Assembly (NCBI GenBank): GCA_016194935.1
Contig: JACQAO010000028.1
Location: 1 to 64,000 of the forward strand
Direction: 5' to 3'
DNA from: Betaproteobacteria bacterium
GTDB lineage: Bacteria > Pseudomonadota > Gammaproteobacteria > Burkholderiales > Rhodocyclaceae
Length of the DNA stretch: 64,000 nt
In this document: positions 1 through 64,000 of the stretch, piece after piece
How positions within the stretch are numbered: position 1 is the first letter of the stretch
How the letters are laid out: every line of letters starts with the position of its first letter
Notes under the pieces: generated by a model
The model's database searches: none
Told to the model about the DNA's origin: nothing
The model's input: the letters and a program-made list of their open reading frames with translations, nothing else
Made by a program: the position numbers and the translations under genes

Positions 1-16
1 TAGTTTGACTGTGTCA
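1..16 (+). repeat. Left terminal inverted repeat of the IS
   Basis: TAGTTTGACTGTGTCA is the exact reverse complement of 1411-1426. The first three bases are probably the end of the target duplication rather than part of the element. Confidence 0.8.
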
Positions 17-1423
17 ATAAATCCGCCGATTTGCCGATAAAGAGATATCTTTGTTCGACAGGAGACGGCGATGGAAATGTACAACGACTTGCAGAGATAT
101 CTTGATCATTTGTGCGATGCATTGGGACACCAGGACAGGAATACGGGATTGAAAGACTACTGCCAAGGGTTGATGCTGCCAATTGAGCGAAAGAGTGTCG
201 AGCCACTGGCGGCGCACACTGATCCGCTGCACGTTCAGGCAAAGCACCAGTCGCTGCATCATTTTGTCGCCAAATCCGAATGGTCGGATACTGCGGTGCT
301 GGATCGGGTCAGGGCGTGGGTTGAGCCGGCGCTGAAACTCGAAGACGGTTGCTACTGGATCGTTGACGACACGGGACATCCCAAGCAGGGGAAGCACTCG
401 GTGGGGGTAGCGCACCAGTACTGCGGCCAACTGGGCAAGACGTCGAGGTGCCAAGTCGCGGTGAGTCTCACGCTGGCCAGCGAGCATGGCAGCCTGCCGA
501 TAGCCTACCGACTCTACGTGCCGAAGGACTGGGTGGACGATGCTCCTCGGCGCAAGGTTACGGGAATTCCGGAAGACATCACCTTCGCCACCAAACCCCA
601 GATTGCCCTTGAACAGATGCGGGCCGCCCGATCTGCGGGGATCGTTCCGGGCGTCGTGCTTGCTGATGCCGCATATGGCGACGAGACGGCCTTCCGGGAC
701 GACATCACCGCCTTGGGACTGCTCTACGCTGTCGGGATTCGACCGATGACGAACGTCTGGGCTCCTGGCGTCGAGCCGTTGCCGCCCAAGGCGTGGTCCG
801 GGCATGGGCGACAGCCGGAACGATTGCGTCGAGCGCCTGGGCATGCACCGGTCAGCGTCAAGGCATTGGCGATGGACCGCTCTGCGATGCGTTACCGCAA
901 CATCACCTGGCGCGACGGCACCAATACAGCACTGTCTTCCCGTTTTGCCTGCGTGCGTATCCGCCCGGCGCATGGGGCGCACATAGCTAAAGTTCTGCGC
1001 CCGGAGGAGTGGCTGCTGATCGAGTGGCCGGATGGCGACAAAGAACCCTCCAGATACTGGTTCTCGACCGCCCCGGCGGAAGCGACCATCGAGCAACTGG
1101 TGTTCGTGACCAAGATGCGCTGGCGTATTGAACGCGACTACCGCGAACTGAAACAGGAATTCGGCCTCTCTCACTACGAGGGGCGTGGCTGGCGAGGATT
1201 CCACCACCACGCCACGCTGTGCGTCGCGGCCTACGGGTTCTTGATGCAACATCGTCTCATGTATGCCCCAGAGGGTACTCACAGTGACTCCAAAAAAAAC
1301 CGTGTCCTGCCAAAAACGCTTGCCCTATCCGAAGATTACATTCCTCGTGGCCGGCCAGCGTACCCAACGCCATGTACCCGATTCGATGCGGGAACGTGAG
1401 GTAACTTAAATGACACAGTCAAA
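4..1423 (+). mobile_element. IS701-family insertion sequence
   Basis: The element holds one DDE transposase gene and has matching ends. The first bases of the window (TAGTTTGACTGTGTCA) recur as an exact inverted copy at 1411-1426. IS701-family elements usually make a 4-base YTAR duplication. Reading the right flank as CTAG (1424-1427) and the left flank as (C)TAG, with the C just outside the window, puts the element at 4-1423. Inner end similarity fades after about 13 bases. The boundary is inferred, because the leftmost flank base cannot be seen. Confidence 0.8.
71..1399 (+). CDS. IS701-family transposase
   Basis: A 442-residue DDE transposase that fills the IS. The family motif VDDTGHPKQGKHSVG near residue 98 carries the first catalytic Asp. 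LADAAYGD near residue 198 carries the second, and the WRIERDYRELKQEFGL block near residues 350-360 supplies the Glu. GGAG at 61-64 sits correctly before the ATG. The length is normal for the family, but the last 14 or so residues look wrong. After PRGRP, the family-typical tail (QRHVPDS) is read only in another frame at about 1353-1409, which suggests a small indel near 1351. Because the catalytic core is intact, activity cannot be excluded. Confidence 0.9.
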   Translation: MEMYNDLQRYLDHLCDALGHQDRNTGLKDYCQGLMLPIERKSVEPLAAHTDPLHVQAKHQSLHHFVAKSEWSDTAVLDRVRAWVEPALKLEDGCYWIVDDTGHPKQGKHSVGVAHQYCGQLGKTSRCQVAVSLTLASEHGSLPIAYRLYVPKDWVDDAPRRKVTGIPEDITFATKPQIALEQMRAARSAGIVPGVVLADAAYGDETAFRDDITALGLLYAVGIRPMTNVWAPGVEPLPPKAWSGHGRQPERLRRAPGHAPVSVKALAMDRSAMRYRNITWRDGTNTALSSRFACVRIRPAHGAHIAKVLRPEEWLLIEWPDGDKEPSRYWFSTAPAEATIEQLVFVTKMRWRIERDYRELKQEFGLSHYEGRGWRGFHHHATLCVAAYGFLMQHRLMYAPEGTHSDSKKNRVLPKTLALSEDYIPRGRPAYPTPCTRFDAGT

Positions 1424-1426
1424 CTA
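1411..1426 (-). repeat. Right terminal inverted repeat of the IS
   Basis: TGACACAGTCAAACTA is an exact inverted match to the first 16 bases of the window. The following CTAG (1424-1427) is the likely target-site duplication. Confidence 0.8.
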
Positions 1427-1487
1427 GCAGTTGAACCTGAAATTGGCGTTTCTCCTTGGAGCATTCGGGAGCTGTGCCGCCATTTTT

Positions 1488-1516
1488 TTCCGCCAATGTT
1501 AATCTTTCCGTATACT
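1488..1516 (+). promoter_or_regulatory. Possible promoter for the M3 peptidase gene
   Basis: A TATACT hexamer at 1511-1516 resembles a sigma-70 -10 box and lies about 70 bases before the peptidase start. No good -35 box is visible at the matching distance, so only the -10 element is supported. Confidence 0.3.
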
Positions 1517-1583
1517 TTGTCTGTGCTCCGTTTTCTCCAGGGATAAAGAGCAAAGTCATATTATTCAATCATCCGAGGCCAAT

Positions 1584-3437
1584 ATGAAAAAACATTACCT
1601 GCTGTGCCTGATTTTACTGGCGCTGAATTCCAAGGTCGGCGCCGTCGAGAGGCTGGAGGATCGCTGGAACCTCGCTGACTTATATCCCAGTGTCGCCGAG
1701 TGGAATGCCGACGCCGCCAAACTGGACAAGCAGATCAAGGAATTCGGCGCTTGCCAGGGACATCTGGGAGATTCCGTGCAGCGTTTTAAAACCTGCTTTG
1801 ACCTGAACGCCGATCTCACCAAGCGCTATTACCGTCTCGCGGTGTATGCCGGGGAGCTGCTCAGCGAAGACACCGGCGCGGCCAGCAGCCTGGAATTGGG
1901 ACAAAAGGCGCAGACCATCGGCACCCGGGTAGACGAGGCCACTTCGTTTGTGAATCCGGAAATTCTCAAGCTCGGCAGCGACCGGGTTCAGGCCTTGCTG
2001 GCCCAGGATGCCTCATTGAAGATCTACCGGCATCCGCTCGACCAGATCCTGCGCGCCGCACCGCATACGCTGGATACAAATGGCGAGGGGATTGTCGCTT
2101 CGTTCGGCCTGACTTCCGGCGCGGCGGGCGCGGTGTACAACATTCTGTCGAACGCGGATCTGCCCTGGCCGACGGTCAAGTTGAGCGACGGCAAGGAAGT
2201 GAAAATAGACCAAACTGCTTATACCAAATACCGCGAGGCGGCGAATCGGGACGACCGCAAAAAAGTGTTCGATGCCTTCTGGGGAAAGTGGAAGGAATTC
2301 GAGAGAACCTTCGGCGTAACTTTCTACGAAAACCTCAAGAAGGATTCCGTCTATGCCAAGGTGCGAAAATATCCGGATAGCCGCACGATGGCGCTGGACC
2401 GCGATAAAGTCCCAGTGGCGGTGTACGACACCTTGATTGCCCAGGTCAATGCAAATCTGCCGACCTTGTACCGCTACTTCAAATTGCGCGCCAGGATGCT
2501 GGGCGTGAAGGAAATGCATTACTACGATATTTATCCGCCGCTGGTCAGCGGCGATGTACAGTTTCCCATCGATCAGGGCAAGCAGCTCATGCTGAAATCC
2601 GTCGAGCCGCTTGGCGCAGCATATGAGGCGGACATGATGAAAGGGCTGCAAGGGCGCTGGATGGATGTCTATCCCCGCCCCCACAAGCAATCCGGGGCGC
2701 ATATGGCGGGCGATGCCTACGACGTGCACCCCTATCTGCTGCTGAACTACACCGGCAACTACGAATCCGTGTCGACCCTGACCCACGAATGGGGACACGC
2801 GATGCACTCGCGCCTGTCGAACCTGAACCAGCCCTTCGTGACGGCGTCCTATTCAACCTTTATCGCCGAGATCGCCTCCACCCTGAACGAAGCGCTGCTG
2901 CTGGAGCATATGCTGAAGGTGGCCAAGAACGACGACGAGCGCCTGCTCTACCTGGGCTCGGCGCTGGAAAATTTGCGCGGCACGTTCTTCCGCCAGGCCA
3001 TGTTTGCGGAGTTTGAGCGCGACGTTCATGCCCTGGTTGATCACGGAGAGTCGCTGACCGGAGAAAAGCTGACGCAGATTTATGGCGATATTTTGCGGCG
3101 TTATCACGGCGACAAGCAGGGCGTGGTCAAGATCGACGAGCCCTATACTGTCGAGTGGGCTTACATCCCGCACTTCTACAACTCGTTTTATGTCTACCAG
3201 TACGCCACCTCGATTGCCGCCAGCTCGCTGTTCGCGGACGCCATCCTGAAAGGCGAGCCGGGTGCGCGCGAGCGCTACCTGAATCTGCTGCGCGCGGGCG
3301 GTTCCGGCTATCCCTATGAGATGGTCAAGGCGGCGGGCGTGGACCTGGCGACACCGGCGCCTTATCAGGCCATCGTCGCGCGCATGAACCGGATCATGGA
3401 CGAGATCGAAGCCATCGAGGCGCGGCGCGGGAAATAG
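1584..3437 (+). CDS. pepF: Secreted M3-family oligoendopeptidase F
   Basis: A 617-residue zinc oligopeptidase of the M3 (oligoendopeptidase F) family, expected to cleave short peptides. The catalytic HEWGH motif begins near residue 401, and the helix with FIAEIASTLNEAL about 25-30 residues later carries the third zinc ligand. The first 20 residues (KKHYLLCLILLAL, small residues ending VGA) form a Sec signal peptide. This places the enzyme in the periplasm, unlike the usual cytoplasmic PepF. The length is typical for the family. It stands alone, between the IS and a convergent RND gene, so it is probably transcribed from its own promoter. The substrate is unknown. Confidence 0.88.
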   Translation: MKKHYLLCLILLALNSKVGAVERLEDRWNLADLYPSVAEWNADAAKLDKQIKEFGACQGHLGDSVQRFKTCFDLNADLTKRYYRLAVYAGELLSEDTGAASSLELGQKAQTIGTRVDEATSFVNPEILKLGSDRVQALLAQDASLKIYRHPLDQILRAAPHTLDTNGEGIVASFGLTSGAAGAVYNILSNADLPWPTVKLSDGKEVKIDQTAYTKYREAANRDDRKKVFDAFWGKWKEFERTFGVTFYENLKKDSVYAKVRKYPDSRTMALDRDKVPVAVYDTLIAQVNANLPTLYRYFKLRARMLGVKEMHYYDIYPPLVSGDVQFPIDQGKQLMLKSVEPLGAAYEADMMKGLQGRWMDVYPRPHKQSGAHMAGDAYDVHPYLLLNYTGNYESVSTLTHEWGHAMHSRLSNLNQPFVTASYSTFIAEIASTLNEALLLEHMLKVAKNDDERLLYLGSALENLRGTFFRQAMFAEFERDVHALVDHGESLTGEKLTQIYGDILRRYHGDKQGVVKIDEPYTVEWAYIPHFYNSFYVYQYATSIAASSLFADAILKGEPGARERYLNLLRAGGSGYPYEMVKAAGVDLATPAPYQAIVARMNRIMDEIEAIEARRGK

Positions 3438-3459
3438 AACCCGCTGACTTGTCAGGGTT
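3438..3459. terminator. Weak hairpin between convergent genes
   Basis: AACCC-GC-TGAC, TT, GTCAGGGTT folds into a stem with a two-base bulge and overlaps the stop codon of the minus-strand RND gene. There is only a short T-run on the plus side. It might end transcription from both sides. Confidence 0.25.
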
Positions 3460-6400
3460 TGTCGCCGGTGGCGTGTGCTGATTGCGCTTGCAGAGTCCGC
3501 CGCGCGCGGCGTTGCTTGAAGCGGGTGGTCAAGTTGTCGAGATAAGTGGTGATCACCGGCACCACGATCAGCGTCAGCAGGGTCGAGGTGATCACCCCGC
3601 CGATCACCGCACGGCCCATCGGCGCCTGGGTTTCGCCGCCATCGCCGAGACCCAGCGCCATCGGCAGCATGCCGAAAATCATCGCCAGGGTGGTCATCAG
3701 GATCGGCCGCAGCCGCACCTGGCCGGCGTCGAGTATCGCCTGGTGTTGCGGCTTGCCCTCGCGGACGCCCTTGTTGATGAAGTCCACCAGCAGGATGGCG
3801 TTTTTGGTGACCAGGCCCATCAGCATGATGAAGCCGATGATCGAGAACAGATTGAGCGTGGTGTGGGTCACCAGCAGCGCCAGGAATACGCCGATCAAAG
3901 CCAGCGGCAGCGACGCCATGATGGCGATGGGTTGCAGGAAACTGCCGAACTGCGAAGCCAGGATCAGATAGATGAAAATAATCGCCATGCCCAGTGCAGA
4001 CATGGCTGCGGAGAAAGCGTCATTCATGGCCTCGGTGTCGCCGCTGACGATGAGACGGTAACCCGGCGGCAACTGCGGTTCGAGTTTTCCCAGCAAGTCC
4101 TGTACTTCCTTGCCGACATCGCCCGCCGGGCGGCCCTCCACGTTGGCGTAGAGCGAAACGCGGCGCTGCAAATCCAGGCGCTTGACCTGTTGCGCACTGA
4201 AAGTGGGGACGAATTCAGCGACCTGGCGCAAGGCCGCCATGCGCGGCGTGCCGTCGGCATTGGTGCGGCTGCTGGTGATATACAGGTCGCCCAGATCGGC
4301 GGCGATGCGCCGTTCGGATTTTGGCAGGCGCACGTTGACATCGTAGTTCTGTCCGTCCGGACCTTCCCAATGCGAGATCGTATCGCCGGCGATCAAAGGC
4401 CGCAGAGTCCGGCCTATCTGCGCGGTGTTGAGACCCAGGTCGCTGGCCAGGTCGTGGTCTATGTGCACGGCCAGGGTGGGGTTCGCGCCTCTTTCGCTGC
4501 TTTCGAGATCGGTGATGCCCTTGATTGCCGCGATTCGTTTCATCAAGTCGCGGGAAATCGCCGTCAGCCTGGCCGCGTCCGGGCCGAGTATGGAGATGAA
4601 GATGGGCGGGTTCCAGCCCAGGGAGAGCTTGATCCCGGCGATTGAAGCCAGCCTGATGCGGATTGCCTGCTCCAGTTCTTTTTGCGAACGGCGCTGGACA
4701 AGTTTCCGGTCACTCAGTTTGAGATTGATGCGCGCGTAATTCTTTCCGTCATCGGTGCCGACCGTGGTTTGCGTCAGGGCGATTTCCGGGAAGGCCTTGA
4801 GCGCATCCTCCACCTGGCGGATTTTGGCGTCGGTGTACTCCAGGCTGGCGCCGATCGGCGTATTCAGCCGCAGCGAGATGAAACCCTGGTCGGTTTCCGG
4901 AATGAATTCCGTTCCCACCAGCGGGACGATCAGGAAGCTGCCGAGAAAACTCGCCAGGGCAATCAGCAATACCTTGATCCGATGCGTCAGCGCCCAGGCC
5001 AACATCGCGCCGTACAAAGTGTGTACCCGTTCTACGCCATGCTCGATGCGTTCCATCAAACTGCCCAGCCAGGGCAGGCGCTTGAAGCGCGCCGCTGCCG
5101 GGTCGTGCCAGACCGAAGAGAGCATCGGGTCCAGGGTAAAGCTGACAAACAGCGAGACCAGCACCGCCACCGCCACGGTCATGCCGAATTGAAAGAAATA
5201 GCGGCCGACAATTCCGCTCATGAAGGCCACCGGGATGAACACCGCAACGATGGCGAAGGTCGTCGCCATCACCGCCAGGCCGATTTCCTCCGTGCCATCC
5301 CTGGCGGCCTGGTAATGATTCTTGCCCATGCCGAGATGGCGCACGATGTTTTCCCGCACTACGATGGCGTCGTCGATCAGCAGCCCGATGCACAGGCTCA
5401 ACGCCATCAGGGTGAGGAAATTGAGGGTGAAGTGAAATGCATACAGGGCGATGAAAGTGGCAATCACCGAAATCGGCAGTGTCAGTCCGGTAATGACGGT
5501 GCTGCGCCAGGAGTGCAGGAACAGGAAGACGATGAAGACCGTCAGTAAAGCGCCTTCGAGGATGGTGGCCTTGACGTTGTCGAGCGAGCTTTTCACCGAA
5601 TCCGCAACCGAATTGATGGTCTTGATTTCCACGCCCGCCGGCAGGCGTTTCTTCAGGTCTTCGAGCGCCTGTTTGACGCCATCGCCGACTTCGACAATGT
5701 TGGCGTCCTGCACTTTGAATACGTCCACGCCGATAGCGCGCTGACCGTTGATGCGAGACAGGGAGGTTTCTTCCTGCTCCCCGTCCACGACTTGCGCGAC
5801 CTGGTTTAAATACACCGGCGCGCCGGCTTGTCTCGCCACGATGATTTTACCGAAGCCCTGCGGGTTCCTGATCTTTCCATCCACGCGCACCAATTGCTCC
5901 GCCGCGCCGCTGCTGATGCTGCCGGCAGGGAAGTCCTGGTTCTCCGCCTGGATGGCGTTGATGACCTGATCCACGCCGATGCCGTAAGCCTGCATCTGGC
6001 CGGGCTTCAGGTATATCTGGATTTGCCGCACCACGCCGCCATTCATTGCGACGTTGCCAACGCCGGGCGCATTTTGCAGCCGCTTGACGATGACCTGATC
6101 GGTAATGGTGGAGAGCTCGCGCAGATCGTGCTGGTCAGACACCACCGCGAGGTTGACGACCGGCTGACGCTGATCCCAGTCGGCGCGGCTGACCAGCGGA
6201 TCCTTGGCTTCCCTGGGAAAATTAGGCCGGATTTGCGCGATTTTGTCGCGGATTTCCTGGGTTGCCGCAGCCATGTCGGTGCTGAGACGAAACTCGGCCT
6301 GGATGAAGCCGACGCTTTCCCTTGCGGTCGAGTAGATGCGCTTCACTCCATTGACGGTGTTGACCACATTTTCCATCGGTTTCAGCAAATCGTTTTCCAC

Positions 6401-6574
6401 CTGTTCCGGCGATGCGCCGGGATAGGTGATGGAAATGAATGCGATGGGATTGCTGACATCCGGCATCTGCTCGACCGGCAGGCGGTTATAGGACACGATG
6501 CCCAGCACCAATAGCGCCAGCATCACCATGGTGGCGAAAACCGGTTGATTGATACTGATGCGGGTAATCCACAT
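3452..6574 (-). CDS. RND efflux transporter permease (HAE1 type)
   Basis: A 1040-residue inner-membrane proton antiporter of the RND superfamily. The start MWITRISINQPVFATMVM and the porter motif YPGASPEQVE are typical. The proton-relay LLIDDAIVVREN lies near residue 400, and the partner Lys lies in LMGLVTKNAILL in the C-terminal half. Two large periplasmic loops follow TM1 and TM7 as expected. It lies one base after its adaptor gene (6576-7775) in the same orientation, so the two form an efflux pair. No outer-membrane channel gene is adjacent, so a TolC-like protein from elsewhere is presumably used. The substrate cannot be read from the sequence. It is a paralogue of the permease at 9182-12388. 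Confidence 0.93.
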   Translation of the reverse strand: MWITRISINQPVFATMVMLALLVLGIVSYNRLPVEQMPDVSNPIAFISITYPGASPEQVENDLLKPMENVVNTVNGVKRIYSTARESVGFIQAEFRLSTDMAAATQEIRDKIAQIRPNFPREAKDPLVSRADWDQRQPVVNLAVVSDQHDLRELSTITDQVIVKRLQNAPGVGNVAMNGGVVRQIQIYLKPGQMQAYGIGVDQVINAIQAENQDFPAGSISSGAAEQLVRVDGKIRNPQGFGKIIVARQAGAPVYLNQVAQVVDGEQEETSLSRINGQRAIGVDVFKVQDANIVEVGDGVKQALEDLKKRLPAGVEIKTINSVADSVKSSLDNVKATILEGALLTVFIVFLFLHSWRSTVITGLTLPISVIATFIALYAFHFTLNFLTLMALSLCIGLLIDDAIVVRENIVRHLGMGKNHYQAARDGTEEIGLAVMATTFAIVAVFIPVAFMSGIVGRYFFQFGMTVAVAVLVSLFVSFTLDPMLSSVWHDPAAARFKRLPWLGSLMERIEHGVERVHTLYGAMLAWALTHRIKVLLIALASFLGSFLIVPLVGTEFIPETDQGFISLRLNTPIGASLEYTDAKIRQVEDALKAFPEIALTQTTVGTDDGKNYARINLKLSDRKLVQRRSQKELEQAIRIRLASIAGIKLSLGWNPPIFISILGPDAARLTAISRDLMKRIAAIKGITDLESSERGANPTLAVHIDHDLASDLGLNTAQIGRTLRPLIAGDTISHWEGPDGQNYDVNVRLPKSERRIAADLGDLYITSSRTNADGTPRMAALRQVAEFVPTFSAQQVKRLDLQRRVSLYANVEGRPAGDVGKEVQDLLGKLEPQLPPGYRLIVSGDTEAMNDAFSAAMSALGMAIIFIYLILASQFGSFLQPIAIMASLPLALIGVFLALLVTHTTLNLFSIIGFIMLMGLVTKNAILLVDFINKGVREGKPQHQAILDAGQVRLRPILMTTLAMIFGMLPMALGLGDGGETQAPMGRAVIGGVITSTLLTLIVVPVITTYLDNLTTRFKQRRARRTLQAQSAHATGDKP

Positions 6575-6575
6575 G

Positions 6576-7775
6576 TTATGAACTCCTGGCCGGAGCGGCG
6601 GCCGCCGCAGGGGTGGGCGGGGCAGTCCTGACCACGGCAGGCATGCCGGGCTTCAAACCATCCATGCGCGCCGTGACCACCAGCGCGCCCGACTTTAAGC
6701 CGGAGCGTATTTCCACCAGGCCGTCCTGCGCGGAGCGCAGGCCGGGTTCCACCGGACGCCGTGCCAGCTTGCCTTCTTCCAGGGTGTAGACATAGGGCTT
6801 GCCGTTATCGTCGCGTATCGCCGATAGTTGCGTCGTCAGCACCGGCGGCGAGTTCGCCAGGCTCAACACGCCGTTGGCGAACATGCCGCCTTTCAGGCTG
6901 CTGTCAGGATTGGCCAGCGTGATATACACATTGATGGAGCGCGATCCCGCCTCCGCAGCCGGGTTGATGCGTTCGACGCGCCCGGTGAAGGCGTGCCGCT
7001 CGATGCCGTCGACCTTGATCGCCGCTTCCTGGCCGATGCGGATATTGGGGATTTCGTTGGCCGGCGCCGGCGCCTGCAACTCCATGCGCGACAGGTCGAC
7101 GATGGAGAACAGCGGCGAGTCCTGGCTGACTTTCTCGCCGGGCTGCACAGTGCGTCTGGCGATAAACCCCTCCATCGGCGCGCGCACCACGCCGTCATTC
7201 AAGGCGTTGCGGGCAAGATCGACCTGCGCCTGGATGGATTTCAGCGCCGCCCGGCTGACCACGAAACTGCTTTGGGTATTGTCGTAAGCATTCTGCGAAA
7301 TGAATTTCTGCTTCAGCAAGGACTGGTTGTTTTGCTGGTTTTTCTCCGCCATGATCAACTGGGCTTTGGCGCCTTCCAGGTTGGCGATTTTTTCGTCCAG
7401 CCGCGCCTGCAAATCGACCGTATCGAAACGCGCCAGCACCTGGCCTTTTTTCACCGGTGCGCCCTCGCGCACCAGAACCTCCTTGATTTCGCCCGCCACC
7501 TTGGCCTTGACCGTGGTCTGGTTGAGGGCTTGCAGGCTGCCTGTCAGGGGGATGGTCTGACGCAGCTCACGAATTTCCGCCAACGCCACGTCGCTCGCCG
7601 CGAACTCCAGCGGGGCGGCTTCCTGTGGTGGCGCGGCGGCAGAGGCTTGCTGGCTCTTCTGGAAATTAACCAAAGTCCAGCCACCCGCCATCGCCGCGAG
7701 CAGGATCAGGAGCGTCCAGACCAGACTCCTCCTGACTTTTCCGTGGTGATGCCGGAACACGTTGTACGATTGCAT
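6576..7775 (-). CDS. RND efflux periplasmic adaptor (MFP/HlyD family)
   Basis: A membrane-fusion protein of about 399 residues linking the RND pump to an outer-membrane channel. An N-terminal anchor (RRSLVWTLLILLAAMAGGW) is followed by a barrel-sandwich segment (TVKAKVAGEIKEVLV), an alpha-helical hairpin near residues 120-190, and the returning half VRAPMEGFIARRTVQPGE. The Ala/Pro-rich tail is low complexity. I chose the ATG at 7775 over one 50 codons upstream because GGGAG lies just before it and the protein then begins directly with its membrane anchor. It is the first gene of the adaptor-permease pair. Confidence 0.88.
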   Translation of the reverse strand: MQSYNVFRHHHGKVRRSLVWTLLILLAAMAGGWTLVNFQKSQQASAAAPPQEAAPLEFAASDVALAEIRELRQTIPLTGSLQALNQTTVKAKVAGEIKEVLVREGAPVKKGQVLARFDTVDLQARLDEKIANLEGAKAQLIMAEKNQQNNQSLLKQKFISQNAYDNTQSSFVVSRAALKSIQAQVDLARNALNDGVVRAPMEGFIARRTVQPGEKVSQDSPLFSIVDLSRMELQAPAPANEIPNIRIGQEAAIKVDGIERHAFTGRVERINPAAEAGSRSINVYITLANPDSSLKGGMFANGVLSLANSPPVLTTQLSAIRDDNGKPYVYTLEEGKLARRPVEPGLRSAQDGLVEIRSGLKSGALVVTARMDGLKPGMPAVVRTAPPTPAAAAAPARSS

Positions 7776-8048
7776 CGGGCTGTCTCCCTGACAAATGACG
7801 CCAATGGTAACTGTAGCGCGAATATTAGCAATAAGCCGCCGCCAAGCGCTTGCTGGCCCGCAGCATATGCCTTGCAAAGCGAAATGGCTGAACTCTGCGA
7901 CGAAATGCCGGAATAACGGCGGCAACTGCGGATTCGTGCGATCAACGCAACGGGCGTTCTGGATGCCGCCCTGCCCAATTTGAAATAGAGGCGGCTGCTT
8001 GCAGTCTGCATTCTGTTATCATAATTTCCCCTTGGCTGGAATAAAAAT
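7776..8048. promoter_or_regulatory. Divergent promoter region of the two RND systems
   Basis: A 273-base gap from which two adaptor-permease pairs are read in opposite directions. On the plus strand TTGCAG (7999-8004), a 17-base spacer and TAATTT (8022-8027) form a modest sigma-70 match. No regulator gene is adjacent and I see no clear operator palindrome. Confidence 0.35.
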
Positions 8049-9179
8049 ATGCGGTTACATACATTTCTTGGCGTTCTGGTTTTTTCCCTATCCCTCATTG
8101 CGTGCAGTCCTGAGAAAGCCAGCAAAGACGCCACGCCTGGCGATGATAGGCTGTTGCTGATTGCCGCCGAAGATCTGCATACCGTGCGCAACAATGCGCT
8201 GGCTTCCGGCCCCTCAATTACCGGCTCGGTGCAGCCCGAGCGTCGCGCGGATTTACGCGCCGAAGTGTCGGCGGTGGTCCTGCAGGTGCTGAAAGAAAAC
8301 GGTGACGTAGTGCATCGCGGCGACTTGCTGGTGCGTCTGGACGACACCGCCATCCGCGACAGCCTCGCCTCGGCGGAAGCTGCGCTGCGCGCCGCCAGCC
8401 AATCCCTGGAACAGGCGCAACGGCAATTTCAGCGCATGACGGCCCTGCGCAAATCGGGCATGACCTCCACGCAGTCGCTGGATGATGCCGAGACGCGCCG
8501 TAACAACGCGCAAAGCGACATGGAGGCCGCCAAGACCCGCGCCGCGCAGGCTCTCCAGCAGTTACAGCGGACTGCGGTGCGGGCGCCGTTTGACGGTATC
8601 GTCAGTGATCGCAAGGTCTCCGCCGGCGACACTGCGCAGATCGGCAAAGAGCTGCTGAAGGTCATTGATCCGGCCAGTATGCGCTTCGAAGGGCTGGTTT
8701 CTGCGGACAGCATCGGCAGCGTGAAAGCCGGACAAGCAGTGGTGTTTCGGGTCAATGGCTATGGCGAACAGGAGTTCACCGGCAAGGTCAGACGGGTCAA
8801 TCCGGCGGCCAACGCCACCACCCGGCAGGTAGAAGTGCTGGTGGACTTCGCCGGCCAGCAGCAGCCAAAACTGGCCGGCCTCTACGCCGAAGGGCGCATC
8901 GAAACCGCCAGCAGCACCAGCTTGACGATTCCCGCCACAGCACTGGTGCGTGATGGCGACAAGACCTCTGTGTGGCGCTTGCGGGGTAACGCCCTGCAAA
9001 AAACCGGCATCAACATCGGCGAGCGCGATCCCCGCAGCGGCGACTACGCATTGCGCAGCGGACTGGCCGAGGGTGACAAACTGATACGCTATCCGTCGGC
9101 CACGTTGAAGGATGGACAGAAAGTGGCAATGGCGCCGGCGTCGCCCGCTAAAGCAGCAATTGTTGAAACAGGTAAATAG
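8049..9179 (+). CDS. RND efflux periplasmic adaptor lipoprotein
   Basis: A 376-residue membrane-fusion protein. The N-terminus has a lipoprotein signal with the lipobox LIAC (Cys19), so it is probably anchored by lipid rather than by a helix. The barrel-sandwich half (LRAEVSAVVLQVLKENGD), a coiled-coil hairpin at about residues 95-150 and the second half (VRAPFDGIVSDRKVSAGD) are all present. Its stop is two bases from the start of the RND permease gene, so they are cotranscribed. The pump substrate is unknown. The Shine-Dalgarno sequence is weak (GGA about nine bases upstream). Confidence 0.9.
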   Translation: MRLHTFLGVLVFSLSLIACSPEKASKDATPGDDRLLLIAAEDLHTVRNNALASGPSITGSVQPERRADLRAEVSAVVLQVLKENGDVVHRGDLLVRLDDTAIRDSLASAEAALRAASQSLEQAQRQFQRMTALRKSGMTSTQSLDDAETRRNNAQSDMEAAKTRAAQALQQLQRTAVRAPFDGIVSDRKVSAGDTAQIGKELLKVIDPASMRFEGLVSADSIGSVKAGQAVVFRVNGYGEQEFTGKVRRVNPAANATTRQVEVLVDFAGQQQPKLAGLYAEGRIETASSTSLTIPATALVRDGDKTSVWRLRGNALQKTGINIGERDPRSGDYALRSGLAEGDKLIRYPSATLKDGQKVAMAPASPAKAAIVETGK

Positions 9180-9181
9180 CC

Positions 9182-12100
9182 ATGTTCCTATCCGACTTCA
9201 GCATCAAGCGGCCGGTGACGACGGTGGTAATCGTCATCATGCTCCTGTCCTTTGGCTTGCTGGCGCTGAATAAACTGCGCGTCAACCAGATACCGGATGT
9301 CGAGCAGCCGGTCATCGTCGTGAACATTCCTTATCCCGGCGCGTCGCCCGAAACCGTCGAGCGCGAAATCATCAATCGCGTCGAAAAGGCCTTGCAGAGC
9401 ATTACCCAGGTTTATCAAATTCGTTCCACCGCCAGCGAAGGCGCGGCTTCCATCGTCATCATCTTCAACTTCAAGAAAAACATGACCGAGGCCCCGGACG
9501 AGATCCGCAATGCAATTGCCTCGGTGCGGCACAAGCTGCCGGTGGAAATGCGCGAGCCGATACTGCGGCGCATCGATCCTTCGGCGCAGCCCATCATGCA
9601 ACTGGCCTTGTCGTCCACCATGCAAACCCACGCCGAGATCTCCCGTCTTGCCGAAGACGCGCTGGCGGACAGGTTCCGCGCCATCGACGGCGTTGCCGTG
9701 GTGAGCGTGATCGGATCGTTGCGGCGCGAGCTTTCTGTACTGCTGCACGCCGAGCGGCTGCGCGAGTACAACATCTCGGTGACAGACGTGGTGAACGCCT
9801 TGCGCAGCCAGAACACCACCGCGCCGGTCGGGCGCGTGAAGGGTGATCTGGAAGAAGAAAGCATCCGCCTGGTGGGGCGCATCGGCTCGCCTGCCGAATT
9901 CGAGCAGATCGTGCTGAAACGTCGCGGCAACGAAGTAGTGCGGCTGGGCCAGGTGGCGAGCGTGGTCGATGGATTCGCGGAACTCTCCGGCTTCAGCTTG
10001 CGCAACGGCCATCCGAATGTCGGCATCTCCATCACCCGCTCACGCGACGCCAGCACTGTTGGCGTTGCCAACAAGGTGCGCGATCTGGTGACGCAAATCA
10101 ACAAAACCCTGCCGCCCGGCACTAAACTGGAAGTCACCCAGGATGGCGGCGAAGATGCGCAAAACAGCCTCCGTAATGTCATCGAGGCGTTGATGTTCGG
10201 CGCGCTCCTGACGATTTTCGTGGTCTATGCCTTCCTTAATTCGTGGCGCTCCACGCTCATCACCGCGCTGGCCTTGCCGACTTCGGTGATCGCCGCCTTC
10301 ATTGCCGTGTGGGCCTGCGGCTTCACCCTCAACTTCATGACTCTGCTGGGCCTCTCGCTGGCCATCGGGGTGTTGATCGACGACGCCATTGTGGTGCGCG
10401 AAAACATCGTCCGGCATATGGAAAAAGGCGCGGACCGGCGCACCGCCGCCAGCGCCGGCACGCAGGAGATCGGACTGGCGGTGACCGCCACCACGTTCTC
10501 CATCATTGCCGTATTCATTCCCGTGGCCTTCATGGGCGGCGGCGCGGGCGAATGGTTCCGCCCGTTTGCGCTGACGGTGGCCACCTCGGTGCTGGTGAGC
10601 CTGTTCATCTCTTTCACCCTGGACCCCATGCTGTCGGCCTACTGGGGCGACCCGGTGGGTTACGCGCAGCGGCCCAAGCGGGGGATCAGCCTGTGGCTGT
10701 CGGGATTCAACCGGTGGTTCGATCATCAGTCGGAACGCTATGGCGACGTGATTGCCTGGGCGCTGCATCATCGGCGCTACATGGCCGCGATTGCCGGACT
10801 GAGCCTGGTGGGCGCGCTGGCGCTGCAGGTAACCGTGGGCGGGTCGAGTTTCCTGCCCGCCTCCGACGTGGGATTCATCGCCATTGATGTGCGTACCCCG
10901 TCCTCGGCCAGCCTGGAATACACCAGGCTGAAAGTGGAAAAAGCCGCCGGGCTGGCGCGCAGCCTGCCGGAAACCCGGGCCACCAACAGCAATGTCAACG
11001 CCGGCGGCGGACGCGTGTATGTCGATCTCGGCAAGAGCAACACGCGTAAACGTTCCGCCAGCGAAATCGCGGTGGAACTGCGCGGGATGATGAAGCAGAT
11101 CGTCGGTGCGGAATATACCGTGCTCGACGATATCAACAACGGCGTCAGAAAGCCGGTGCAGATCCAGTTTTCCGGGCCGGATTCGCGCCGCCTGATGGCG
11201 ATTACCGGCGATTTCATGGGGAAACTCTCGAAAATTCCCGGCGCAGTTGACGTCGGGCTTTCGGAACAGGAGCCCAAGGATGAATTGCGGATCGAACTCA
11301 ATCGCGGCCTGGCCAGCGCCTTGGGTATTTCCGTCGGTGATGCGGCGCAGGCGTTGCGTGTGGCGTTTGCCGGTGTCGAGGTGGGCGACTGGGTCGATCC
11401 CACCGGCGAATCGCGCGATGTGTCGGTGCGCCTGCATCCGGACGACCGTGTCAGCGCGGCCAATATCGAGCATCTGCCGATTGCCGTGAGCGGCGGCAAC
11501 ATGATGGTGCCGCTGGACCAGATCGCCACCATTACCATGGGCAAGGGACCGGCGCAAATACAGCATTCGGACGGCAAGCGCATGATCGCGGTGTCGGCCA
11601 ATGCGCAAGGCCGCTCGCCCGGCGAAGTGACTGCCGACGCCATGAAAATCGCCACTAAAATCGACTTCCCGCCGGGCTACGGTCTGGAGTTGGGCGGCGC
11701 GTCGCGCGACCAGAAAGAGGTATTCAGCGAGATGGCGATTGCGCTGGCGATGGGCATCGGGCTGATGTACTTTACCCTGGTGATTCAGTTTGGATCGTTC
11801 ACCGCGCCGCTGCCCATCATGCTGTCCCTGCCGCTGAGCCTGATCGGCGTGGTGCTGGCGCTGCTGCTGACCGGGGGAACGCTGAACCTGATGAGCTTTA
11901 TCGGCGTCATCATGCTGATGGGGCTGGTCGCCAAGAACGCCATCCTGCTGCTGGATTGCGCGCGCAAGGAAGAAGCGCAGGGCGTCAGCCGCGAAGAAGC
12001 CTTGATGCACGCCGGGCGTGTGCGTTTGCGGCCCATCCTGATGACCACCCTGGCGTTGATCGCCGGCATGATGCCGGTGGCTATCGGCCTGGGCGAGGGC

Positions 12101-12388
12101 GCCGAGTTCTACCGGCCCATGGCCATTGCCATCATCGGCGGCACGATTACTTCGACCATCCTGACACTGCTGGTGGTGCCGACTTTCTACGACAGTATCG
12201 AGATTTCCCGCGACCGGGCAATCGCCAAGTACCTTGCACGCGAGGCGCGCTGGAATGCCTTATTCGCGTTTGTGGTGACGTTGATCGAAGCTATTCTCAC
12301 GCTGTTGATGATACGGCTGATGTATCGCTTGGCGAAAAAGTTGTTTGCATGGTTAAATAACCGGGCGCAGCGTTCGGTACCGGCCTAG
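9182..12388 (+). CDS. RND efflux transporter permease (HAE1 type)
   Basis: A 1068-residue RND permease and the partner of the upstream lipoprotein adaptor. The signature start MFLSDFSIKRPVTTVV, the porter motif YPGASPETVE, the proton-relay VLIDDAIVVREN near residue 400 and the Lys motif LMGLVAKNAILLLDC are all intact. The C-terminus has an extra hydrophobic stretch (FVVTLIEAILTLLMIRL) and a basic end beyond the usual last helix. It resembles the permease at 3452-6574 in design but is clearly diverged from it. Multidrug or toxic-compound efflux is the family role; the substrate is not deducible. Confidence 0.93.
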   Translation: MFLSDFSIKRPVTTVVIVIMLLSFGLLALNKLRVNQIPDVEQPVIVVNIPYPGASPETVEREIINRVEKALQSITQVYQIRSTASEGAASIVIIFNFKKNMTEAPDEIRNAIASVRHKLPVEMREPILRRIDPSAQPIMQLALSSTMQTHAEISRLAEDALADRFRAIDGVAVVSVIGSLRRELSVLLHAERLREYNISVTDVVNALRSQNTTAPVGRVKGDLEEESIRLVGRIGSPAEFEQIVLKRRGNEVVRLGQVASVVDGFAELSGFSLRNGHPNVGISITRSRDASTVGVANKVRDLVTQINKTLPPGTKLEVTQDGGEDAQNSLRNVIEALMFGALLTIFVVYAFLNSWRSTLITALALPTSVIAAFIAVWACGFTLNFMTLLGLSLAIGVLIDDAIVVRENIVRHMEKGADRRTAASAGTQEIGLAVTATTFSIIAVFIPVAFMGGGAGEWFRPFALTVATSVLVSLFISFTLDPMLSAYWGDPVGYAQRPKRGISLWLSGFNRWFDHQSERYGDVIAWALHHRRYMAAIAGLSLVGALALQVTVGGSSFLPASDVGFIAIDVRTPSSASLEYTRLKVEKAAGLARSLPETRATNSNVNAGGGRVYVDLGKSNTRKRSASEIAVELRGMMKQIVGAEYTVLDDINNGVRKPVQIQFSGPDSRRLMAITGDFMGKLSKIPGAVDVGLSEQEPKDELRIELNRGLASALGISVGDAAQALRVAFAGVEVGDWVDPTGESRDVSVRLHPDDRVSAANIEHLPIAVSGGNMMVPLDQIATITMGKGPAQIQHSDGKRMIAVSANAQGRSPGEVTADAMKIATKIDFPPGYGLELGGASRDQKEVFSEMAIALAMGIGLMYFTLVIQFGSFTAPLPIMLSLPLSLIGVVLALLLTGGTLNLMSFIGVIMLMGLVAKNAILLLDCARKEEAQGVSREEALMHAGRVRLRPILMTTLALIAGMMPVAIGLGEGAEFYRPMAIAIIGGTITSTILTLLVVPTFYDSIEISRDRAIAKYLAREARWNALFAFVVTLIEAILTLLMIRLMYRLAKKLFAWLNNRAQRSVPA

Positions 12389-12437
12389 GCGGTGAAGCCA
12401 TCCCGTCACGGTAAACTTTTCGACGGCTTCGAAATTT

Positions 12438-13454
12438 ATGGCACATGAATTATCAGATGTCACTTCCCAGCATGCGACCGCCGGCATGAGCGGCGTCTTT
12501 TGCCATGTTGATACCAGCGATGCCGAGGAGCAGGCGGCTTTGTTGCGCGGCTGGAACCAGGTTTATTCGCAGATGTCACCCGGTACTTTCAGCGGCGCCA
12601 TCTCCGAAGCGCAATTTGGGAATACCCTGTTGTTCATAGAGTCCACCAGTAACGCCCTGTTGCAAAGCGGCGCCGTAGACGCCAATTTTCTGGCCGTCGG
12701 CGTTCCCCTGGAGATGGCTGGCGCAGCAGTTTTCTGTGGCGCTGAAGATTCCCGCTCGGCGGTTCATGTGTTTTCCGGCAGTAGCGGGTTTGAATTTTTT
12801 TCTCCCAGCGGACTAGTCATGGCGGGGCTGGTGGTCTCGTGGGATTCGCTGCATTCCATGTTGTCGGATCAGGAATGGGAACTGCTGTGCAGCGGAATGG
12901 ACGATGCTCATCTGATGCAGGCGCACGACCAGCGCGTCACATCCCTGCGCGCGTTTGTCTGCGGCGTTTTCAAGATGCTCGAGCACTCTCCTCAACTGCT
13001 CGGCAATGCACCGCTCAGGCTGGCCCTGGAGAACGCAGTCCTGTCAAACCTGGCTGAACTGCTGATCGATGAATCCAAGCTGCCTCCGCCCAGAATAGCC
13101 CCGTCGAGCCGCTGGAAAATTGTGGCGGCGGCGCGTGAAGTCGTCCGCGAGCGGGCCGATAGCCCAATCAGCGTTGCTGAAATCTGCCTGGCCACCGGGG
13201 TCAGCCGCAGGACGCTGCAATATTGCTTTCAGGATGTCCTGGGATTGAGTCCCGCTGAATTCTTGCGCGCGGTGCGGCTGAATACCGTCCGCCGCACGCT
13301 CAGATCCGCTACATCTGTGACGATGGCCGCAGCCAGTTGCGGCTTCTGGCACTTCGGACGTTTTGCCGGCGACTACCAGCGGATGTTCGGAGAACTGCCG
13401 TCCGAAACATTTCGCCGCCGGCAAACCAGGTTGTCATCGGCTTGCATGCGATAA
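12438..13454 (+). CDS. AraC-family regulator, EutR-like
   Basis: A 338-residue transcription factor. The N-terminal 200 residues resemble the sensing domain of ethanolamine-operon activators of the EutR kind. Residues about 225-330 hold the double helix-turn-helix of AraC proteins, with SVAEICLATGVSRRTLQYCF as the first HTH and a degenerate second one near SVTMAAASCGFWHFGRFAGDY. It is the first gene of an all-plus cluster with serine ammonia-lyase, an ethanolamine permease and amino-alcohol enzymes, so it is the obvious candidate activator of that set, with ethanolamine or a derivative as a likely ligand. No clear Shine-Dalgarno sequence precedes the ATG. Confidence 0.82.
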   Translation: MAHELSDVTSQHATAGMSGVFCHVDTSDAEEQAALLRGWNQVYSQMSPGTFSGAISEAQFGNTLLFIESTSNALLQSGAVDANFLAVGVPLEMAGAAVFCGAEDSRSAVHVFSGSSGFEFFSPSGLVMAGLVVSWDSLHSMLSDQEWELLCSGMDDAHLMQAHDQRVTSLRAFVCGVFKMLEHSPQLLGNAPLRLALENAVLSNLAELLIDESKLPPPRIAPSSRWKIVAAAREVVRERADSPISVAEICLATGVSRRTLQYCFQDVLGLSPAEFLRAVRLNTVRRTLRSATSVTMAAASCGFWHFGRFAGDYQRMFGELPSETFRRRQTRLSSACMR

Positions 13455-13486
13455 GCAGCGCAGCAAACTCAGGAAGAGAAATATTT

Positions 13487-14854
<1,368 letters not shown>

Positions 14855-14904
14855 TCCGTTTTTCCGGGTCATCCCGGATCGCGCAGCTTGCCGAAAACGG
14901 ATAT

Positions 14905-14923
14905 TGAGACGCGCCTCGTCTCA
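14905..14923 (+). terminator. Hairpin after sdaA
   Basis: TGAGACG, loop CGCCT, CGTCTCA is a perfect 7-base stem in the 262-base gap between sdaA and the porin gene. It lacks a T-run, so termination is uncertain. I see no other strong signal in this gap except GAGGAGA just before the porin start. Confidence 0.3.
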
Positions 14924-15116
14924 TCTTCATGCCGTATTCCCGCTTTAATCGGACTTGCTGGGTTTCACGCCCTTCAAAGCAAGTGATCTTCTGCTTGCCG
15001 AAATCGGATAGCGCCGCTTCAACACCCGGCTTAGCCTTGACCAGCACCCGTAACCAGGGTGGCTTTTCATCGCAGATGCGATGAAATCATCTTGAAAAAA
15101 TACGAGGAGAAGACGG

Positions 15117-16016
15117 ATGGAACATAACAAAGCAACTCTCTGCCTGCGGCAGAAACGCATGCGCCGGGTTCTGGCAGGCTTGGCGGGATTGCAGTTTTGC
15201 CTGTCTGCGCAAGCGCAACAGCCGGCGCCGGCAACTGATGCGAAGACGCCCGAGTACACCGTGACCGGCAACGCAACACTCATCAGCGATTATATTTGGC
15301 GCGGACTGACCCAGACCTGGGGACGTCCCGCCATGCAGGCCGGTGTCGAAGCGGCCCATGCCAGCGGCGCGTATGCCGGCTTCTGGGCCTCAAATGTTTC
15401 CTCCCAATGGGTCCCCGGCGCCACCCTGGAGACAGACTGGTATGGCGGCGTGCGCGGTAACTTTGCCGGCGCCGCGTCCGGACTGGGCTACGATGTGGGC
15501 GCCATCTACGTGTACTACCCAGGCAGCGATTATTCGAAAGCCCTCAACGGCGCGACCTTCCCATCATCGAAGCCGAATACCGTCGAAGTTTCCGCAGCGA
15601 TCTCATACAAGTGGGTGTCGGTGAAATATGGCCGCGCCTTGACCAAGTTTTTTGGCTGGGATACCTCGAACTCGAGCGTAGGTAATTTCAACGGGCTTGC
15701 CCCCAAGGCGGGCGTCACCGGGGATACCAAAGGTTCGTCTTATGTGGAACTGAACGCCAGTGGCGATATTGCTGAGGGATTGGCTGCTGCGGTTCAAGTC
15801 GGCCGGCAAAAAATCGCCAACAGCACCGGGCTGGATTGGAGTTACTACAAAGTGGCGATCACTAAATCACTGCCCGGCAATTGGGCAGCCAGCGCGTCCT
15901 TGTCGGGAAGCAACCAGCCACAGGCGTACAAAAACTATGGATCGCTGACCGGTAACGGCGACCTCCTGGACGTCGGGCGGACACGGGTCTTTGTGGCTGT
16001 AGCGCGTAACTTCTGA
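15117..16016 (+). CDS. TorF-family putative porin (TIGR02001)
   Basis: A 299-residue predicted outer-membrane beta-barrel. A signal peptide (about residues 1-34, ending AQAQQ after a hydrophobic stretch) precedes the family signature TGNATLISDYIWRGLTQT. Alternating amphipathic strands with many Gly, Trp and Tyr residues continue to a C-terminal Phe, the usual barrel end. GAGGAGA precedes the ATG. It lies directly upstream of the ethanolamine permease gene, so it may let a small solute through the outer membrane. The family function is not established. Confidence 0.8.
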   Translation: MEHNKATLCLRQKRMRRVLAGLAGLQFCLSAQAQQPAPATDAKTPEYTVTGNATLISDYIWRGLTQTWGRPAMQAGVEAAHASGAYAGFWASNVSSQWVPGATLETDWYGGVRGNFAGAASGLGYDVGAIYVYYPGSDYSKALNGATFPSSKPNTVEVSAAISYKWVSVKYGRALTKFFGWDTSNSSVGNFNGLAPKAGVTGDTKGSSYVELNASGDIAEGLAAAVQVGRQKIANSTGLDWSYYKVAITKSLPGNWAASASLSGSNQPQAYKNYGSLTGNGDLLDVGRTRVFVAVARNF

Positions 16017-16063
16017 CGATACTTCATATTCGATACAAGCTTGCTTATAAAGGAGGGGACAAA

Positions 16064-17437
16064 ATGCACCATGTAGATCACCTGAAACCCACGCTGGGTG
16101 CGTGGCAGCTCTGGGGTATCGCGGTTGGTCTGGTCATTTCCGGCGAGTATTTTGGCTGGAGCTATGGCTGGAATGCGGCGGGAACGCTGGGGTTCGTAGT
16201 GACATCGATCATCATTGCGGTGATGTATACCACTTTCATTTTCAGTTTCACCGAGCTGACTACCGCCATTCCCCATGCCGGCGGGCCGTTTGCTTACGCC
16301 CGCCGCGCCTTCGGCGACGGCGGCGGCTACATCGCAGGGTTCACCACGCTGGTGGAATTCGTGTTTGCGCCGCCAGCCATTGCCATGGCTATCGGCGCTT
16401 ACCTGAACGTGCAGTTCCCCGGCGCGGATGTGAAGCTCATGGCGGTCGGTGCCTACCTGGTGTTCATGACGCTGAATATTCTCGGCGTGCAAATCGCCGC
16501 AACTTTTGAGCTGGTGGTTACGCTGCTGGCGATCGGTGAATTGCTGGTATTCATGGGCGTGGTTGCGCCGGGATTTTCGGTGGCAAACTTTGTCAAGGGC
16601 GGCTGGTCAGGACAGGATACGTTCAGCTTGGCGGCCATTCCGGGTATTTTTGCCGCGATACCATTTGCAATCTGGTTCTTCCTGGCCATCGAAGGTGTGG
16701 CAATGGCGGCAGAAGAAACCAAGGACCCGAAACGCACGGTGCCGATCGCCTACATCGCCGGGATTCTGACCCTGCTGGCGTTGGCGATGGGGGTGATGGT
16801 GTTTGCGGGTGGCGCGGGCGACTGGAAGGCTTTGTCCAACATCAACGATCCCCTGCCGCAGGCCATGAAAATGATCGTCGGCAGCAGTAGCGGCTGGCTC
16901 AGCATGCTGGTGTGGCTGGGCTTGTTTGGTTTGATTGCCTCGTTTCACGGAATCATCCTCGGCTACTCGCGGCAGATCTTTGCGCTCGGGCGGGCGGGTT
17001 ATCTGCCCGCGTATTTCGCCAGGATTCACCCGAAATTCGGTACGCCCCACCGTGCGATTATTGCAGGCGGCGTTCTTGGCATCGTCTGCATCTACAGTGA
17101 CGAATTGATTACTTTTGGCGGCCAAACGCTGACTGCCAATATCGTCACCATGTCGGTGTTCGGGGCCATCGGCATGTACATCATCTCGATGCTCAGCCTG
17201 TTTGCCTTGCGCAAGAAAGAACCGGGATTGGCGCGTCCTTTCCCGGCCATCGGTTATCCGCTGTTGCCGGGTATCGCGCTGGTGCTGGCGGTGCTCAGCC
17301 TGGTGACCATGATTTATTACAACTGGTCGCTGTTCCTGATGTTTGCAGGGCTGATGCTGGCGGGTTACGTGTATTACGTGACGACGGCAAAACGCCGCGC
17401 AGCCATAGACGAGGATGTTCTGGAGGCGGTCAGCTAA
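16064..17437 (+). CDS. eat: Ethanolamine permease (APC superfamily)
   Basis: A 457-residue inner-membrane transporter with about 12 hydrophobic segments. Its N-terminus (LWGIAVGLVISGEYFGWSYGW) is the hallmark of Eat-type ethanolamine permeases, and the conserved AGGPFAYARRAFGD block follows. A strong AAAGGAGG precedes the ATG. It is flanked by a porin and a glutamine-synthetase-like ligase. The permease is the best pointer to the substrate of the cluster. No eutBC ammonia-lyase genes occur in the window, so imported ethanolamine is probably handled by the downstream enzymes. Transport of a related amino alcohol is possible. Confidence 0.88.
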   Translation: MHHVDHLKPTLGAWQLWGIAVGLVISGEYFGWSYGWNAAGTLGFVVTSIIIAVMYTTFIFSFTELTTAIPHAGGPFAYARRAFGDGGGYIAGFTTLVEFVFAPPAIAMAIGAYLNVQFPGADVKLMAVGAYLVFMTLNILGVQIAATFELVVTLLAIGELLVFMGVVAPGFSVANFVKGGWSGQDTFSLAAIPGIFAAIPFAIWFFLAIEGVAMAAEETKDPKRTVPIAYIAGILTLLALAMGVMVFAGGAGDWKALSNINDPLPQAMKMIVGSSSGWLSMLVWLGLFGLIASFHGIILGYSRQIFALGRAGYLPAYFARIHPKFGTPHRAIIAGGVLGIVCIYSDELITFGGQTLTANIVTMSVFGAIGMYIISMLSLFALRKKEPGLARPFPAIGYPLLPGIALVLAVLSLVTMIYYNWSLFLMFAGLMLAGYVYYVTTAKRRAAIDEDVLEAVS

Positions 17438-17438
17438 A

Positions 17439-17503
17439 GTTGGCGCCGGCGGCCAACATGTTTTGCAAGTACTAACTCAACCCTCCCCGCCCAGGTGGCG
17501 GGG
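17439..17503 (+). terminator. Two hairpins between permease and ligase genes
   Basis: GTTGGC/GCCAAC (17439-17457) is followed by a short TTTT. CCCCGCC, loop CAGGT, GGCGGGG (17485-17503) is a perfect 7-base stem ending 23 bases before the ligase ATG. Together they could be a leaky terminator or an attenuator that lowers expression of the ligase and downstream genes relative to the permease. Confidence 0.4.
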
Positions 17504-17526
17504 TGTTGATTTGAAAAGGCGAACAA

Positions 17527-18909
17527 ATGCAAGCAAGAGACGTTAAAACCGTAGCAGACGCCATCGCGCTGGTGGAAGCAAGGCAATTGACGCATGTCAA
17601 GATCGCGGTATCCGACATCGACGGCATCCTGCGCGGCAAATACCTGTCCAGGGAAAAATTCCTGTCCACGCTAAAGTCCGGACTGTCCTTCTGTAACGTC
17701 GTGCTGGGCTGGGATTCGCAAGACCAGTTGTACGACAATGTCGCCTACACAGGCTGGCATACCGCCTACCCGGATGCCCAGGTGCGTCTGCTGCCCGAGA
17801 CTTGCCGGGATTTGCCGATGGAACCGTGCAAGGGCGGCGACATGCTGTTTTTTCTCGGCGAGTTTACCGGCGATGCTGCGGCCATCTGCCCGCGCGCCTT
17901 GTTCCGGCGCGTGCTCGACAAGGCCGCAGCGATGGACTTCGATGTTTACGCCGCGCTGGAGTACGAGTTTTTCCTGTTCCGCGAAACGCCGGAATCGGTG
18001 CGCGCCAAGGACTATCGCAATCTGCAACCCTGGACGCCAGGTTACTTCGGTTACTCGGTGCTGCGCAGCTCGGTGCATGCCGAGTTCTATCGTGAATTGA
18101 TGGAGCTGTGCGAACGCATGGACATGTCCATCGAGGGTCTGCACACGGAAACCGGGCCGGGCGTGCTGGAAGCGGCCCTGGCGGTCGATGAGGCGGGCGC
18201 CATGGCCGACAAGGCGCTGCTGTTCAAGACCTTCGTCAAAGTCCTGGCGCAGCGGCACGGCTTGATGGCGACCTTCATGGCCAAATGGTCGCACGAGTAT
18301 CCGGGCCAGAGCGGCCATATCCATTTATCCTTGCGCGGCAAAAACGATCAGCGTGCTGTTTTTCACGACGCCAAGCAGCCCTTCGGCATGAGCCAGACCC
18401 AGCGCCACTTCATGGCCGGCGTGCAGCGTTTGCTGCCGGAGTTCATGGCGCTGTATGCGCAGACGGTCAACAGTTACTCGCGCCTGGTGCCGGGATATTG
18501 GGCGCCGCTCGACGCTACCTGGGGCATGGAGAATCGCACCACGGCTTTGCGCCTGATCCCCGGCTCTGAAAAATCGCAGCGCGTCGAGGTGCGTATCGGT
18601 TCCGCCGACGCCAACCCCTACCTGGCCCTGGCGGCGGCACTGGGTTCCGGCCTGGCGGGCATTGAACATGGCTGGGAACCGGAACCGATGGTGCAGGGCA
18701 ATGCCTATACGCAAAAATTCCCGCCGCACCTGGAGCTGCCAACCACGTTGTGGGAGTCGGCTCAGCGTCTGAAAAAATCAGATGCCGCCCGCAGCCTGTT
18801 CGGTGCTGCTTTCATTGAGCACTACGCGGCAACGCGCGAATGGGAGGAGCGGCAATTCCGCCGCCACGTCACCGATTGGGAACTGGCGCGCTATTTCGAA
18901 ATTATTTGA
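17527..18909 (+). CDS. Glutamine-synthetase-like gamma-glutamyl ligase
   Basis: A 460-residue glutamine synthetase homologue of the group that glutamylates amines (PuuA or GlnA4-like) rather than ammonia. Catalytic blocks are intact: LEYEFFLF (metal Glu pair), HTETGPGVLE, SGHIHLSL, LVPGYWAPLDATWGMENRT (ATP and glutamate Arg) and EVRIGSADANPYLALAAA. The N-terminal beta-grasp starts with VKIAVSDIDGILRGKYLS, typical of catabolic members. No Tyr adenylylation site of the standard GlnA kind is evident. By context it should join ethanolamine to glutamate with ATP, giving gamma-glutamylethanolamide. That activity is known for Streptomyces GlnA4; here it is inference. Confidence 0.82.
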   Translation: MQARDVKTVADAIALVEARQLTHVKIAVSDIDGILRGKYLSREKFLSTLKSGLSFCNVVLGWDSQDQLYDNVAYTGWHTAYPDAQVRLLPETCRDLPMEPCKGGDMLFFLGEFTGDAAAICPRALFRRVLDKAAAMDFDVYAALEYEFFLFRETPESVRAKDYRNLQPWTPGYFGYSVLRSSVHAEFYRELMELCERMDMSIEGLHTETGPGVLEAALAVDEAGAMADKALLFKTFVKVLAQRHGLMATFMAKWSHEYPGQSGHIHLSLRGKNDQRAVFHDAKQPFGMSQTQRHFMAGVQRLLPEFMALYAQTVNSYSRLVPGYWAPLDATWGMENRTTALRLIPGSEKSQRVEVRIGSADANPYLALAAALGSGLAGIEHGWEPEPMVQGNAYTQKFPPHLELPTTLWESAQRLKKSDAARSLFGAAFIEHYAATREWEERQFRRHVTDWELARYFEII

Positions 18910-18937
18910 TCTACCACACTTACGCAGGAAGACCCGC

Positions 18938-20329
18938 ATGGCCCAGGAAATTATCACCATCAGCCCGATAGACGGCAGCGTCGCGGCGCGGCTGGAATGC
19001 GCTACGCAAGAAAAAATTCAGGCGGCGCTGAGCCGCGCGAAACAGGCGCAGAGAGCCTGGAAAAATACTCCGCTCGCCGAGCGTTCCGCCCTGGTGGCCC
19101 GCGCAGTGGATGCCCTGGTGGCGAACAAAGACGCCATCGCCGAGGAATTGACGCGCCAGATGGGCCGACCGATCCGCTACACCCCCGGCGAGGTGGGTGG
19201 TTTCGAAGCGCGCGCGCGGCATATGTTGACCATCGCTGCGGCCTCGTTGGCTGATGTAGTGCCGACACCCCTCGACGGTTTTACGCGCTTCATCCGGCGC
19301 GATCCGGTGGGTGTCGTGCTGGTGGTTGCGCCGTGGAATTACCCGCTGCTGACCGCAGTCAATGCCATCGTGCCGGCGCTGCTGGCCGGCAATGTGGTGC
19401 TGCTCAAGCATTCGGCGCAGACGCCGCTGGTGGCAGAGCGGTTTGCCGAAGCCTTCCGCGCCGCCGGTCTGCCCGCTGGTGTGTTTCAACATCTGCATAC
19501 GACGCACGCAGACACACAGAACATGATCCGCGCGCCGGAAGTGAATTTCGTTTGCTTCACCGGTTCCGTGGCCGGCGGCGTGGCGGTGGAGCAGGCGGCA
19601 GCCGGTCGTTTTATCGGCGTCGGACTGGAGCTGGGCGGCAATGATCCGGCCTATGTACGCGGCGACGCCGATCTGGCGCATGCCGTGGAAACCCTGGTGG
19701 ATGGCGCATTCTTCAACTCCGGCCAATCCTGTTGCGGCATCCAGCGTATCTATGTACATCGCTCGGTGTATGACAAATTCATTGAGCAGTCAGTGGCCCT
19801 GACCCAACAATATGTGCTGGGCAATCCGCTCGATCCGCTGACCACGCTCGGGCCGGTGGTGCGCAGCAAGGCCGCCGCCGAGATCCGCGCCATCGTCGCC
19901 GACGCTGTCGCCAAAGGCGCGCGCGGTCTGATCGATCCGCGCAGCTTCGCCGCAGATGCGCCGGCGACGCCCTACATGGCGCCGCAAATCCTGGTCGACG
20001 TTAACCACGGCATGCAGATCATGGCCGACGAATGCTTTGGGCCGGTGTGCGGCGTGATGGCGGTGGCCGACGACGAGGAGGCGATCCGCCTGATGAACGA
20101 CAGCCCGTATGGTCTCAGTGCAGCAGTGTTCACCCGCGACAGCGCGGCGGCGCTGGCGATGGGCGAGCGCGTCGAAACCGGCACCTGGTTCATGAATCGT
20201 TGCGACTATCTCGATCCTGCCCTGGCCTGGACCGGCGTGAAGAATACCGGACGCGGCGCGACGCTCTCCAGCCTCGGCTTCGAGCATCTGACCCAGCCCA
20301 AGTCCTTTCATTTGAAAACCCGCCTATAA
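18938..20329 (+). CDS. NAD(P)-dependent aldehyde dehydrogenase
   Basis: A 463-residue ALDH-superfamily enzyme. The general-base Glu is in GLELGGNDP near residue 232 and the nucleophile is one of the two Cys in SGQSCCGIQ near residue 265. The cofactor-binding APWNYPLL and the C-terminal NRCDYLDPALAWTG are intact. The ATG at 18938, after AGGAAG, is preferred over an upstream in-frame ATG lying inside the ligase gene. It starts 28 bases after the ligase. In the proposed route it oxidises the gamma-glutamyl aminoacetaldehyde to gamma-glutamylglycine. The family alone does not fix the substrate. Confidence 0.88.
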   Translation: MAQEIITISPIDGSVAARLECATQEKIQAALSRAKQAQRAWKNTPLAERSALVARAVDALVANKDAIAEELTRQMGRPIRYTPGEVGGFEARARHMLTIAAASLADVVPTPLDGFTRFIRRDPVGVVLVVAPWNYPLLTAVNAIVPALLAGNVVLLKHSAQTPLVAERFAEAFRAAGLPAGVFQHLHTTHADTQNMIRAPEVNFVCFTGSVAGGVAVEQAAAGRFIGVGLELGGNDPAYVRGDADLAHAVETLVDGAFFNSGQSCCGIQRIYVHRSVYDKFIEQSVALTQQYVLGNPLDPLTTLGPVVRSKAAAEIRAIVADAVAKGARGLIDPRSFAADAPATPYMAPQILVDVNHGMQIMADECFGPVCGVMAVADDEEAIRLMNDSPYGLSAAVFTRDSAAALAMGERVETGTWFMNRCDYLDPALAWTGVKNTGRGATLSSLGFEHLTQPKSFHLKTRL

Positions 20330-20363
20330 ACCCGTATCAAAAAAATATTTACCAAGGAGCACC

Positions 20364-21536
20364 ATGTCTGCCAAGCAAGTCATCAGCGCCAACTGGAACT
20401 ACCCGACCGCCGTTAAAGTCGGCGCCGGGAGAGTCAAGGAACTGCCCGGCTTCTGCCAGGCGCTGGGCATGAAAAATCCGCTGCTGATCACCGATCCCGG
20501 TCTGGCGCCGCTGCCCATGGTGGTCAGCGCAGTGCGCAGTTGCCAGGCGGCGCAGCTTGGCTGCGCCGTGTTCAGCGGGATCAAGGGCAACCCCACCGGC
20601 AAGAACGTCGACGATGGCGTCGCCGCTTTTCGCGCCGGCAATCACGATGGCGTGATCGCTTTCGGCGGCGGCTCCGCCCTGGATGCCGCCAAGGCGGTGG
20701 CGCTGATGGCCGGCCAGGATCGTCCGCTGTGGGACTTCGAGGATGTCGGCGACAACTACTTGCGCGTCAATGTCGCCGGCATGGCGCCGGTGGTGGCCGT
20801 ACCGACCACCGCCGGCACCGGCTCGGAAGTTGGTCGCGCTTCGGTCATCACCGACGATGCGGCGCATGTCAAGCGGATCATCTTCCACGCCAAAATGTTG
20901 CCCGCCATCGTGATTCTTGACCCGGAGCTGACCGTCGGCTTGCCGCCCAAGCTGACCGCCGCTACCGGCATGGACGCGCTGTCGCACAACCTCGAAGCGT
21001 ATTGCTCACCCTTCTATCACCCCATGGCGACCGGCATTGCGGTCGAGGGCATCCGGCTGGTGAAGCAGTGGCTGCCGATTGCGGTGGGAGATGGCGGTAA
21101 CCTGGAAGCTCGCCTGCAAATGCTGGTGGCATCGAGCATGGGCGCCACCGCGTTTCAGCGCGGCCTCGGCGCCATGCACGCCCTGGCGCATCCGCTCGGC
21201 GCGCTGTATGACGCGCACCACGGCATGCTCAACGCGATACTGATGCCCTATGTGTTGCAGGCCAATCGCGCGGTGATCGAGGAGAGCTGCACGCGCCTGG
21301 CGCGCTACCTGGAGCTGCCGCAACCATCGTTCGCCAGTTTCCTCGACTGGGTGCTGGACTTGCGCAAAACCGTCGGTATCCCGCATGCCCTGGAGGCCAT
21401 CGGCATCGACGCGGAGCGGGCCGAGCTGGTCGGGCGCATGGCGGTGGCGGACGGTTCCGCGGGAACCAATCCGATCCAGTTCAGCGAAAGTGAATATGCC
21501 GGTATCCTGCGCAACGCCGTTGCCGGTCGACTCTGA
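20364..21536 (+). CDS. Iron-type (group III) alcohol dehydrogenase
   Basis: A 390-residue Fe-ADH family enzyme. The NAD-binding GGGSALDAAKAVAL and the metal ligands Asp204, His208 (MDALSHN), His272 and His286 (MHALAHP and AHHG) match the FucO pattern in both order and spacing. AAGGAG lies before the ATG. It sits between the aldehyde dehydrogenase and the MlrC-type hydrolase genes. In the proposed route it oxidises the hydroxyl of gamma-glutamylethanolamide to the aldehyde. An independent role on a simple alcohol is possible. Confidence 0.88.
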   Translation: MSAKQVISANWNYPTAVKVGAGRVKELPGFCQALGMKNPLLITDPGLAPLPMVVSAVRSCQAAQLGCAVFSGIKGNPTGKNVDDGVAAFRAGNHDGVIAFGGGSALDAAKAVALMAGQDRPLWDFEDVGDNYLRVNVAGMAPVVAVPTTAGTGSEVGRASVITDDAAHVKRIIFHAKMLPAIVILDPELTVGLPPKLTAATGMDALSHNLEAYCSPFYHPMATGIAVEGIRLVKQWLPIAVGDGGNLEARLQMLVASSMGATAFQRGLGAMHALAHPLGALYDAHHGMLNAILMPYVLQANRAVIEESCTRLARYLELPQPSFASFLDWVLDLRKTVGIPHALEAIGIDAERAELVGRMAVADGSAGTNPIQFSESEYAGILRNAVAGRL

Positions 21537-21561
21537 TTTTCCTCGGCAGGAGGCCCGCTGA

Positions 21562-23025
21562 ATGGCACGCATTGCAGTCGCCGGCTTCCTGCACGAAACC
21601 AACACTTTCGCTCGCAGCCACACCGGCTTTGAGGCCTTCGTCGCCGCCGACGCCTGGCCCGGCCTGGTGTGCGGCGCGCCGTTGCTCGAAGCAGTTGCCG
21701 GCGCGAATATCGCTGCGGCTGGTTTTATCAAAGCTGCAAGCGCGCAGGGACATCAACTCGTCCCCCTGCTGTGGGCATCGGCCAATCCTTCCGGTCTGGT
21801 GACGCGGGACGCTTACGAACACGTCTGGGATTTGCTGGCGCATGAGCTGCGCGCGGCGGGGACTATCGACGCCCTGTTTCTCGATCTGCACGGCACGATG
21901 GTTGCCGAGCACATCGAAGATGGCGAAGGCGAATTGCTGCGCCGGATACGATCCATCGTCGGCCCTGCCATGCCTATCGTTGCCGCCCTGGATTTCCATG
22001 CCAACATCAGCCCGCAGATGGTGGCGCTGACGGACGCTCTGACTGTGTATCGCACTTACCCGCATGTCGACATGGCCGCAACCGGGGCTCGCGCCGCCGC
22101 GTTGTTGCAGCGTGCGCTGAACGGCGAGCGCTGGCACAAGGCCTATCGTCAGATTCCGTTTTTGATTCCGATGCTCTGGCAATGCACGCTGGTCGAGCCG
22201 CTCGCCGGCCTGATGCAGCGTGTCGAGGTGGAGGAGAGCGGCGGCGATATCAGTGCCGCCATCGTCCCCGGTTTTCCGCTGGCGGACATTCACGATTGCG
22301 GCCCGACGATACTCGTCTACGGTATTGATGGCGCCTCGACAGAGCGTGCGGCTGATCGTTTGTATGCGGCGGTGCTGGCGCAACGCGATGCCTTCGGCGG
22401 CAAGCTGTATTCCGCAGTGGAGGCCGTTGCCCGTGCTCTTGACAATGCAGGCGAGGGGCCGATGATTCTGGCCGATACCCAGGACAACCCGGGCGGCGGC
22501 GCTGCCGGCGACACCACCGATATCCCCCATGAACTGCTGCGGCAAGGTGTGCAAGGCGCTTGCTTAGGCTTGCTGTGCGACCCAGCGGCGGCAGCCGCAG
22601 CGCATGCCGCAGGTTGCGGCGCTGCCGTCGAACTCGCGCTGGGTGGGCACAGCGGCATCGGCGCACCACCGCTGGTGGGGCGGTTTAACGTCGAAGCGCT
22701 GGGCGATGGACGGTTCACCGGCAGCGGCCCTTTCTATCTTGGTTGCCGCATGGACCTCGGGCTTATGGCGCGTCTCAGCCTGAACGGCATCCAGATCCTG
22801 GTATCCAGCCACAAGCAGCAGGCGGCGGATCAGGCGATGTTCCGTCATCTGGGCATCGAGCCGGTCCAACAACGCATCCTGGTGCTGAAAAGCTCGGTGC
22901 ATTTTCGCGCCGACTTCGGCAGCATGGCGCGAGAAATTCTGATCGTTGCAGCGTCCGGCGAAAACACCGCCCGACTGAGCGAGCTGGAATATCAAAAACT
23001 CCGTCCCGGTGTTGCCGTGTTGTAA
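21562..23025 (+). CDS. M81-family metallohydrolase (MlrC-like)
   Basis: A 487-residue protein of the MlrC (microcystinase C, M81) family, zinc-dependent peptidases and amidases. The N-terminal signature FLHETNTFA, the metal ligands Asp144 and His146 (LDFHAN) and His168 (YPHVD) fit the spacing reported for MlrC. The C-terminal-domain motif DTQDNPGGGAAGDTT is also present. The ATG follows AGGAGG. As the last gene of the cluster it is a good candidate for cleaving the amide of gamma-glutamylglycine to glutamate and glycine. That would be a new use for the family and is inference from context only. Confidence 0.85.
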   Translation: MARIAVAGFLHETNTFARSHTGFEAFVAADAWPGLVCGAPLLEAVAGANIAAAGFIKAASAQGHQLVPLLWASANPSGLVTRDAYEHVWDLLAHELRAAGTIDALFLDLHGTMVAEHIEDGEGELLRRIRSIVGPAMPIVAALDFHANISPQMVALTDALTVYRTYPHVDMAATGARAAALLQRALNGERWHKAYRQIPFLIPMLWQCTLVEPLAGLMQRVEVEESGGDISAAIVPGFPLADIHDCGPTILVYGIDGASTERAADRLYAAVLAQRDAFGGKLYSAVEAVARALDNAGEGPMILADTQDNPGGGAAGDTTDIPHELLRQGVQGACLGLLCDPAAAAAAHAAGCGAAVELALGGHSGIGAPPLVGRFNVEALGDGRFTGSGPFYLGCRMDLGLMARLSLNGIQILVSSHKQQAADQAMFRHLGIEPVQQRILVLKSSVHFRADFGSMAREILIVAASGENTARLSELEYQKLRPGVAVL

Positions 23026-23031
23026 GTATCG

Positions 23032-24456
23032 CTACGCCAGATGCACGTATTCGTAATCAATCGGCAAATTATTGATGCCGCGTTCCGGCGGGGCGATCCA
23101 CGCCGCCATTTTTCCCGGTTCAACCACGCGCTGCATCAGGCTCTTGATGAAGGCGCGGTCGGTCGGCGAGGGAATCCACTCATCGCGTCGGCGATCCCAC
23201 TCGGCGGCGTCGATCACACGGCCGTCGGGGTCGGTGTGCTGTCCGGCCCAACTGCCGACGATGCGGCGAAAGCGCGAGGAGGGCAGTTTCAGGCGCAGGT
23301 CATGGCCCGCTGTCTCGATACTCTTGTTCCAGCGCTTCAGGCCGACCTCGCAATCCTTGAGGTAGGCGTTGCGGATCACTTCGTTGATGGCGTTACGCAT
23401 CGCCACCGTCTCCTGGGTCACGCCACCTTTACCGTTGGGCTTGTCCAACTCAAAGGTCGTATCCACGCACAGATGGTCGGAATAGCTTGCCTCGTCGGCG
23501 CGACCCTTGAGACCATTGGCGAAGTGCGCGGCGGCGTTGGAGGAGATGTCGGCGCCGAATAAATCCAGTGCCGAGGATACCCAGAAGTTCATGTATTTCT
23601 GGATGGTCGGCAGGTCGATGGCGCCGTGGCGGCGGATGGTCTCGGGGTTATCGGTCTTGAGTTCGCTCATCACCTCAAGGGTGCGCCGGACGATGCGGCC
23701 AATGCCGCTTTCGCCGACGAACATGTGGTGCGCTTCTTCGGTCAGCATGAAGCGGCAGGTGCGCGCCAGCGGATCGAAGCTGGACTCGGCCAGCGATTTC
23801 AACTGGAACTTGCCATCGCGGTCGGTGAAGCAGGTGAACATGAAGAAGGACAGCCAGTCCTCGATCGGTTCGTTGAAAGTGGATAGGATGCGCGGCTTGT
23901 CGCTATCGCCGGAATGGCGCGTCAACAGTTCCTCCGCTTCCTCGCGGCCATCGCGGCCAAAATGCGCGTGCAGCAGGTACACCATCGCCCACAGGTGGCG
24001 GCCTTCCTCGACATTCACCTGGAACAGGTTGCGCAGGTCGTACAACGAAGGGCAGCACAGCCCCAGCAGGCGTTGCTGCTCGACCGAGGCCGGTTCGGTA
24101 TCGCCCTGGGTGACGATCAGCCGCCGCAAGGTCGAGCGATACTCGCCCGGCACCTGCTGCCACACCGCTGCGCCGTAGTGGTCGCCGAAACCGATCTTGC
24201 GCTCGGGCTGCGCGTCGGCGAGAAAAATCCCCCAGCGGTAATCGGCCATCTTGACCATGCCGTAGTTGGCCCAGCCCTTGGTCTCCACCGACACCGCAGT
24301 GCGCAGATAGACATCGGTGCTTGCCGTATCGGACGGCCCCATCTCCCGCCACCATTGCAGGAAGTGCGGCTGCCAATGCTCCAGCGCCCGCTGCAAAGTG
24401 GGATTGGAACCGATGTCCACGTTGTTGGGGATGCGCTCGGAATAGTTGATGGTCAT
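23032..24456 (-). CDS. boxB: Benzoyl-CoA 2,3-epoxidase, oxygenase subunit BoxB
   Basis: A 474-residue diiron oxygenase component that forms 2,3-epoxybenzoyl-CoA in the aerobic box pathway. The length and the ligand-bearing blocks VNVEEGRHLWAM and LTEEAHHMFVGE match BoxB, and the start MTINYSERIPNNVDI is typical. The ATG at 24456, with GGGAG just upstream, is preferred to an in-frame ATG 81 codons earlier that overlaps boxC. It follows boxC by 55 bases and converges on the M81 gene. The reductase BoxA, the ring-opened aldehyde dehydrogenase BoxD and the benzoate-CoA ligase are not in the window. Confidence 0.95.
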   Translation of the reverse strand: MTINYSERIPNNVDIGSNPTLQRALEHWQPHFLQWWREMGPSDTASTDVYLRTAVSVETKGWANYGMVKMADYRWGIFLADAQPERKIGFGDHYGAAVWQQVPGEYRSTLRRLIVTQGDTEPASVEQQRLLGLCCPSLYDLRNLFQVNVEEGRHLWAMVYLLHAHFGRDGREEAEELLTRHSGDSDKPRILSTFNEPIEDWLSFFMFTCFTDRDGKFQLKSLAESSFDPLARTCRFMLTEEAHHMFVGESGIGRIVRRTLEVMSELKTDNPETIRRHGAIDLPTIQKYMNFWVSSALDLFGADISSNAAAHFANGLKGRADEASYSDHLCVDTTFELDKPNGKGGVTQETVAMRNAINEVIRNAYLKDCEVGLKRWNKSIETAGHDLRLKLPSSRFRRIVGSWAGQHTDPDGRVIDAAEWDRRRDEWIPSPTDRAFIKSLMQRVVEPGKMAAWIAPPERGINNLPIDYEYVHLA

Positions 24457-24511
24457 GCTTGCTCCCGGGAATGAGGTGCGGTGTAGTGCAGTGCAGTGTT
24501 GCGGGTGCGTT

Positions 24512-26149
24512 CTATATGCGCTCCCAGTTGAATTGAGCTTTGGTACCCTTGCCGTAGACCTTGAGCGCGCCTTTCTCGCTGACCGCATTGGGCCGGTTGA
24601 AAATCCAGTTCTGCCAGGCCGTGAGGCGACCAAAAATTTTGGTGTCCAGCGTCTCCGCTCCGGCGAAGCGCAGCGACGCCTCCATGCCGCTGAGCGCATC
24701 CGGCGACAGGCTGGTGCGCTCCTCGATGGCGATGCGGATTTCTTCCTGCCAATCCAGTTCGTCCGGGGCGAAGGTCACCAGGCCCAGCGCCAGCGCTTGT
24801 TCGGCGGACAGCGGCTGGCCCTGATGCGCCTGTGCCTGCGCGACCGCAGCTTCTTCCTGGCTGTAGTGCGTCTGCAAGCGGCTGAGGCCGTTGTTCATGG
24901 CGAGCGGGCCGATGTTCATGGCGTTCAGCGTGATCTGCGGCGAGCCATTCGACAAAGCGAGCATATAGCTGCGGTCGGCAGCCAGCGCTAATTCGAGCAG
25001 CGTGCCGGCGAAGCAGGAGTCGGCATCGATCAAGGCGATCAGGCTACGCGCGGTGACATCCAGCCGGCGCAGCGTCCGCCGCAACATGCCGAGGGTTTCG
25101 CGCACGAACCAGTGGTCGTGGTGCGCCAGCAGGGTGGCGTCCAGCGCCAGCACGGCGGCGGCGTCGCCACGGGTTTTCAGCAGCCAGGCGCCAACTTCCA
25201 GTTGATTGATGCGCAGCATCAGGATCGCGTCGTCGAGTTGGCGCGCCATCGCCAGCGGCCACCAGTCTGCGCCCTGGGCGAGGATGGCGGCAATGTCCTG
25301 CGGCACGCTGGCGGCGGCGGGGGCGCTGATCGTGAGCGTGGCAATGCGGGCGGACGAGTCGATCACCACCTCCACCCACGGGTAGTGATAACCGGTGGCA
25401 TCGACGTTGCGCGTCAGCGGCGTCAGTGCTATGCCTTTAGCATCGCGCGGACGGTCGCTGAGTGCCGCCAGTTCTTGCGCGCGGGCAGCCACTTTCTCTT
25501 TGAACTGGTTCGGTTTGGCGCTGTCGTCGATCAGCTTCCACTGCTTGGCGCGTTCGGCGCGCACGCCCTCGGCGGTGGTGCAGAACACGTCGGCGATATC
25601 GCGGCGCACCCGGCGTTTGTCCACCAGCCGGGTCAGTCCGCCGGTGCCTGGCAGCACGCCGAGCAGCGGTACTTCCGGCAGGCTGACGGTGGAAGAACGG
25701 TCATCCACAAGAATGATTTCGTCGCAGGCCAGCGCCATTTCGTAGCCGCCGCCTGCGGTGGCGCCGTTGAGCGCGGCAAGGAACTTGAGCCCGCAGTTGC
25801 CGCTGGAATCCTCCATGCCATTGCGCGTCTCATTGGTGAATTTGCAGAAGTTCACTTTCCACGCATGGCTGCTGGAACCGAGCATGTAAATGTTGGCGCC
25901 GGCGCAGAACATCCGCTCCTTGCCGCTGGTGAGCACCACGCAGCCGACCTCCGGATGCTCGAAGCGGATGCGCTGCAAGGCGTCGTGCAATTCGATATCC
26001 ACGCCCAGGTCGTAGGAGTTGAGCTTGAGTTCGTAGCCGGGGACGATGCCAGCCTGTTCGTCGACATCCAGAGTCAGCGTCGCCACCGAATCTGCGCAAG
26101 ACAAACGCCAATGTTTGTAGCGATCCGGCTGAGTATCGAAGGTAATCAT
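24512..26149 (-). CDS. boxC: 2,3-epoxybenzoyl-CoA dihydrolase BoxC
   Basis: A 545-residue ring-opening enzyme of the box pathway, built as a long crotonase-fold protein. The oxyanion-hole regions RMFCAGANIYML and ATAGGGYEMALACDE lie near residues 85-150, and a second crotonase-like half follows, as usual for BoxC. The ATG at 26149 has GGAGAGG a few bases upstream and is chosen over one nine codons earlier. It is the first gene of the boxC-boxB pair, with a candidate promoter and TGCA elements upstream (26202-26234). Confidence 0.95.
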   Translation of the reverse strand: MITFDTQPDRYKHWRLSCADSVATLTLDVDEQAGIVPGYELKLNSYDLGVDIELHDALQRIRFEHPEVGCVVLTSGKERMFCAGANIYMLGSSSHAWKVNFCKFTNETRNGMEDSSGNCGLKFLAALNGATAGGGYEMALACDEIILVDDRSSTVSLPEVPLLGVLPGTGGLTRLVDKRRVRRDIADVFCTTAEGVRAERAKQWKLIDDSAKPNQFKEKVAARAQELAALSDRPRDAKGIALTPLTRNVDATGYHYPWVEVVIDSSARIATLTISAPAAASVPQDIAAILAQGADWWPLAMARQLDDAILMLRINQLEVGAWLLKTRGDAAAVLALDATLLAHHDHWFVRETLGMLRRTLRRLDVTARSLIALIDADSCFAGTLLELALAADRSYMLALSNGSPQITLNAMNIGPLAMNNGLSRLQTHYSQEEAAVAQAQAHQGQPLSAEQALALGLVTFAPDELDWQEEIRIAIEERTSLSPDALSGMEASLRFAGAETLDTKIFGRLTAWQNWIFNRPNAVSEKGALKVYGKGTKAQFNWERI

Positions 26150-26201
26150 GAGCCTCTCCGGGCGTGGGCGCATCAATGCCAGTGCTGCTAGAGCAATATA
26201 A

Positions 26202-26234
26202 TGCAGTATAAATTATCTTTAGAAATATTGTGCA
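26202..26234 (-). promoter_or_regulatory. boxC promoter with flanking TGCA elements
   Basis: On the minus strand TGCACA (26229-26234) and TATACT (26205-26210), 18 bases apart, form a plausible sigma-70 promoter. TGCA occurs inside the -35 box (26231-26234) and at the edge of the -10 box (26202-26205). Repeated TGCA is the reported operator feature of the BzdR repressor, a paralogue of BoxR. Placement over both promoter boxes suits repression relieved by benzoyl-CoA. No boxR gene is in the window. Confidence 0.45.
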
Positions 26235-26307
26235 TTAACTACTCTCCTTGACCCCGGCAGACGGCATGTATATAGTTCGCATATATAGCAATGAATGGAG
26301 TGAAAAT

Positions 26308-26541
26308 ATGACAACCAGCACAGTGTTCAATAACAACCGTACCCAGGCGGTACGCCTGCCTGCTGAAATGCGTTTCCCCGATTCAGTCAAAAAAGTCGAA
26401 GTCCGCGTGTCTGGTCAAGAGCGAATTATTGCGCCGGTGGAATCCGCTTGGGACAGTTTCTTTCTGGGTGCGACGACCGCCACCGGGGACTTCATGGTCG
26501 AGCGCGCCAGCCAGTCTCAATCAGCACGAGAGAGTCTTTAG
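26308..26541 (+). CDS. vapB: VapB-type antitoxin
   Basis: A 77-residue antitoxin with an N-terminal AbrB/SpoVT-like DNA-binding fold (TVFNNNRTQAVRLPAEM) and a C-terminal tail expected to wrap the toxin. GGAGTGA precedes the chosen ATG; an ATG 20 codons upstream lacks a ribosome site. It is eight bases from vapC. Such pairs repress their own promoter, which should lie in the AT-rich 26220-26300 segment shared with boxC. Confidence 0.9.
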   Translation: MTTSTVFNNNRTQAVRLPAEMRFPDSVKKVEVRVSGQERIIAPVESAWDSFFLGATTATGDFMVERASQSQSARESL

Positions 26542-26549
26542 GCGCGGCA

Positions 26550-26948
26550 ATGCTGAAATATCTCCTGGATACCAACATCGTCATCTATGTCATCAAACAG
26601 CGACCGCGACAGGTGCTGGATGTATTCAACCGGCATCACGGACGAATGGCAATTTCATCCATCACCCTGGCTGAGCTGGTTCACGGCGCAGAAAGAAGCA
26701 GCGATATATCCCGCAACACCGCCGTAGTAGAAGATTTTGTGAGTCGCCTGGCGGTGCTGCCTTATGATGACAAGGCCGCCTGGCAATACGGGCATATCCG
26801 GGCAGCACTTGAAAAAGCCGGGCAACCGATAGGCGTCAATGATCTGCATATTGCCGCTCATGCGCGGAGTAACGGCTTAACCCTGATTACCAATAACATG
26901 AGTGAGTTTGACAGAGTGCCAGGACTGTTATTGGAGAATTGGGCGTAG
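26550..26948 (+). CDS. vapC: VapC-type PIN-domain toxin RNase
   Basis: A 132-residue PIN ribonuclease. The acidic active-site residues are in LLDTNIVIY (Asp near residue 7), LAELVHGAE (Glu) and VNDLHIAAHA (Asp), with the conserved end LITNNMSEFDRVPGL. The length is typical. The ATG at 26550 just after vapB is chosen over an upstream start inside vapB. It lies between the box genes and the signalling operon and may mark an inserted segment. Confidence 0.92.
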   Translation: MLKYLLDTNIVIYVIKQRPRQVLDVFNRHHGRMAISSITLAELVHGAERSSDISRNTAVVEDFVSRLAVLPYDDKAAWQYGHIRAALEKAGQPIGVNDLHIAAHARSNGLTLITNNMSEFDRVPGLLLENWA

Positions 26949-26987
26949 CTGGCATCCGCAGAAAAATGGCGGACATGTGATCGTCGG

Positions 26988-28307
26988 CTACGCAGGCGGG
27001 CGATAAAACTGCACGTTGTCGCGCCCGCTGTCCTTGGCGCGATACATGGCGTCGTCGGCATTTCTGGTGAGCTGTGTTTCGTTGATACCGTCTTCCGGAT
27101 AGATGGCAACGCCGATACTCGACGAAATGCTCAGGCTGAATTCGGAAATCACAAAGGGTTGGGCGAGTACGCGGCGAATTTTCTCGGCGACGACCCCGGC
27201 GTCGTGGGCCGTCTCTATGGCCGGCAGCAACACCACGAACTCATCGCCGCCAAGACGCGCCACGGTGTCGGATTCGCGCACGCAGTCCAGCATGCGCCTG
27301 GCCACTTCTTTCAGCAGCAAGTCGCCGATGGCGTGACCAAGGGTGTCGTTGACCGGCTTGAACTTGTCCAGGTCGATATACATCAGCGCCAGGTGCGGGT
27401 TTTCCGCTTTGTCCCGCCGCGCTTTGGCGAGCGCTTGATGCAGACGGTCGAAAAACAGCGCGCGATTGGGCAAATCGGTGAGGACATCGTGCTGCGCCAG
27501 ATGACGGATGCTTTCTTCGACCAGCTTGCGTTTGGAGATGTCGGCCTGGGTGCCGATCATGCGCAATGGCTTGCCGTCCGCGGCGCGGCTGACAACCATG
27601 CCGCGATCAAGCACCCACAACCAGTCACCGTCCTTGCAGAGGATACGATGTTCGCTGGAGTAGCCGGGTGAATTGCCGTCGAAGTACGCTTGCAGTTCTG
27701 CCGCCACGCGCAGTATGTCTTCCGGATGGATGCGGGCTTGCCAGGCGGCGAAGTTGTGGTCAATTTCGTTTTCGGAAAATCCCAGCATCGCTTTCCAGCG
27801 GGTGGAAAAATATACTTCGTTGCTGTCAACGTTCCAGTCCCACATCCCGTCGCCGGTACCCTCCAGCGCGAAGCGCCAGCGTTCTTCAGAATCCTGCAAA
27901 CGCTGCTCCAGGCGGCTGCGGGTAATGGCGTAACGGATGGCGCGCACCAATGCATCCTGATCGAAACGGCCTTTGAGCAAATAATCCTGGGCGCCGGCTT
28001 CCAGCGCCTGGAGCGCGAAGGCGGTATCGTCACGGCCGGTCAGCACCACGATCGGCAGACCGTCCGCCGCCTGGCGTGCGGCGCGCACCGTATCGAGACC
28101 GCAGGAATCGGGCAGGGACAAATCCAGCAACAGTATCTCGGGCGGGTTTTCAGACAGATGCCGCTGCGCTTCGGCCAGCGTCGCCGCCGAAAAAATATCC
28201 ATGAGCGGTTCGCGGTTGGCGCGCAACAACTGGCGTATCAGGTGAGCATCGCCCGGGTCGTCTTCGACCAGCAGGACGCGGCAGGCCGCGCTATCGTTCA
28301 CAGTCAA
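26988..28307 (-). CDS. REC-PAS-GGDEF response regulator, diguanylate cyclase
   Basis: A 439-residue protein with an N-terminal receiver (phospho-Asp in LLLDLSLPD near residue 61), a PAS domain at about 155-275 and a C-terminal GGDEF domain. The active-site GGDEF is intact near residue 350. RESD five residues before it is an RxxD inhibitory site, so this should be a feedback-inhibited c-di-GMP synthase. It is the last gene of the six-gene operon and overlaps the stand-alone receiver gene by four bases. Its receiver is very similar to the one at the start of the first gene (34928). Confidence 0.9.
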   Translation of the reverse strand: MTVNDSAACRVLLVEDDPGDAHLIRQLLRANREPLMDIFSAATLAEAQRHLSENPPEILLLDLSLPDSCGLDTVRAARQAADGLPIVVLTGRDDTAFALQALEAGAQDYLLKGRFDQDALVRAIRYAITRSRLEQRLQDSEERWRFALEGTGDGMWDWNVDSNEVYFSTRWKAMLGFSENEIDHNFAAWQARIHPEDILRVAAELQAYFDGNSPGYSSEHRILCKDGDWLWVLDRGMVVSRAADGKPLRMIGTQADISKRKLVEESIRHLAQHDVLTDLPNRALFFDRLHQALAKARRDKAENPHLALMYIDLDKFKPVNDTLGHAIGDLLLKEVARRMLDCVRESDTVARLGGDEFVVLLPAIETAHDAGVVAEKIRRVLAQPFVISEFSLSISSSIGVAIYPEDGINETQLTRNADDAMYRAKDSGRDNVQFYRPPA

Positions 28308-28753
28308 ACTTTCTTCGGCAGGCGGGTGAGAACAAACCAGTAATCGTTGAGTTGCCGGACGGCGTCGATGAACTGTTCCATGTCCACCGGCTTGGTGATG
28401 TAGCCTGCCGCGCCCAGTTTGTACGAGGCCACGACGTCGCGTTCCACGTCCGAGGTCGTCAGCACCACCACCGGAATCGCCTCCAGCGCTTCGTCGGTCT
28501 TGACGGCGGCGAGAAACTCGCGTCCATTCATGCGCGGCATGTTGAGGTCCAGCAGGATCAGGTCGGGTTGCGGCGACGTGCGGTAGCGCTCGCCCCGGCG
28601 GCGCAGGAAATCCAGCGCCTCGACTCCATCGGTTACATGGTGCAGGCGGCAGTGCACTTTGCCTTCCTTGATGGCCGAGCGCACCAGGTTGGCGTCTGCC
28701 GGTTCGTCTTCGACCAGCAGGACATCGAAGGGATGAATATTTTCTGGAATCAT
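28304..28753 (-). CDS. Stand-alone receiver-domain response regulator (Rcp1-like)
   Basis: A 149-residue single receiver domain with no output domain. The acidic pocket VEDEP, the phospho-acceptor in LLDLNMPRMNG near residue 69, the Thr motif VVLTTSD and the Lys in ITKPVDM are intact. It resembles the small regulators that partner phytochrome-like kinases. It starts three bases after the HAMP kinase gene and overlaps the GGDEF gene by ATGA, so it is translationally coupled and probably relays phosphate from one of the two kinases. Confidence 0.9.
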   Translation of the reverse strand: MIPENIHPFDVLLVEDEPADANLVRSAIKEGKVHCRLHHVTDGVEALDFLRRRGERYRTSPQPDLILLDLNMPRMNGREFLAAVKTDEALEAIPVVVLTTSDVERDVVASYKLGAAGYITKPVDMEQFIDAVRQLNDYWFVLTRLPKKV

Positions 28754-28756
28754 TTG

Positions 28757-30166
28757 TTATTCTCCATCGGGTAGTTCGAAGAATACTGCTGTGCCGCCTT
28801 GCGGAAGATTTTCTATCCAGATTTTGCCGTGGCGGCTTTCCACAATGCGCCGGGCGATGGACAGGCCGATGCCGGTGCCATGTTCGCCGCCGGTCGCGCC
28901 GAGGCGCTCAAAAATACCGAATACCCGTTCGCGGTATTCCGCGAGAATGCCGGGGCCGTTGTCCGTGATGCGATAGCGGCTCAACTTTTCCAGGCGCTCG
29001 CCGTCAATCCGTATTTGCAACGGTATGCTTGCCTCAGCAGGACGTCCATGCTGCAAGGCATTCTCCAGTAGCACTGAAAACAAATCCATCAAGCGCGGCC
29101 GGTCGAGCACGGCGGGAGGTAACGTCGATTTACTGAGCGTTGCGCCAAGCGCCTCGCATTGGGGTTTCAAGCGTTTTTGCAGGGCCTCGATCACTTCATT
29201 GGCATCCTCTTCCTGGATGTCTCCACGCGCTTCGCTGGCCGCCAGGTAGAGCTGTATGTCGCGCACCAGGACGCGCAGGCGGCTGGCATCGTGTTCGATA
29301 TAGCCCAGCGTGGCGCTGATCTCGTCATCCCTCTCCTGGGAGAGCGCAGTCAGGCGCACGCGCAGCCGCTGGCTGTAACTGATCAGGCGGCGGCTGGGCT
29401 CCATCAGATGATGCGCTGAAACTTCAGCGAAACGAGTCAGGTCGGCATGCGCCTGGGCCAGTCGCGCCTGGTGATTCTGGAGTCCCGCAGCCATGCGGTT
29501 GAAGCTGTGGATCAGGCGACGCAACTCCGGGCTGCCTTCGATCGTCAGCCGGGTTTCCAGTGACCCGTTGGCAATAGCTTCTGCACCGCTTTCGAGCCGT
29601 TGCAGGGGCGCCAGACCGGTGCGCAGTATCAGCCAGATGCCGAGAAAATCCAGGGTAATCGCCAGCAGCAAAATCGCCATCTGATTTTTCAGTCGCTGCC
29701 AGGCGCGAGCGGCTTTGCTTTGCGCCGTCAAGCTCAGGACGATGTCGCCATAGTTGCGGCCTCCCACGTCCAGGGGAGTTTCCCCGGTAACATCGTGGAA
29801 ATCCAGTCCGTGAACGAACCATTGCGGCGCGCTGCTGACCTGCGGCGGGTGTCGGCTGCTCAAGGTTGTTCCGGCGCCATCACGAAATTCCACCCGCGCC
29901 ACCAGCGTCCGGGCTGCATAGCGGTCGAGGGTTTGCTGCAGGCTGGCGTAATCGCCGACCAGTACATAGTCGTTCAACGTATCCGGCAGGGTTTGCAGTT
30001 CCTGCGCCAGGTCGTTTTGCAGATCCAGGCGGGCGTTGTTGGCGTCCTGGCGCACGGAGATGACCAGCATGGCTGCGCCTCCCACTACCAGGGCAAAGCT
30101 TGCCGTCACCAGCAAGCGTGCAGCGAAGGGGAGTCGATTCCAGAGGGCAGCGAAAAAACGGCGCAT
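28757..30166 (-). CDS. HAMP-containing sensor histidine kinase
   Basis: A 469-residue membrane kinase. A transmembrane helix at about residues 15-40, a periplasmic region of some 120 residues and a second helix near 165-190 precede HAMP, DHp and HATPase domains. The ATP-lid boxes are good (LLENALQHG, DNGPGI, HGTGIGLSIARRI). In the H-box (VSAHHLMEPSRRL) the residue after the presumed phospho-His is His instead of the usual Asp or Glu, which may alter phosphotransfer or phosphatase activity. It starts nine bases after the PhnD-like gene, so that protein may be its ligand receptor. Confidence 0.88.
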   Translation of the reverse strand: MRRFFAALWNRLPFAARLLVTASFALVVGGAAMLVISVRQDANNARLDLQNDLAQELQTLPDTLNDYVLVGDYASLQQTLDRYAARTLVARVEFRDGAGTTLSSRHPPQVSSAPQWFVHGLDFHDVTGETPLDVGGRNYGDIVLSLTAQSKAARAWQRLKNQMAILLLAITLDFLGIWLILRTGLAPLQRLESGAEAIANGSLETRLTIEGSPELRRLIHSFNRMAAGLQNHQARLAQAHADLTRFAEVSAHHLMEPSRRLISYSQRLRVRLTALSQERDDEISATLGYIEHDASRLRVLVRDIQLYLAASEARGDIQEEDANEVIEALQKRLKPQCEALGATLSKSTLPPAVLDRPRLMDLFSVLLENALQHGRPAEASIPLQIRIDGERLEKLSRYRITDNGPGILAEYRERVFGIFERLGATGGEHGTGIGLSIARRIVESRHGKIWIENLPQGGTAVFFELPDGE

Positions 30167-30175
30167 GACGACAGC

Positions 30176-31081
30176 TTACTTGATGTCCTTGACCAGGGTG
30201 CTGCGGTAGAAATCAGAATAGTTGCGGTAGTCTGCCGATGATGAGACACGAAAACCGTAGGGTGGTTGCAGACCGATGACCTGGGCGCTGGCCTGGAGAA
30301 TTTTTTCACCTTCCGGATTGTGGTCCATGTCGTGCAGAGTCATTTGCACGGCCTGCACTACGCTCAAAGGAACACGCGGATGTGCGGCAATGGGGTAGTT
30401 GGGATAGCCGCCGGATTCCCACAGCACGCGGTAGCGCAGATTGCTGCGGCTGGCAAAGGTGCGCATCACCTGGCTGTTGACGCCGGCGGCGGCCACCTTG
30501 CCGACCTTGAGCTGGGCCATGATGCCTTCCTCATTGCCGCCGAATTGCGGGATGACGGCGATACCCATGCGCCGCAACCGGTCCATCGCCACGGCATAGC
30601 CGGCAAAGGCCGCCTGGGAAGGGAAGCCGACCGGCTTGCCGGCCAGGTCTTGCAGCGTTTGGATGGGTGAATCGTTCAGAGTAACGATCTGGCTGGTGAT
30701 GCTGGCGTCGCGCGCGCGCAGGAAGACGCGATAATTGTTCCGAGCGATGGCGGGCTGAAAAATGGTGTTCGAGTAGACAAAGTCGTATTCGCCCTTCGCA
30801 GCGGCCTGGTCGGATTCAACGGCGCTGCGCGCTATTTTCAGGTCCAGACGAATGCCGGTGTGGCGCGAGACATAGCCCAGGATAGGATTCCAGTACAAGG
30901 CGGTGAGCAGGGCGCTGCGCTGGGGAAACACGCCGAAAGTGTAGGTATCCAGCGCAGGTGATGGCGGGCTTGCCGCCTGTGCGGGACGCAGTGCCAACGT
31001 GCAGCAGCAGGTGGCCAGAACAGCCAGCGCAGCCAGGGCGGCAAACAAACGGTGCACCGAAAAATTCCTGCCCGGCGTCAT
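30176..31081 (-). CDS. PhnD-like periplasmic binding protein
   Basis: A 301-residue exported protein of the phosphate/phosphonate binding-protein family (PF12974 type). A signal peptide (hydrophobic LFAALAALAVLATCCCTLAL, cleavage near AQAA) is followed by YTFGVFPQRSA, the mid-domain YDFVYSNTIF and the DLAGKPVGFPSQAAFAGY hinge block. No ABC permease or ATPase genes are adjacent. Instead it sits between two histidine kinase genes, overlapping one by four bases. It is therefore more likely a sensory binding protein than a transporter part. The ligand is unknown. Confidence 0.85.
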   Translation of the reverse strand: MTPGRNFSVHRLFAALAALAVLATCCCTLALRPAQAASPPSPALDTYTFGVFPQRSALLTALYWNPILGYVSRHTGIRLDLKIARSAVESDQAAAKGEYDFVYSNTIFQPAIARNNYRVFLRARDASITSQIVTLNDSPIQTLQDLAGKPVGFPSQAAFAGYAVAMDRLRRMGIAVIPQFGGNEEGIMAQLKVGKVAAAGVNSQVMRTFASRSNLRYRVLWESGGYPNYPIAAHPRVPLSVVQAVQMTLHDMDHNPEGEKILQASAQVIGLQPPYGFRVSSSADYRNYSDFYRSTLVKDIK

Positions 31082-32394
31082 GTTGTCCCCGCAGGTGTCT
31101 GCTGTCCGTTACCCACTGCGCCGCGTGCCGGCGGTTGCAGCGGAATTTCAAAAATAAAACGGCTGCCGAGTCCTTCGCCTGCTGACTCCGCCCAGATGCG
31201 CCCACGATAATTCTCGACGATCCTGCGGCACAGCGCCAGCCCCATGCCGCTGCCTTCGTAGAGGTTGCGCGGTTGCAGGCGGCTGAAGAAATGGAACAAG
31301 CGATCAATCTGCTTCGGCGCGATGCCGATGCCGTGGTCGGCAACACTCACCCGCCAGCGACCCAGCGTGATCGCCGAGGCCACTTCGATGCGCGGCGGCT
31401 GGCCGGGGGCATGGTATTTGACGGCATTGCCGAGCAGGTTCTGGAGCAGCCGCGTCATCTCGTCCTGGCTGGCGAAAATTGCCGGCCATTCGCCATCAAC
31501 GGCGATCCTGGCGTCGGCTTCCTGGATGGCCGGCGCCAGAAAAGTCAGCGCCTCGTCGAGCGGCTGACGGCTGTTCAGCCAGCGGTTCGACTCGACTTTG
31601 CGGCCGATCCGCGAGTAATCGAGCAGCGAGACGATCATCTGGTCCATGCGGCGCGCGCCGTCAAGGGCAAAGTTCAGATTGGCGCGGCTGTCTTCGTCGA
31701 GCGTGTCTTGTTGCGCGCGCTCCAGCAGTTGCAGGTGGCTGGAAATCATGCGCAGCGGCTGCCGCATGTCGTGGGAAATACTGTAGGCAAACTGCTCCAG
31801 GTCGGTGTTGGAGCGGATCAAGGCCGCCTCGGTTTGCTTGATTTCAGTCTGGTCAAACATATAGGCGCGAACCCGGACGACTGCTCCGGCCTGGTCGCGC
31901 TCCGGCATGGAAAAGTCGTGGAACCAGCGATACTCGCCGCTTTTGCAGCGCAGCCGGTAGGATTGCTCGAACTGCCTGGCGCCGCTGGCGAGATACTCAG
32001 CGACCTCGCGTTCGATCCGGTCGATGTCATCGGGGTGGATCAGGCCGGAGAACTGGAAACTCCCGGTCGTTAACTCCTCGGCGGAGTAGCCCGTCAAGTC
32101 GATAATATTGCGGGAGACATAGGCCACCGGCCAGCCTGTATGCGGCAGCCAGATGAATACCGTTACCGGTCCGCCGGCGAACAGGTCGCGCTCATAACGG
32201 ATTTCCTGCGCGGCCAGTTTGAGTTCGGTGAGTTCGGTGAGGCCGGTGAGGCCGGTGCTTTTCCAGCGGACTTCACTTTCTCTCAGCGCCTCGCACGCAG
32301 CATGCTGCCTGCGATTGGCGCGTTGCAGCAGCAGCCCCCCGGCAAGCAACGACAACAGGATAAAGCTCGCCAGGCCAGAATAGAACCAATTCAT
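31078..32394 (-). CDS. PAS-domain sensor histidine kinase
   Basis: A 438-residue kinase with one N-terminal membrane helix (about residues 5-25), a PAS/PAC domain near 75-205, a standard H-box (SISHDMRQPLR) and HATPase boxes (LLGNAVKYHA, DHGIGI, GSGMGLALCRRI). Between helix and PAS lies a repeated TGL/TEL stretch coded by a 9-base tandem repeat. It overlaps both neighbours by four bases, so it is coupled to the EAL-type regulator upstream and the PhnD-like protein downstream. Confidence 0.9.
   Translation of the reverse strand: MNWFYSGLASFILLSLLAGGLLLQRANRRQHAACEALRESEVRWKSTGLTGLTELTELKLAAQEIRYERDLFAGGPVTVFIWLPHTGWPVAYVSRNIIDLTGYSAEELTTGSFQFSGLIHPDDIDRIEREVAEYLASGARQFEQSYRLRCKSGEYRWFHDFSMPERDQAGAVVRVRAYMFDQTEIKQTEAALIRSNTDLEQFAYSISHDMRQPLRMISSHLQLLERAQQDTLDEDSRANLNFALDGARRMDQMIVSLLDYSRIGRKVESNRWLNSRQPLDEALTFLAPAIQEADARIAVDGEWPAIFASQDEMTRLLQNLLGNAVKYHAPGQPPRIEVASAITLGRWRVSVADHGIGIAPKQIDRLFHFFSRLQPRNLYEGSGMGLALCRRIVENYRGRIWAESAGEGLGSRFIFEIPLQPPARGAVGNGQQTPAGTT
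32221..32256. repeat. 9-base tandem repeat inside a kinase gene
   Basis: Four units of GAG(TT/GC)CGGT stand in tandem, two of each variant, coding TEL and TGL in the linker between the membrane helix and PAS domain. A 9-base unit keeps the frame, so copy number could vary without breaking the gene. Confidence 0.75.
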
Positions 32395-34928
32395 ACGGGG
32401 ATTTCACCACTGTTGTTGCCTCGCAAGACATTCGGTTGCGGCAAGTCGCCTTTGAGCAGTTGCGCCAGCCAGGTTTCGTGCGGTTGCGGGCGGCCATACA
32501 GATATCCCTGATGGATGACTTTGCCGCGTGCGTTCAGAAAATCCGCCTGAGCCTGGGTTTCGACGCCTTCCGCCACCACTTTCAGGTTCATATGCTTGGT
32601 CACGGCAAGAATGGTTTCCACCAGCACTGCATCGTTGGGTTCGGTGGTGACATCGTCGATAAAGCTTTTGTCGATTTTAAGTTCGTGAATCGGCAGGCGC
32701 TTGAGATAAGCCAGGCTGGAGTAACCTGTACCGAAATCGTCCATGGAAAAATGAATCCCGAGGGCTGTCAGCGTGGTTATTTTTTCCACCACTTCGGACA
32801 GGTTGCCGATCACCAGCCCTTCGGTGATTTCCAGCACCAGGCGGGACGGGGCCACGCCACTGGCGGCCAACTGGCGTTTTATCTCGTTGACGAAGTCCCG
32901 CTTCTGGAAGTGACGCGGACTGATGTTCACCGACACGCGCAGCAGTCGAGCGATGTGTCCGGGCGGGTAATCCGCATCCATTTTCTTCAACAGACGGCAG
33001 ACGCTGGTCAGCATCCAGCGGTCGATGGCGACAATCAGATCGGTGGTTTCCGCCAGCGGAATAAACACGCCCGGCGGCACCAGGCCGCGGCTCGGATGCT
33101 GCCAGCGCACCAGCGCTTCGGCGCCGACTTGTCTGCCTGTCGCATCCACCTGGGGCTGGAGATAGAGACGCAATTGATTTTCCGCCAGGGCCAGGCGTAA
33201 TTCCTGCTCCAGACGGTAGCGATCCTTGATCGTCACGCCCATCTCCACTTCGAAAAAAACCACTCGCCCACCGCCCTCGGCCTTGGCCTTGTGCATCGCC
33301 ATGTCGGCTTGGCGCAAGACGTTGGAGGCGGTTTCCTGCGGCGATTCGGGGAACTGGGTGATCCCGATGCTGGCGTCGAGATGAAAAATCTCGCCATTCA
33401 CTTCGAGGCTTTCGCGCAGCGCGGTGCGCAGTTTTTCCACCATGTCGAGCGCCTCGCGGCCGGCAACTTCACGGCTGGGCATGAGGCGCGGCAGCAACAC
33501 CGCGAACTCGTCTGAGTCCAGCCGCGCCAGCAGGTCATCGCTGTGCAATATCCGTTTGAGGCGCTCGGCCACTGCTTGCAGCAAGGCGTCGCCGACGGCC
33601 AGGCCGCGGGCTTCGTTGATGTCCTTGAAGCGGTCAAGATCGAGCAGCAGAACGCTGGCAAAACCATTTTCCCGCTGAGCGTTTGCCAGCGCCTGATCCA
33701 ACTGCTTGAGGAACAGCGCGCGATTCGCCAGGCTCGTCAGTGCATCGCGCCAGGAGAGATTTTCTGCGGTCTGCTGTGCACTCCTGATTTCGCTCAAGTC
33801 AGCGCACACGGCGACATAATGGCTGACGCGACCAAACTCGTCCTTGACGCAACTGACGGTCTGCCATTGAGGAAATATCTCCCCGTTCTTGCGCCGGTTC
33901 CAAACTTCGCCGCTCCATCCGCCGCTGATAAGCAGGGTCTGCCACATCGACATATGGAAGGTTTCGTTGTGGCGTCCGGATTTGAGGATGCGCGGGTTTT
34001 CTCCCAGCACTTCTTCTTTGCGGTAGCCGGTGATGCGCGTGAAAGCCGGATTCACGGCGACAATGCGGGCGTCGGTATCGGTAATCATGATCGCCTCGCC
34101 GGTGGTTTCGAACACGCGGGCGGCAAGCCGCTGGTGTTCTTCCGCCAGTTTGCGCTGGGTAATGTCGCGTCCGACCGCCACCAGACCTTTGCGGCGGCCA
34201 TCTGCATGGAACAGTGGAACCTTGGTGAGATCGAGGATGCGCGGCGGGCCGTCAAGGCTCGGAATAATTTCCTCTCTCAAGCTGACGCAGCCGGATCGCC
34301 AGGTGGCTTCGTCACTGGCCTGGCAGTTCAGCAAGGCCTGCCTGAAAAAACCATGGACGGCGGCCAGTTCGGAATCTTTCTTGCCGCGATAGTCGGTTTT
34401 CTGCATTTTGAAAAGTTCGAGGGCGACATGGTTGGCCTCCAGCCAGCGGCCTTCGCCGTCCTTGAAAAAAACACTATCGGGCAAGGCGTCGATCAGTGTG
34501 CGCAAGCGATCACCGGTCTCGGCCAGATGTTGTTCCAGGCGACTGCGGGCGATGGCATAGCGGATGGCGCGCACCAGTGCATCGGTATCGAAGCGGCCTT
34601 TGAGCAGATAATCCTGGGCGCCGGCTTCCAGTGCCTGGAGCGCAAAGGCGGTGTCGTCATGGCCGGTCAGTACCACAATCGGCAGACCGCCCGCCGCCTG
34701 CCGTGCGGCGCGCACCGTGTCGAAACCTGCGGAATCAGGCAGGGACAAATCCAGCAGCAAAATATCCGGCTGATGCCCGCGCAAATGCTGCCGCGCTTCA
34801 GCGAGTGTCTGAGCCTGGGTGATTTCGATAGGCGGTTCGCGGCAGGCGCGCAGAAACTGATGTACCAGATGTGCATCACCCGGATCGTCTTCGACCAGCA
34901 AGACTTTACAGGGTTGATGCAGGTTCAT
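32391..34928 (-). CDS. REC-PAS-PAS-GGDEF-EAL regulator, likely c-di-GMP phosphodiesterase
   Basis: An 845-residue protein and the first gene of the operon. Domains in order are receiver (1-125), two PAS domains (about 135-395), GGDEF (about 400-570) and EAL (about 580-835). The GGDEF motif is degenerate: residues 471-475 read DSDEF, so synthesis is unlikely. The EAL site is intact (EALVRW near 604, VSVNISPRHF, DDFGTGYSS, EGVETQAQ), so it should hydrolyse c-di-GMP. The ATG at 34928 has GGGAG upstream and gives a receiver beginning at once; another ATG lies 13 codons earlier. Confidence 0.9.
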   Translation of the reverse strand: MNLHQPCKVLLVEDDPGDAHLVHQFLRACREPPIEITQAQTLAEARQHLRGHQPDILLLDLSLPDSAGFDTVRAARQAAGGLPIVVLTGHDDTAFALQALEAGAQDYLLKGRFDTDALVRAIRYAIARSRLEQHLAETGDRLRTLIDALPDSVFFKDGEGRWLEANHVALELFKMQKTDYRGKKDSELAAVHGFFRQALLNCQASDEATWRSGCVSLREEIIPSLDGPPRILDLTKVPLFHADGRRKGLVAVGRDITQRKLAEEHQRLAARVFETTGEAIMITDTDARIVAVNPAFTRITGYRKEEVLGENPRILKSGRHNETFHMSMWQTLLISGGWSGEVWNRRKNGEIFPQWQTVSCVKDEFGRVSHYVAVCADLSEIRSAQQTAENLSWRDALTSLANRALFLKQLDQALANAQRENGFASVLLLDLDRFKDINEARGLAVGDALLQAVAERLKRILHSDDLLARLDSDEFAVLLPRLMPSREVAGREALDMVEKLRTALRESLEVNGEIFHLDASIGITQFPESPQETASNVLRQADMAMHKAKAEGGGRVVFFEVEMGVTIKDRYRLEQELRLALAENQLRLYLQPQVDATGRQVGAEALVRWQHPSRGLVPPGVFIPLAETTDLIVAIDRWMLTSVCRLLKKMDADYPPGHIARLLRVSVNISPRHFQKRDFVNEIKRQLAASGVAPSRLVLEITEGLVIGNLSEVVEKITTLTALGIHFSMDDFGTGYSSLAYLKRLPIHELKIDKSFIDDVTTEPNDAVLVETILAVTKHMNLKVVAEGVETQAQADFLNARGKVIHQGYLYGRPQPHETWLAQLLKGDLPQPNVLRGNNSGEIPV

Positions 34929-34982
34929 ATCTCTGCTCCCTTCATGATGCGGACAACGACTATGCAACCATTCGTGGATAAC

Positions 34983-35012
34983 AGCATAGCTATATTTTTA
35001 GATACTGGTCAA
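34983..35012 (-). promoter_or_regulatory. Promoter of the signalling operon
   Basis: On the minus strand TTGACC (35007-35012), an 18-base AT-rich spacer and TATGCT (34983-34988) give a good sigma-70 match about 55 bases before the first gene of the signalling operon. Confidence 0.5.
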
Positions 35013-35083
35013 TAATGCATGGCGCCAAAAATATGATTTCAACAGATGAGTGTCTTATTACAGCCGCAATCGACATGATTTGT

Positions 35084-35104
35084 TGCACTACACATGTGCA
35101 CTAC
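35084..35104 (+). promoter_or_regulatory. TGCACTAC direct repeat before the ABC transporter genes
   Basis: TGCACTAC occurs twice exactly, at 35084-35091 and 35097-35104, with a 13-base period. Further TGCA sites are at 35016 and 35146. TGCA elements also overlap the boxC promoter, so a shared BoxR-type regulator is plausible. The start of transcription is not clear; CATAAT at 35124 is a possible -10 box. Confidence 0.45.
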
Positions 35105-35207
35105 GATTGATACAGCGGAGTTTCATAATAAATGGGTTATGATTTTGCACACGAATACCGATACTCACGATGGCCGAAAAATTCAACCCTATGACGAGGA
35201 GCATGAG

Positions 35208-36419
35208 ATGACAAATTACAAACGCCGGGATTTTCTGAAAAACGGCGCCGCGCTGGCCGCTTTGTCCGGCGCCAGCGCTGCAGGCGTGTTGTTGCCGGCA
35301 ACGCTGGCGCAAGCCCAGTCCGCCGCCGGCAAAATTCGTGTCGGCCTGATGCTGCCCTACACCGGCACCTTTGCTCAACTCGGCGTGGCCATTGAAAATG
35401 GCTTTCGCCTGGCGCTGGCCGAGCATGGCGGCAAGTTCGGCGGACGCGAACTGGAATTTTTCAAGGTCGATGATGAATCCGATCCGGCCAAGGCGACGGA
35501 GAACGCCAACAAATTGATCCAGCGCGACAAGGTCGAGGTGCTGGTCGGCACGGTGCACTCCGGCGTGGAAATGGGCATCCTCAAGGTGGTGCGCGAATCC
35601 GGCACGCTCCACATCATCCCCAATGCCGGTGCGGATGCAGCGACCGGAGGGCTATGCGCGCCGAACGTCTTCCGCACTTCGTTCACCAACTGGCAGCCGT
35701 CTTATCCGCTTGGCGATCTGCTGATCAAGCGCGGTCACAAGAGCGCGGTGTATCTCACCTGGAAATACGGCGCCGGCGAAGAATCGTTGGGCGGCTTCAG
35801 GGACGGCTATAGCAAGGCCGGCGGTAAGATATTGAAGGAAATGTTCCTGCCTTTTCCCAACGTCGAATTCCAGGCGCTGCTGACCGAGATTGCCGCGCTC
35901 AAGCCCGATGCAGTGGTGTGTTTTTTCGCTGGCGGCGGCGCCGCCAAGTTTCTCCGCGACTACGCCGCCGCCGGTTTGAAGGGCAAGATTCCGCTCTACG
36001 GTTCCGGCTTTCTCACCGACGGCATCCTCGAAGCGGTCGGTGACGCCGCCGAGGGCATCGAGACTACGCTGCATTACGGCGACGGCATCGACACCAAGCG
36101 CAACAATGCTTTCCGCCTGGCCTATGCCAAGACCTTCAAGTTGCAGCCGGACGTGTATGCGGTGCAGGGCTACGACGCCGGCCTGCTGCTGACCGCCGGT
36201 CTCGACGCGATGAAAGGCGACATCGCCAACAAGGCAGGCATGATCAAGGCCATGGAAAACGTCAAGATCGACAGCCCGCGCGGTCCCTGGACGATGTCCA
36301 AGGCGCACAATCCGATCCAGGATATCTACCTGCGCAAGGTGGTGGGCAAGGAGAACAAGGTCATGGGCGTGGCGCACAAGGCGCTGGCCGATCCGGCGCG
36401 CGGTTGCAAGATGGCCTGA
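35208..36419 (+). CDS. ABC transporter substrate-binding protein, Tat-exported
   Basis: A 403-residue periplasmic binding protein of the branched-chain amino acid/amide type (LivJ-like fold). A twin-arginine signal (KRRDFLKNG, hydrophobic stretch, LAQAQ) precedes the domain starting IRVGLMLPYTGTFAQLG. Members of this family bind amino acids but also benzoate and related aromatic acids. GAGGAG sits just before the ATG at 35208. It begins a cluster with LivHMGF-type genes and a hydrolase, not far from boxBC, so benzoate uptake is a reasonable guess. A terminator-like hairpin follows. Confidence 0.88.
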   Translation: MTNYKRRDFLKNGAALAALSGASAAGVLLPATLAQAQSAAGKIRVGLMLPYTGTFAQLGVAIENGFRLALAEHGGKFGGRELEFFKVDDESDPAKATENANKLIQRDKVEVLVGTVHSGVEMGILKVVRESGTLHIIPNAGADAATGGLCAPNVFRTSFTNWQPSYPLGDLLIKRGHKSAVYLTWKYGAGEESLGGFRDGYSKAGGKILKEMFLPFPNVEFQALLTEIAALKPDAVVCFFAGGGAAKFLRDYAAAGLKGKIPLYGSGFLTDGILEAVGDAAEGIETTLHYGDGIDTKRNNAFRLAYAKTFKLQPDVYAVQGYDAGLLLTAGLDAMKGDIANKAGMIKAMENVKIDSPRGPWTMSKAHNPIQDIYLRKVVGKENKVMGVAHKALADPARGCKMA

Positions 36420-36439
36420 GGATTTTTCGCTTTTCCAAC

Positions 36440-36466
36440 GGCGGCAGTTACCCTGCCGCCTTTTTT
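36440..36466 (+). terminator. Intercistronic hairpin with T-run
   Basis: GGCGGCAG, loop TTACC, CTGCCGCC, then six T: a classic intrinsic terminator 20 bases after the binding-protein gene. Placed between this gene and the permease genes, it probably makes binding-protein mRNA more abundant than transporter mRNA. Confidence 0.8.
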
Positions 36467-36474
36467 ACGTCACG

Positions 36475-37341
36475 ATGGATTTCTATTCTTTTCTCATCCA
36501 ACTGCTCAACGGCCTGCAATACGGCTTGCTGCTGTTCCTCGTCGCCAGCGGCTTGACGCTGGTGTTCGGTATCATGGGCATCATCAATCTGGCGCATGGC
36601 AGTTTCTATATGGTCGGGGCTTATCTGGCGTTTTCTCTGGCGGCGCTGACCGGCAATTTGTTGACCGCCGTGCTGCTCGGCGTGACGCTCTCGGTATTGC
36701 TCGGGATGCTGCTGGAGTGGCTGTTCTACCGTCACCTGTATGCGCGCGATCATCTCTACCAGGTGTTGATGACGTATGGCCTGATCCTGGTGTTCGAGGA
36801 ACTCCGTTCGATACTCTGGGGCGACGATGTGCATGGCGTCGCCGTGCCGGTATTCCTGTCCGGTTCGATTCCGCTCACCGACAACCTGTCCTATCCGGTG
36901 TATCGGTTGGCGATCTCGGGAATCTGTCTGCTGCTGGCCGGCGGTCTCTACTGGCTGATCCGGAAGACCCGCCTGGGCATGATGATCCGCGCTGGCGCCG
37001 CCAATCGTGAGATGGCGCAAGCGCTCGGCATCAACATCGAATGGCTGTACACCGTGGTGTTCGCCCTCGGTCTGACTCTGGCTGCTTTCGCCGGGATGAT
37101 CGCTGCGCCGGTATCGTCGGTGTATCCCAATATGGGCGGGGAGGTCATCATCATCAGCTTCGTGGTGGTGGTGATCGGCGGCATCGGTTCGGTGTGGGGG
37201 GCCTTGCTGGCGGCGATCCTGATCGGCATGAGCGACACTTTCGGCAAGGTGTTGCTGCCGGAATACGCCGGCATGACGACATACTTGCTGATGGCGCTGG
37301 TGCTGCTGTGGCGGCCCGAAGGTTTGTTCCGGCGCACATGA
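36475..37341 (+). CDS. ABC transporter permease, LivH type
   Basis: A 288-residue inner-membrane permease with about eight hydrophobic segments. The start FLIQLLNGLQYGLLLFLVASGLTL and the motif GIINLAHGSFYM are typical of LivH. It pairs with the LivM-type protein to form the pore. The ATG lies eight bases after the terminator T-run and no Shine-Dalgarno sequence is evident, so translation may be weak. It overlaps the next gene by ATGA. Confidence 0.9.
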   Translation: MDFYSFLIQLLNGLQYGLLLFLVASGLTLVFGIMGIINLAHGSFYMVGAYLAFSLAALTGNLLTAVLLGVTLSVLLGMLLEWLFYRHLYARDHLYQVLMTYGLILVFEELRSILWGDDVHGVAVPVFLSGSIPLTDNLSYPVYRLAISGICLLLAGGLYWLIRKTRLGMMIRAGAANREMAQALGINIEWLYTVVFALGLTLAAFAGMIAAPVSSVYPNMGGEVIIISFVVVVIGGIGSVWGALLAAILIGMSDTFGKVLLPEYAGMTTYLLMALVLLWRPEGLFRRT

Positions 37342-38333
37342 GGCTCACTACAACTTCGCTGGTTCTGCTGTTGGCGCTGCTGATGCTGGCCGTCTTTCCC
37401 TTTGTCGGCGAAAAATACTACGTCCAACTGATTTCGAAAGTGATGATCATGGCGATATTCGCCATGAGCCTCGACCTGCTGGTCGGTTACACCGGGCTGG
37501 TGAATCTGGGCCACGCAGCATTTTTTGGCCTGGCGGGTTATGTACTGGCAAAAGTTTCGCCGCAGTACGAGGCAGCCAACCTGTGGACGACGTTGCCGCT
37601 GGCGCTGGCTGTCTGTGCGGCTTTCGCGCTGCTCACCGGCCTGCTGGTGTTGCGCACCAGCGGCGTGTATTTCATCATGGTGACGCTGGCCTTCGCCCAG
37701 ATGCTGTTTTTCCTGTTCCACGACACGCCTTTCGGCGGCGGCTCGGACGGTATCTACATCTACGCCAAGCCGGAGATCAAACTGGACTGGCTGGGCATGA
37801 CGGGGAACCCAATCAATCTGGAAAACTTCAAGGTCTTCTACGAATTCGCGCTGGTCCTGATGGCCGCTGTGTACCTGTTCTTGCGGCGCGTTCTCGATTC
37901 CAACTTCGGTCGCGTGCTGATCGGCATCAAGACCAACGAACAGCGCATGCGTGCATTAGGTTTCCCCACCTTTCACTACAAGCTGGCGAGCTATATGCTG
38001 TCCGGTACATTGGCAGGGCTGGCCGGTTACCTGGCGGCCATGCAGTTCGGCTTCGTCAGCCCGGAGATTCTCGGCTGGCATCACTCGGGCAGTGTGTTGG
38101 TGATGGTGATTCTCGGCGGTATGGGGTCATTGCATGGGGCGGCGCTGGGGGCTTTCGTCTTCATCCTGTTGCAGGAGGCGCTCTCCAACCAGGCCTGGTT
38201 CGGCCCCGCCGCCAAGCACTGGCAACTGGCGATGGGGCTATGCATCATCGCCGTGGCGCTGCTGCTGCCGCGTGGTCTGGTGGGACTGGCGGGAGTTTTT
38301 TCGCGCAAAACTCGGAACGATGAAGATGCGTGA
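37338..38333 (+). CDS. ABC transporter permease, LivM type
   Basis: A 331-residue inner-membrane permease. The LivM signature FAMSLDLLVGYTGLVNLGHAAFFGLAGY lies in the first 60 residues and the GSLHGAALGAFVF motif near the end. I start it at the ATG overlapping the preceding stop (ATGA). A longer in-frame reading would run far into the LivH-type gene. It overlaps the first ATPase gene by 14 bases. Confidence 0.9.
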   Translation: MRLTTTSLVLLLALLMLAVFPFVGEKYYVQLISKVMIMAIFAMSLDLLVGYTGLVNLGHAAFFGLAGYVLAKVSPQYEAANLWTTLPLALAVCAAFALLTGLLVLRTSGVYFIMVTLAFAQMLFFLFHDTPFGGGSDGIYIYAKPEIKLDWLGMTGNPINLENFKVFYEFALVLMAAVYLFLRRVLDSNFGRVLIGIKTNEQRMRALGFPTFHYKLASYMLSGTLAGLAGYLAAMQFGFVSPEILGWHHSGSVLVMVILGGMGSLHGAALGAFVFILLQEALSNQAWFGPAAKHWQLAMGLCIIAVALLLPRGLVGLAGVFSRKTRNDEDA

Positions 38334-39105
38334 GGCTGTGCTGCGTGCCGAAAACCTCTGCAAGCGTTTCGGCGGCCTGGCCGCCGTGAATGGCGTTTCG
38401 CTGGAACTGCACATCGGCCAGGTGCATGCGCTGATCGGCCCCAACGGCGCCGGCAAGTCGACCCTCACCAACCTGCTCTCGGGCGATCTGCCGCCGACCT
38501 CGGGGGGTATTCATTACCTCGATGCCGATCAAGTCGGACACGATCTGGCCGGCATGCACCCTGACCGCAACTCGCGTTTTGGCATCGGTCGCAGCTACCA
38601 GAAAACCAATGTCTTCCTGCCGTTTTCCGTCTTCGAGAATTGCCGTCTGGCCGCCCAGTCGCGCCAGCCGCGCGCCTGGCGGATTTTTCGCAGCGCTGAC
38701 CACTATGCCGATGTTAATGTGATGGCAGAACGTGCCTTGGCCGCCGTGGGCCTCGCCGGGCGGCGCGACCTGTTGGCTGCGGCGCTCTCGCACGGTGAAC
38801 AACGCCAACTGGAAATCGCCATGTGTCTGGCGACGCAGCCGCGCGTGTTGCTGCTGGACGAGCCGCTGGCCGGGATGGGCCAACAGGAATCGCAGACCAT
38901 CATCGCACTGATCCGCCGGCTTGCGCCGGATCACGCCATCCTGCTGATCGAACACGATATGGATGCGGTGTTTGCCGTCGCCCAGCGCCTGACGGTGATG
39001 GTGAACGGCGAGGTGATCGCATCCGGCGAACCAGCGGAAGTACGCGCCAATCCGTTGGTGCAGCAGGCTTACCTGGGCGATGAACATGGAGGCCGGCATG
39101 GCTGA
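38320..39105 (+). CDS. ABC transporter ATP-binding protein, LivG type
   Basis: A 261-residue ATPase. Walker A GPNGAGKST is at 40-48, the signature reads LSHGEQRQLEIAM, Walker B is LLLDEPLAGM and the switch His is in LIEHDMD. The chosen ATG overlaps the end of the LivM-type gene; a second ATG two codons later is also possible. It energises transport with the LivF-type partner. Confidence 0.9.
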   Translation: MKMREAVLRAENLCKRFGGLAAVNGVSLELHIGQVHALIGPNGAGKSTLTNLLSGDLPPTSGGIHYLDADQVGHDLAGMHPDRNSRFGIGRSYQKTNVFLPFSVFENCRLAAQSRQPRAWRIFRSADHYADVNVMAERALAAVGLAGRRDLLAAALSHGEQRQLEIAMCLATQPRVLLLDEPLAGMGQQESQTIIALIRRLAPDHAILLIEHDMDAVFAVAQRLTVMVNGEVIASGEPAEVRANPLVQQAYLGDEHGGRHG

Positions 39106-39805
39106 GCCGCTGCTGCAAGCCACGGGCCTCCACACTTACTACGGCGCCAGCCATATCCTGCACGGCGTGGATTTCCGCATCGGCAGCGGCGAGGCCATCG
39201 GCCTGATGGGCCGCAACGGCATGGGCAAAACCACCCTGATTCGCTCCCTGCTGGGCCATGTGCAGCCGCGCCGTGGCGCAGTGCGCTGGCGTGGCGCGGA
39301 CATCACCCAGGCCGCAGCGCACCGCATTGCGCGGTTGGGGGTAGCGTATGTGCCGGAAGGGCGCGGAATTTTTCCCAACCTCACTGTCAAGGAAAACCTG
39401 ATTATGGCGGCGCGGGCCGGGCTGGACGGACGCTGCGAGTGGACACTGGAACGCATTCTGCAAACCTTCCCGCGTCTGGCCGAACGCCTCAGCCACGGCG
39501 GTGGTCAGCTTTCCGGCGGCGAGCAGCAGATGCTCACCATTGGTCGCGCACTGATGACCAACCCGGAGTTGCTGATTCTTGACGAAGCCACCGAGGGACT
39601 CGCACCGCTGATCGCCCGCGACATCTGGCAAATCATTCGCAGCATCCGCGGCTGCGGCATCGCCACCGTGATCGTCGACAAGAATTACGGCGCGCTGCTG
39701 GAATTGGTGGATCGTTGCGTGGTGATGGTCAAGGGGCGCGTGGTGTTCGACGATGACGCCGCGCGGCTGTCGGATGAGATTGTGCAAAAGTATCTGGGCG
39801 TGTGA
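39098..39805 (+). CDS. ABC transporter ATP-binding protein, LivF type
   Basis: A 235-residue ATPase. Walker A GRNGMGKTT is at 38-46, the signature is LSGGEQQM and Walker B is LLILDEAT. The switch position reads IVDKN instead of the usual VEQN-like sequence, a minor change. The ATG at 39098, with GGAGG five bases before it, is preferred over ATGs at 39080 and 39086. It overlaps the LivG-type gene by eight bases. Confidence 0.9.
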   Translation: MAEPLLQATGLHTYYGASHILHGVDFRIGSGEAIGLMGRNGMGKTTLIRSLLGHVQPRRGAVRWRGADITQAAAHRIARLGVAYVPEGRGIFPNLTVKENLIMAARAGLDGRCEWTLERILQTFPRLAERLSHGGGQLSGGEQQMLTIGRALMTNPELLILDEATEGLAPLIARDIWQIIRSIRGCGIATVIVDKNYGALLELVDRCVVMVKGRVVFDDDAARLSDEIVQKYLGV

Positions 39806-40575
39806 TGACCGCCTTTGTCCAAGCTGCCGGTCACCGGCTCGAATATCAAATCCATCCGGCGCAACAAGCGAACCGTCCAACGCTGGTGTTCCTGCACGAG
39901 GGACTCGGCAGCGTGGCGATGTGGCGCGATTTTCCGGCGCGCGTCGCGCAGGCCAGCGGCTGCCGCACGCTGGCGTATTCGCGCTACGGCTACGGCCAGT
40001 CGGACATGCTTGCCGCTCCCCACGGTATCGACTATATGCATCTGGAGGCGCAACAGGCGCTACCCGAACTGCTGGCGGCGCTGGAGATCGAAAACCCGTT
40101 GCTGATCGGCCACAGCGACGGCGCATCCATTGCGCTGATCCATGCAGGCAGCGGATACCCGGTGTCAGGCGTGATCGTGATAGCGCCGCATTGCTTCGTC
40201 GAGGACATCTCCATCCGCAGTATCGTAGCCGCCAGGGTTGCGGTTGAAAATACCGATCTGCTGCAAAAACTGGCCCGCTATCATCAGGACGCGGCAAAGA
40301 CTTTCCGGGGCTGGAACGATATCTGGCTGCATCCGGATTTCTGCGCCTGGAACATCGAGGCGTATTTACCGAAAATCCGCTGCCCGATACTCGTCATCCA
40401 GGGTGAAGATGACGAGTACGGCACGCTGGCCCAGCTCGATGCGATCAGCGCGCAGGCGGTCAATTCCCCCTCGGTGAACATCCTCAAACTCACCGGCTGC
40501 CGTCATTCCGCGCACAAGGATCAGCCGCAAGCGGTAATCCGCGCCATGGTCGATTTCATTGCGACGCTGGCATGA
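39805..40575 (+). CDS. Alpha/beta hydrolase of the transporter cluster
   Basis: A 256-residue alpha/beta-hydrolase. The nucleophile Ser is in GHSDGAS, the acid is in GEDDEYGT and the His is in CRHSAHKDQP. The oxyanion region is FLHEGLGS. Its ATG overlaps the stop of the LivF-type gene (TGATGA), so it is coupled to the transporter. Similar hydrolases accompany box-pathway clusters in Azoarcus-like bacteria and may clear thioester or lactone by-products; the true substrate is unknown. Its last 20 bases overlap the convergent nitrite-transporter gene. Confidence 0.85.
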   Translation: MTAFVQAAGHRLEYQIHPAQQANRPTLVFLHEGLGSVAMWRDFPARVAQASGCRTLAYSRYGYGQSDMLAAPHGIDYMHLEAQQALPELLAALEIENPLLIGHSDGASIALIHAGSGYPVSGVIVIAPHCFVEDISIRSIVAARVAVENTDLLQKLARYHQDAAKTFRGWNDIWLHPDFCAWNIEAYLPKIRCPILVIQGEDDEYGTLAQLDAISAQAVNSPSVNILKLTGCRHSAHKDQPQAVIRAMVDFIATLA

Positions 40576-41365
40576 ACTCCACTGTGTTCGGCTGACGGGC
40601 GATTGCGGATTTTGAGGCAAACCAGTAAGCGCCAGCCATGCACAGGGCGCCGCCGATGGTATTGCCCAGCGTCACCCACGCCAGGTTGTAAGCCATGCCG
40701 GCCAGCGACACGGTTTCGTTGTGCTCGGCCAGCAGTGCGATGGTGAACAGGGCCATATTGGCGACGCTGTGTTCATAGCCGCTGGCAATGAAGGCGAACA
40801 GGCACCAGAAGATCATCACCAGCTTGGCGGTGTCGCTCCTGGTGCGGCTGGACATCCATATGGCGAGGCACACCAGCCAGTTGCAGAGAATGGCGCGGGC
40901 CACCAGTTCGCCGGCGGGCGCATTCATTTTCGCCGCCGCGATTTTTTGCAGCAGCGGCGCGCCTTCGCTCAGCAGCGCGCCGCCGCCGCCCGCCACGAAT
41001 AATACCGCCAGCCCGATGCCGCCCAGCAGGTTGCCGCCCCAGCTCAACAGCCACACTTTGCCGAGATCGGCGAAATTGATGCGTTTGCGCAGCCAGCCGA
41101 GCGGCATGATCATGGCAAGGCCGGTATACAGTTCCGAGCCGGCAAACACCACCAGGGTCAGGGCGATGCCGAACGAGACGCCCATGATCAGGCGCTGATA
41201 GGCGGGATCAGCCTTGGCGCCGACGCTGAAAATCAGGATGATGCCCATCCCCACATAGACTCCGGCCATCATTGCCGCGACGATAAAACCTGACACGGAT
41301 GCGCGCACCGCAGCGGCTTTCTTGACTGCCAGGTCGGCAAAGTGATCTATGCTATCCAGATACAT
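40556..41365 (-). CDS. nirC: Formate/nitrite transporter family protein, NirC-like
   Basis: A 269-residue FNT channel with six hydrophobic segments. The family motifs FAGSELYTG and SGYEHSVANMALF are present. GAGAGGA precedes the ATG. It lies 41 bases after nirD on the same strand, so it is most likely the nitrite importer for NirBD. Formate cannot be excluded by sequence alone. Confidence 0.88.
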   Translation of the reverse strand: MYLDSIDHFADLAVKKAAAVRASVSGFIVAAMMAGVYVGMGIILIFSVGAKADPAYQRLIMGVSFGIALTLVVFAGSELYTGLAMIMPLGWLRKRINFADLGKVWLLSWGGNLLGGIGLAVLFVAGGGGALLSEGAPLLQKIAAAKMNAPAGELVARAILCNWLVCLAIWMSSRTRSDTAKLVMIFWCLFAFIASGYEHSVANMALFTIALLAEHNETVSLAGMAYNLAWVTLGNTIGGALCMAGAYWFASKSAIARQPNTVEFMPASQ

Positions 41366-41406
41366 GATGTCCTCTCTTAGGAATTATTGATGGCAAGCTT
41401 TGCGCT

Positions 41407-41730
41407 TCAGAGTTGCAGGAAAACCACGCCCGATTCGATCTTCACCGGATAACGCCGCGCGCAGCCCTGGTCGGGCGCCACCGCCTCGCCGGTATCCAGA
41501 TGGAGTTTCCAGTTGTGCAGCGGGCAGGTGACCTGCTTGCCGTGCACGATGCCTTGCGACAGCGGCCCGCCTTTGTGCGGACATTTGTCGCGCAACGCGA
41601 ACACTTCTCCCTGGGTGCGGAAGATGGCGATGTCGATTCCCCCCTCAGCCTCATCCATGTGTTTGACGACCCGCGAACCCAGGCGCGGGATGTCTTCGAG
41701 GTTGCAAACTTTTTTCCAGTCATTGTTCAT
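41407..41730 (-). CDS. nirD: Nitrite reductase (NADH) small subunit NirD
   Basis: A 107-residue Rieske-fold protein accompanying NirB. CPHKGGPLS and CPLHNW supply a complete Cys-x-His and Cys-x-x-His set, so it may hold a [2Fe-2S] cluster; enterobacterial NirD lacks these ligands. It starts nine bases after nirB. The pair reduces nitrite to ammonium in the cytoplasm, normally for assimilation or nitrite detoxification. Confidence 0.93.
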   Translation of the reverse strand: MNNDWKKVCNLEDIPRLGSRVVKHMDEAEGGIDIAIFRTQGEVFALRDKCPHKGGPLSQGIVHGKQVTCPLHNWKLHLDTGEAVAPDQGCARRYPVKIESGVVFLQL

Positions 41731-41739
41731 GGTGTTTCT

Positions 41740-44181
41740 CTACGCTTCCAGTTTTTGATATTCGTGCTTTTGCACTCCGGCGACACGATCGGCCCACGGG
41801 TCTTTGGCGCCCTTGAGTGAGTCGAGCAAGCGTGCATAGAGCGCCTTGCGCTGCTGCGTGTCTTCGACGATGCACTGCTTGATGTAGTCCATGCCGACCC
41901 GCTCGACGTAGTGACAGGTACGATCCAGGTAGTGTCCTTCCTCGCGGTAAAGTTGCAGGAAAGCGCCGGCATATTCCATCACCTCGTCGTCGTCGTGAAC
42001 CTTGCACAGGAACTGGGCAACCTCGGTCTTGATGCCGCCGTTGCCCGCCACGTACAGTTCGTAACCGGAATCGACGCCGATCACGCCGACATCCTTGATG
42101 CCTGCCTCAGAGCAGTTGCGCGGGCAGCCGGAGACGGCGAGTTTTACCTTGTGCGGGGCGTACATGTTGAACAGCATTTTCTCCAGCTTGACGCCCATAT
42201 CCATCGCCAGCTTGGTGCCGAAGCGGCAGTGTTCAGAGCCGACACAGGTCTTCACGGTGCGGATCGACTTGCCATAGGCGTGGCCGGAAACCAGCCCGGC
42301 CTGGTTCAAGTCGGCCCAGATTTTCGGCAGGTCTTCCTTCTTCACGCCGAGCAGGTCGATGCGCTGACCGCCGGTGACTTTGAGGGTCTGGATCTGATAT
42401 TTCTCGGCGGCATCGGCAATGGCGCGCAGTTCGTTGGGCGTCGTCAAGCCGCCCCACATGCGCGGCACCACCGAAAAACTGCCGTCCTTCTGGATGTTGG
42501 CGTGCACCCGTTCGTTGACGAAGCGCGACTGCGGATCGTCCTTGGCGACATGCGGCCAGGTCGAAATCAGGTAGTAGTTGAGTGCCGGGCGGCACTTGTC
42601 GCAGCCATTCGGGGTTTTCCATTCGAGGAAAGCCATCACCTCGGGAATCGAGATCAGCCGGTGTTCGCGGATGGCTTTGCGCACTTCGTCGTGGCTGTGG
42701 TCGATGCAGCCGCACATGGGTTTTTTGACCGAAGCTGCCGGGGTGTAAGCGCCGCCGATGGTCGAGGAAAGAATTTGTTCGCACAGGCCGGTGCAGGAGC
42801 CGCAGGAGGATGAGGCCTTGGTGTATTTCTTGATGTCATCGAGGGTGAACAGGCCTTTTTCCTTGATCGCCTTGACGATAGTGCCTTTGCTCACGCCATT
42901 GCAGCCACATACTTCGGCGCTGTCCGCCATCAGCGCCGCCTTGTTTTGTCCCTGGTGTCCCGCTCCGGTGGACAAAGCGCTTTGACCGAACAGCAGATGA
43001 TCGCGGATTTCGTGTACATCCTTGCCGTCGCGCAGCATCTGCAAATACCAGGAGCCGTCCGCAGTATCGCCGAACAGCACGCCGCCGACCAGCCGGTTGT
43101 CCTTGACCACCAACTTCTTGTATATCCCGCCGGCTGCATCGTTGAGCATGATCTCTTCGGTACCCTCGCCGCCCATAAAGTTGCCGGCGGAGAACAGGTC
43201 GATGCCGGTGACCTTGAGCTTGGTCGAGCTTACCGAACCGGTATACCGGCCAATGCCGTAATTGCCGAGATGGTTGGCGCACACCTTGGCCTGCTCGAAC
43301 AGCGGCGCGACCAGGCCATAGACGGTGCCGCGATGATTGACGCATTCGCCCACCGCGTAGATTTTTGGATCATAGGTCTGCATGGTGTCGCTCACTACCA
43401 CGCCGCGATTGCAATAGATGCCGGCAGCTTCGGCCAGTGCAGTGTTCGGACGGATGCCAACGGCCATCACCACCAGCTCGGCGGGGATCTGCATGCCGTC
43501 CTTGAAGCGCACGGCGGCAACGCGGCCCGATTCGCCGGCAATCAGCGCCTCGGTGTGCTTTTCCAGCAGGAATTTCAGGCCGCGATCTTCCAGGGATTTT
43601 CGCAGCATGGCGCCGGCGGTCTGGTCCAACTGGCGCTCCAGCAGCCATGACTCGATGTGTACCACGGTCACATCCATGCCGCGCAGTTTCAAGCCATTGG
43701 CGGCTTCCAGGCCGAGCAGGCCGCCGCCGATCACCACTGCGTGGTGGTGATGTTTGGCCGCCTCGATCATGTCATCGGTGTCCTTGATGTCGCGGTAGGC
43801 GATCACGCCCGGCAGATCATTGCCCGGCACCGGCAGCATGAAAGGATAGGAGCCGGTCGCCAGCAACATACGGTCGTAAGGTTCGACGGTGCCGTCGTCG
43901 GCGATCACCTGGCGCTTGATGCGGTCGATCTTCTCCACTTTTTTGCCGAGATGCAGCTTGATGCCGTTGTCCCGGTACCAGGCCAGGTCGTTGAGGACGA
44001 TTTCCTGCACCGTCATTTCGCCGGCCAGCACCGGCGAAAGCAGAATGCGGTTGTAATTAGGATGCGGCTCGGCGCCGAATACCGTGATCTCATACTGGTC
44101 AGGGGCAATTTTCAGCAACTCCTCAATCGTGCGTATGCCTGCCATGCCATTGCCGACCATCACCAGTTTCTGTTTGCCCAT
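41740..44181 (-). CDS. nirB: Nitrite reductase (NADH) large subunit NirB
   Basis: An 813-residue siroheme enzyme. The N-terminal FAD/NAD domain starts VMVGNGMAGIRTIEEL. A mid BFD-like [2Fe-2S] region carries CGCNGVSKGTI and SSSCGSC, and the C-terminal sulfite/nitrite reductase domain has CVGSEHCRFG and SGCPRNCSEAG for the 4Fe-4S-siroheme centre. The ATG at 44181, after AGGAAAG, gives the usual length; an ATG 20 codons upstream is less likely. It leads the nirB-nirD-nirC set. Confidence 0.95.
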   Translation of the reverse strand: MGKQKLVMVGNGMAGIRTIEELLKIAPDQYEITVFGAEPHPNYNRILLSPVLAGEMTVQEIVLNDLAWYRDNGIKLHLGKKVEKIDRIKRQVIADDGTVEPYDRMLLATGSYPFMLPVPGNDLPGVIAYRDIKDTDDMIEAAKHHHHAVVIGGGLLGLEAANGLKLRGMDVTVVHIESWLLERQLDQTAGAMLRKSLEDRGLKFLLEKHTEALIAGESGRVAAVRFKDGMQIPAELVVMAVGIRPNTALAEAAGIYCNRGVVVSDTMQTYDPKIYAVGECVNHRGTVYGLVAPLFEQAKVCANHLGNYGIGRYTGSVSSTKLKVTGIDLFSAGNFMGGEGTEEIMLNDAAGGIYKKLVVKDNRLVGGVLFGDTADGSWYLQMLRDGKDVHEIRDHLLFGQSALSTGAGHQGQNKAALMADSAEVCGCNGVSKGTIVKAIKEKGLFTLDDIKKYTKASSSCGSCTGLCEQILSSTIGGAYTPAASVKKPMCGCIDHSHDEVRKAIREHRLISIPEVMAFLEWKTPNGCDKCRPALNYYLISTWPHVAKDDPQSRFVNERVHANIQKDGSFSVVPRMWGGLTTPNELRAIADAAEKYQIQTLKVTGGQRIDLLGVKKEDLPKIWADLNQAGLVSGHAYGKSIRTVKTCVGSEHCRFGTKLAMDMGVKLEKMLFNMYAPHKVKLAVSGCPRNCSEAGIKDVGVIGVDSGYELYVAGNGGIKTEVAQFLCKVHDDDEVMEYAGAFLQLYREEGHYLDRTCHYVERVGMDYIKQCIVEDTQQRKALYARLLDSLKGAKDPWADRVAGVQKHEYQKLEA

Positions 44182-44512
44182 GCTTGGCTTTCCTGAATGC
44201 ACTAGATGGACGCAATACAGCAATCGCTGTGCCAGAAACATGTGCGTTGTTTTCTATGGAATTTTTCTGTACCAATGAGCGCAACAGCATCGTGCATTGC
44301 ACCATATCAGGGCGATCAACACCTAATTAGTGCATTCAATGGCGTGTCACGCACCGCGCTGTGCAGCATGTTGGCGCTTAGCCTGCGCGGCAAAAACAGC
44401 CTCGCCGCCGCTCATGCTAGACTCATCGCCGGGTCTTGCCGTGCGCAGTCCCGACCCCTAAAAACTATATGCTGAACGGGAATTTTCCCGAGCCATTGAG
44501 AGGAGAACGAAT
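44182..44512. other. Intergenic region upstream of nirB and the DsrE-like gene
   Basis: This 331-base divergent gap has no convincing gene. It holds a perfect 11-base palindrome GTGCATTGCAC (44292-44302) and a GCAC-N6-GTGC element near 44350-44365. TGGCGC..TGC at 44372 has the GG-N10-GC spacing of a sigma-54 promoter but poor matches otherwise. GAGAGGAG lies before the plus-strand start. Confidence 0.5.
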
Positions 44513-45019
44513 ATGAAGGCAAATGCAATTTTCAGATTTGCGTCAGTTTTCTTGCTATTGTCCGGCGCCAGTTGGTGCGTAAGTGCTGAATCTCCGCCCG
44601 CAGACGGTGCAGCGCTGAAAGGCCTGGCGGATGTCAAAGTGATCTACGACGTCACCACCGGCGACGCCAAGAAGCTGCTGTCGCGCCTCGGGCTGGTGGA
44701 GGAAACCCGCGAGTCGATCATCAAGCAAGGCGGCAAGCCGCATTTCATTCTGTCCATCCGGGGTCCGGCCAGCTTGCTGGTGCAGAAAGACGAGAGCCGC
44801 ATCAAGCTGGAGGATCTGGAAGTGGCCGCAAAAATCAAGGAAAAAATCAAGGCGATGAGCAAGGAGCCGGAATACCAGTTGAATCAATGCGCAGTGGCCA
44901 ACCGGTATTTGAAGATCAAGAACGAGGACACCATACCGGAGGTCAAAGTGATCGGGAATAGCTGGATATCCCTGGCGGCCTACCAGAACAAAGGCTACGC
45001 CTACATTCCCATCGACTGA
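44513..45019 (+). CDS. Exported DsrE/DsrF-like protein
   Basis: A 168-residue protein with a signal peptide (about residues 1-25, ending VSA) and a DsrE-like fold (VKVIYDVTTGDAKKLLSRL, HFILSIRGPASLLV). Periplasmic DsrE-like proteins are common beside sulfur or thiol-handling genes, but their function is mostly unknown. One Cys (NQCAV) could be redox active. GAGAGGAG precedes the ATG. It heads a gene set with an unknown exported protein and a TlpA-type thioredoxin, suggesting periplasmic thiol or sulfur chemistry. Confidence 0.75.
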   Translation: MKANAIFRFASVFLLLSGASWCVSAESPPADGAALKGLADVKVIYDVTTGDAKKLLSRLGLVEETRESIIKQGGKPHFILSIRGPASLLVQKDESRIKLEDLEVAAKIKEKIKAMSKEPEYQLNQCAVANRYLKIKNEDTIPEVKVIGNSWISLAAYQNKGYAYIPID

Positions 45020-45032
45020 GCAGGCGCGCAGG

Positions 45033-45623
45033 ATGAGAAAACAATATTTCATGGCGCTGGCGCTGGCCGGGATTGCGATGGCGGCAATTCCGGCCAGCGC
45101 TGCGGATGACCGGGGCAAAACCGAGCATAGCGTACAGCCGCAGACGGGCATCGAATCCTGGCAGTTCACGGACAAGGCTGACGGCGTCGGCGTCCTGTTG
45201 ATGCAGATCAGCCCGGATCAGGCGCGTGCATTTTTTCTTGCCCGCGGTTTTCAGCGCAAGGATGTGGACTATTACGCATCAAGCTGCGTGTTCATGACCC
45301 TGGTGAAGAACCAGTCTGCACAGCCGGTGGAATACCGCCTGGGCGATTGGAGATATACCCGGCGGGACGGGGTTGCCCGGCCACTCAAGCTCAAGGATGA
45401 CTGGCTGAAAGAATGGAAAGCGCGCGGTGTCTCGCAAAGTGCGCGCATCGCTTTCGAATGGTCGCAGCATCCGGTCGAACAAACGCTGGAGCCGGGCGAC
45501 TGGAATCAGGGTATGACGACTTATCTCGTGCCGCACGGAGAACAATTCGATCTCTCCGTGAAATGGAAAACAGGGAGCAACATTCATGCTGGAACAATTC
45601 GGGAGATTCGCTGTGCCAAATAA
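45033..45623 (+). CDS. Exported protein of unknown function
   Basis: A 196-residue protein with a clear signal peptide (FMALALAGIAMAAIPASA). I do not recognise the mature domain. It contains only two Cys (SSCVF and the near-terminal REIRCAK) and many aromatic residues, as in a beta-rich fold. It starts 13 bases after the DsrE-like gene and its end overlaps the TlpA-like gene, so it probably acts with them in the periplasm. Confidence 0.7.
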   Translation: MRKQYFMALALAGIAMAAIPASAADDRGKTEHSVQPQTGIESWQFTDKADGVGVLLMQISPDQARAFFLARGFQRKDVDYYASSCVFMTLVKNQSAQPVEYRLGDWRYTRRDGVARPLKLKDDWLKEWKARGVSQSARIAFEWSQHPVEQTLEPGDWNQGMTTYLVPHGEQFDLSVKWKTGSNIHAGTIREIRCAK

Positions 45624-46155
45624 ACGATGGCGTGCTTTGCTGGCGGGGTTGATCCTGTCGCTGTTCGGGGCGACATCCGCTTATGCCGCTGGCGGGGAGG
45701 TCTTCAGCCCGGTTCCCGGCACGCCGCTGGCGCCGAAGCTCAAGCTGAAGAATATGGATGGAAAGGAAGTGAGTCTTGAAAAGCTGCGGGGCAAGGTAGT
45801 CATCATCAACTTCTGGGCAACCTGGTGCCCGCCCTGCCGGCGTGAAATGCCTTCACTACAGCGGCTTTGGCTGCAACACGGCGGGAAAACCGATCTGCAA
45901 ATCGTGGCGGTGAATATCGGCGAGAACGCAGAAACGGTGCTCGATTTTATGGGGACACTGGACGCTGCGCCGACCTTCACCATCGTATTCGACAAAGACA
46001 GCGCGGCCCTGCGGCAATGGCCGATCAAGGGTCTGCCCACCACCTTCCTGCTCGACAGGAAAGGCCGCATCGTCTATCGGGCCATCGGTGGCCGGGAGTT
46101 CGACAGCCCGGAGAGTATCGCTGTGATCAACAAGCTGCTGGCTGAAGAAAAATAA
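45586..46155 (+). CDS. TlpA-family thiol-disulfide oxidoreductase
   Basis: A 189-residue periplasmic thioredoxin-fold protein. The active site WCPPC lies near residue 83, after a signal sequence or anchor (RALLAGLILSLFGATSAYA), and the cis-Pro region reads GLPTTFLLD. It overlaps the preceding gene by 38 bases. A GTG at 45613 with GGGAG seven bases before it is an alternative start giving a cleaner signal peptide; the ATG at 45586 also has GGGAG, so I kept it. A reductase role on exported thiols or sulfur compounds is likely. Confidence 0.88.
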   Translation: MLEQFGRFAVPNKRWRALLAGLILSLFGATSAYAAGGEVFSPVPGTPLAPKLKLKNMDGKEVSLEKLRGKVVIINFWATWCPPCRREMPSLQRLWLQHGGKTDLQIVAVNIGENAETVLDFMGTLDAAPTFTIVFDKDSAALRQWPIKGLPTTFLLDRKGRIVYRAIGGREFDSPESIAVINKLLAEEK

Positions 46156-46163
46156 TCACCGGC

Positions 46164-46577
46164 ATGTTCGAATATCAGTTCTTCGACGACCACCTGCGCG
46201 ACCGTTACCTGGCCCGCGCCGCCAGCCTGGGCGTAGCCTGCGAAGTCAGCGCAGACCAGATTGCCGGGTCGGTGGTGGCGGTTTCCGAGGAGATCGCCGA
46301 GGCTGCCGCCGAGGAACTTGACGCGCTGTATGACACGCTGATGCAGGAACAGGCGGTGCTGGCCGGACAGAATCAGGACTGGGTAGCCAAGCGGCTGGCC
46401 GGGTTCCAGGTGACGCTCAGCGATGGGTTGACGCACACCGTCCGGCTGGACGCTGACAACGCCAACCGCTTGCTGGCAAACTTCACTCCGGCGGAGGCGC
46501 AGCAATTGGTTGAAGCGATTGCGCGCAGTCTGGAAAATCCGCTCGACGGGCCGCTGTGCAATCGATTCAAGGCATGA
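46164..46577 (+). CDS. Small protein of unknown function
   Basis: A 137-residue, acidic, soluble protein with no signal peptide or membrane segment. I do not recognise a family. It has an Ala/Glu-rich helical part (EEIAEAAAEELDALYDTL) and a C-terminal helical region. It starts eight bases after the TlpA-like gene, so cotranscription is likely, but its cytoplasmic location does not obviously match the periplasmic neighbours. Confidence 0.65.
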   Translation: MFEYQFFDDHLRDRYLARAASLGVACEVSADQIAGSVVAVSEEIAEAAAEELDALYDTLMQEQAVLAGQNQDWVAKRLAGFQVTLSDGLTHTVRLDADNANRLLANFTPAEAQQLVEAIARSLENPLDGPLCNRFKA

Positions 46578-46614
46578 CAACACATATTGCGGTTTTAACT
46601 GGAAGGAGCTTCGC

Positions 46615-47307
46615 TTGAACCATATTTTCCCTTTGCATCAGGCCGCCGTGCCGATAACCGGCAGCCAGGAAATGTTTCCGGTGCGGCGTATTTACTGCGT
46701 CGGCCGCAACTACGCCGAGCATGCCAAAGAGATGGGTTTCGATGCCCGCGAACTGCCTTTCTTCTTTTGCAAGCCAGCCGACGCCGTGGTACCGGTGTTG
46801 ACCGGCACGCTGGGCAAAGTGGCTTTTCCGTCACGCACGGATAACCTGCAACATGAGATCGAGCTGGTGGTGGCGATTGGCAAAGGCGGCGGCAATATCC
46901 CCGTCGACCAGGCCAACGCGCATGTTTTCGGTTATGCCGTCGGGCTGGACATGACGCGGCGCGATCTGCAATTCGCCATGCGCGACAAGGGCCGGCCCTG
47001 GGAAATCGGCAAGGCCTTCGACCAGTCGGCGCCGCTTGCATCGATCCATCCGTTGAGCGAGACGGGGATACTTGACCAGGGCGCCATCCGGCTCAAGGTG
47101 AATGGTCAGGAAAAACAGAGCAGTGATATTGCCAAGTTGATCTGGTCGGTGCCGGAGATCATCGCCAATCTCTCCGAATATTTCAGCCTGGCGCCGGGCG
47201 ACCTGATTTTTACCGGCACACCCGAAGGCGTCGGCAAGGTGGAGAAGGGGGATACCCTGGTCGGCAGCATCGCAGGGCTCGGCGATCTGTCCATCGTGCT
47301 GGTTTGA
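46615..47307 (+). CDS. Fumarylacetoacetate hydrolase-family protein
   Basis: A 230-residue FAH-fold enzyme, a family of metal-dependent C-C hydrolases and decarboxylases. VGRNYAEHAKEMG, the metal-binding HEIELVVAIG, GYAVGLDMTRRDLQ and FTGTPEGVG are intact. The start is a TTG at 46615 because GGAAGGAG sits six bases before it; an upstream ATG has no such site and overlaps the previous gene. The substrate is not deducible; family members act on acylpyruvates and on oxaloacetate. It stands near, but not clearly within, the preceding operon. Confidence 0.85.
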   Translation: MNHIFPLHQAAVPITGSQEMFPVRRIYCVGRNYAEHAKEMGFDARELPFFFCKPADAVVPVLTGTLGKVAFPSRTDNLQHEIELVVAIGKGGGNIPVDQANAHVFGYAVGLDMTRRDLQFAMRDKGRPWEIGKAFDQSAPLASIHPLSETGILDQGAIRLKVNGQEKQSSDIAKLIWSVPEIIANLSEYFSLAPGDLIFTGTPEGVGKVEKGDTLVGSIAGLGDLSIVLV

Positions 47308-47325
47308 GACCGGCAGCCCACCGGC

Positions 47326-47880
47326 TCATATGCCGGCCTTCAACCGATCCGCGAATTTCTGCATGAGCTTGCTCACCTTGGGGGCGACGACCGCCTGGCA
47401 ATAGGGCTGACGCGGATTGTTGGCGAAGTAATCCTGGTGATAATCTTCGGCGGGATAAAAAATCGGGACAGGCAGCACCTCGGTCACCACCGGGTCAGGG
47501 TAGGCATGCGCGGCGTTGAGGGCGGCAATGCTTGCCCGTGCGATGCGCGCCTGCTCGTCGGAGTGGGTAAAAATCACCGAGCGGTATTGCGTGCCGATGT
47601 CGTTGCCCTGGCGGTTGAGCGTGGTCGGGTTGTGGATGGCAAAAAAGACTTCGAGCAGATCGGCATAGCCGAGCAGCGCAGAGTCGAAGCGGATTTGCAC
47701 CACCTCTGCATGACCGGTTTCGCCTGTGCAGATATCCCGGTAACTCGGATTTGTTGTCTTGCCGCCACAGTATCCAGAAACCGCCGACACTACGCCCTGG
47801 AGCCGCAGGAATACCGCATCCAGGCACCAGAAGCAGCCGCCGCCGAGGGTGGCAAGTTCACACTTTGTCTCATCTTCCAT
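47326..47880 (-). CDS. msrA: Peptide-methionine (S)-S-oxide reductase
   Basis: A 184-residue MsrA that repairs oxidised methionine. The catalytic GGGCFWC motif is at residues 13-19, the family blocks GHAEVVQIRFD, FFAIHNPTTLNRQGND and FYPAEDYHQDY follow, and a resolving Cys (QPYCQ) is near the C-terminus. There is no signal peptide, so it is cytoplasmic. It converges on the FAH-family gene 18 bases away. Confidence 0.95.
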   Translation of the reverse strand: MEDETKCELATLGGGCFWCLDAVFLRLQGVVSAVSGYCGGKTTNPSYRDICTGETGHAEVVQIRFDSALLGYADLLEVFFAIHNPTTLNRQGNDIGTQYRSVIFTHSDEQARIARASIAALNAAHAYPDPVVTEVLPVPIFYPAEDYHQDYFANNPRQPYCQAVVAPKVSKLMQKFADRLKAGI

Positions 47881-48332
47881 GCTAGTACTCGCCTTTGTTT
47901 ATCTGAATGGTCTACAGGATGAGTCTCGATCACTAGCCAGTTCAGTCATAACAAAAACTGAACGGGATCATTCGCAAATCCCATCAACGTACAGCACGGG
48001 AAATCTTTATGCGTTACGCGACGGGGATGATAGCGCAGTGGTGGCTTCCGCAGTTGCAACGGAAGTTCCGGATCGCCGGCGACTTCCACAAAGTCTGGAC
48101 TGTGCAGCGGCGTTCTGTAGTCTATGCTTGCCCAAGCTGGCGCAGAGTCGCGCTGACGGCGCGCAGCGTCATTAGCGAATGATTGCGGTTCGGCGGCTGC
48201 GCTTGCCAAGCCATAGGGGCGCAGCAGACCCCTCTTTGGAATGGCGCCATTCATCGCTAATTGAGCTTTCATGTTGGCGCAAAGGATCTGGTCGCATGCT
48301 CGCGATCAGATCGATAACGACGGGAGGACGAT
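47881..48332. other. 452-base stretch without a clear gene
   Basis: No convincing coding sequence. A 108-codon minus-strand reading (47946-48272) is Arg/Pro/Ala rich and lacks a ribosome site. There is a hairpin AGGGG/CCCCT near 48216-48234 and loosely inverted CATTAGCGAATGA / CATCGCTAATTG elements around 48169 and 48250. GGGAGGA at its right end serves the broken binding-protein gene. It may be a repeat element or an insertion scar. Confidence 0.4.
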
Positions 48333-48775
48333 ATGGAGATATCAAGAGCGGCCCTGTGGGGTACTATCATCTATGTGCTGGCTACGGTACCTGTCTTGGC
48401 TCAACCCGCGGAGAAATTCAAAATTGGGGTCATCCTGCCGTTTAGCGGTCCTTACGCTATCGCCGGTGAGGTGGCAAAACAGGCCATGGCGCTGGCGCTT
48501 GAAGATCGCGGCGGTAAGGTGCTCGGCGTGCTGATCGAAGTGGTGTGGGAAGACGGCGAAGCCAAGCCGCAAGCTGCGATCCAGAAGGCAACAAAGGCGT
48601 TGGCCAACGGAGCTCATATCCTGCTCGGCGAGGCGAGTTCGCACGCCACTCTCGCGCTGATGAAGCTCGCCGTTCAACGCAGGACGTTGCTGCTCAACTC
48701 AATATTGTTTCGGCCGATGACCGCATCACCGGCGCAGATAGCAATCGCTACACCTTCCGCACTTCTATGTCCTAG
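48333..48775 (+). pseudogene. Truncated, frameshifted ABC substrate-binding protein gene
   Basis: The first 120 or so codons encode a signal peptide and the N-terminal lobe of a LivJ-like binding protein (FKIGVILPFSGPYAIAGE, ILLGEASSHATLALM). Near 48700 the frame breaks. Family-like sequence (VSADDRITGADSNRYTFRTS) then continues in another frame until a stop at 48773-48775. About two thirds of the expected protein, and all transporter subunits, are missing. The next plus-strand gene is the LuxR regulator, so a deletion probably joined the two. It keeps a good GGGAGGA site, so a short product could still be made. Confidence 0.8.
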
Positions 48776-48898
48776 ATCATGGCAGTATAATTTGGCATGG
48801 CGCGCGCGACGACTGCGACCGCGACATCGGTCGGATCGAACGGCTGCTGAATGTTTAGGAGCCGACCGCATGCTGGCTGGCGAGAGAGGGAGAAAACC

Positions 48899-51592
48899 AT
48901 GGCGAAGGCCGATCATCTTCGGTCCGACAAGCGCCCGCCGTCGGTGCTCGAGACCAAGCTGTTCCCGCCCCGCCATTCGCGGCATGTCATCGCGCGGTTG
49001 TGCTTTGATCGATTTCCGGAGGAGCTTGCCCGGCACCGGGTCATCGTCATCCGAGCACCTGCGGGGTTCGGTAAAACAGTGATGGCCGTACAGTTCGCCG
49101 CGCGACTTGAGGCAAGCGGGGTCAAGCTCGGCTGGGTTTCGCTCGATGCCCACGACAATGACCCATCGCGTCTCTTGCATCTGCTGGTCGCCGCCGCAGC
49201 CAAATTTGCGCCCGGCATCACCGAGGCGGTCAGCGGACCGATGGCGGCGGGTGCACTGTTGCCGCCTGTCGCCGTGCTGACGCCGCTGCTCAACGCCATC
49301 GGCGCGGCGACAGGCGATATGCTGTTGGTGCTCGACGATTTGCATGAATTGGTTGCCCCCGCCGCCTTTGGCTGCATCGATTTTATCCTGAGCAACCTGC
49401 CGGACAATCTGGCTTGCGTGATTACGAGCCGCAGCGATCTGCCGTTTCCGGTCAGCCGCCTGCAAGCGGAAGGCATGGTTGGTCGGCTTGGACCTGAGGA
49501 TTTGCAGTTTTCCATTGAGGAGACCCGTGAATTCTTGACCCAACGTCATGCGTTGTCCTTGAGCGCGGCCGATCTGGCCGCGTTGCATCGACGGACCGAA
49601 GGTTGGGCAGCGGCGCTGCAGCTTGCGGCCTTGTCGCTCTCACGCCAAGTTGACCCCTCGGCCTTCATCGCCACCTTGTCGGCACCCAGCGCCGGGATGG
49701 TCGACTACCTCTGCGAGAACGTGCTCAACGCGCTGCCGGTCCGTCCCGCCGATTTCCTGTTACGGGCCTCGGCATTCGCCCGCATGGGCGGCAAATTCTG
49801 CGATGCCGCGCTCGAGATCGACGACAGCGGCGCAATTTTGCAGTCGCTCGAGCATGCCAATATGTTGATCCAGCCAGTTGGGGATGACGGGCAATGGTAC
49901 CGGCTGCACGGGCTGCTCGCCGACTTCCTTGAGGCGCGGTTGCGGCGCGAGCGACCAGCGGAACTGCCTATGCTGTTCGCGCGTGCCGCCGCCTGGTGCG
50001 AGACGCATGAGCTGCTCGACGAGGCGGTCGACTATTATCTGGCCGCACTCGATTTCGCCGCCGTCGAACGGATTCTCGCCCGTGTTGGCTGGCGTCATCT
50101 CGCCCATGGCGAATTCCATCGGCTCCGCCAATGGCTCGAGAAGCTGCCGGACGCGATCCTGCGCACCCGTCCGACACTTTGCATGCTGCATGCCTGGTGC
50201 CTGATCTATCCGGCCGAGTTCGCCAAGGCCGAACTGCGCATACTCGAAACCGAGCAGGAGCTGAAGCGGCGCCAGGTCGGTAAGCCGATCGATGATGCCA
50301 CTATCGCCCTACAGCGCGCCGAGCTACAAGTGGTGCGCGCGATGCTGCATCAACTGCGCGACGACGCGCCCGACATCGACAGCTATTCCCTGCGCCTGCG
50401 CGAGGCGATTCCCGAGGACAATCCGTTCATGCTGGGGATGATTGAGCTGACCACCGCGTTTTATTTCCGGGCGCGCGGCGAATATGAAAAAACCCTGCGC
50501 CCGCTCGAGCTTGCCATCGAGTATGCCGAGGCCGGCGGCGGCATGCTGCTCAATACGCTGGCGCGCATCAGCATCGGGGTAGCCTGGTTTCAGCTTGGCC
50601 ACAGCATCAAAGCGACCGAAATATTTCAGGTGTTGCTCCACGACATGCACTTAGGCGGCTGGGAAGGTCATGTGCTGGCCGGCATGGCCCAAGTCCGCTT
50701 TGCGCAGGTACTGTACGAGCGCAACGAACTTGCCGAGGCCGCCGCCCACGTCGCGCAGGCAATCAGGGTCAGCGAAGCGCAGAGCGGCGGCGCGGTGCAT
50801 GGCATGGCGCTGGTCGAGCGGGCGCGAATCGCACTCGCCCGCGGCGATCGCGATGCTGCCGCCAGCGATGTTCGCGCCGCCAAGCAGATCGGTCGGAGCC
50901 ATGGCGTGCGGCGCGTTCAGGCCGCAGCGATTGCGATGCAGGTAACGATGGCGCTCCGCGATCACAGTCTCGGTCGTGCCGAAGCGTTGCTCGAGGATCT
51001 AGCAGCGTTACAGAGCGCGCCGCTGCGCCACCTGAGCGAAGCCATCAACCGTCTGCAATTGCTGCGGGCCAGCCTGGCCCTGGCCCGCCATCAATATTCC
51101 CAATGCCTGCGCTTTGCTGGTGAGGTACTGCAGAACAGCCGCGAGACCGGCTGTGCCGGCCGTGTCGTCGAGGCGCTAGTCTTGCAGGCCTGCGCCTGGG
51201 CCGGCCTCAAGGCGGAGCTAAAAGCGCGGCAGAAATTCGAGGCCGCTGCTGATCGGGCGGCGGCGGCAGGGTTCGCGCGGTCGATACTCGATATTACTCT
51301 GACCCATGCGTTGCCGACCGGAGTGATGCCGAAACGGGCTGACGAACCTGTCGCACCACGACCGGCGCCGAGCACACCCGATGCCGGCCTCGATATCCAG
51401 TTGTCGGATCGCGAGATTCAGTTGATGCGGCTGCTGGCGGCCGGCCACCGCAACCGGGAGATCGGAGCGATGATGGCGATCACCGAACAGACGGTGAAAT
51501 GGCATCTGAAGAACATTTACGCCAAGATCGACGTGAATACGCGCACCAAGGCGATTGCCCGGCTGCGTGCGACCGGACTCATCGCCGGCTGA
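48899..51592 (+). CDS. Large MalT/LuxR-type (LAL) transcriptional regulator
   Basis: An 897-residue ATP-dependent regulator. The N-terminal NTPase has Walker A APAGFGKT at 53-60 and Walker B LLVLDDLHE. A long helical, TPR-like middle probably binds the inducer. The C-terminal LuxR helix-turn-helix (LSDREIQLMRLLAAGHRNREIG, EQTVKWHLKNIYAKI) covers about 830-890. The ATG at 48899 has GAGGGAG before it; a start 16 codons earlier does not. It precedes the thiolase-to-E1 operon by 96 bases and is its likely activator, sensing a substrate or CoA ester. Confidence 0.9.
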   Translation: MAKADHLRSDKRPPSVLETKLFPPRHSRHVIARLCFDRFPEELARHRVIVIRAPAGFGKTVMAVQFAARLEASGVKLGWVSLDAHDNDPSRLLHLLVAAAAKFAPGITEAVSGPMAAGALLPPVAVLTPLLNAIGAATGDMLLVLDDLHELVAPAAFGCIDFILSNLPDNLACVITSRSDLPFPVSRLQAEGMVGRLGPEDLQFSIEETREFLTQRHALSLSAADLAALHRRTEGWAAALQLAALSLSRQVDPSAFIATLSAPSAGMVDYLCENVLNALPVRPADFLLRASAFARMGGKFCDAALEIDDSGAILQSLEHANMLIQPVGDDGQWYRLHGLLADFLEARLRRERPAELPMLFARAAAWCETHELLDEAVDYYLAALDFAAVERILARVGWRHLAHGEFHRLRQWLEKLPDAILRTRPTLCMLHAWCLIYPAEFAKAELRILETEQELKRRQVGKPIDDATIALQRAELQVVRAMLHQLRDDAPDIDSYSLRLREAIPEDNPFMLGMIELTTAFYFRARGEYEKTLRPLELAIEYAEAGGGMLLNTLARISIGVAWFQLGHSIKATEIFQVLLHDMHLGGWEGHVLAGMAQVRFAQVLYERNELAEAAAHVAQAIRVSEAQSGGAVHGMALVERARIALARGDRDAAASDVRAAKQIGRSHGVRRVQAAAIAMQVTMALRDHSLGRAEALLEDLAALQSAPLRHLSEAINRLQLLRASLALARHQYSQCLRFAGEVLQNSRETGCAGRVVEALVLQACAWAGLKAELKARQKFEAAADRAAAAGFARSILDITLTHALPTGVMPKRADEPVAPRPAPSTPDAGLDIQLSDREIQLMRLLAAGHRNREIGAMMAITEQTVKWHLKNIYAKIDVNTRTKAIARLRATGLIAG

Positions 51593-51688
51593 ACATCAAA
51601 GCCCCGCTTCCGGGGGGTGCCACGCCCAGGGTCGTTCGCTAAGCTTTCCCCATAAGCCGCTGAACGGCTACTGCGGGGGAGCAAAGGC

Positions 51689-52936
51689 ATGAGCAAGACC
51701 GGCATATTCGTCCTGGGCGTCGGCATGACGCCGTTCGGCAAGTTTCCGGACCAATCTGTAAAGCACCTGACCGCAGCAGCGGTCGGTCATGCGCTCGAGG
51801 ATGCCACTGCGGCAGTCGGCGACGTCGAGGCGGCCTATTTCGCCAATGTCTCCCAAGGGGCGCTGGAAGGCCAGCACGCGGTGCCGGGCCAAATCGCGTT
51901 GCGCAGCTGCGGTTTTCAGCATATCCCGATTGCCAACGTGGAGAATGCCTGCGCCAGCGGCAGCACCGCGCTCTATCTTGCCGTCAATCACCTGCTCGCC
52001 GGACAGGCCGAGGTGGCGATGGCGGTCGGCGTCGAGAAGATGTACCGGGCCGACCGCGCCCAGACCTTTGCCCTGTTTCGTGGCGGCTGGGACGTTCATG
52101 ACGACGGCCGGCTGATGGCCGAATTGCGCCGCCACAGCGCCGGAACGCCGGTACCTGCGAGCATAGTGTCACCGGACGGTACACGCAGCGAATTCATGGA
52201 GATATACGCTGCGCTGGCCAAGAACCATATGAAGATGTTCGGCTTGACTCAGCGTCAGCTCGCCACGGTTGCTGCCAAGAACCATTTTCACTCGACCTTC
52301 AATCCGCTCTCGCAATATACCCACGATACCTCCGTCGACGAGGTGCTGGCCGCACGGCTGGTTGACTGGCCCATCACCTTGCCGATGTGCTCACCGATCA
52401 GCGACGGTGCGGCTGCGGTGATCTTGTGTACCCGCGAAGGCCTGCACCGCTTTCCTAATGCGCGTCCGGTGGCGCTCGAGGCCATCGTACTTCGCAGCGG
52501 CAGCGATCGCTCGCTCGACGAGTATGACCGTCATGCCTGTCGCCTTGCGGCGCAGGAAGCCTATGAGATCGCCGGGATCGGGCCGGGCGACATATCGGTG
52601 GCCGAGGTGCATGACGCGACCGCGATGGGCGAAATCATTCAGATCGAGAATCTCGGCCTCTGCGAGATCGGCGAGGCCGGGCGCTACAGCGAAACCGGCG
52701 CCACCAGGCTAGGCGGTCGTATTCCGGTCAATCCGTCCGGCGGCCTGGAATCGAAAGGCCACCCACTCGGAGCGACCGGCTTGGCGCAAATCGTCGAGCT
52801 CTCGACCCAGCTGCGCGGCGAAGCGGGCGGTCGCCAGGTCGCTGCTGCCCGCTTCGCGATCGCCGAGAACGGCGGCGGTTTTGCCGGTTTCGAGGAGGCA
52901 TCAGTTGTCATTACTATTCTCGGGAGAGCCGCATGA
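51689..52936 (+). CDS. SCP2-type thiolase family protein
   Basis: A 415-residue thiolase of the sterol-carrier-protein-x/lipid-transfer type. The acyl-accepting Cys is in VENACASGS near residue 90, the His in VAEVHDATAMGE near 310, and SKGHPLGATG follows. The second Cys of classical thiolases is replaced by the Gly-rich AENGGGF, as usual in this subgroup. A GGGGGAG precedes the ATG. It overlaps the acyl-CoA ligase gene by four bases. Such enzymes often cleave branched or side-chain 3-oxoacyl-CoA, as in steroid degradation. Confidence 0.88.
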   Translation: MSKTGIFVLGVGMTPFGKFPDQSVKHLTAAAVGHALEDATAAVGDVEAAYFANVSQGALEGQHAVPGQIALRSCGFQHIPIANVENACASGSTALYLAVNHLLAGQAEVAMAVGVEKMYRADRAQTFALFRGGWDVHDDGRLMAELRRHSAGTPVPASIVSPDGTRSEFMEIYAALAKNHMKMFGLTQRQLATVAAKNHFHSTFNPLSQYTHDTSVDEVLAARLVDWPITLPMCSPISDGAAAVILCTREGLHRFPNARPVALEAIVLRSGSDRSLDEYDRHACRLAAQEAYEIAGIGPGDISVAEVHDATAMGEIIQIENLGLCEIGEAGRYSETGATRLGGRIPVNPSGGLESKGHPLGATGLAQIVELSTQLRGEAGGRQVAAARFAIAENGGGFAGFEEASVVITILGRAA

Positions 52937-54483
52937 GCATCGTCGCCTTCCTCGATCAGAGCTCGGTCCGCTTTCCCGAACGCACCGCCTTTGTCCATAA
53001 CGAGCGCAGTTCGAGCTATCGCGAATTCAGCGCCTTGAGCTGCCGCATTGCCGGCGCCCTGACCCGCGACGGGACGGCGACTGGAGCAAAGATCGCGATT
53101 TACGCGCCGAACGACCTGGTCGGCTTTTGCTGCACCTTCGGCGCACTCAGGATGGGCGGCGTCTGGGTGCCGGTGAATGCCCGCGGCTCGCTCGCCGACA
53201 ACATTGCACTGTTGCAGGACAGCGATTGCGAAGTGCTGTTCTATCATTCGACCTTCGAGCAACACGTCGACCGCATTCGCACCGAGGTCGGCTCACTGCG
53301 ACAGTTCATCTGCATCGACCGGCCGGGCGCGACGGCGCCGGCCTTGGCCGATTGGTTGGCCGAAATCCCGGCAACGATCACGCTGGTCGAGCTACCGGCC
53401 GAGGCGCCCTGCCTGATGGTTGGCACCGGCGGCACCACCGGCCGGCCAAAAATAGTCGAACTATCGCGGCGCAATCTTGACATGCTGTTCGCCAGCTACT
53501 ATTTGCTGCTGCCGTCAAGCGAGCCACAGGTGTTTCTGGCGGCGACGCCGCTGACCCATGCCGCCGGAGTCCAGTGCATGCCGGCGCTGGGCCAGGGCGG
53601 CAAGGTCATCATTCTCGATTCCTTCGAACCTGTTGCGGTGATGCGGGCGATCGAACTCCACCGCGTCACCACGCTGTTCCTGCCGCCGACCGCAATCTAC
53701 GCCTTGCTCGCTCATCCTGATGTGCGGTATCACGACTATCGCTCGCTGCGATATTTCCTCTATGGCGCCTCGCCGATGTCGGTCGACAAGCTGAAGGAAG
53801 CGGTCGCCGTGTTCGGTCCGGTGATGACTCAGCTTTACGGCCAGACCGAAGCGCCGGTGTTCTGTAGCGTGCTGCATCCCCTAGACCATGCCCAGGATGG
53901 CGATGGCGACTGGGAGCGGCGGCTCGCCAGTGCCGGGCGAGTCTCGCCGTTCATGCAGGTCGAGATCATGGACGACGACGGCCGTCTGCTGGCGCTGGGC
54001 GAGCCCGGCGAGATCGTGGTGCGCGGCGATCTGGTGATGACCGGCTATTACCGCAACCCCGAGGCCACCGCTGCCGCATCGACGTTCGGCTGGCATCACA
54101 CCGGCGACATCGGGATCAAAAGCGAAGACGGCCTGATCCATATCGTCGACCGCAAGAAGGACATGATCATTACTGGCGGTTTCAATGTCTATCCTTCCGA
54201 GGTCGAGCAGACGATCTGGTCACATCCGGCCGTGCAGGACTGCGCCGTGATCGGCGTACCCGACGATAAATGGGGTGAGGCGGTCAAGGCGGTTGTGGAG
54301 CTGAAGCCGGGTGCGAGCGTCGAACCCGGCGACCTGATCGCGCTGTGCAAGGATCGCCTGGGCAGCGTCAAAGCTCCCAAGAGCATCGAAATTTGGGACA
54401 GCCTGCCACGCAGTCCCGTCGGCAAGGTGCTGAAGCGCGACGTGCGCGAACGCTTCTGGCAGGGCGTCAAGCGGCGGATCTGA
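52933..54483 (+). CDS. AMP-forming acyl-CoA ligase
   Basis: A 516-residue adenylate-forming enzyme. The P-loop TGGTTGRPK is near residues 165-173. LYGQTEAP, HTGDIGIKSEDG, DRKKDMIITGGFNVYPSEVE and the C-terminal catalytic Lys in SPVGKVLKRD are all present. It should activate a carboxylic acid as its CoA thioester. The ATGA overlap with the thiolase gene indicates coupled translation. The acid is not deducible; medium-length or cyclic acids would fit the operon. Confidence 0.9.
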   Translation: MSIVAFLDQSSVRFPERTAFVHNERSSSYREFSALSCRIAGALTRDGTATGAKIAIYAPNDLVGFCCTFGALRMGGVWVPVNARGSLADNIALLQDSDCEVLFYHSTFEQHVDRIRTEVGSLRQFICIDRPGATAPALADWLAEIPATITLVELPAEAPCLMVGTGGTTGRPKIVELSRRNLDMLFASYYLLLPSSEPQVFLAATPLTHAAGVQCMPALGQGGKVIILDSFEPVAVMRAIELHRVTTLFLPPTAIYALLAHPDVRYHDYRSLRYFLYGASPMSVDKLKEAVAVFGPVMTQLYGQTEAPVFCSVLHPLDHAQDGDGDWERRLASAGRVSPFMQVEIMDDDGRLLALGEPGEIVVRGDLVMTGYYRNPEATAAASTFGWHHTGDIGIKSEDGLIHIVDRKKDMIITGGFNVYPSEVEQTIWSHPAVQDCAVIGVPDDKWGEAVKAVVELKPGASVEPGDLIALCKDRLGSVKAPKSIEIWDSLPRSPVGKVLKRDVRERFWQGVKRRI

Positions 54484-54541
54484 GAGCCGCTCGCTCCCAA
54501 CATCATTGCCTGAATTATTTTGGATAAGGGGAAGAATACAC

Positions 54542-55261
54542 ATGAATCTGAAAAACCAGCATGTCATCGTGATTGGCGGGGCCAGTGGAATCGGCTATGA
54601 GATCGCCAAGGCGGCGCAGGCGGAAGGCGCCAAAGTGACGATAGGCGGGCGTAATCGCGCGGCGCTCGATCACGCTTTGGAAACCCTCGGCAACGGCGTC
54701 GTCGGAGAGATGATCGACGTCACCCGGCCGGATCTGGTCAATGGATTTTTCTCGAAAATAGATAAAGTAGATCATATCGCCATCACGGCCGCCCACTTGG
54801 AGGGCGCCGGTGCGTTGAGTCAAATGGCCGAGAGCGACTTGCGGCTACAGGTAGACGTCCGCCTGATGGGGGCGACTCATGTAATACGTGCCGCCGCGCC
54901 GAAATTATCTCCCCTCTCTTCCGTCACCTTGACTTCCGGCCTGGCTGTTTCCAAGCCGCTCCCGAACGAAGCACTGGGCGCTGCCGCGGCTGCTGCACTG
55001 GAGTGCCTGGCGCGTACGCTGGCCGTTGAAATGGCTCCGGTTCGATTCAACGTAGTCGCTCCTGGCATGTGCGATACGGGTTTCCTGCACCGGTTTCTTG
55101 GCGCGCAGGGCGACGCAATCATTTCCCATGTCGCTTCGAGCCTTCCCGTGAGGCGGATTGGAACACCGGAAGAAGTGGCGCAAGCCTATTTGTTTCTGAT
55201 GAAGATGGGATACATAACGGGGGAAACGCTGCATATCGACGGTGGCCATCGTTTGATCTGA
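54542..55261 (+). CDS. SDR-family protein lacking the catalytic Tyr and Lys
   Basis: A 239-residue Rossmann-fold SDR. The nucleotide motif IGGASGIGYEIA and the C-terminal GETLHIDGGH are good. The expected YxxxK is absent: after TSGLAVSKP the sequence runs NEALGAAAAAALECLARTLAVEM, with Gly or Leu at Tyr and Ala at Lys. Similar Tyr/Lys-less SDRs exist in other bacteria and may use another mechanism or act without redox chemistry. AGGGGAAG precedes the ATG at 54542. It lies 58 bases after the ligase in the same operon. Confidence 0.85.
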   Translation: MNLKNQHVIVIGGASGIGYEIAKAAQAEGAKVTIGGRNRAALDHALETLGNGVVGEMIDVTRPDLVNGFFSKIDKVDHIAITAAHLEGAGALSQMAESDLRLQVDVRLMGATHVIRAAAPKLSPLSSVTLTSGLAVSKPLPNEALGAAAAAALECLARTLAVEMAPVRFNVVAPGMCDTGFLHRFLGAQGDAIISHVASSLPVRRIGTPEEVAQAYLFLMKMGYITGETLHIDGGHRLI

Positions 55262-55313
55262 CCGAGTATCGATGGTCTTGTGGGTAAGCATTAATTTACT
55301 GGAGGGGGAGGAA

Positions 55314-57116
55314 ATGAAGAACGCGAAGAAGGGAGTGAACGTACGGTCGGGTTTTCGGCGCCGCGTCATCGCGGCAGCCGTTGTATCGTCGTTGAGCGCT
55401 TGGAGCGCGGCGCATGCCGTGGACTTCGATACGGGCAATCAAGACTTGGCCGTGCGTTGGGACAACACGTTGAGGTATAACTACGCCTATCGAGTACAGG
55501 AGCAGAACCCGAATATTCTTGCCAGCCCCAACTTTGACGACGGAGATCGAAATTTCAACAAGGGGACCGTAGCGAATCGCATTGACCTCCTGTCGGAGTT
55601 CGATTTTGTCTACCGTAAAGTCAACGGCTTCCGCGTCAGCGCCGCCGCTTGGTACGACAATGCCTACGGCCAGCTAGACAATACTAGCGTTGCGAGTTCT
55701 AACCACATGGTCGGCGGCGCACCGGCACTCGGCTTGGGCGACACCGCAAGACGATTCCTCAAGGGACCTTCCGGCGAAATTCTCGATGCCTTCGTGTTTG
55801 GCCAGACAGAGCTAGGGGGCAGACCGCTCAATCTAAAGGTGGGACGGCATACCTTGGTTTGGGGCGAGTCCCTGCTTTCACCGCTACATGGGGTTAACTA
55901 CGGACAGAGTCCGCTGGATTTTCGCAAAGGACTTGCCGTGCCCGGCGTGGAAGCGAAAGAAGTGTTTCTGCCGCGAAACGCCATTTCAGCCCAACTTCTA
56001 GCCACGCCGGAGCTGGCGTTAGCCGCGCAGTACTTTCTCGAATGGAAGCCGATACGCATACCCGAGGCGGGATCCTACCTCGGCGCATTCGATATGCTGC
56101 TGGACGGAGGAGAATCAATCATCGCCGGACCTGGACAGCGACTCCTGCGTGGCACCGATGTAAAACCGAAAAATAGTGGTGACTGGGGGCTATCAGGGCG
56201 CTGGAGCCCATGGTGGTTGGAAGGCACACTAGGTATGTATTACCGCAAGACTTCCGATATTCAGCCGCAAATCCATATCCAGCCGGGAGCAGCGGCATTA
56301 CCGGCGGCGATCTGCAATGCCTTGGGCTTCACCAGTTTGAATGCTTCAACCTGCCACATCAATCCCTCGGCGGCCAGCATCCCGCAGATATTGAATGGCA
56401 ACGTAGGCCAGTATTACGAGATTTATCCGAGCAACATCGACATCCTCGGCATCAGCCTCTCCAAGAGTGTCGCCGGGGTCAGCGTCGGGGCCGATCTAAA
56501 CTATCGCAGGAACATGCCCCTCAACAGCGATCCGGTGCTGATTCTTCCGGCGGCGCTTGCAGCGATGACGCCGGGCGCAATCAGCGCGCTGCCCACGCAA
56601 GGGAAGACGGGCGGAGCAGTCGGCGATACCTGGCATGGCGTGGTCAACCTACTGGGGACCGTAGCAAAGACGCAACTCTTCGACACGGCGAGTTGGCTCG
56701 CCGAACTGCAATGGAATCACTGGAGCAAGGTTACCCAGGGTTCGGACGTATTCCAGGGCCGTGACTCTTACACAGGCATTGACAAGGTAAGCAAGAATTT
56801 CGTTGGACTGTCCATCAACTTCACGCCTACCTGGTATCAGGTGTATCCCGGTATCGATGTGCAACTGCCGATTGCCTATTCCGTCGGGCTGTCGGGTACC
56901 TCTGCCGTTGCTTCCGGTGGATGGAAGGATGCAGGTAGCTTTTCCATAGGTGTCGGTGCCGATATCGACCAAAAGCACCGTATCGACCTGAGTTACGTTG
57001 GCTACTTCGGGCCATTCGCGACCAACGCCATGGGGCAGATCACTTCGAGCAGGGGAATCACCCCCCTGCTCAAGGATCGCGGTTTTGTATCCCTAACCCT
57101 CAAGACGACATTCTGA
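55314..57116 (+). CDS. DUF1302 family outer-membrane protein
   Basis: A 600-residue exported protein with a signal peptide (basic start, hydrophobic VIAAAVVSSLSAWSAAHA) and the DUF1302 opening VDFDTGNQDLAVRWDNTLRYNYAYRVQ. The repeated Gly/aromatic strands and the Phe end suggest a large beta-barrel, which is the usual view of this family. A strong GGAGGGGGAGGA precedes the ATG. DUF1302 and DUF1329 genes are nearly always adjacent and recur beside catabolic clusters for hydrophobic compounds, where a transport role is suspected. Confidence 0.9.
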   Translation: MKNAKKGVNVRSGFRRRVIAAAVVSSLSAWSAAHAVDFDTGNQDLAVRWDNTLRYNYAYRVQEQNPNILASPNFDDGDRNFNKGTVANRIDLLSEFDFVYRKVNGFRVSAAAWYDNAYGQLDNTSVASSNHMVGGAPALGLGDTARRFLKGPSGEILDAFVFGQTELGGRPLNLKVGRHTLVWGESLLSPLHGVNYGQSPLDFRKGLAVPGVEAKEVFLPRNAISAQLLATPELALAAQYFLEWKPIRIPEAGSYLGAFDMLLDGGESIIAGPGQRLLRGTDVKPKNSGDWGLSGRWSPWWLEGTLGMYYRKTSDIQPQIHIQPGAAALPAAICNALGFTSLNASTCHINPSAASIPQILNGNVGQYYEIYPSNIDILGISLSKSVAGVSVGADLNYRRNMPLNSDPVLILPAALAAMTPGAISALPTQGKTGGAVGDTWHGVVNLLGTVAKTQLFDTASWLAELQWNHWSKVTQGSDVFQGRDSYTGIDKVSKNFVGLSINFTPTWYQVYPGIDVQLPIAYSVGLSGTSAVASGGWKDAGSFSIGVGADIDQKHRIDLSYVGYFGPFATNAMGQITSSRGITPLLKDRGFVSLTLKTTF

Positions 57117-57129
57117 TAAGGAGTACAGC

Positions 57130-58494
57130 ATGCAATACCTGAAATCCTTGATTGCGGCCGCGTTAAGCATTGCCTTTACAAGCACGGCATTGGCTGCGGT
57201 GACCGCCCAAGAAGCACAGCAATTGGGAAAGAACCTCACACCGACCGGCGCAGAAAAAGCCGGCAATGCAGACGGCACGATTCCGGAATGGACCGGTGGA
57301 TTGACGACGCCACCTGCTGGTTTTCAGGAAAACTCGCTCAAACTCATCGACCCGTACGGGAGCGAAAAGCCGCGGCTCAGCATCACGTCCAAGGACATAG
57401 CGGCAAACGCGGACAAGCTCACCGAGGGAACGAAGCAACTGTTGAGACGTTACCCGACGATGCGTGTCGATGTATACCCGACGCATCGTCCCATCCATTT
57501 TCCGTTGCGCATCATCGAGAACACCAAGAAGAACGCCTTTGTATCCAAGACCACCGATGGCGGCGAAGGCATCGAGAACGTCATGCCCGGCTATCCATTT
57601 CCGATTCCGAAAACCGGTTACGAGGTAATGTGGAATCACCTGCTTAATTATCGTGGCCTCGGTTGGAGCGCCAGATTTGACTCGTATAACGTCGGTTCTG
57701 ACGGCAAGGCATGGCTTGCCACGACTGGCGATGCCACGTATGCCTGGCCGATGTACGACCCGAAAAAGACCGGCTTTCTAAAAGAGACAGAATCCCACTG
57801 GAAGGTCAAAGTTGTTTATGTCGCTCCCGCGCGCCGTGCGGGTGAAGCATTCGTGGTGTGGGACTACCCCAACGCGCTGAAGCAAGTTCGCCGCGCGTGG
57901 CAATACCTGCCGGGCCAACGTCGCGTCAAGCTCGCGCCGGAAATAGCCTACGACACGCCGAACCCGCAAACGGCGGGCACAGCCACCTACGACGATGCAT
58001 CGGTGTTCAACGGTGCGATGGACCGCTTCGACTTCAAACTTGTCGGCAAGAAAGAGATGTACATCCCTTACGACAACTATAAGTACACCTACTTCGCACT
58101 GCCGGCCGAAGTCACCAAGCCGGGCCACATCAACCCCGACATGGTGCGTTGGGAGCTACACCGTGTCTGGGTAGTGGAGGCGACGCTGAAGCCGGGCAAG
58201 CGCCACATCTACAGCAAGCGGGTGTTTTATATCGACGAGGATAGTTGGGCAGCGGTGGCTTCGGACCAATACGACGCCCGCGGGCAGTTGTATCGCTCGA
58301 CATTTTCTTTCTCTACTTTTTCCTATGACGTTATGGCGCCGTTCTTCGACAGTTTTGCGAATTACGACTTCATTTCCGGGACGTACAACGTCAACGGCTT
58401 GTACGGCGCCCACGAAGGAATCAAGCACATGACTGAAATGCCCGGCGATGCGTTCTTTTCGCCCGAAGCACTTGCGGGAGCGGGTGTGCGCTGA
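57130..58494 (+). CDS. DUF1329 family periplasmic protein
   Basis: A 454-residue exported protein. A signal peptide (LIAAALSIAFTSTALA) precedes the family opening TAQEAQQLGKNLTPTGAEKAGN and GTIPEWTGG. The fold is thought to resemble LolB/LppX-like lipid carriers, which suits shuttling a hydrophobic molecule through the periplasm. It starts 13 bases after the DUF1302 gene, the usual partner. Confidence 0.9.
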   Translation: MQYLKSLIAAALSIAFTSTALAAVTAQEAQQLGKNLTPTGAEKAGNADGTIPEWTGGLTTPPAGFQENSLKLIDPYGSEKPRLSITSKDIAANADKLTEGTKQLLRRYPTMRVDVYPTHRPIHFPLRIIENTKKNAFVSKTTDGGEGIENVMPGYPFPIPKTGYEVMWNHLLNYRGLGWSARFDSYNVGSDGKAWLATTGDATYAWPMYDPKKTGFLKETESHWKVKVVYVAPARRAGEAFVVWDYPNALKQVRRAWQYLPGQRRVKLAPEIAYDTPNPQTAGTATYDDASVFNGAMDRFDFKLVGKKEMYIPYDNYKYTYFALPAEVTKPGHINPDMVRWELHRVWVVEATLKPGKRHIYSKRVFYIDEDSWAAVASDQYDARGQLYRSTFSFSTFSYDVMAPFFDSFANYDFISGTYNVNGLYGAHEGIKHMTEMPGDAFFSPEALAGAGVR

Positions 58495-58526
58495 AGTTAA
58501 GCGGCTGCGCACGCCATTTCGAAACG

Positions 58527-59606
58527 ATGAACGCCATACGTTCGGCTACTTTTGCTCTGTACGCAATGGGCGCGACAGCAGCCTTGTCGCCGGCTTGGGG
58601 AGCGATCTTCGTCGATCCGCTTGACGCGCCCGCACTGCTTTCGTCACTCGCGAGCAACAGTCTGTTACAGGCCGTGGTACGTGCTGGTGATCGCCTCGTC
58701 GCGGTCGGACAGCGGGGTCACATCGTCGTATCTCTGGATAGCGGAGCGTCATGGCGTCAGGTACCTGTGCCGGTAAGCGTCGATCTTACTGCGGTGTTCT
58801 TCGTCAACTCGGAGCGCGGCTGGGCGGTGGGTCATGATGGCGTTATCCTCCATACAACTGACGGTGGCGACCATTGGAAATTGCAGCTCGACGGACGCCA
58901 GGCGAACCAACTCTTGGTGACTGCCATGAGGCGTAAACTTGTACTCGAACCCGGGTCGGATGAGGCCCGGCGCCTACTCGCCGAAGCGGTACGTTACCAG
59001 GCGCAGGGTCCGGACAAGCCGTTTCTCGACGTCTGGTTTGCCGATGCGCGGACAGGCTACGCGGTAGGCGCCTACAATCTTATCTTTCGCACTCAGGATG
59101 GCGGCAAGAACTGGCTACCCTGGTTCGACCGCACCGAGAACCCGAAATTCTTCAATCTATATTCAATCCGACCGGGGCCGGATGGCCTGTATATCGTCGG
59201 CGAAGGGGGTGTGGTGCTGAAACTCGACCCGGTCGCGTTGAAGTTCAAGGCGCTGCCGGTACCATACAAAGGCAGCTTCTTTGGGGTCGTTAACGCCAAC
59301 TTGGCTGTGCTGGTTTTCGGTCTGCGCGGCAACGTGTTTCGCAGCGAGGACGGCGGCAGGACATGGGCCAAGATCGATGTCGGTCTGCCGGTGAGCATCG
59401 TCGGCGCCACGACGAACGCGCAGGGCACGGTGACGCTGGTCGACCTCGGGGGGCGCGCCGTGACGAGCGCTGATGGTGGCCGTACGTTTGCGCGACTACC
59501 GATCAAGAACCCGCTGCCGGCAACGGGCATCGTCGACGCGGGCGGCGGTAAATTGGTGCTGGTCGGATTGCGCGGCGTCATTGTCGCCGATACGGCGGCG
59601 CGCTAG
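58527..59606 (+). CDS. YCF48/BNR-like periplasmic beta-propeller protein
   Basis: A 359-residue protein with a signal peptide (about residues 1-26) and repeats of the form GWAVGHDGVILHTTDGGDHW, GYAVGAYNLIFRTQDGGKNW and GNVFRSEDGGRTW, the Asp-box pattern of YCF48-like propellers. Its usual genomic partners, DUF1302, DUF1329 and an MMPL/RND gene, are all here. It may act as an assembly or docking factor for the transporter; no activity is established. Confidence 0.88.
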   Translation: MNAIRSATFALYAMGATAALSPAWGAIFVDPLDAPALLSSLASNSLLQAVVRAGDRLVAVGQRGHIVVSLDSGASWRQVPVPVSVDLTAVFFVNSERGWAVGHDGVILHTTDGGDHWKLQLDGRQANQLLVTAMRRKLVLEPGSDEARRLLAEAVRYQAQGPDKPFLDVWFADARTGYAVGAYNLIFRTQDGGKNWLPWFDRTENPKFFNLYSIRPGPDGLYIVGEGGVVLKLDPVALKFKALPVPYKGSFFGVVNANLAVLVFGLRGNVFRSEDGGRTWAKIDVGLPVSIVGATTNAQGTVTLVDLGGRAVTSADGGRTFARLPIKNPLPATGIVDAGGGKLVLVGLRGVIVADTAAR

Positions 59607-59636
59607 CGCGACCCTGCCCTTACATCGACTATCGCG

Positions 59637-62084
59637 ATGGCAGACATCTCCGACGATCCCGACCATATGCCGGTGGTTCGCGAACTGCACTCTTTCGACA
59701 AGAGTTCCGGAAACCCGCTGGAGCGGCTGGTATTCAACAACCGCCTGCTAGTGGTGCTCGCCTGCGCGGTCATTACGCTGCTTCTCGGCTACGCTGCGGC
59801 GACGAAGCTCGTGCTCAACGCCAGCTTCGAGAAGATGATTCCGCAGAGTCAATCCTACATAAAGAACTACCTAACGTACCAGAAGGATCTGCGTGGCCTG
59901 GGGAATGCGCTGCGGGTGGTGGTCGAGAATGTCGATGGCGATATCTACGATCCGCGATTCCTGGAGGTGCTCAAGCAGGTTAACGACGAACTCATCTTGA
60001 CTCCCGGCGTGGATCGCGCCTGGGTCAAGTCGCTGTGGACACCGGCGGTGCGCTGGACCGAGGTGACAGAGGAAGGTTTTACCGGCGGTCCGGTGATGCC
60101 AGGCGCCTACGACGGTTCGACGAAAAGTGTGGAGCAGCTCAGGCAGAACATCGCGCGCGCCGGACTGGTTGGCAGTCTCGTCGCCAACAATTTCAAGTCG
60201 AGCATGATCTTCGTCCCGTTACTCGATAATGAGGCCGGTTCCGGCAAGCGCCTCGATTACCACAAACTGTCGCGTTCCCTCGAAGACAAGATTCGCGCCA
60301 AGTATGAAACGACGGAGATCGCTGAAACCAAGCCTGCTGCAGCGGAAGCGCCACGCATCCGCATCCGCGTGATCGGCTTCGCCAAACTGGTGGGTGATCT
60401 GATCGACGGGCTGCACGAGGTGATGATGTATTTTGGCCTTTCCGCGCTGATTGCCACCGCCATCATGTACACCTACACCCGTTGCTTGCGCAGCTCGGTT
60501 CTGGTGATCGGCTGTTCGATTGTGGCGGTGTGCTGGCAATTGGGGCTGGTGGCGTTATTTGGCTTCAATCTCGACCCGTACTCGATTTTGGTGCCGTTCC
60601 TGGTTTTCGCCATCGGTGTCTCGCATGGCGCACAGAAGATGAACGGCATCATGCAGGACATCGGGCGTGGCACACACCGTCTGGTCGCGGCCCGCTATAC
60701 CTTTCGCCGCTTGTTCGTCGCCGGCGTTACCGCACTGCTGGCCGATGCGGTCGGATTCGCGGTATTGATGATGATCGATATTCCCGTGATCAGGGATCTC
60801 GCGATGACTGCCAGCATCGGAGTGACGGTTTTGATCTTTACGAATTTACTGCTGCTGCCCGTGCTGCTGTCATTTACCGGCGTAAGCGCCAGCGCAGCGG
60901 CACGCAGTTTGCGCGAGGAACGCGATGAAACCCGGGGCCATGGGCTGGGTAAGTTGTGGATCTTTCTCGATCGTTTCACCGGAAGACGCTGGGCTGTTGG
61001 CGCGCTGGGCGTGGCCGCGTTGCTCGCCATTGGCGGATTCGTGGTGAGCACCCACCTGAAGATCGGCGATCTCGATGCCGGTGCGCCGGAGTTGCGCCCG
61101 GATTCGCGCTACAACCGCGATAACGCCTACATTACCGCCAACTACGCGCTGTCGAGCGACCAGTTCGCGGTAATCGTCAAGACCGCCATGGAGGGATGCC
61201 TTAAGTACCGGACACTGGTTGAAGCTGATCGTCTGGCATGGACGTTGAAGCAACTGCCGGATGTGCAGACGACCGTCTCGCTCGCCGATTCCGCGCGGCA
61301 GATTACTTCCGGGTCATTCGAGGGTAGCCCGAAGTGGCTGACCATCAGCCGCAACCAGGATGTTCTGAACTACGCGGCACAACAGGCATCGGTTAACAAT
61401 CCGGACCTGTTCAACACGGAATGCTCGGTGATGCCGGTGATTGCCTATCTCGGTGACCACAAGGCCGAAACGCTCGAACAAGTGGTCAGGGCGTCCGAAT
61501 TGTTCGCCGAGCAGCACAATACCGCCGAGCGGCAGTTTTTGCTTGCCGCAGGCAGCGCGGGCATCGAGGCGGCGACCAACATCGTGGTGAAAAGGGCGTG
61601 GGCGCAGATGCTGGTCCTGGTCTATGTTGCGGTGATCGCGCTGTGCTTCGTCACCTTTCGTTCGTGGCGTGCGGTCGTCGTCGCGGTGACGCCGCTGATG
61701 ATTACCTCGATTCTGTGCGAAGCGCTGATGGTGGTGCTGGGCATCGGCGTCAAGGTGGCGACACTGCCGGTTATCGCGCTCGGCGTCGGCATCGGCGTCG
61801 ACTACGCGCTTTACCTCCTGTCGGTGCAACTGGCGCAGCAGCGCAGGGGATTGTCACTGGCCGAGGCTTACATGAAAGCCGTGCGGTTCACCGGCAAGGT
61901 GGTGGCGCTGGTCGGCGTAACCCTGGCCGCCGGCGTGATCACCTGGGCCTGGTCGCCGATCAAGTTCCAGGCGGACATGGGCATTCTTCTCGCCTTCATG
62001 TTCGTGTGGAACATGGTCGGCGCGTTGTTTCTCACGCCGGCCCTGTCGCATTTCTTGTTGAAGGAGGCGCCGGTACATGCGTGA
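59637..62084 (+). CDS. MMPL/RND-superfamily transporter
   Basis: An 815-residue membrane protein with two groups of transmembrane helices (TM1 near residues 38-58; clusters near 260-425 and 640-800) around large periplasmic loops. It is shorter than HAE1 pumps, in the MMPL or hydrophobe-exporter style. ALGVGIGVDYALYLLS near the end is the proton-relay region. It overlaps the next gene by eight bases. With DUF1302, DUF1329 and YCF48 it probably forms an envelope transport system for a lipid-like compound; the direction is not known. Confidence 0.9.
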   Translation: MADISDDPDHMPVVRELHSFDKSSGNPLERLVFNNRLLVVLACAVITLLLGYAAATKLVLNASFEKMIPQSQSYIKNYLTYQKDLRGLGNALRVVVENVDGDIYDPRFLEVLKQVNDELILTPGVDRAWVKSLWTPAVRWTEVTEEGFTGGPVMPGAYDGSTKSVEQLRQNIARAGLVGSLVANNFKSSMIFVPLLDNEAGSGKRLDYHKLSRSLEDKIRAKYETTEIAETKPAAAEAPRIRIRVIGFAKLVGDLIDGLHEVMMYFGLSALIATAIMYTYTRCLRSSVLVIGCSIVAVCWQLGLVALFGFNLDPYSILVPFLVFAIGVSHGAQKMNGIMQDIGRGTHRLVAARYTFRRLFVAGVTALLADAVGFAVLMMIDIPVIRDLAMTASIGVTVLIFTNLLLLPVLLSFTGVSASAAARSLREERDETRGHGLGKLWIFLDRFTGRRWAVGALGVAALLAIGGFVVSTHLKIGDLDAGAPELRPDSRYNRDNAYITANYALSSDQFAVIVKTAMEGCLKYRTLVEADRLAWTLKQLPDVQTTVSLADSARQITSGSFEGSPKWLTISRNQDVLNYAAQQASVNNPDLFNTECSVMPVIAYLGDHKAETLEQVVRASELFAEQHNTAERQFLLAAGSAGIEAATNIVVKRAWAQMLVLVYVAVIALCFVTFRSWRAVVVAVTPLMITSILCEALMVVLGIGVKVATLPVIALGVGIGVDYALYLLSVQLAQQRRGLSLAEAYMKAVRFTGKVVALVGVTLAAGVITWAWSPIKFQADMGILLAFMFVWNMVGALFLTPALSHFLLKEAPVHA

Positions 62085-62979
62085 GGATATCGAATTCAAA
62101 AGCAAGGGGGATATTTGCCGGGGATGGTTTTATCATCCGACGGGAAACCTCAAGGAAACTTGGCCGGCGATCGTCATGGCGCACGGCTTTTCCGCAGTCA
62201 AAGAGATGGATGTGCCGAAATTCGCCGAGGTCTTTGCCGCAGCGGGCTTTGCGGTGCTGCTGTTCGACTACCGCTTCTATGGGGCGTCGGAAGGCGAACC
62301 GCAGGGGCAACTGCACCCGGTGGAGCAACTGGAGGACTATCGTAGTGCACTGACCTACCTGTCGTTACGCCCCGAAGTCGATTCTTCGCGGCTCGGCGTT
62401 TGGGGTACCTCATTTTCCGGTGGCCATGTCCTGCATCTGGGTGCCTTCGACCGCCGCGTTAAATGCGTCGTGTCCCAAGTACCCGCGGTGGACATCTGGG
62501 AGAACTTCAATCGCTTGATGACACCGACCCAATTCGCGACGATGCACGAAATGATTGCGCAGACACGGGAAAAAGACTTCACGTCTGGCCATGCATCGGT
62601 CTTACCTGTCGTATCGAACGACGGGTCGCCCTGTCTGCTGCCGTCGCCCGGCGCTTACGAGCGGCTGACCGGGCTGGCGGCTACCGTCGCGCCGAGTTGG
62701 CGCAACGTGGCGACTCTGGACTCGTTCGAAAAAATTTCAGAGTACCGGCCGGCACTTTCGATCGAGCTGATCTCGCCGCGTCCATTGCTCATGATTGTTG
62801 CGGTCGAGGACTTGCTGACGCCGGCAGACCTGGCGCTCCAAGCCTATTCCAGGGCGCTGGAGCCCAAATCGCTGCTACTTCTCGATGCCAGCCACTACGA
62901 AGTCTACGACGATCCGTTCATCTTCAACAAAGCTTCACAGGCGGCCTGCGACTGGTTCAAGACATATCTGATTCGCTAA
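62077..62979 (+). CDS. Alpha/beta hydrolase, acetylxylan-esterase/dipeptidyl-peptidase-like fold
   Basis: A 300-residue hydrolase. The nucleophile is the first Ser of GTSFSGGH, the acid is in VAVEDLLTP and the His is in DASHYEVY. AHGFSAVKEMDV forms the oxyanion region. GGAGG precedes the ATG, which overlaps the transporter gene. It resembles XynC/DltD-like or YcjY-type uncharacterised hydrolases. In this operon it may cleave an ester, lactone or ring ketone intermediate. Confidence 0.85.
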   Translation: MREDIEFKSKGDICRGWFYHPTGNLKETWPAIVMAHGFSAVKEMDVPKFAEVFAAAGFAVLLFDYRFYGASEGEPQGQLHPVEQLEDYRSALTYLSLRPEVDSSRLGVWGTSFSGGHVLHLGAFDRRVKCVVSQVPAVDIWENFNRLMTPTQFATMHEMIAQTREKDFTSGHASVLPVVSNDGSPCLLPSPGAYERLTGLAATVAPSWRNVATLDSFEKISEYRPALSIELISPRPLLMIVAVEDLLTPADLALQAYSRALEPKSLLLLDASHYEVYDDPFIFNKASQAACDWFKTYLIR

Positions 62980-63003
62980 GCGACTTTACCAAGGAGGTTT
63001 TCG

Positions 63004-63675
63004 ATGTTCGCTATCAACCATGCTGCGACCGCACTCATTATCAAGCAGCGCTACCCAAAGGTGCCTTTGATGTGGCTGCTGCTGTCCGTGCAATTCGTGG
63101 AAATCTTGTGGGTGTTGTTCAACTATCTCGGTATCGAGCGTACTTCAACCGAAGCCGTGGTTAACACGGTGAGCGAAATACACCTGGAATACATGCCGTA
63201 TTCGCACTCGATTGCTTCGTCCCTGCTATTCGCATGGATAGCCTGGTTCATCATAGGAAAGCTGTACAAGCAACGTGATGCCGCAGTAGCCATAGCCATC
63301 GGGATTCTCTCGCATATTGTCCTGGATGTACTTACGCATACTCGGGACATATCGATCATTCCTTTTTTGCTGGATCAAAAAGTCGGCATCGGGCTTTACG
63401 CAATGCCCTTGGCGGCCTTCTTTGTCGAAACAGCCTACGGCCTGTTCTGTTGGTGGATATTTCGGGGCGGCAAGGCACTGCTCGTAACTATCCTGGTTTT
63501 TAACTTGAGCAATATTTCGTTCTTTTCCGAAGCGCTAAGAGGGCCTGAAGTGCTAATGGCTAACCACCCGATGTGGATAGTCACTGCGGTTGCGCTGCAA
63601 ATTGTCATTACCTTAGTTCTGGTTTGGCTATTTGCCAGGCCCGCTCCAGCCGCCACAGGTGCAACTGTCACATGA
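63004..63675 (+). CDS. YdjM-like inner-membrane metal-dependent hydrolase
   Basis: A 223-residue membrane protein with about six hydrophobic segments. The His/Asp motifs NHAATALI, PYSHSIASS and LSHIVLDVLTHTRD fit the YdjM (LexA-binding, membrane-bound hydrolase) family. AAGGAGG precedes the ATG. It is 24 bases after the hydrolase gene and seven before the E1-alpha gene, so it is part of the operon. Its function is not established. Confidence 0.75.
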   Translation: MFAINHAATALIIKQRYPKVPLMWLLLSVQFVEILWVLFNYLGIERTSTEAVVNTVSEIHLEYMPYSHSIASSLLFAWIAWFIIGKLYKQRDAAVAIAIGILSHIVLDVLTHTRDISIIPFLLDQKVGIGLYAMPLAAFFVETAYGLFCWWIFRGGKALLVTILVFNLSNISFFSEALRGPEVLMANHPMWIVTAVALQIVITLVLVWLFARPAPAATGATVT

Positions 63676-63682
63676 GGAACCG

Positions 63683-64000
63683 ATGCAAATCGAACTGAGC
63701 CAGCAGGAGCTGCTCTCGCTCCACCAGACCATGGTGCTGATTCGCCGCTCGGAAGAACGCTTGTCGCGGCTGTTTGCCGACGGCGAGGTACCCGGTTTCC
63801 TGCATTTATCCATCGGGCAGGAAGCGGTTCCGGCCGGCATCTGCGCCGCACTGCAAGCAGGGGACACTGTCGCTTCGAATCACCGCGGTCACGGTCATGC
63901 CCTCGCCAAGGGTGTCGAGTTGCGTGGGTTTTTCGCCGAGATCCTGGGACGGGAGGAAGGGCTTTGCCGCGGACGCGGTGGTTCGATCCACGTCGCCGAC
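63683..64000 (+). CDS. TPP-dependent dehydrogenase E1 alpha subunit (partial)
   Basis: The first 106 codons of an E1-alpha subunit of the pyruvate/branched-chain/acetoin dehydrogenase type, cut by the window end. HLSIGQEAVPAGICAAL, SNHRGHGHALAKG and GRGGSIHVAD are close to AcoA-like proteins. GAGGA lies before the ATG. The rest, and presumably the beta subunit and E2, lie beyond the window. It suggests the pathway passes through a 2-oxoacid, acetoin-like or diketone intermediate. Confidence 0.88.
   Translation, partial: MQIELSQQELLSLHQTMVLIRRSEERLSRLFADGEVPGFLHLSIGQEAVPAGICAALQAGDTVASNHRGHGHALAKGVELRGFFAEILGREEGLCRGRGGSIHVAD

Follow-up and report, generated by a model that had tools for sequence, protein, structure and literature searches.

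Between msrA and pcaF of the source genome lies a catabolic island of 20.9 kb, which we propose, with a probability of about 0.58, to be one operon joining three modules into a single degradation pathway. Most probably, the operon brings known parts together in a new way to break down a greasy compound. The first module would comprise a MalT-type LuxR regulator, an SCP2-type thiolase, a CoA ligase and an atypical short-chain dehydrogenase/reductase (SDR). The second would be an AmeABCD-type quartet for the passage of a hydrophobic compound across the envelope, together with a hydrolase and a small membrane protein. The third would consist of a 2-oxoacid dehydrogenase (E1alpha, E1beta, E2) with an enoyl-CoA hydratase (ECH) and an acyl-CoA dehydrogenase (ACAD).

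The first-pass annotation, made on the 64,000-nucleotide stretch of DNA that we call the window, had described a one-strand run beginning at 48899, with gaps under 60 bases after the thiolase, and had proposed extending the sequence past 64000. All the genes that it named lie on the + strand with the domains that it named, and the window cuts the feature short: on the 150,365-base contig the run passes the window edge and continues to the end of the ACAD gene at 68626, a total of 15 genes. From the ATG of the LuxR gene at 48899, these encode the regulator, thiolase, ligase, SDR, the DUF1302, DUF1329, YCF48 and MMPL proteins, an alpha/beta hydrolase, a small membrane protein, E1alpha, E1beta, ECH, E2 and ACAD; past ACAD comes pcaF, on the opposite strand. 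A 96-base gap separates the LuxR and thiolase genes. With corrected starts, the gaps from the thiolase to ACAD measure -4, 58, 52, 13, 32, 30, -8, 24, 7, -8, -4, 4 and 17 bases, hence all 58 or less and with four overlaps between neighbors. Since the orders of the quartet and of the E1-to-ACAD genes are also kept across other loci (see below), this arrangement goes beyond chance. Scans for promoter-like sites (3 versus 5.6 expected) and terminator-like sites (16 versus 14.3 expected) were uninformative.

The distance from msrA to pcaF is 20.9 kb here. In the related genome G003, msrA stands about 50 bases beyond the pcaF match, with no operon in between, and in three others (G001, G002 and G660) it lies on the same side of the phenylacetate (paa) genes, again with the operon absent. 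Because msrA sits beside phenylacetate genes without the run in these four relatives, the run appears to have been inserted as a unit, a block set into an older gene neighborhood. Its insertion as a block between msrA and pcaF also argues that the whole run is one unit, in agreement with its earlier description as a single catabolic unit. As for traces of the event, the longest repeat common to both edge regions is 9 bases (mean of 8.6 in shuffles), and no tRNA was found in positions 40000-64000 of the window or in 60000-79999. Just upstream of the regulator, at 48333..48749 (+), sits a gene piece, probably a relic, for a branched-chain-amino-acid-type ABC substrate-binding protein; its match to NF011933 (3.7e-5, far under the cut-off) covers only about the initial 110 of the model's 370 positions. 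Compared with the Azospirillum ABC protein that adjoins an E1 cassette, the piece showed no relation (best E, 2.2).

The regulator (48899..51592, +, 897 aa) is of the large MalT/STAND type within the LuxR family, with GerE (6e-15) and TPR_MalT (6.8e-20) domains and a match to the MalT model NF003420 at 2.4e-90, under the cut-off. A P-loop, PAGFGKT, was read by eye; the strict P-loop pattern gave no match. Of 20 related loci fetched with the MMPL protein, 8 have a LuxR gene immediately before the quartet; here it precedes the thiolase. It is by this gene position that the regulator may control the operon, as the first-pass annotation had it. SCP2-type thiolases are recognized by a nucleophilic cysteine and a GHP histidine without the classical CxG cysteine, and the thiolase here (51689..52936, +, 415 aa) has exactly this set: Cys88 and His358 are invariant in all 10 aligned sequences, and ENGGG stands at the C-terminal motif, the second CxG cysteine being absent. 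Its best PDB match is 6hsj, an SCP2-thiolase type 1, and at 1e-110 it was found in 8 of the 369 genomes of a class sample, the source genome counted. The AMP-forming acyl-CoA ligase (52933..54483, +, 516 aa; AMP-binding, 5.9e-69) shows GGTTGRPK when its translation is read by eye, with no match to the strict ligase pattern; among models, it scores best against a long-chain fatty acid ligase, under the cut-off. In Noviherbaspirillum, Cupriavidus and Bordetella loci, a ligase is likewise the next match after the thiolase.

The SDR (54542..55261, +, 239 aa) was placed by alignment and model search in a subgroup devoid of the catalytic motif YxxxK, which bears out its earlier description as unusual: the motif is missing from the protein and from all six aligned relatives, chosen from 140 plasmid records with a match, and is present in both canonical controls. 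Lacking the canonical catalytic pair, this SDR may not be the 3-hydroxyacyl-CoA dehydrogenase of the operon. We take 6nkm and 6nkk to be MalC/PhqE-type enzymes.

The quartet is complete inside the run, and its domains and order are those of AmeABCD; the integrated envelope transport module of the first-pass annotation stands. It consists of a DUF1302 outer membrane protein (AmeA-like; 55314..57116, +, 600 aa; 4e-112) with a signal-peptide-like N terminus by eye, a DUF1329 periplasmic protein (AmeB-like; 57130..58494, +, 454 aa; 3.2e-135), a YCF48/BNR periplasmic protein (AmeC-like; 58527..59606, +, 359 aa; PSII_BNR, 1.1e-19) and an MMPL/RND transporter (AmeD-like; 59637..62084, +, 815 aa; MMPL, 5.3e-17). 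The four are encoded together and in order, their cellular places being assigned by family. In the AmeABCD type, the RND protein is HAE3-affiliated and has two large periplasmic loops among its 12 membrane spans. For the transporter here, the best NCBIfam model is TIGR00921 (HAE3) at 3.5e-40, with 137.8 bits versus a cut-off of 351.9; the 21 peaks of a simple hydropathy scan overlap, do not amount to a span count and, by eye, are spread in an RND-like way. Of the 20 loci fetched with the MMPL protein, 18 hold all four quartet genes in order, as do 10 of 15 in an earlier set. The genes matched around the quartet differ from locus to locus; at one of them (L213, in genome G461), a different E1/E2 set adjoins it. 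The alpha/beta hydrolase that follows (62077..62979, +, 300 aa; Abhydrolase_1, 5.5e-10) matches a UilS-type lactonase model at 5.4e-42, under the cut-off, and the strict hydrolase motif pattern matched a side site. The small membrane protein (63004..63675, +, 223 aa) is YdjM-like (PF04307, 5.6e-5, under the cut-off).

The E1-to-ACAD cassette crosses the window edge. It encodes, all on the + strand, E1alpha, a TPP-dependent 2-oxoacid dehydrogenase subunit (63683..64666, the window ending at 64000; TIGR03182, 2.4e-92, under the cut-off), E1beta (64659-65660), ECH (65657-66436), E2 (66441-67436; Pfam lipoyl and 2-oxoacid_dh domains) and ACAD (67454-68626). The GDG...NN motif of E1alpha is intact, as expected of the TPP-dependent E1 that had been called, and so are ETDKV and HRVHDG in E2. 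E1beta passes the cut-off of NF006667, a pyruvate dehydrogenase E1beta subfamily model, and plain pyruvate is therefore a possible substrate. In ACAD, aligned with a short-chain enzyme, the classical catalytic glutamate appears replaced, and a glutamate stands at what we take to be the position used by isovaleryl-type enzymes. The peripheral subunit-binding domain PF02817 gave no match at 0.001 in this E2 or in that of the family genome G456 and is present in the Azospirillum E2; since the E2 is without this E1/E3-binding domain, assembly of the complex is uncertain. Every E3-like match in the genome falls under the model cut-off, and the best one is cut by a contig end. The order of the cassette is kept in all six mapped loci with an E1alpha identity of at least 54% and not in two mapped loci at 45-47%. 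At 1e-108, E1alpha was found in 1 of the 398 genomes of a phylum sample, the source genome itself, and at 1e-75 in 36 of 297 family genomes, of which only G456 is close (67%; others, 47% or less). Exact-word matching of the open-access literature, which would miss other wordings, returned no description of this cassette.

From these genes we infer the reactions, the order of the steps, the direction of transport and the regulation. The hydrolase would open an ester or lactone, and the ligase would form a CoA ester. E1/E2, with an E3 presumably supplied by the cell, would convert a 2-oxo acid to an acyl-CoA by oxidative decarboxylation; ACAD and ECH would yield a 3-hydroxyacyl-CoA, which a dehydrogenase would oxidize to the 3-oxoacyl-CoA to be cleaved by the thiolase. 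The quartet may export excess substrate or intermediates or may aid substrate uptake. The first-pass annotation had reasoned that the enzymes matched no known pathway and that the substrate might thus be new. We do not retain this argument, since all three modules are found at other loci and a standard chain of reactions can be read from the enzymes.

A terpenoid or alicyclic ketone as the substrate is possible but tentative; the hydrolase would then open a ring-derived lactone or ester and the E1 cassette would take the opened chain. AmeABCD of Castellaniella defragrans 65Phen belongs to monoterpene metabolism, where, in the portion of the report consulted, its role is export in monoterpene detoxification, as deduced from a deletion mutant (PMC6394551). 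Furthermore, the cassette of Rhizobium lusitanum adjoins a P450, a ferredoxin, an FAD-dependent oxidoreductase, SDRs, an alpha/beta hydrolase and a flavoprotein; the last scores best, at 248.7 of 1100 bits, against the model of pentalenolactone D synthase, presumably a Baeyer-Villiger enzyme. Against this, the P450 neighborhood occurs at one of six cassette loci (flanks up to ~10 kb), and searches of the source genome, which is 90% complete, for a ring-entry enzyme gave no P450 match, leaving P450 entry unsupported, and no BadI over the cut-off. The search for a BadI-like protein (MrcE), as in mrc-type ring cleavage, returned 16 genome matches, all under the cut-off of 467.6 bits (the strongest reached 141 bits, and ECH of the operon 121.6 bits); 14 control genomes were likewise without a positive, and cleavage of this type is not supported. 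The neighbors of quartets also vary. Since DUF1302 and DUF1329 occur with the degradation of aromatics as well, being found in the phenol hydroxylase cluster of Zoogloea in the part of the source consulted (PMC7012976), the quartet does not fix the substrate class. A bolder version, which we consider speculative, sees in the cassette an undescribed transferable segment that takes a ring-derived 2-oxo acid or acyloin to a 3-hydroxyacyl-CoA, joined with the AmeABCD exporter and the regulator into a self-contained terpenoid/alicyclic route in which the SDR would perform a non-redox step.

Rather unlikely, in our judgment, is a lipid or ester pathway, with the quartet acting on fatty esters, the hydrolase as an esterase and fatty acids as the substrates of the ligase. 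Its model is Pseudomonas putida, which, according to the sections consulted, cannot grow on Tween 20 without a DUF1302, a DUF1329 and a periplasmic protein and a transporter (PMC10866462). The long-chain fatty acid model of the ligase points the same way, although models of so general a kind do not settle which substrate a ligase takes and this pathway leaves E1/E2 and the SCP2-type thiolase without a role. We also doubt an acetoin dehydrogenase-like role of E1/E2, with an acyloin or vicinal diketone as the compound cleaved, which would make the operon one for diketone cleavage instead of 2-oxo acid decarboxylation. The sequence does not separate these classes, the E1 models and PDB matches being of the pyruvate dehydrogenase and branched-chain types; however, ACAD and ECH in the conserved cassette fit an acyl-CoA product that enters beta-oxidation, as in branched-chain logic.

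Two or three separate transcription units adjoining by chance would account for the 96-base gap behind LuxR, for the occurrence of the modules apart elsewhere and for the G+C content, which shifts by block along the run from 0.63-0.64 through 0.50-0.62 to 0.62-0.67; the close spacing and overlaps after the thiolase and the one common insertion make this improbable. Steroid side chain or ring degradation, suggested by the SCP2-type thiolase and by a putative link of similar quartets to steroid loci, is very improbable, since no steroid-specific model exceeds its cut-off for the proteins of the run (ligase versus steroid-24-oyl-CoA synthetase, 229 of 750 bits; MMPL versus the sterol transporter BstA, 19 of 1400 bits).

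The three-module operon that we favor was sought elsewhere by gene order, as the first-pass annotation had suggested. Its modules recur apart and, among the loci examined, are joined only here: the quartet, E1 and E2 had no match at 1e-10 around the thiolase genes of the best 80 of 202 relatives (flanks up to 10 kb, in several cases truncated by contig ends), and the E1-to-ACAD order was in none of the 15 or the 20 MMPL loci. This mosaic shows that degradation operons can be assembled from ready modules, one of them a five-gene cassette common to Alphaproteobacteria and the source lineage. With an AmeABCD-type exporter in the same operon as a defined enzyme set, the substrate of such an exporter becomes testable; in the literature consulted in part, a deletion study was found for one monoterpene degrader.

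The nearest cassettes, with the same five genes in the same order, are those of G456 (58-78% identity) and of five plasmids of Azospirillum, Rhizobium and Shinella. Across these, E1alpha, E1beta, ECH and ACAD are 54-78% identical and E2 is 38-58% identical, with the E2 lacking its E3-binding domain both here and in G456. A ligase match follows the cassette in five of these six loci, whereas none stands behind the cassette here, and they often lie near branched-chain-type ABC transporter genes, whereas ours lies behind the quartet. Plasmid pAZKH of Azoarcus sp. KH32C carries a LuxR gene, a ligase and the quartet in line (MMPL, 72%), with adjoining thiolase (55%) and ligase (59%) genes ~14 kb from the quartet; a P. 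aeruginosa plasmid also has the quartet about 13-15 kb away from thiolase/ligase. In contrast to our run, KH32C has these thiolase and ligase genes in a cluster apart, near genes for DUF5938 and 2-hydroxyacyl-CoA dehydratase; the stretches read have no annotated E1-to-ACAD cassette, and 2-oxoacid:acceptor oxidoreductase genes lie ~5 kb behind the quartet. In P. putida, PP_0765, PP_0766, PP_2018 and PP_2019 likewise encode DUF1302, DUF1329, periplasmic and efflux proteins with a common phenotype, but, judging by locus numbers in the sections consulted, in two loci, the substrate being Tween 20 (PMC10866462). AmeABCD itself, as far as the consulted part of its description goes, comprises DUF1302, DUF1329, COG4447/photosystem-II-assembly-type and RND proteins in the same order inside a degradation locus, with lengths of 605/451/316/787 versus 600/454/359/815 here, the match being by domains, order and length only; it stands beside mrc ring cleavage and geo genes, whereas the quartet here stands beside LuxR, thiolase, ligase and E1-to-ACAD genes (PMC6394551).

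The operon lies on a contig of 150,365 bases, and the same-strand run, which the first-pass annotation had described up to 64000 as a LuxR-controlled catabolic operon with an envelope transport module, continues from 48899 to 68626, i.e., 4.6 kb past the window end. All the genes listed in that annotation are present on one strand. A MalT-type LuxR-family regulator (48899-51592) opens the run and is followed by an SCP2-type thiolase, an AMP-forming ligase, and a short-chain dehydrogenase/reductase (SDR) (together module 1); then by DUF1302, DUF1329, YCF48, and MMPL (the quartet), an alpha/beta hydrolase, and a YdjM-like membrane protein (module 2); and, mostly past 64000, by E1alpha, E1beta, enoyl-CoA hydratase (ECH), E2, and acyl-CoA dehydrogenase (ACAD) (module 3). 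The spacing between the LuxR and thiolase genes is 96 bases; downstream of the thiolase, four gene pairs overlap and the largest gap is 58 bases, in line with the earlier estimate of less than 60. The phenylacetate genes pcaF and paaG, on the opposite strand, and then paaN lie behind the operon. Elsewhere in the window, two long frames with MMPL-family matches (3452-6574 and 9182-12388; 1040 and 1068 aa) are probably ordinary RND efflux pumps. We propose, with a probability of about 0.6, that the run is an inserted catabolic island, a single operon joining three modules for 2-oxo acid decarboxylation, beta-oxidation, thiolytic cleavage, and hydrophobic-compound transport.

The operon region looks like an inserted block when the msrA/paa junction is compared across genomes. 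A search for paaN in seven genomes gave matches in five, and none of the four loci fetched from these (that of genome G603 was left out) has the operon at this spot, the G660 stretch stopping just past msrA. In G003, assigned by grouping to the same genus, paaN, paaG, pcaF, and msrA adjoin, with the pcaF and msrA matches about 50 bases apart; in G660 the four genes are in line and pcaF and msrA are separated by 772 bases, and in the window genome the distance is 20.9 kb (47881-68793). The junction is variable in any case, since a pcaF match is missing in G002, where msrA comes next after paaG, and in G001, where it immediately follows paaN. At the block's start, directly upstream of the LuxR gene, lies a gene fragment for a branched-chain-type ABC substrate-binding protein (48333-48749), probably a relic at the block's edge. 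The longest repeat common to both edges is 9 bases, no more than chance (mean of 8.6 in shuffles), and no tRNA was seen near the block. The G+C content per gene is 0.63 to 0.64 from LuxR to the ligase, 0.50 to 0.62 from the SDR to the membrane protein, and 0.62 to 0.67 from E1alpha to ACAD, against 0.585 to 0.65 in nine flanking genes, a pattern that agrees with a mosaic origin without proving it.

Module 3 is a conserved cassette. The related genome G456 keeps the order E1alpha-E1beta-ECH-E2-ACAD, as do plasmids of Azospirillum argentinense, Azospirillum sp. TSH58, Rhizobium sp. RCAM05350 (some genes matching piecewise), Shinella sp. HZN7, and Rhizobium lusitanum. Plasmid mapping covered 5 of the 12 records best matching E1alpha plus two further ones; overall, the order was kept in all six mapped loci whose E1alpha reaches at least 54%, and the cassette was not found in two loci whose E1alpha is at 45 to 47% (Thermus and Sphingobium). 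On R. lusitanum plasmid p_2 (L234:15533-36180), the cassette is surrounded by genes for a P450, ferredoxin, flavoprotein, hydrolase, and SDRs, perhaps a cluster for a terpenoid or cyclic ketone. The motifs of E1alpha and E2 are intact; neither protein passed a model cut-off, and E1beta scored above that of the pyruvate dehydrogenase E1beta subfamily. Lipoyl and catalytic domains are present in the operon E2 (contig 66441-67436; L009:6442-7437) and in that of G456 (L161:14956-15969). No E3-binding domain was found in these two, whereas the Azospirillum cassette E2 has one. E3-like matches occur elsewhere in the genome, none above the model cut-off and the best interrupted by a contig end. The E1beta and E3 results slightly weaken the reading of the run as a catabolic island.

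Module 2 is an already known type of gene set. In domains, order, and approximate lengths, the quartet is like AmeABCD of Castellaniella defragrans, which PMC6394551 describes as a conserved cassette of four genes, its RND protein being of the HAE3 type; the surroundings of AmeABCD are treated in PMC4109377. MMPL matches at 1e-180 or better occur in 62 of 297 genomes of the family sample, the window genome counted. Among 20 loci fetched out of the 28 best other MMPL matches, 18 have all four genes in order, the exceptions being one cut by a contig end and one lacking a DUF1329 match. In 8 of these 20, fewer than 400 bases separate DUF1302 from a LuxR gene upstream of it; in 3 the LuxR gene is 2.9 to 6.5 kb upstream, and two of these 3 have a ligase match in between; no upstream LuxR match was seen in the other 9. 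In another set of 15 MMPL loci, the four genes stand in order in 10, and the others lack part of the quartet, are cut, or, in a single case, show a rearrangement; on the Pseudomonas aeruginosa LYT4 plasmid the order differs. The two closest MMPL relatives (79% and 77%) both lie on the large contig of G603, probably the chromosome of Azoarcus sp. KH32C. At L195:14329-19320 in G603, a LuxR-linked quartet precedes an MFS gene, an SDR, and an unusual partner, a pyruvate-formate-lyase-like glycyl radical enzyme (837 aa). In G461 (C52, L213), a different E1alpha, E1beta, and E2 set directly adjoins a quartet in which DUF1329 had no match; this is another, separate link between the modules. On plasmid pAZKH of Azoarcus sp. 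KH32C (L163:1644-29962), a second quartet with a LuxR gene lies by 2-hydroxyacyl-CoA dehydratase, activase, DUF5938, ligase, and thiolase genes.

In module 1, the thiolase resembles type-1 SCP2-thiolase, acetoacetyl-CoA thiolase, and a benzoylsuccinyl-CoA thiolase subunit; it retains Cys88, and its C-terminal motif is ENGGG, the second cysteine being missing. Two loci of Noviherbaspirillum, one of Bordetella, and one of Cupriavidus also carry a thiolase mapped beside a ligase (47 to 60% identity), and so do KH32C and a plasmid of P. aeruginosa, these latter two with a quartet nearby. Among the best 80 of 202 thiolase relatives, with flanks of up to 10 kb, several ended by the contig, 16 have a ligase match and none a quartet. 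The SDR is indeed unusual, as first suggested: YxxxK is missing in it and in all six aligned relatives and is present in two canonical SDRs. In the PDB, the closest entries to this SDR are 3uce and 6nkm/6nkk. Matches at 1e-35 occur in 3 of 297 family genomes, the window genome counted; the subgroup as such is not rare, given 140 plasmid records from several phyla at 1e-20.

We infer every reaction, the direction of transport, and control by LuxR, and propose the following scheme. E1/E2 would convert a 2-oxo acid to an acyl-CoA, which ACAD and ECH would turn into a 3-hydroxyacyl-CoA; this would be oxidized to a 3-oxoacyl-CoA, the presumed substrate of the thiolase. The SDR lacks the usual catalytic pair and so may not be the enzyme of this oxidation. 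The ligase may feed in free acids, the hydrolase may open an ester or lactone, and the quartet may handle a hydrophobic substrate or shield the cell from it.

Judged by the company the modules keep, a terpenoid or alicyclic compound is our best guess for the substrate, albeit a doubtful one. In the window genome, which is 90% complete, P450 had no match and BadI none above the cut-off, so an entry enzyme is missing or different. The terpenoid reading is slightly weakened also by the Zoogloea oleivorans phenol hydroxylase cluster, which includes DUF1302 and DUF1329 according to PMC7012976. Fatty esters or aromatic compounds may instead be the substrate; in Pseudomonas putida, PMC10866462 reports a Tween 20 phenotype common to DUF1302 and DUF1329 proteins, a periplasmic protein, and a transporter.

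Word searches of an open-access library for a described pathway with this combined gene order found none. The 2-oxo acid theme of the operon has a loose counterpart in KH32C, where 2-oxoacid:acceptor oxidoreductase genes lie behind a quartet. Among the loci examined, the operon combines known or recurring modules in a new way and is not a new kind of system.
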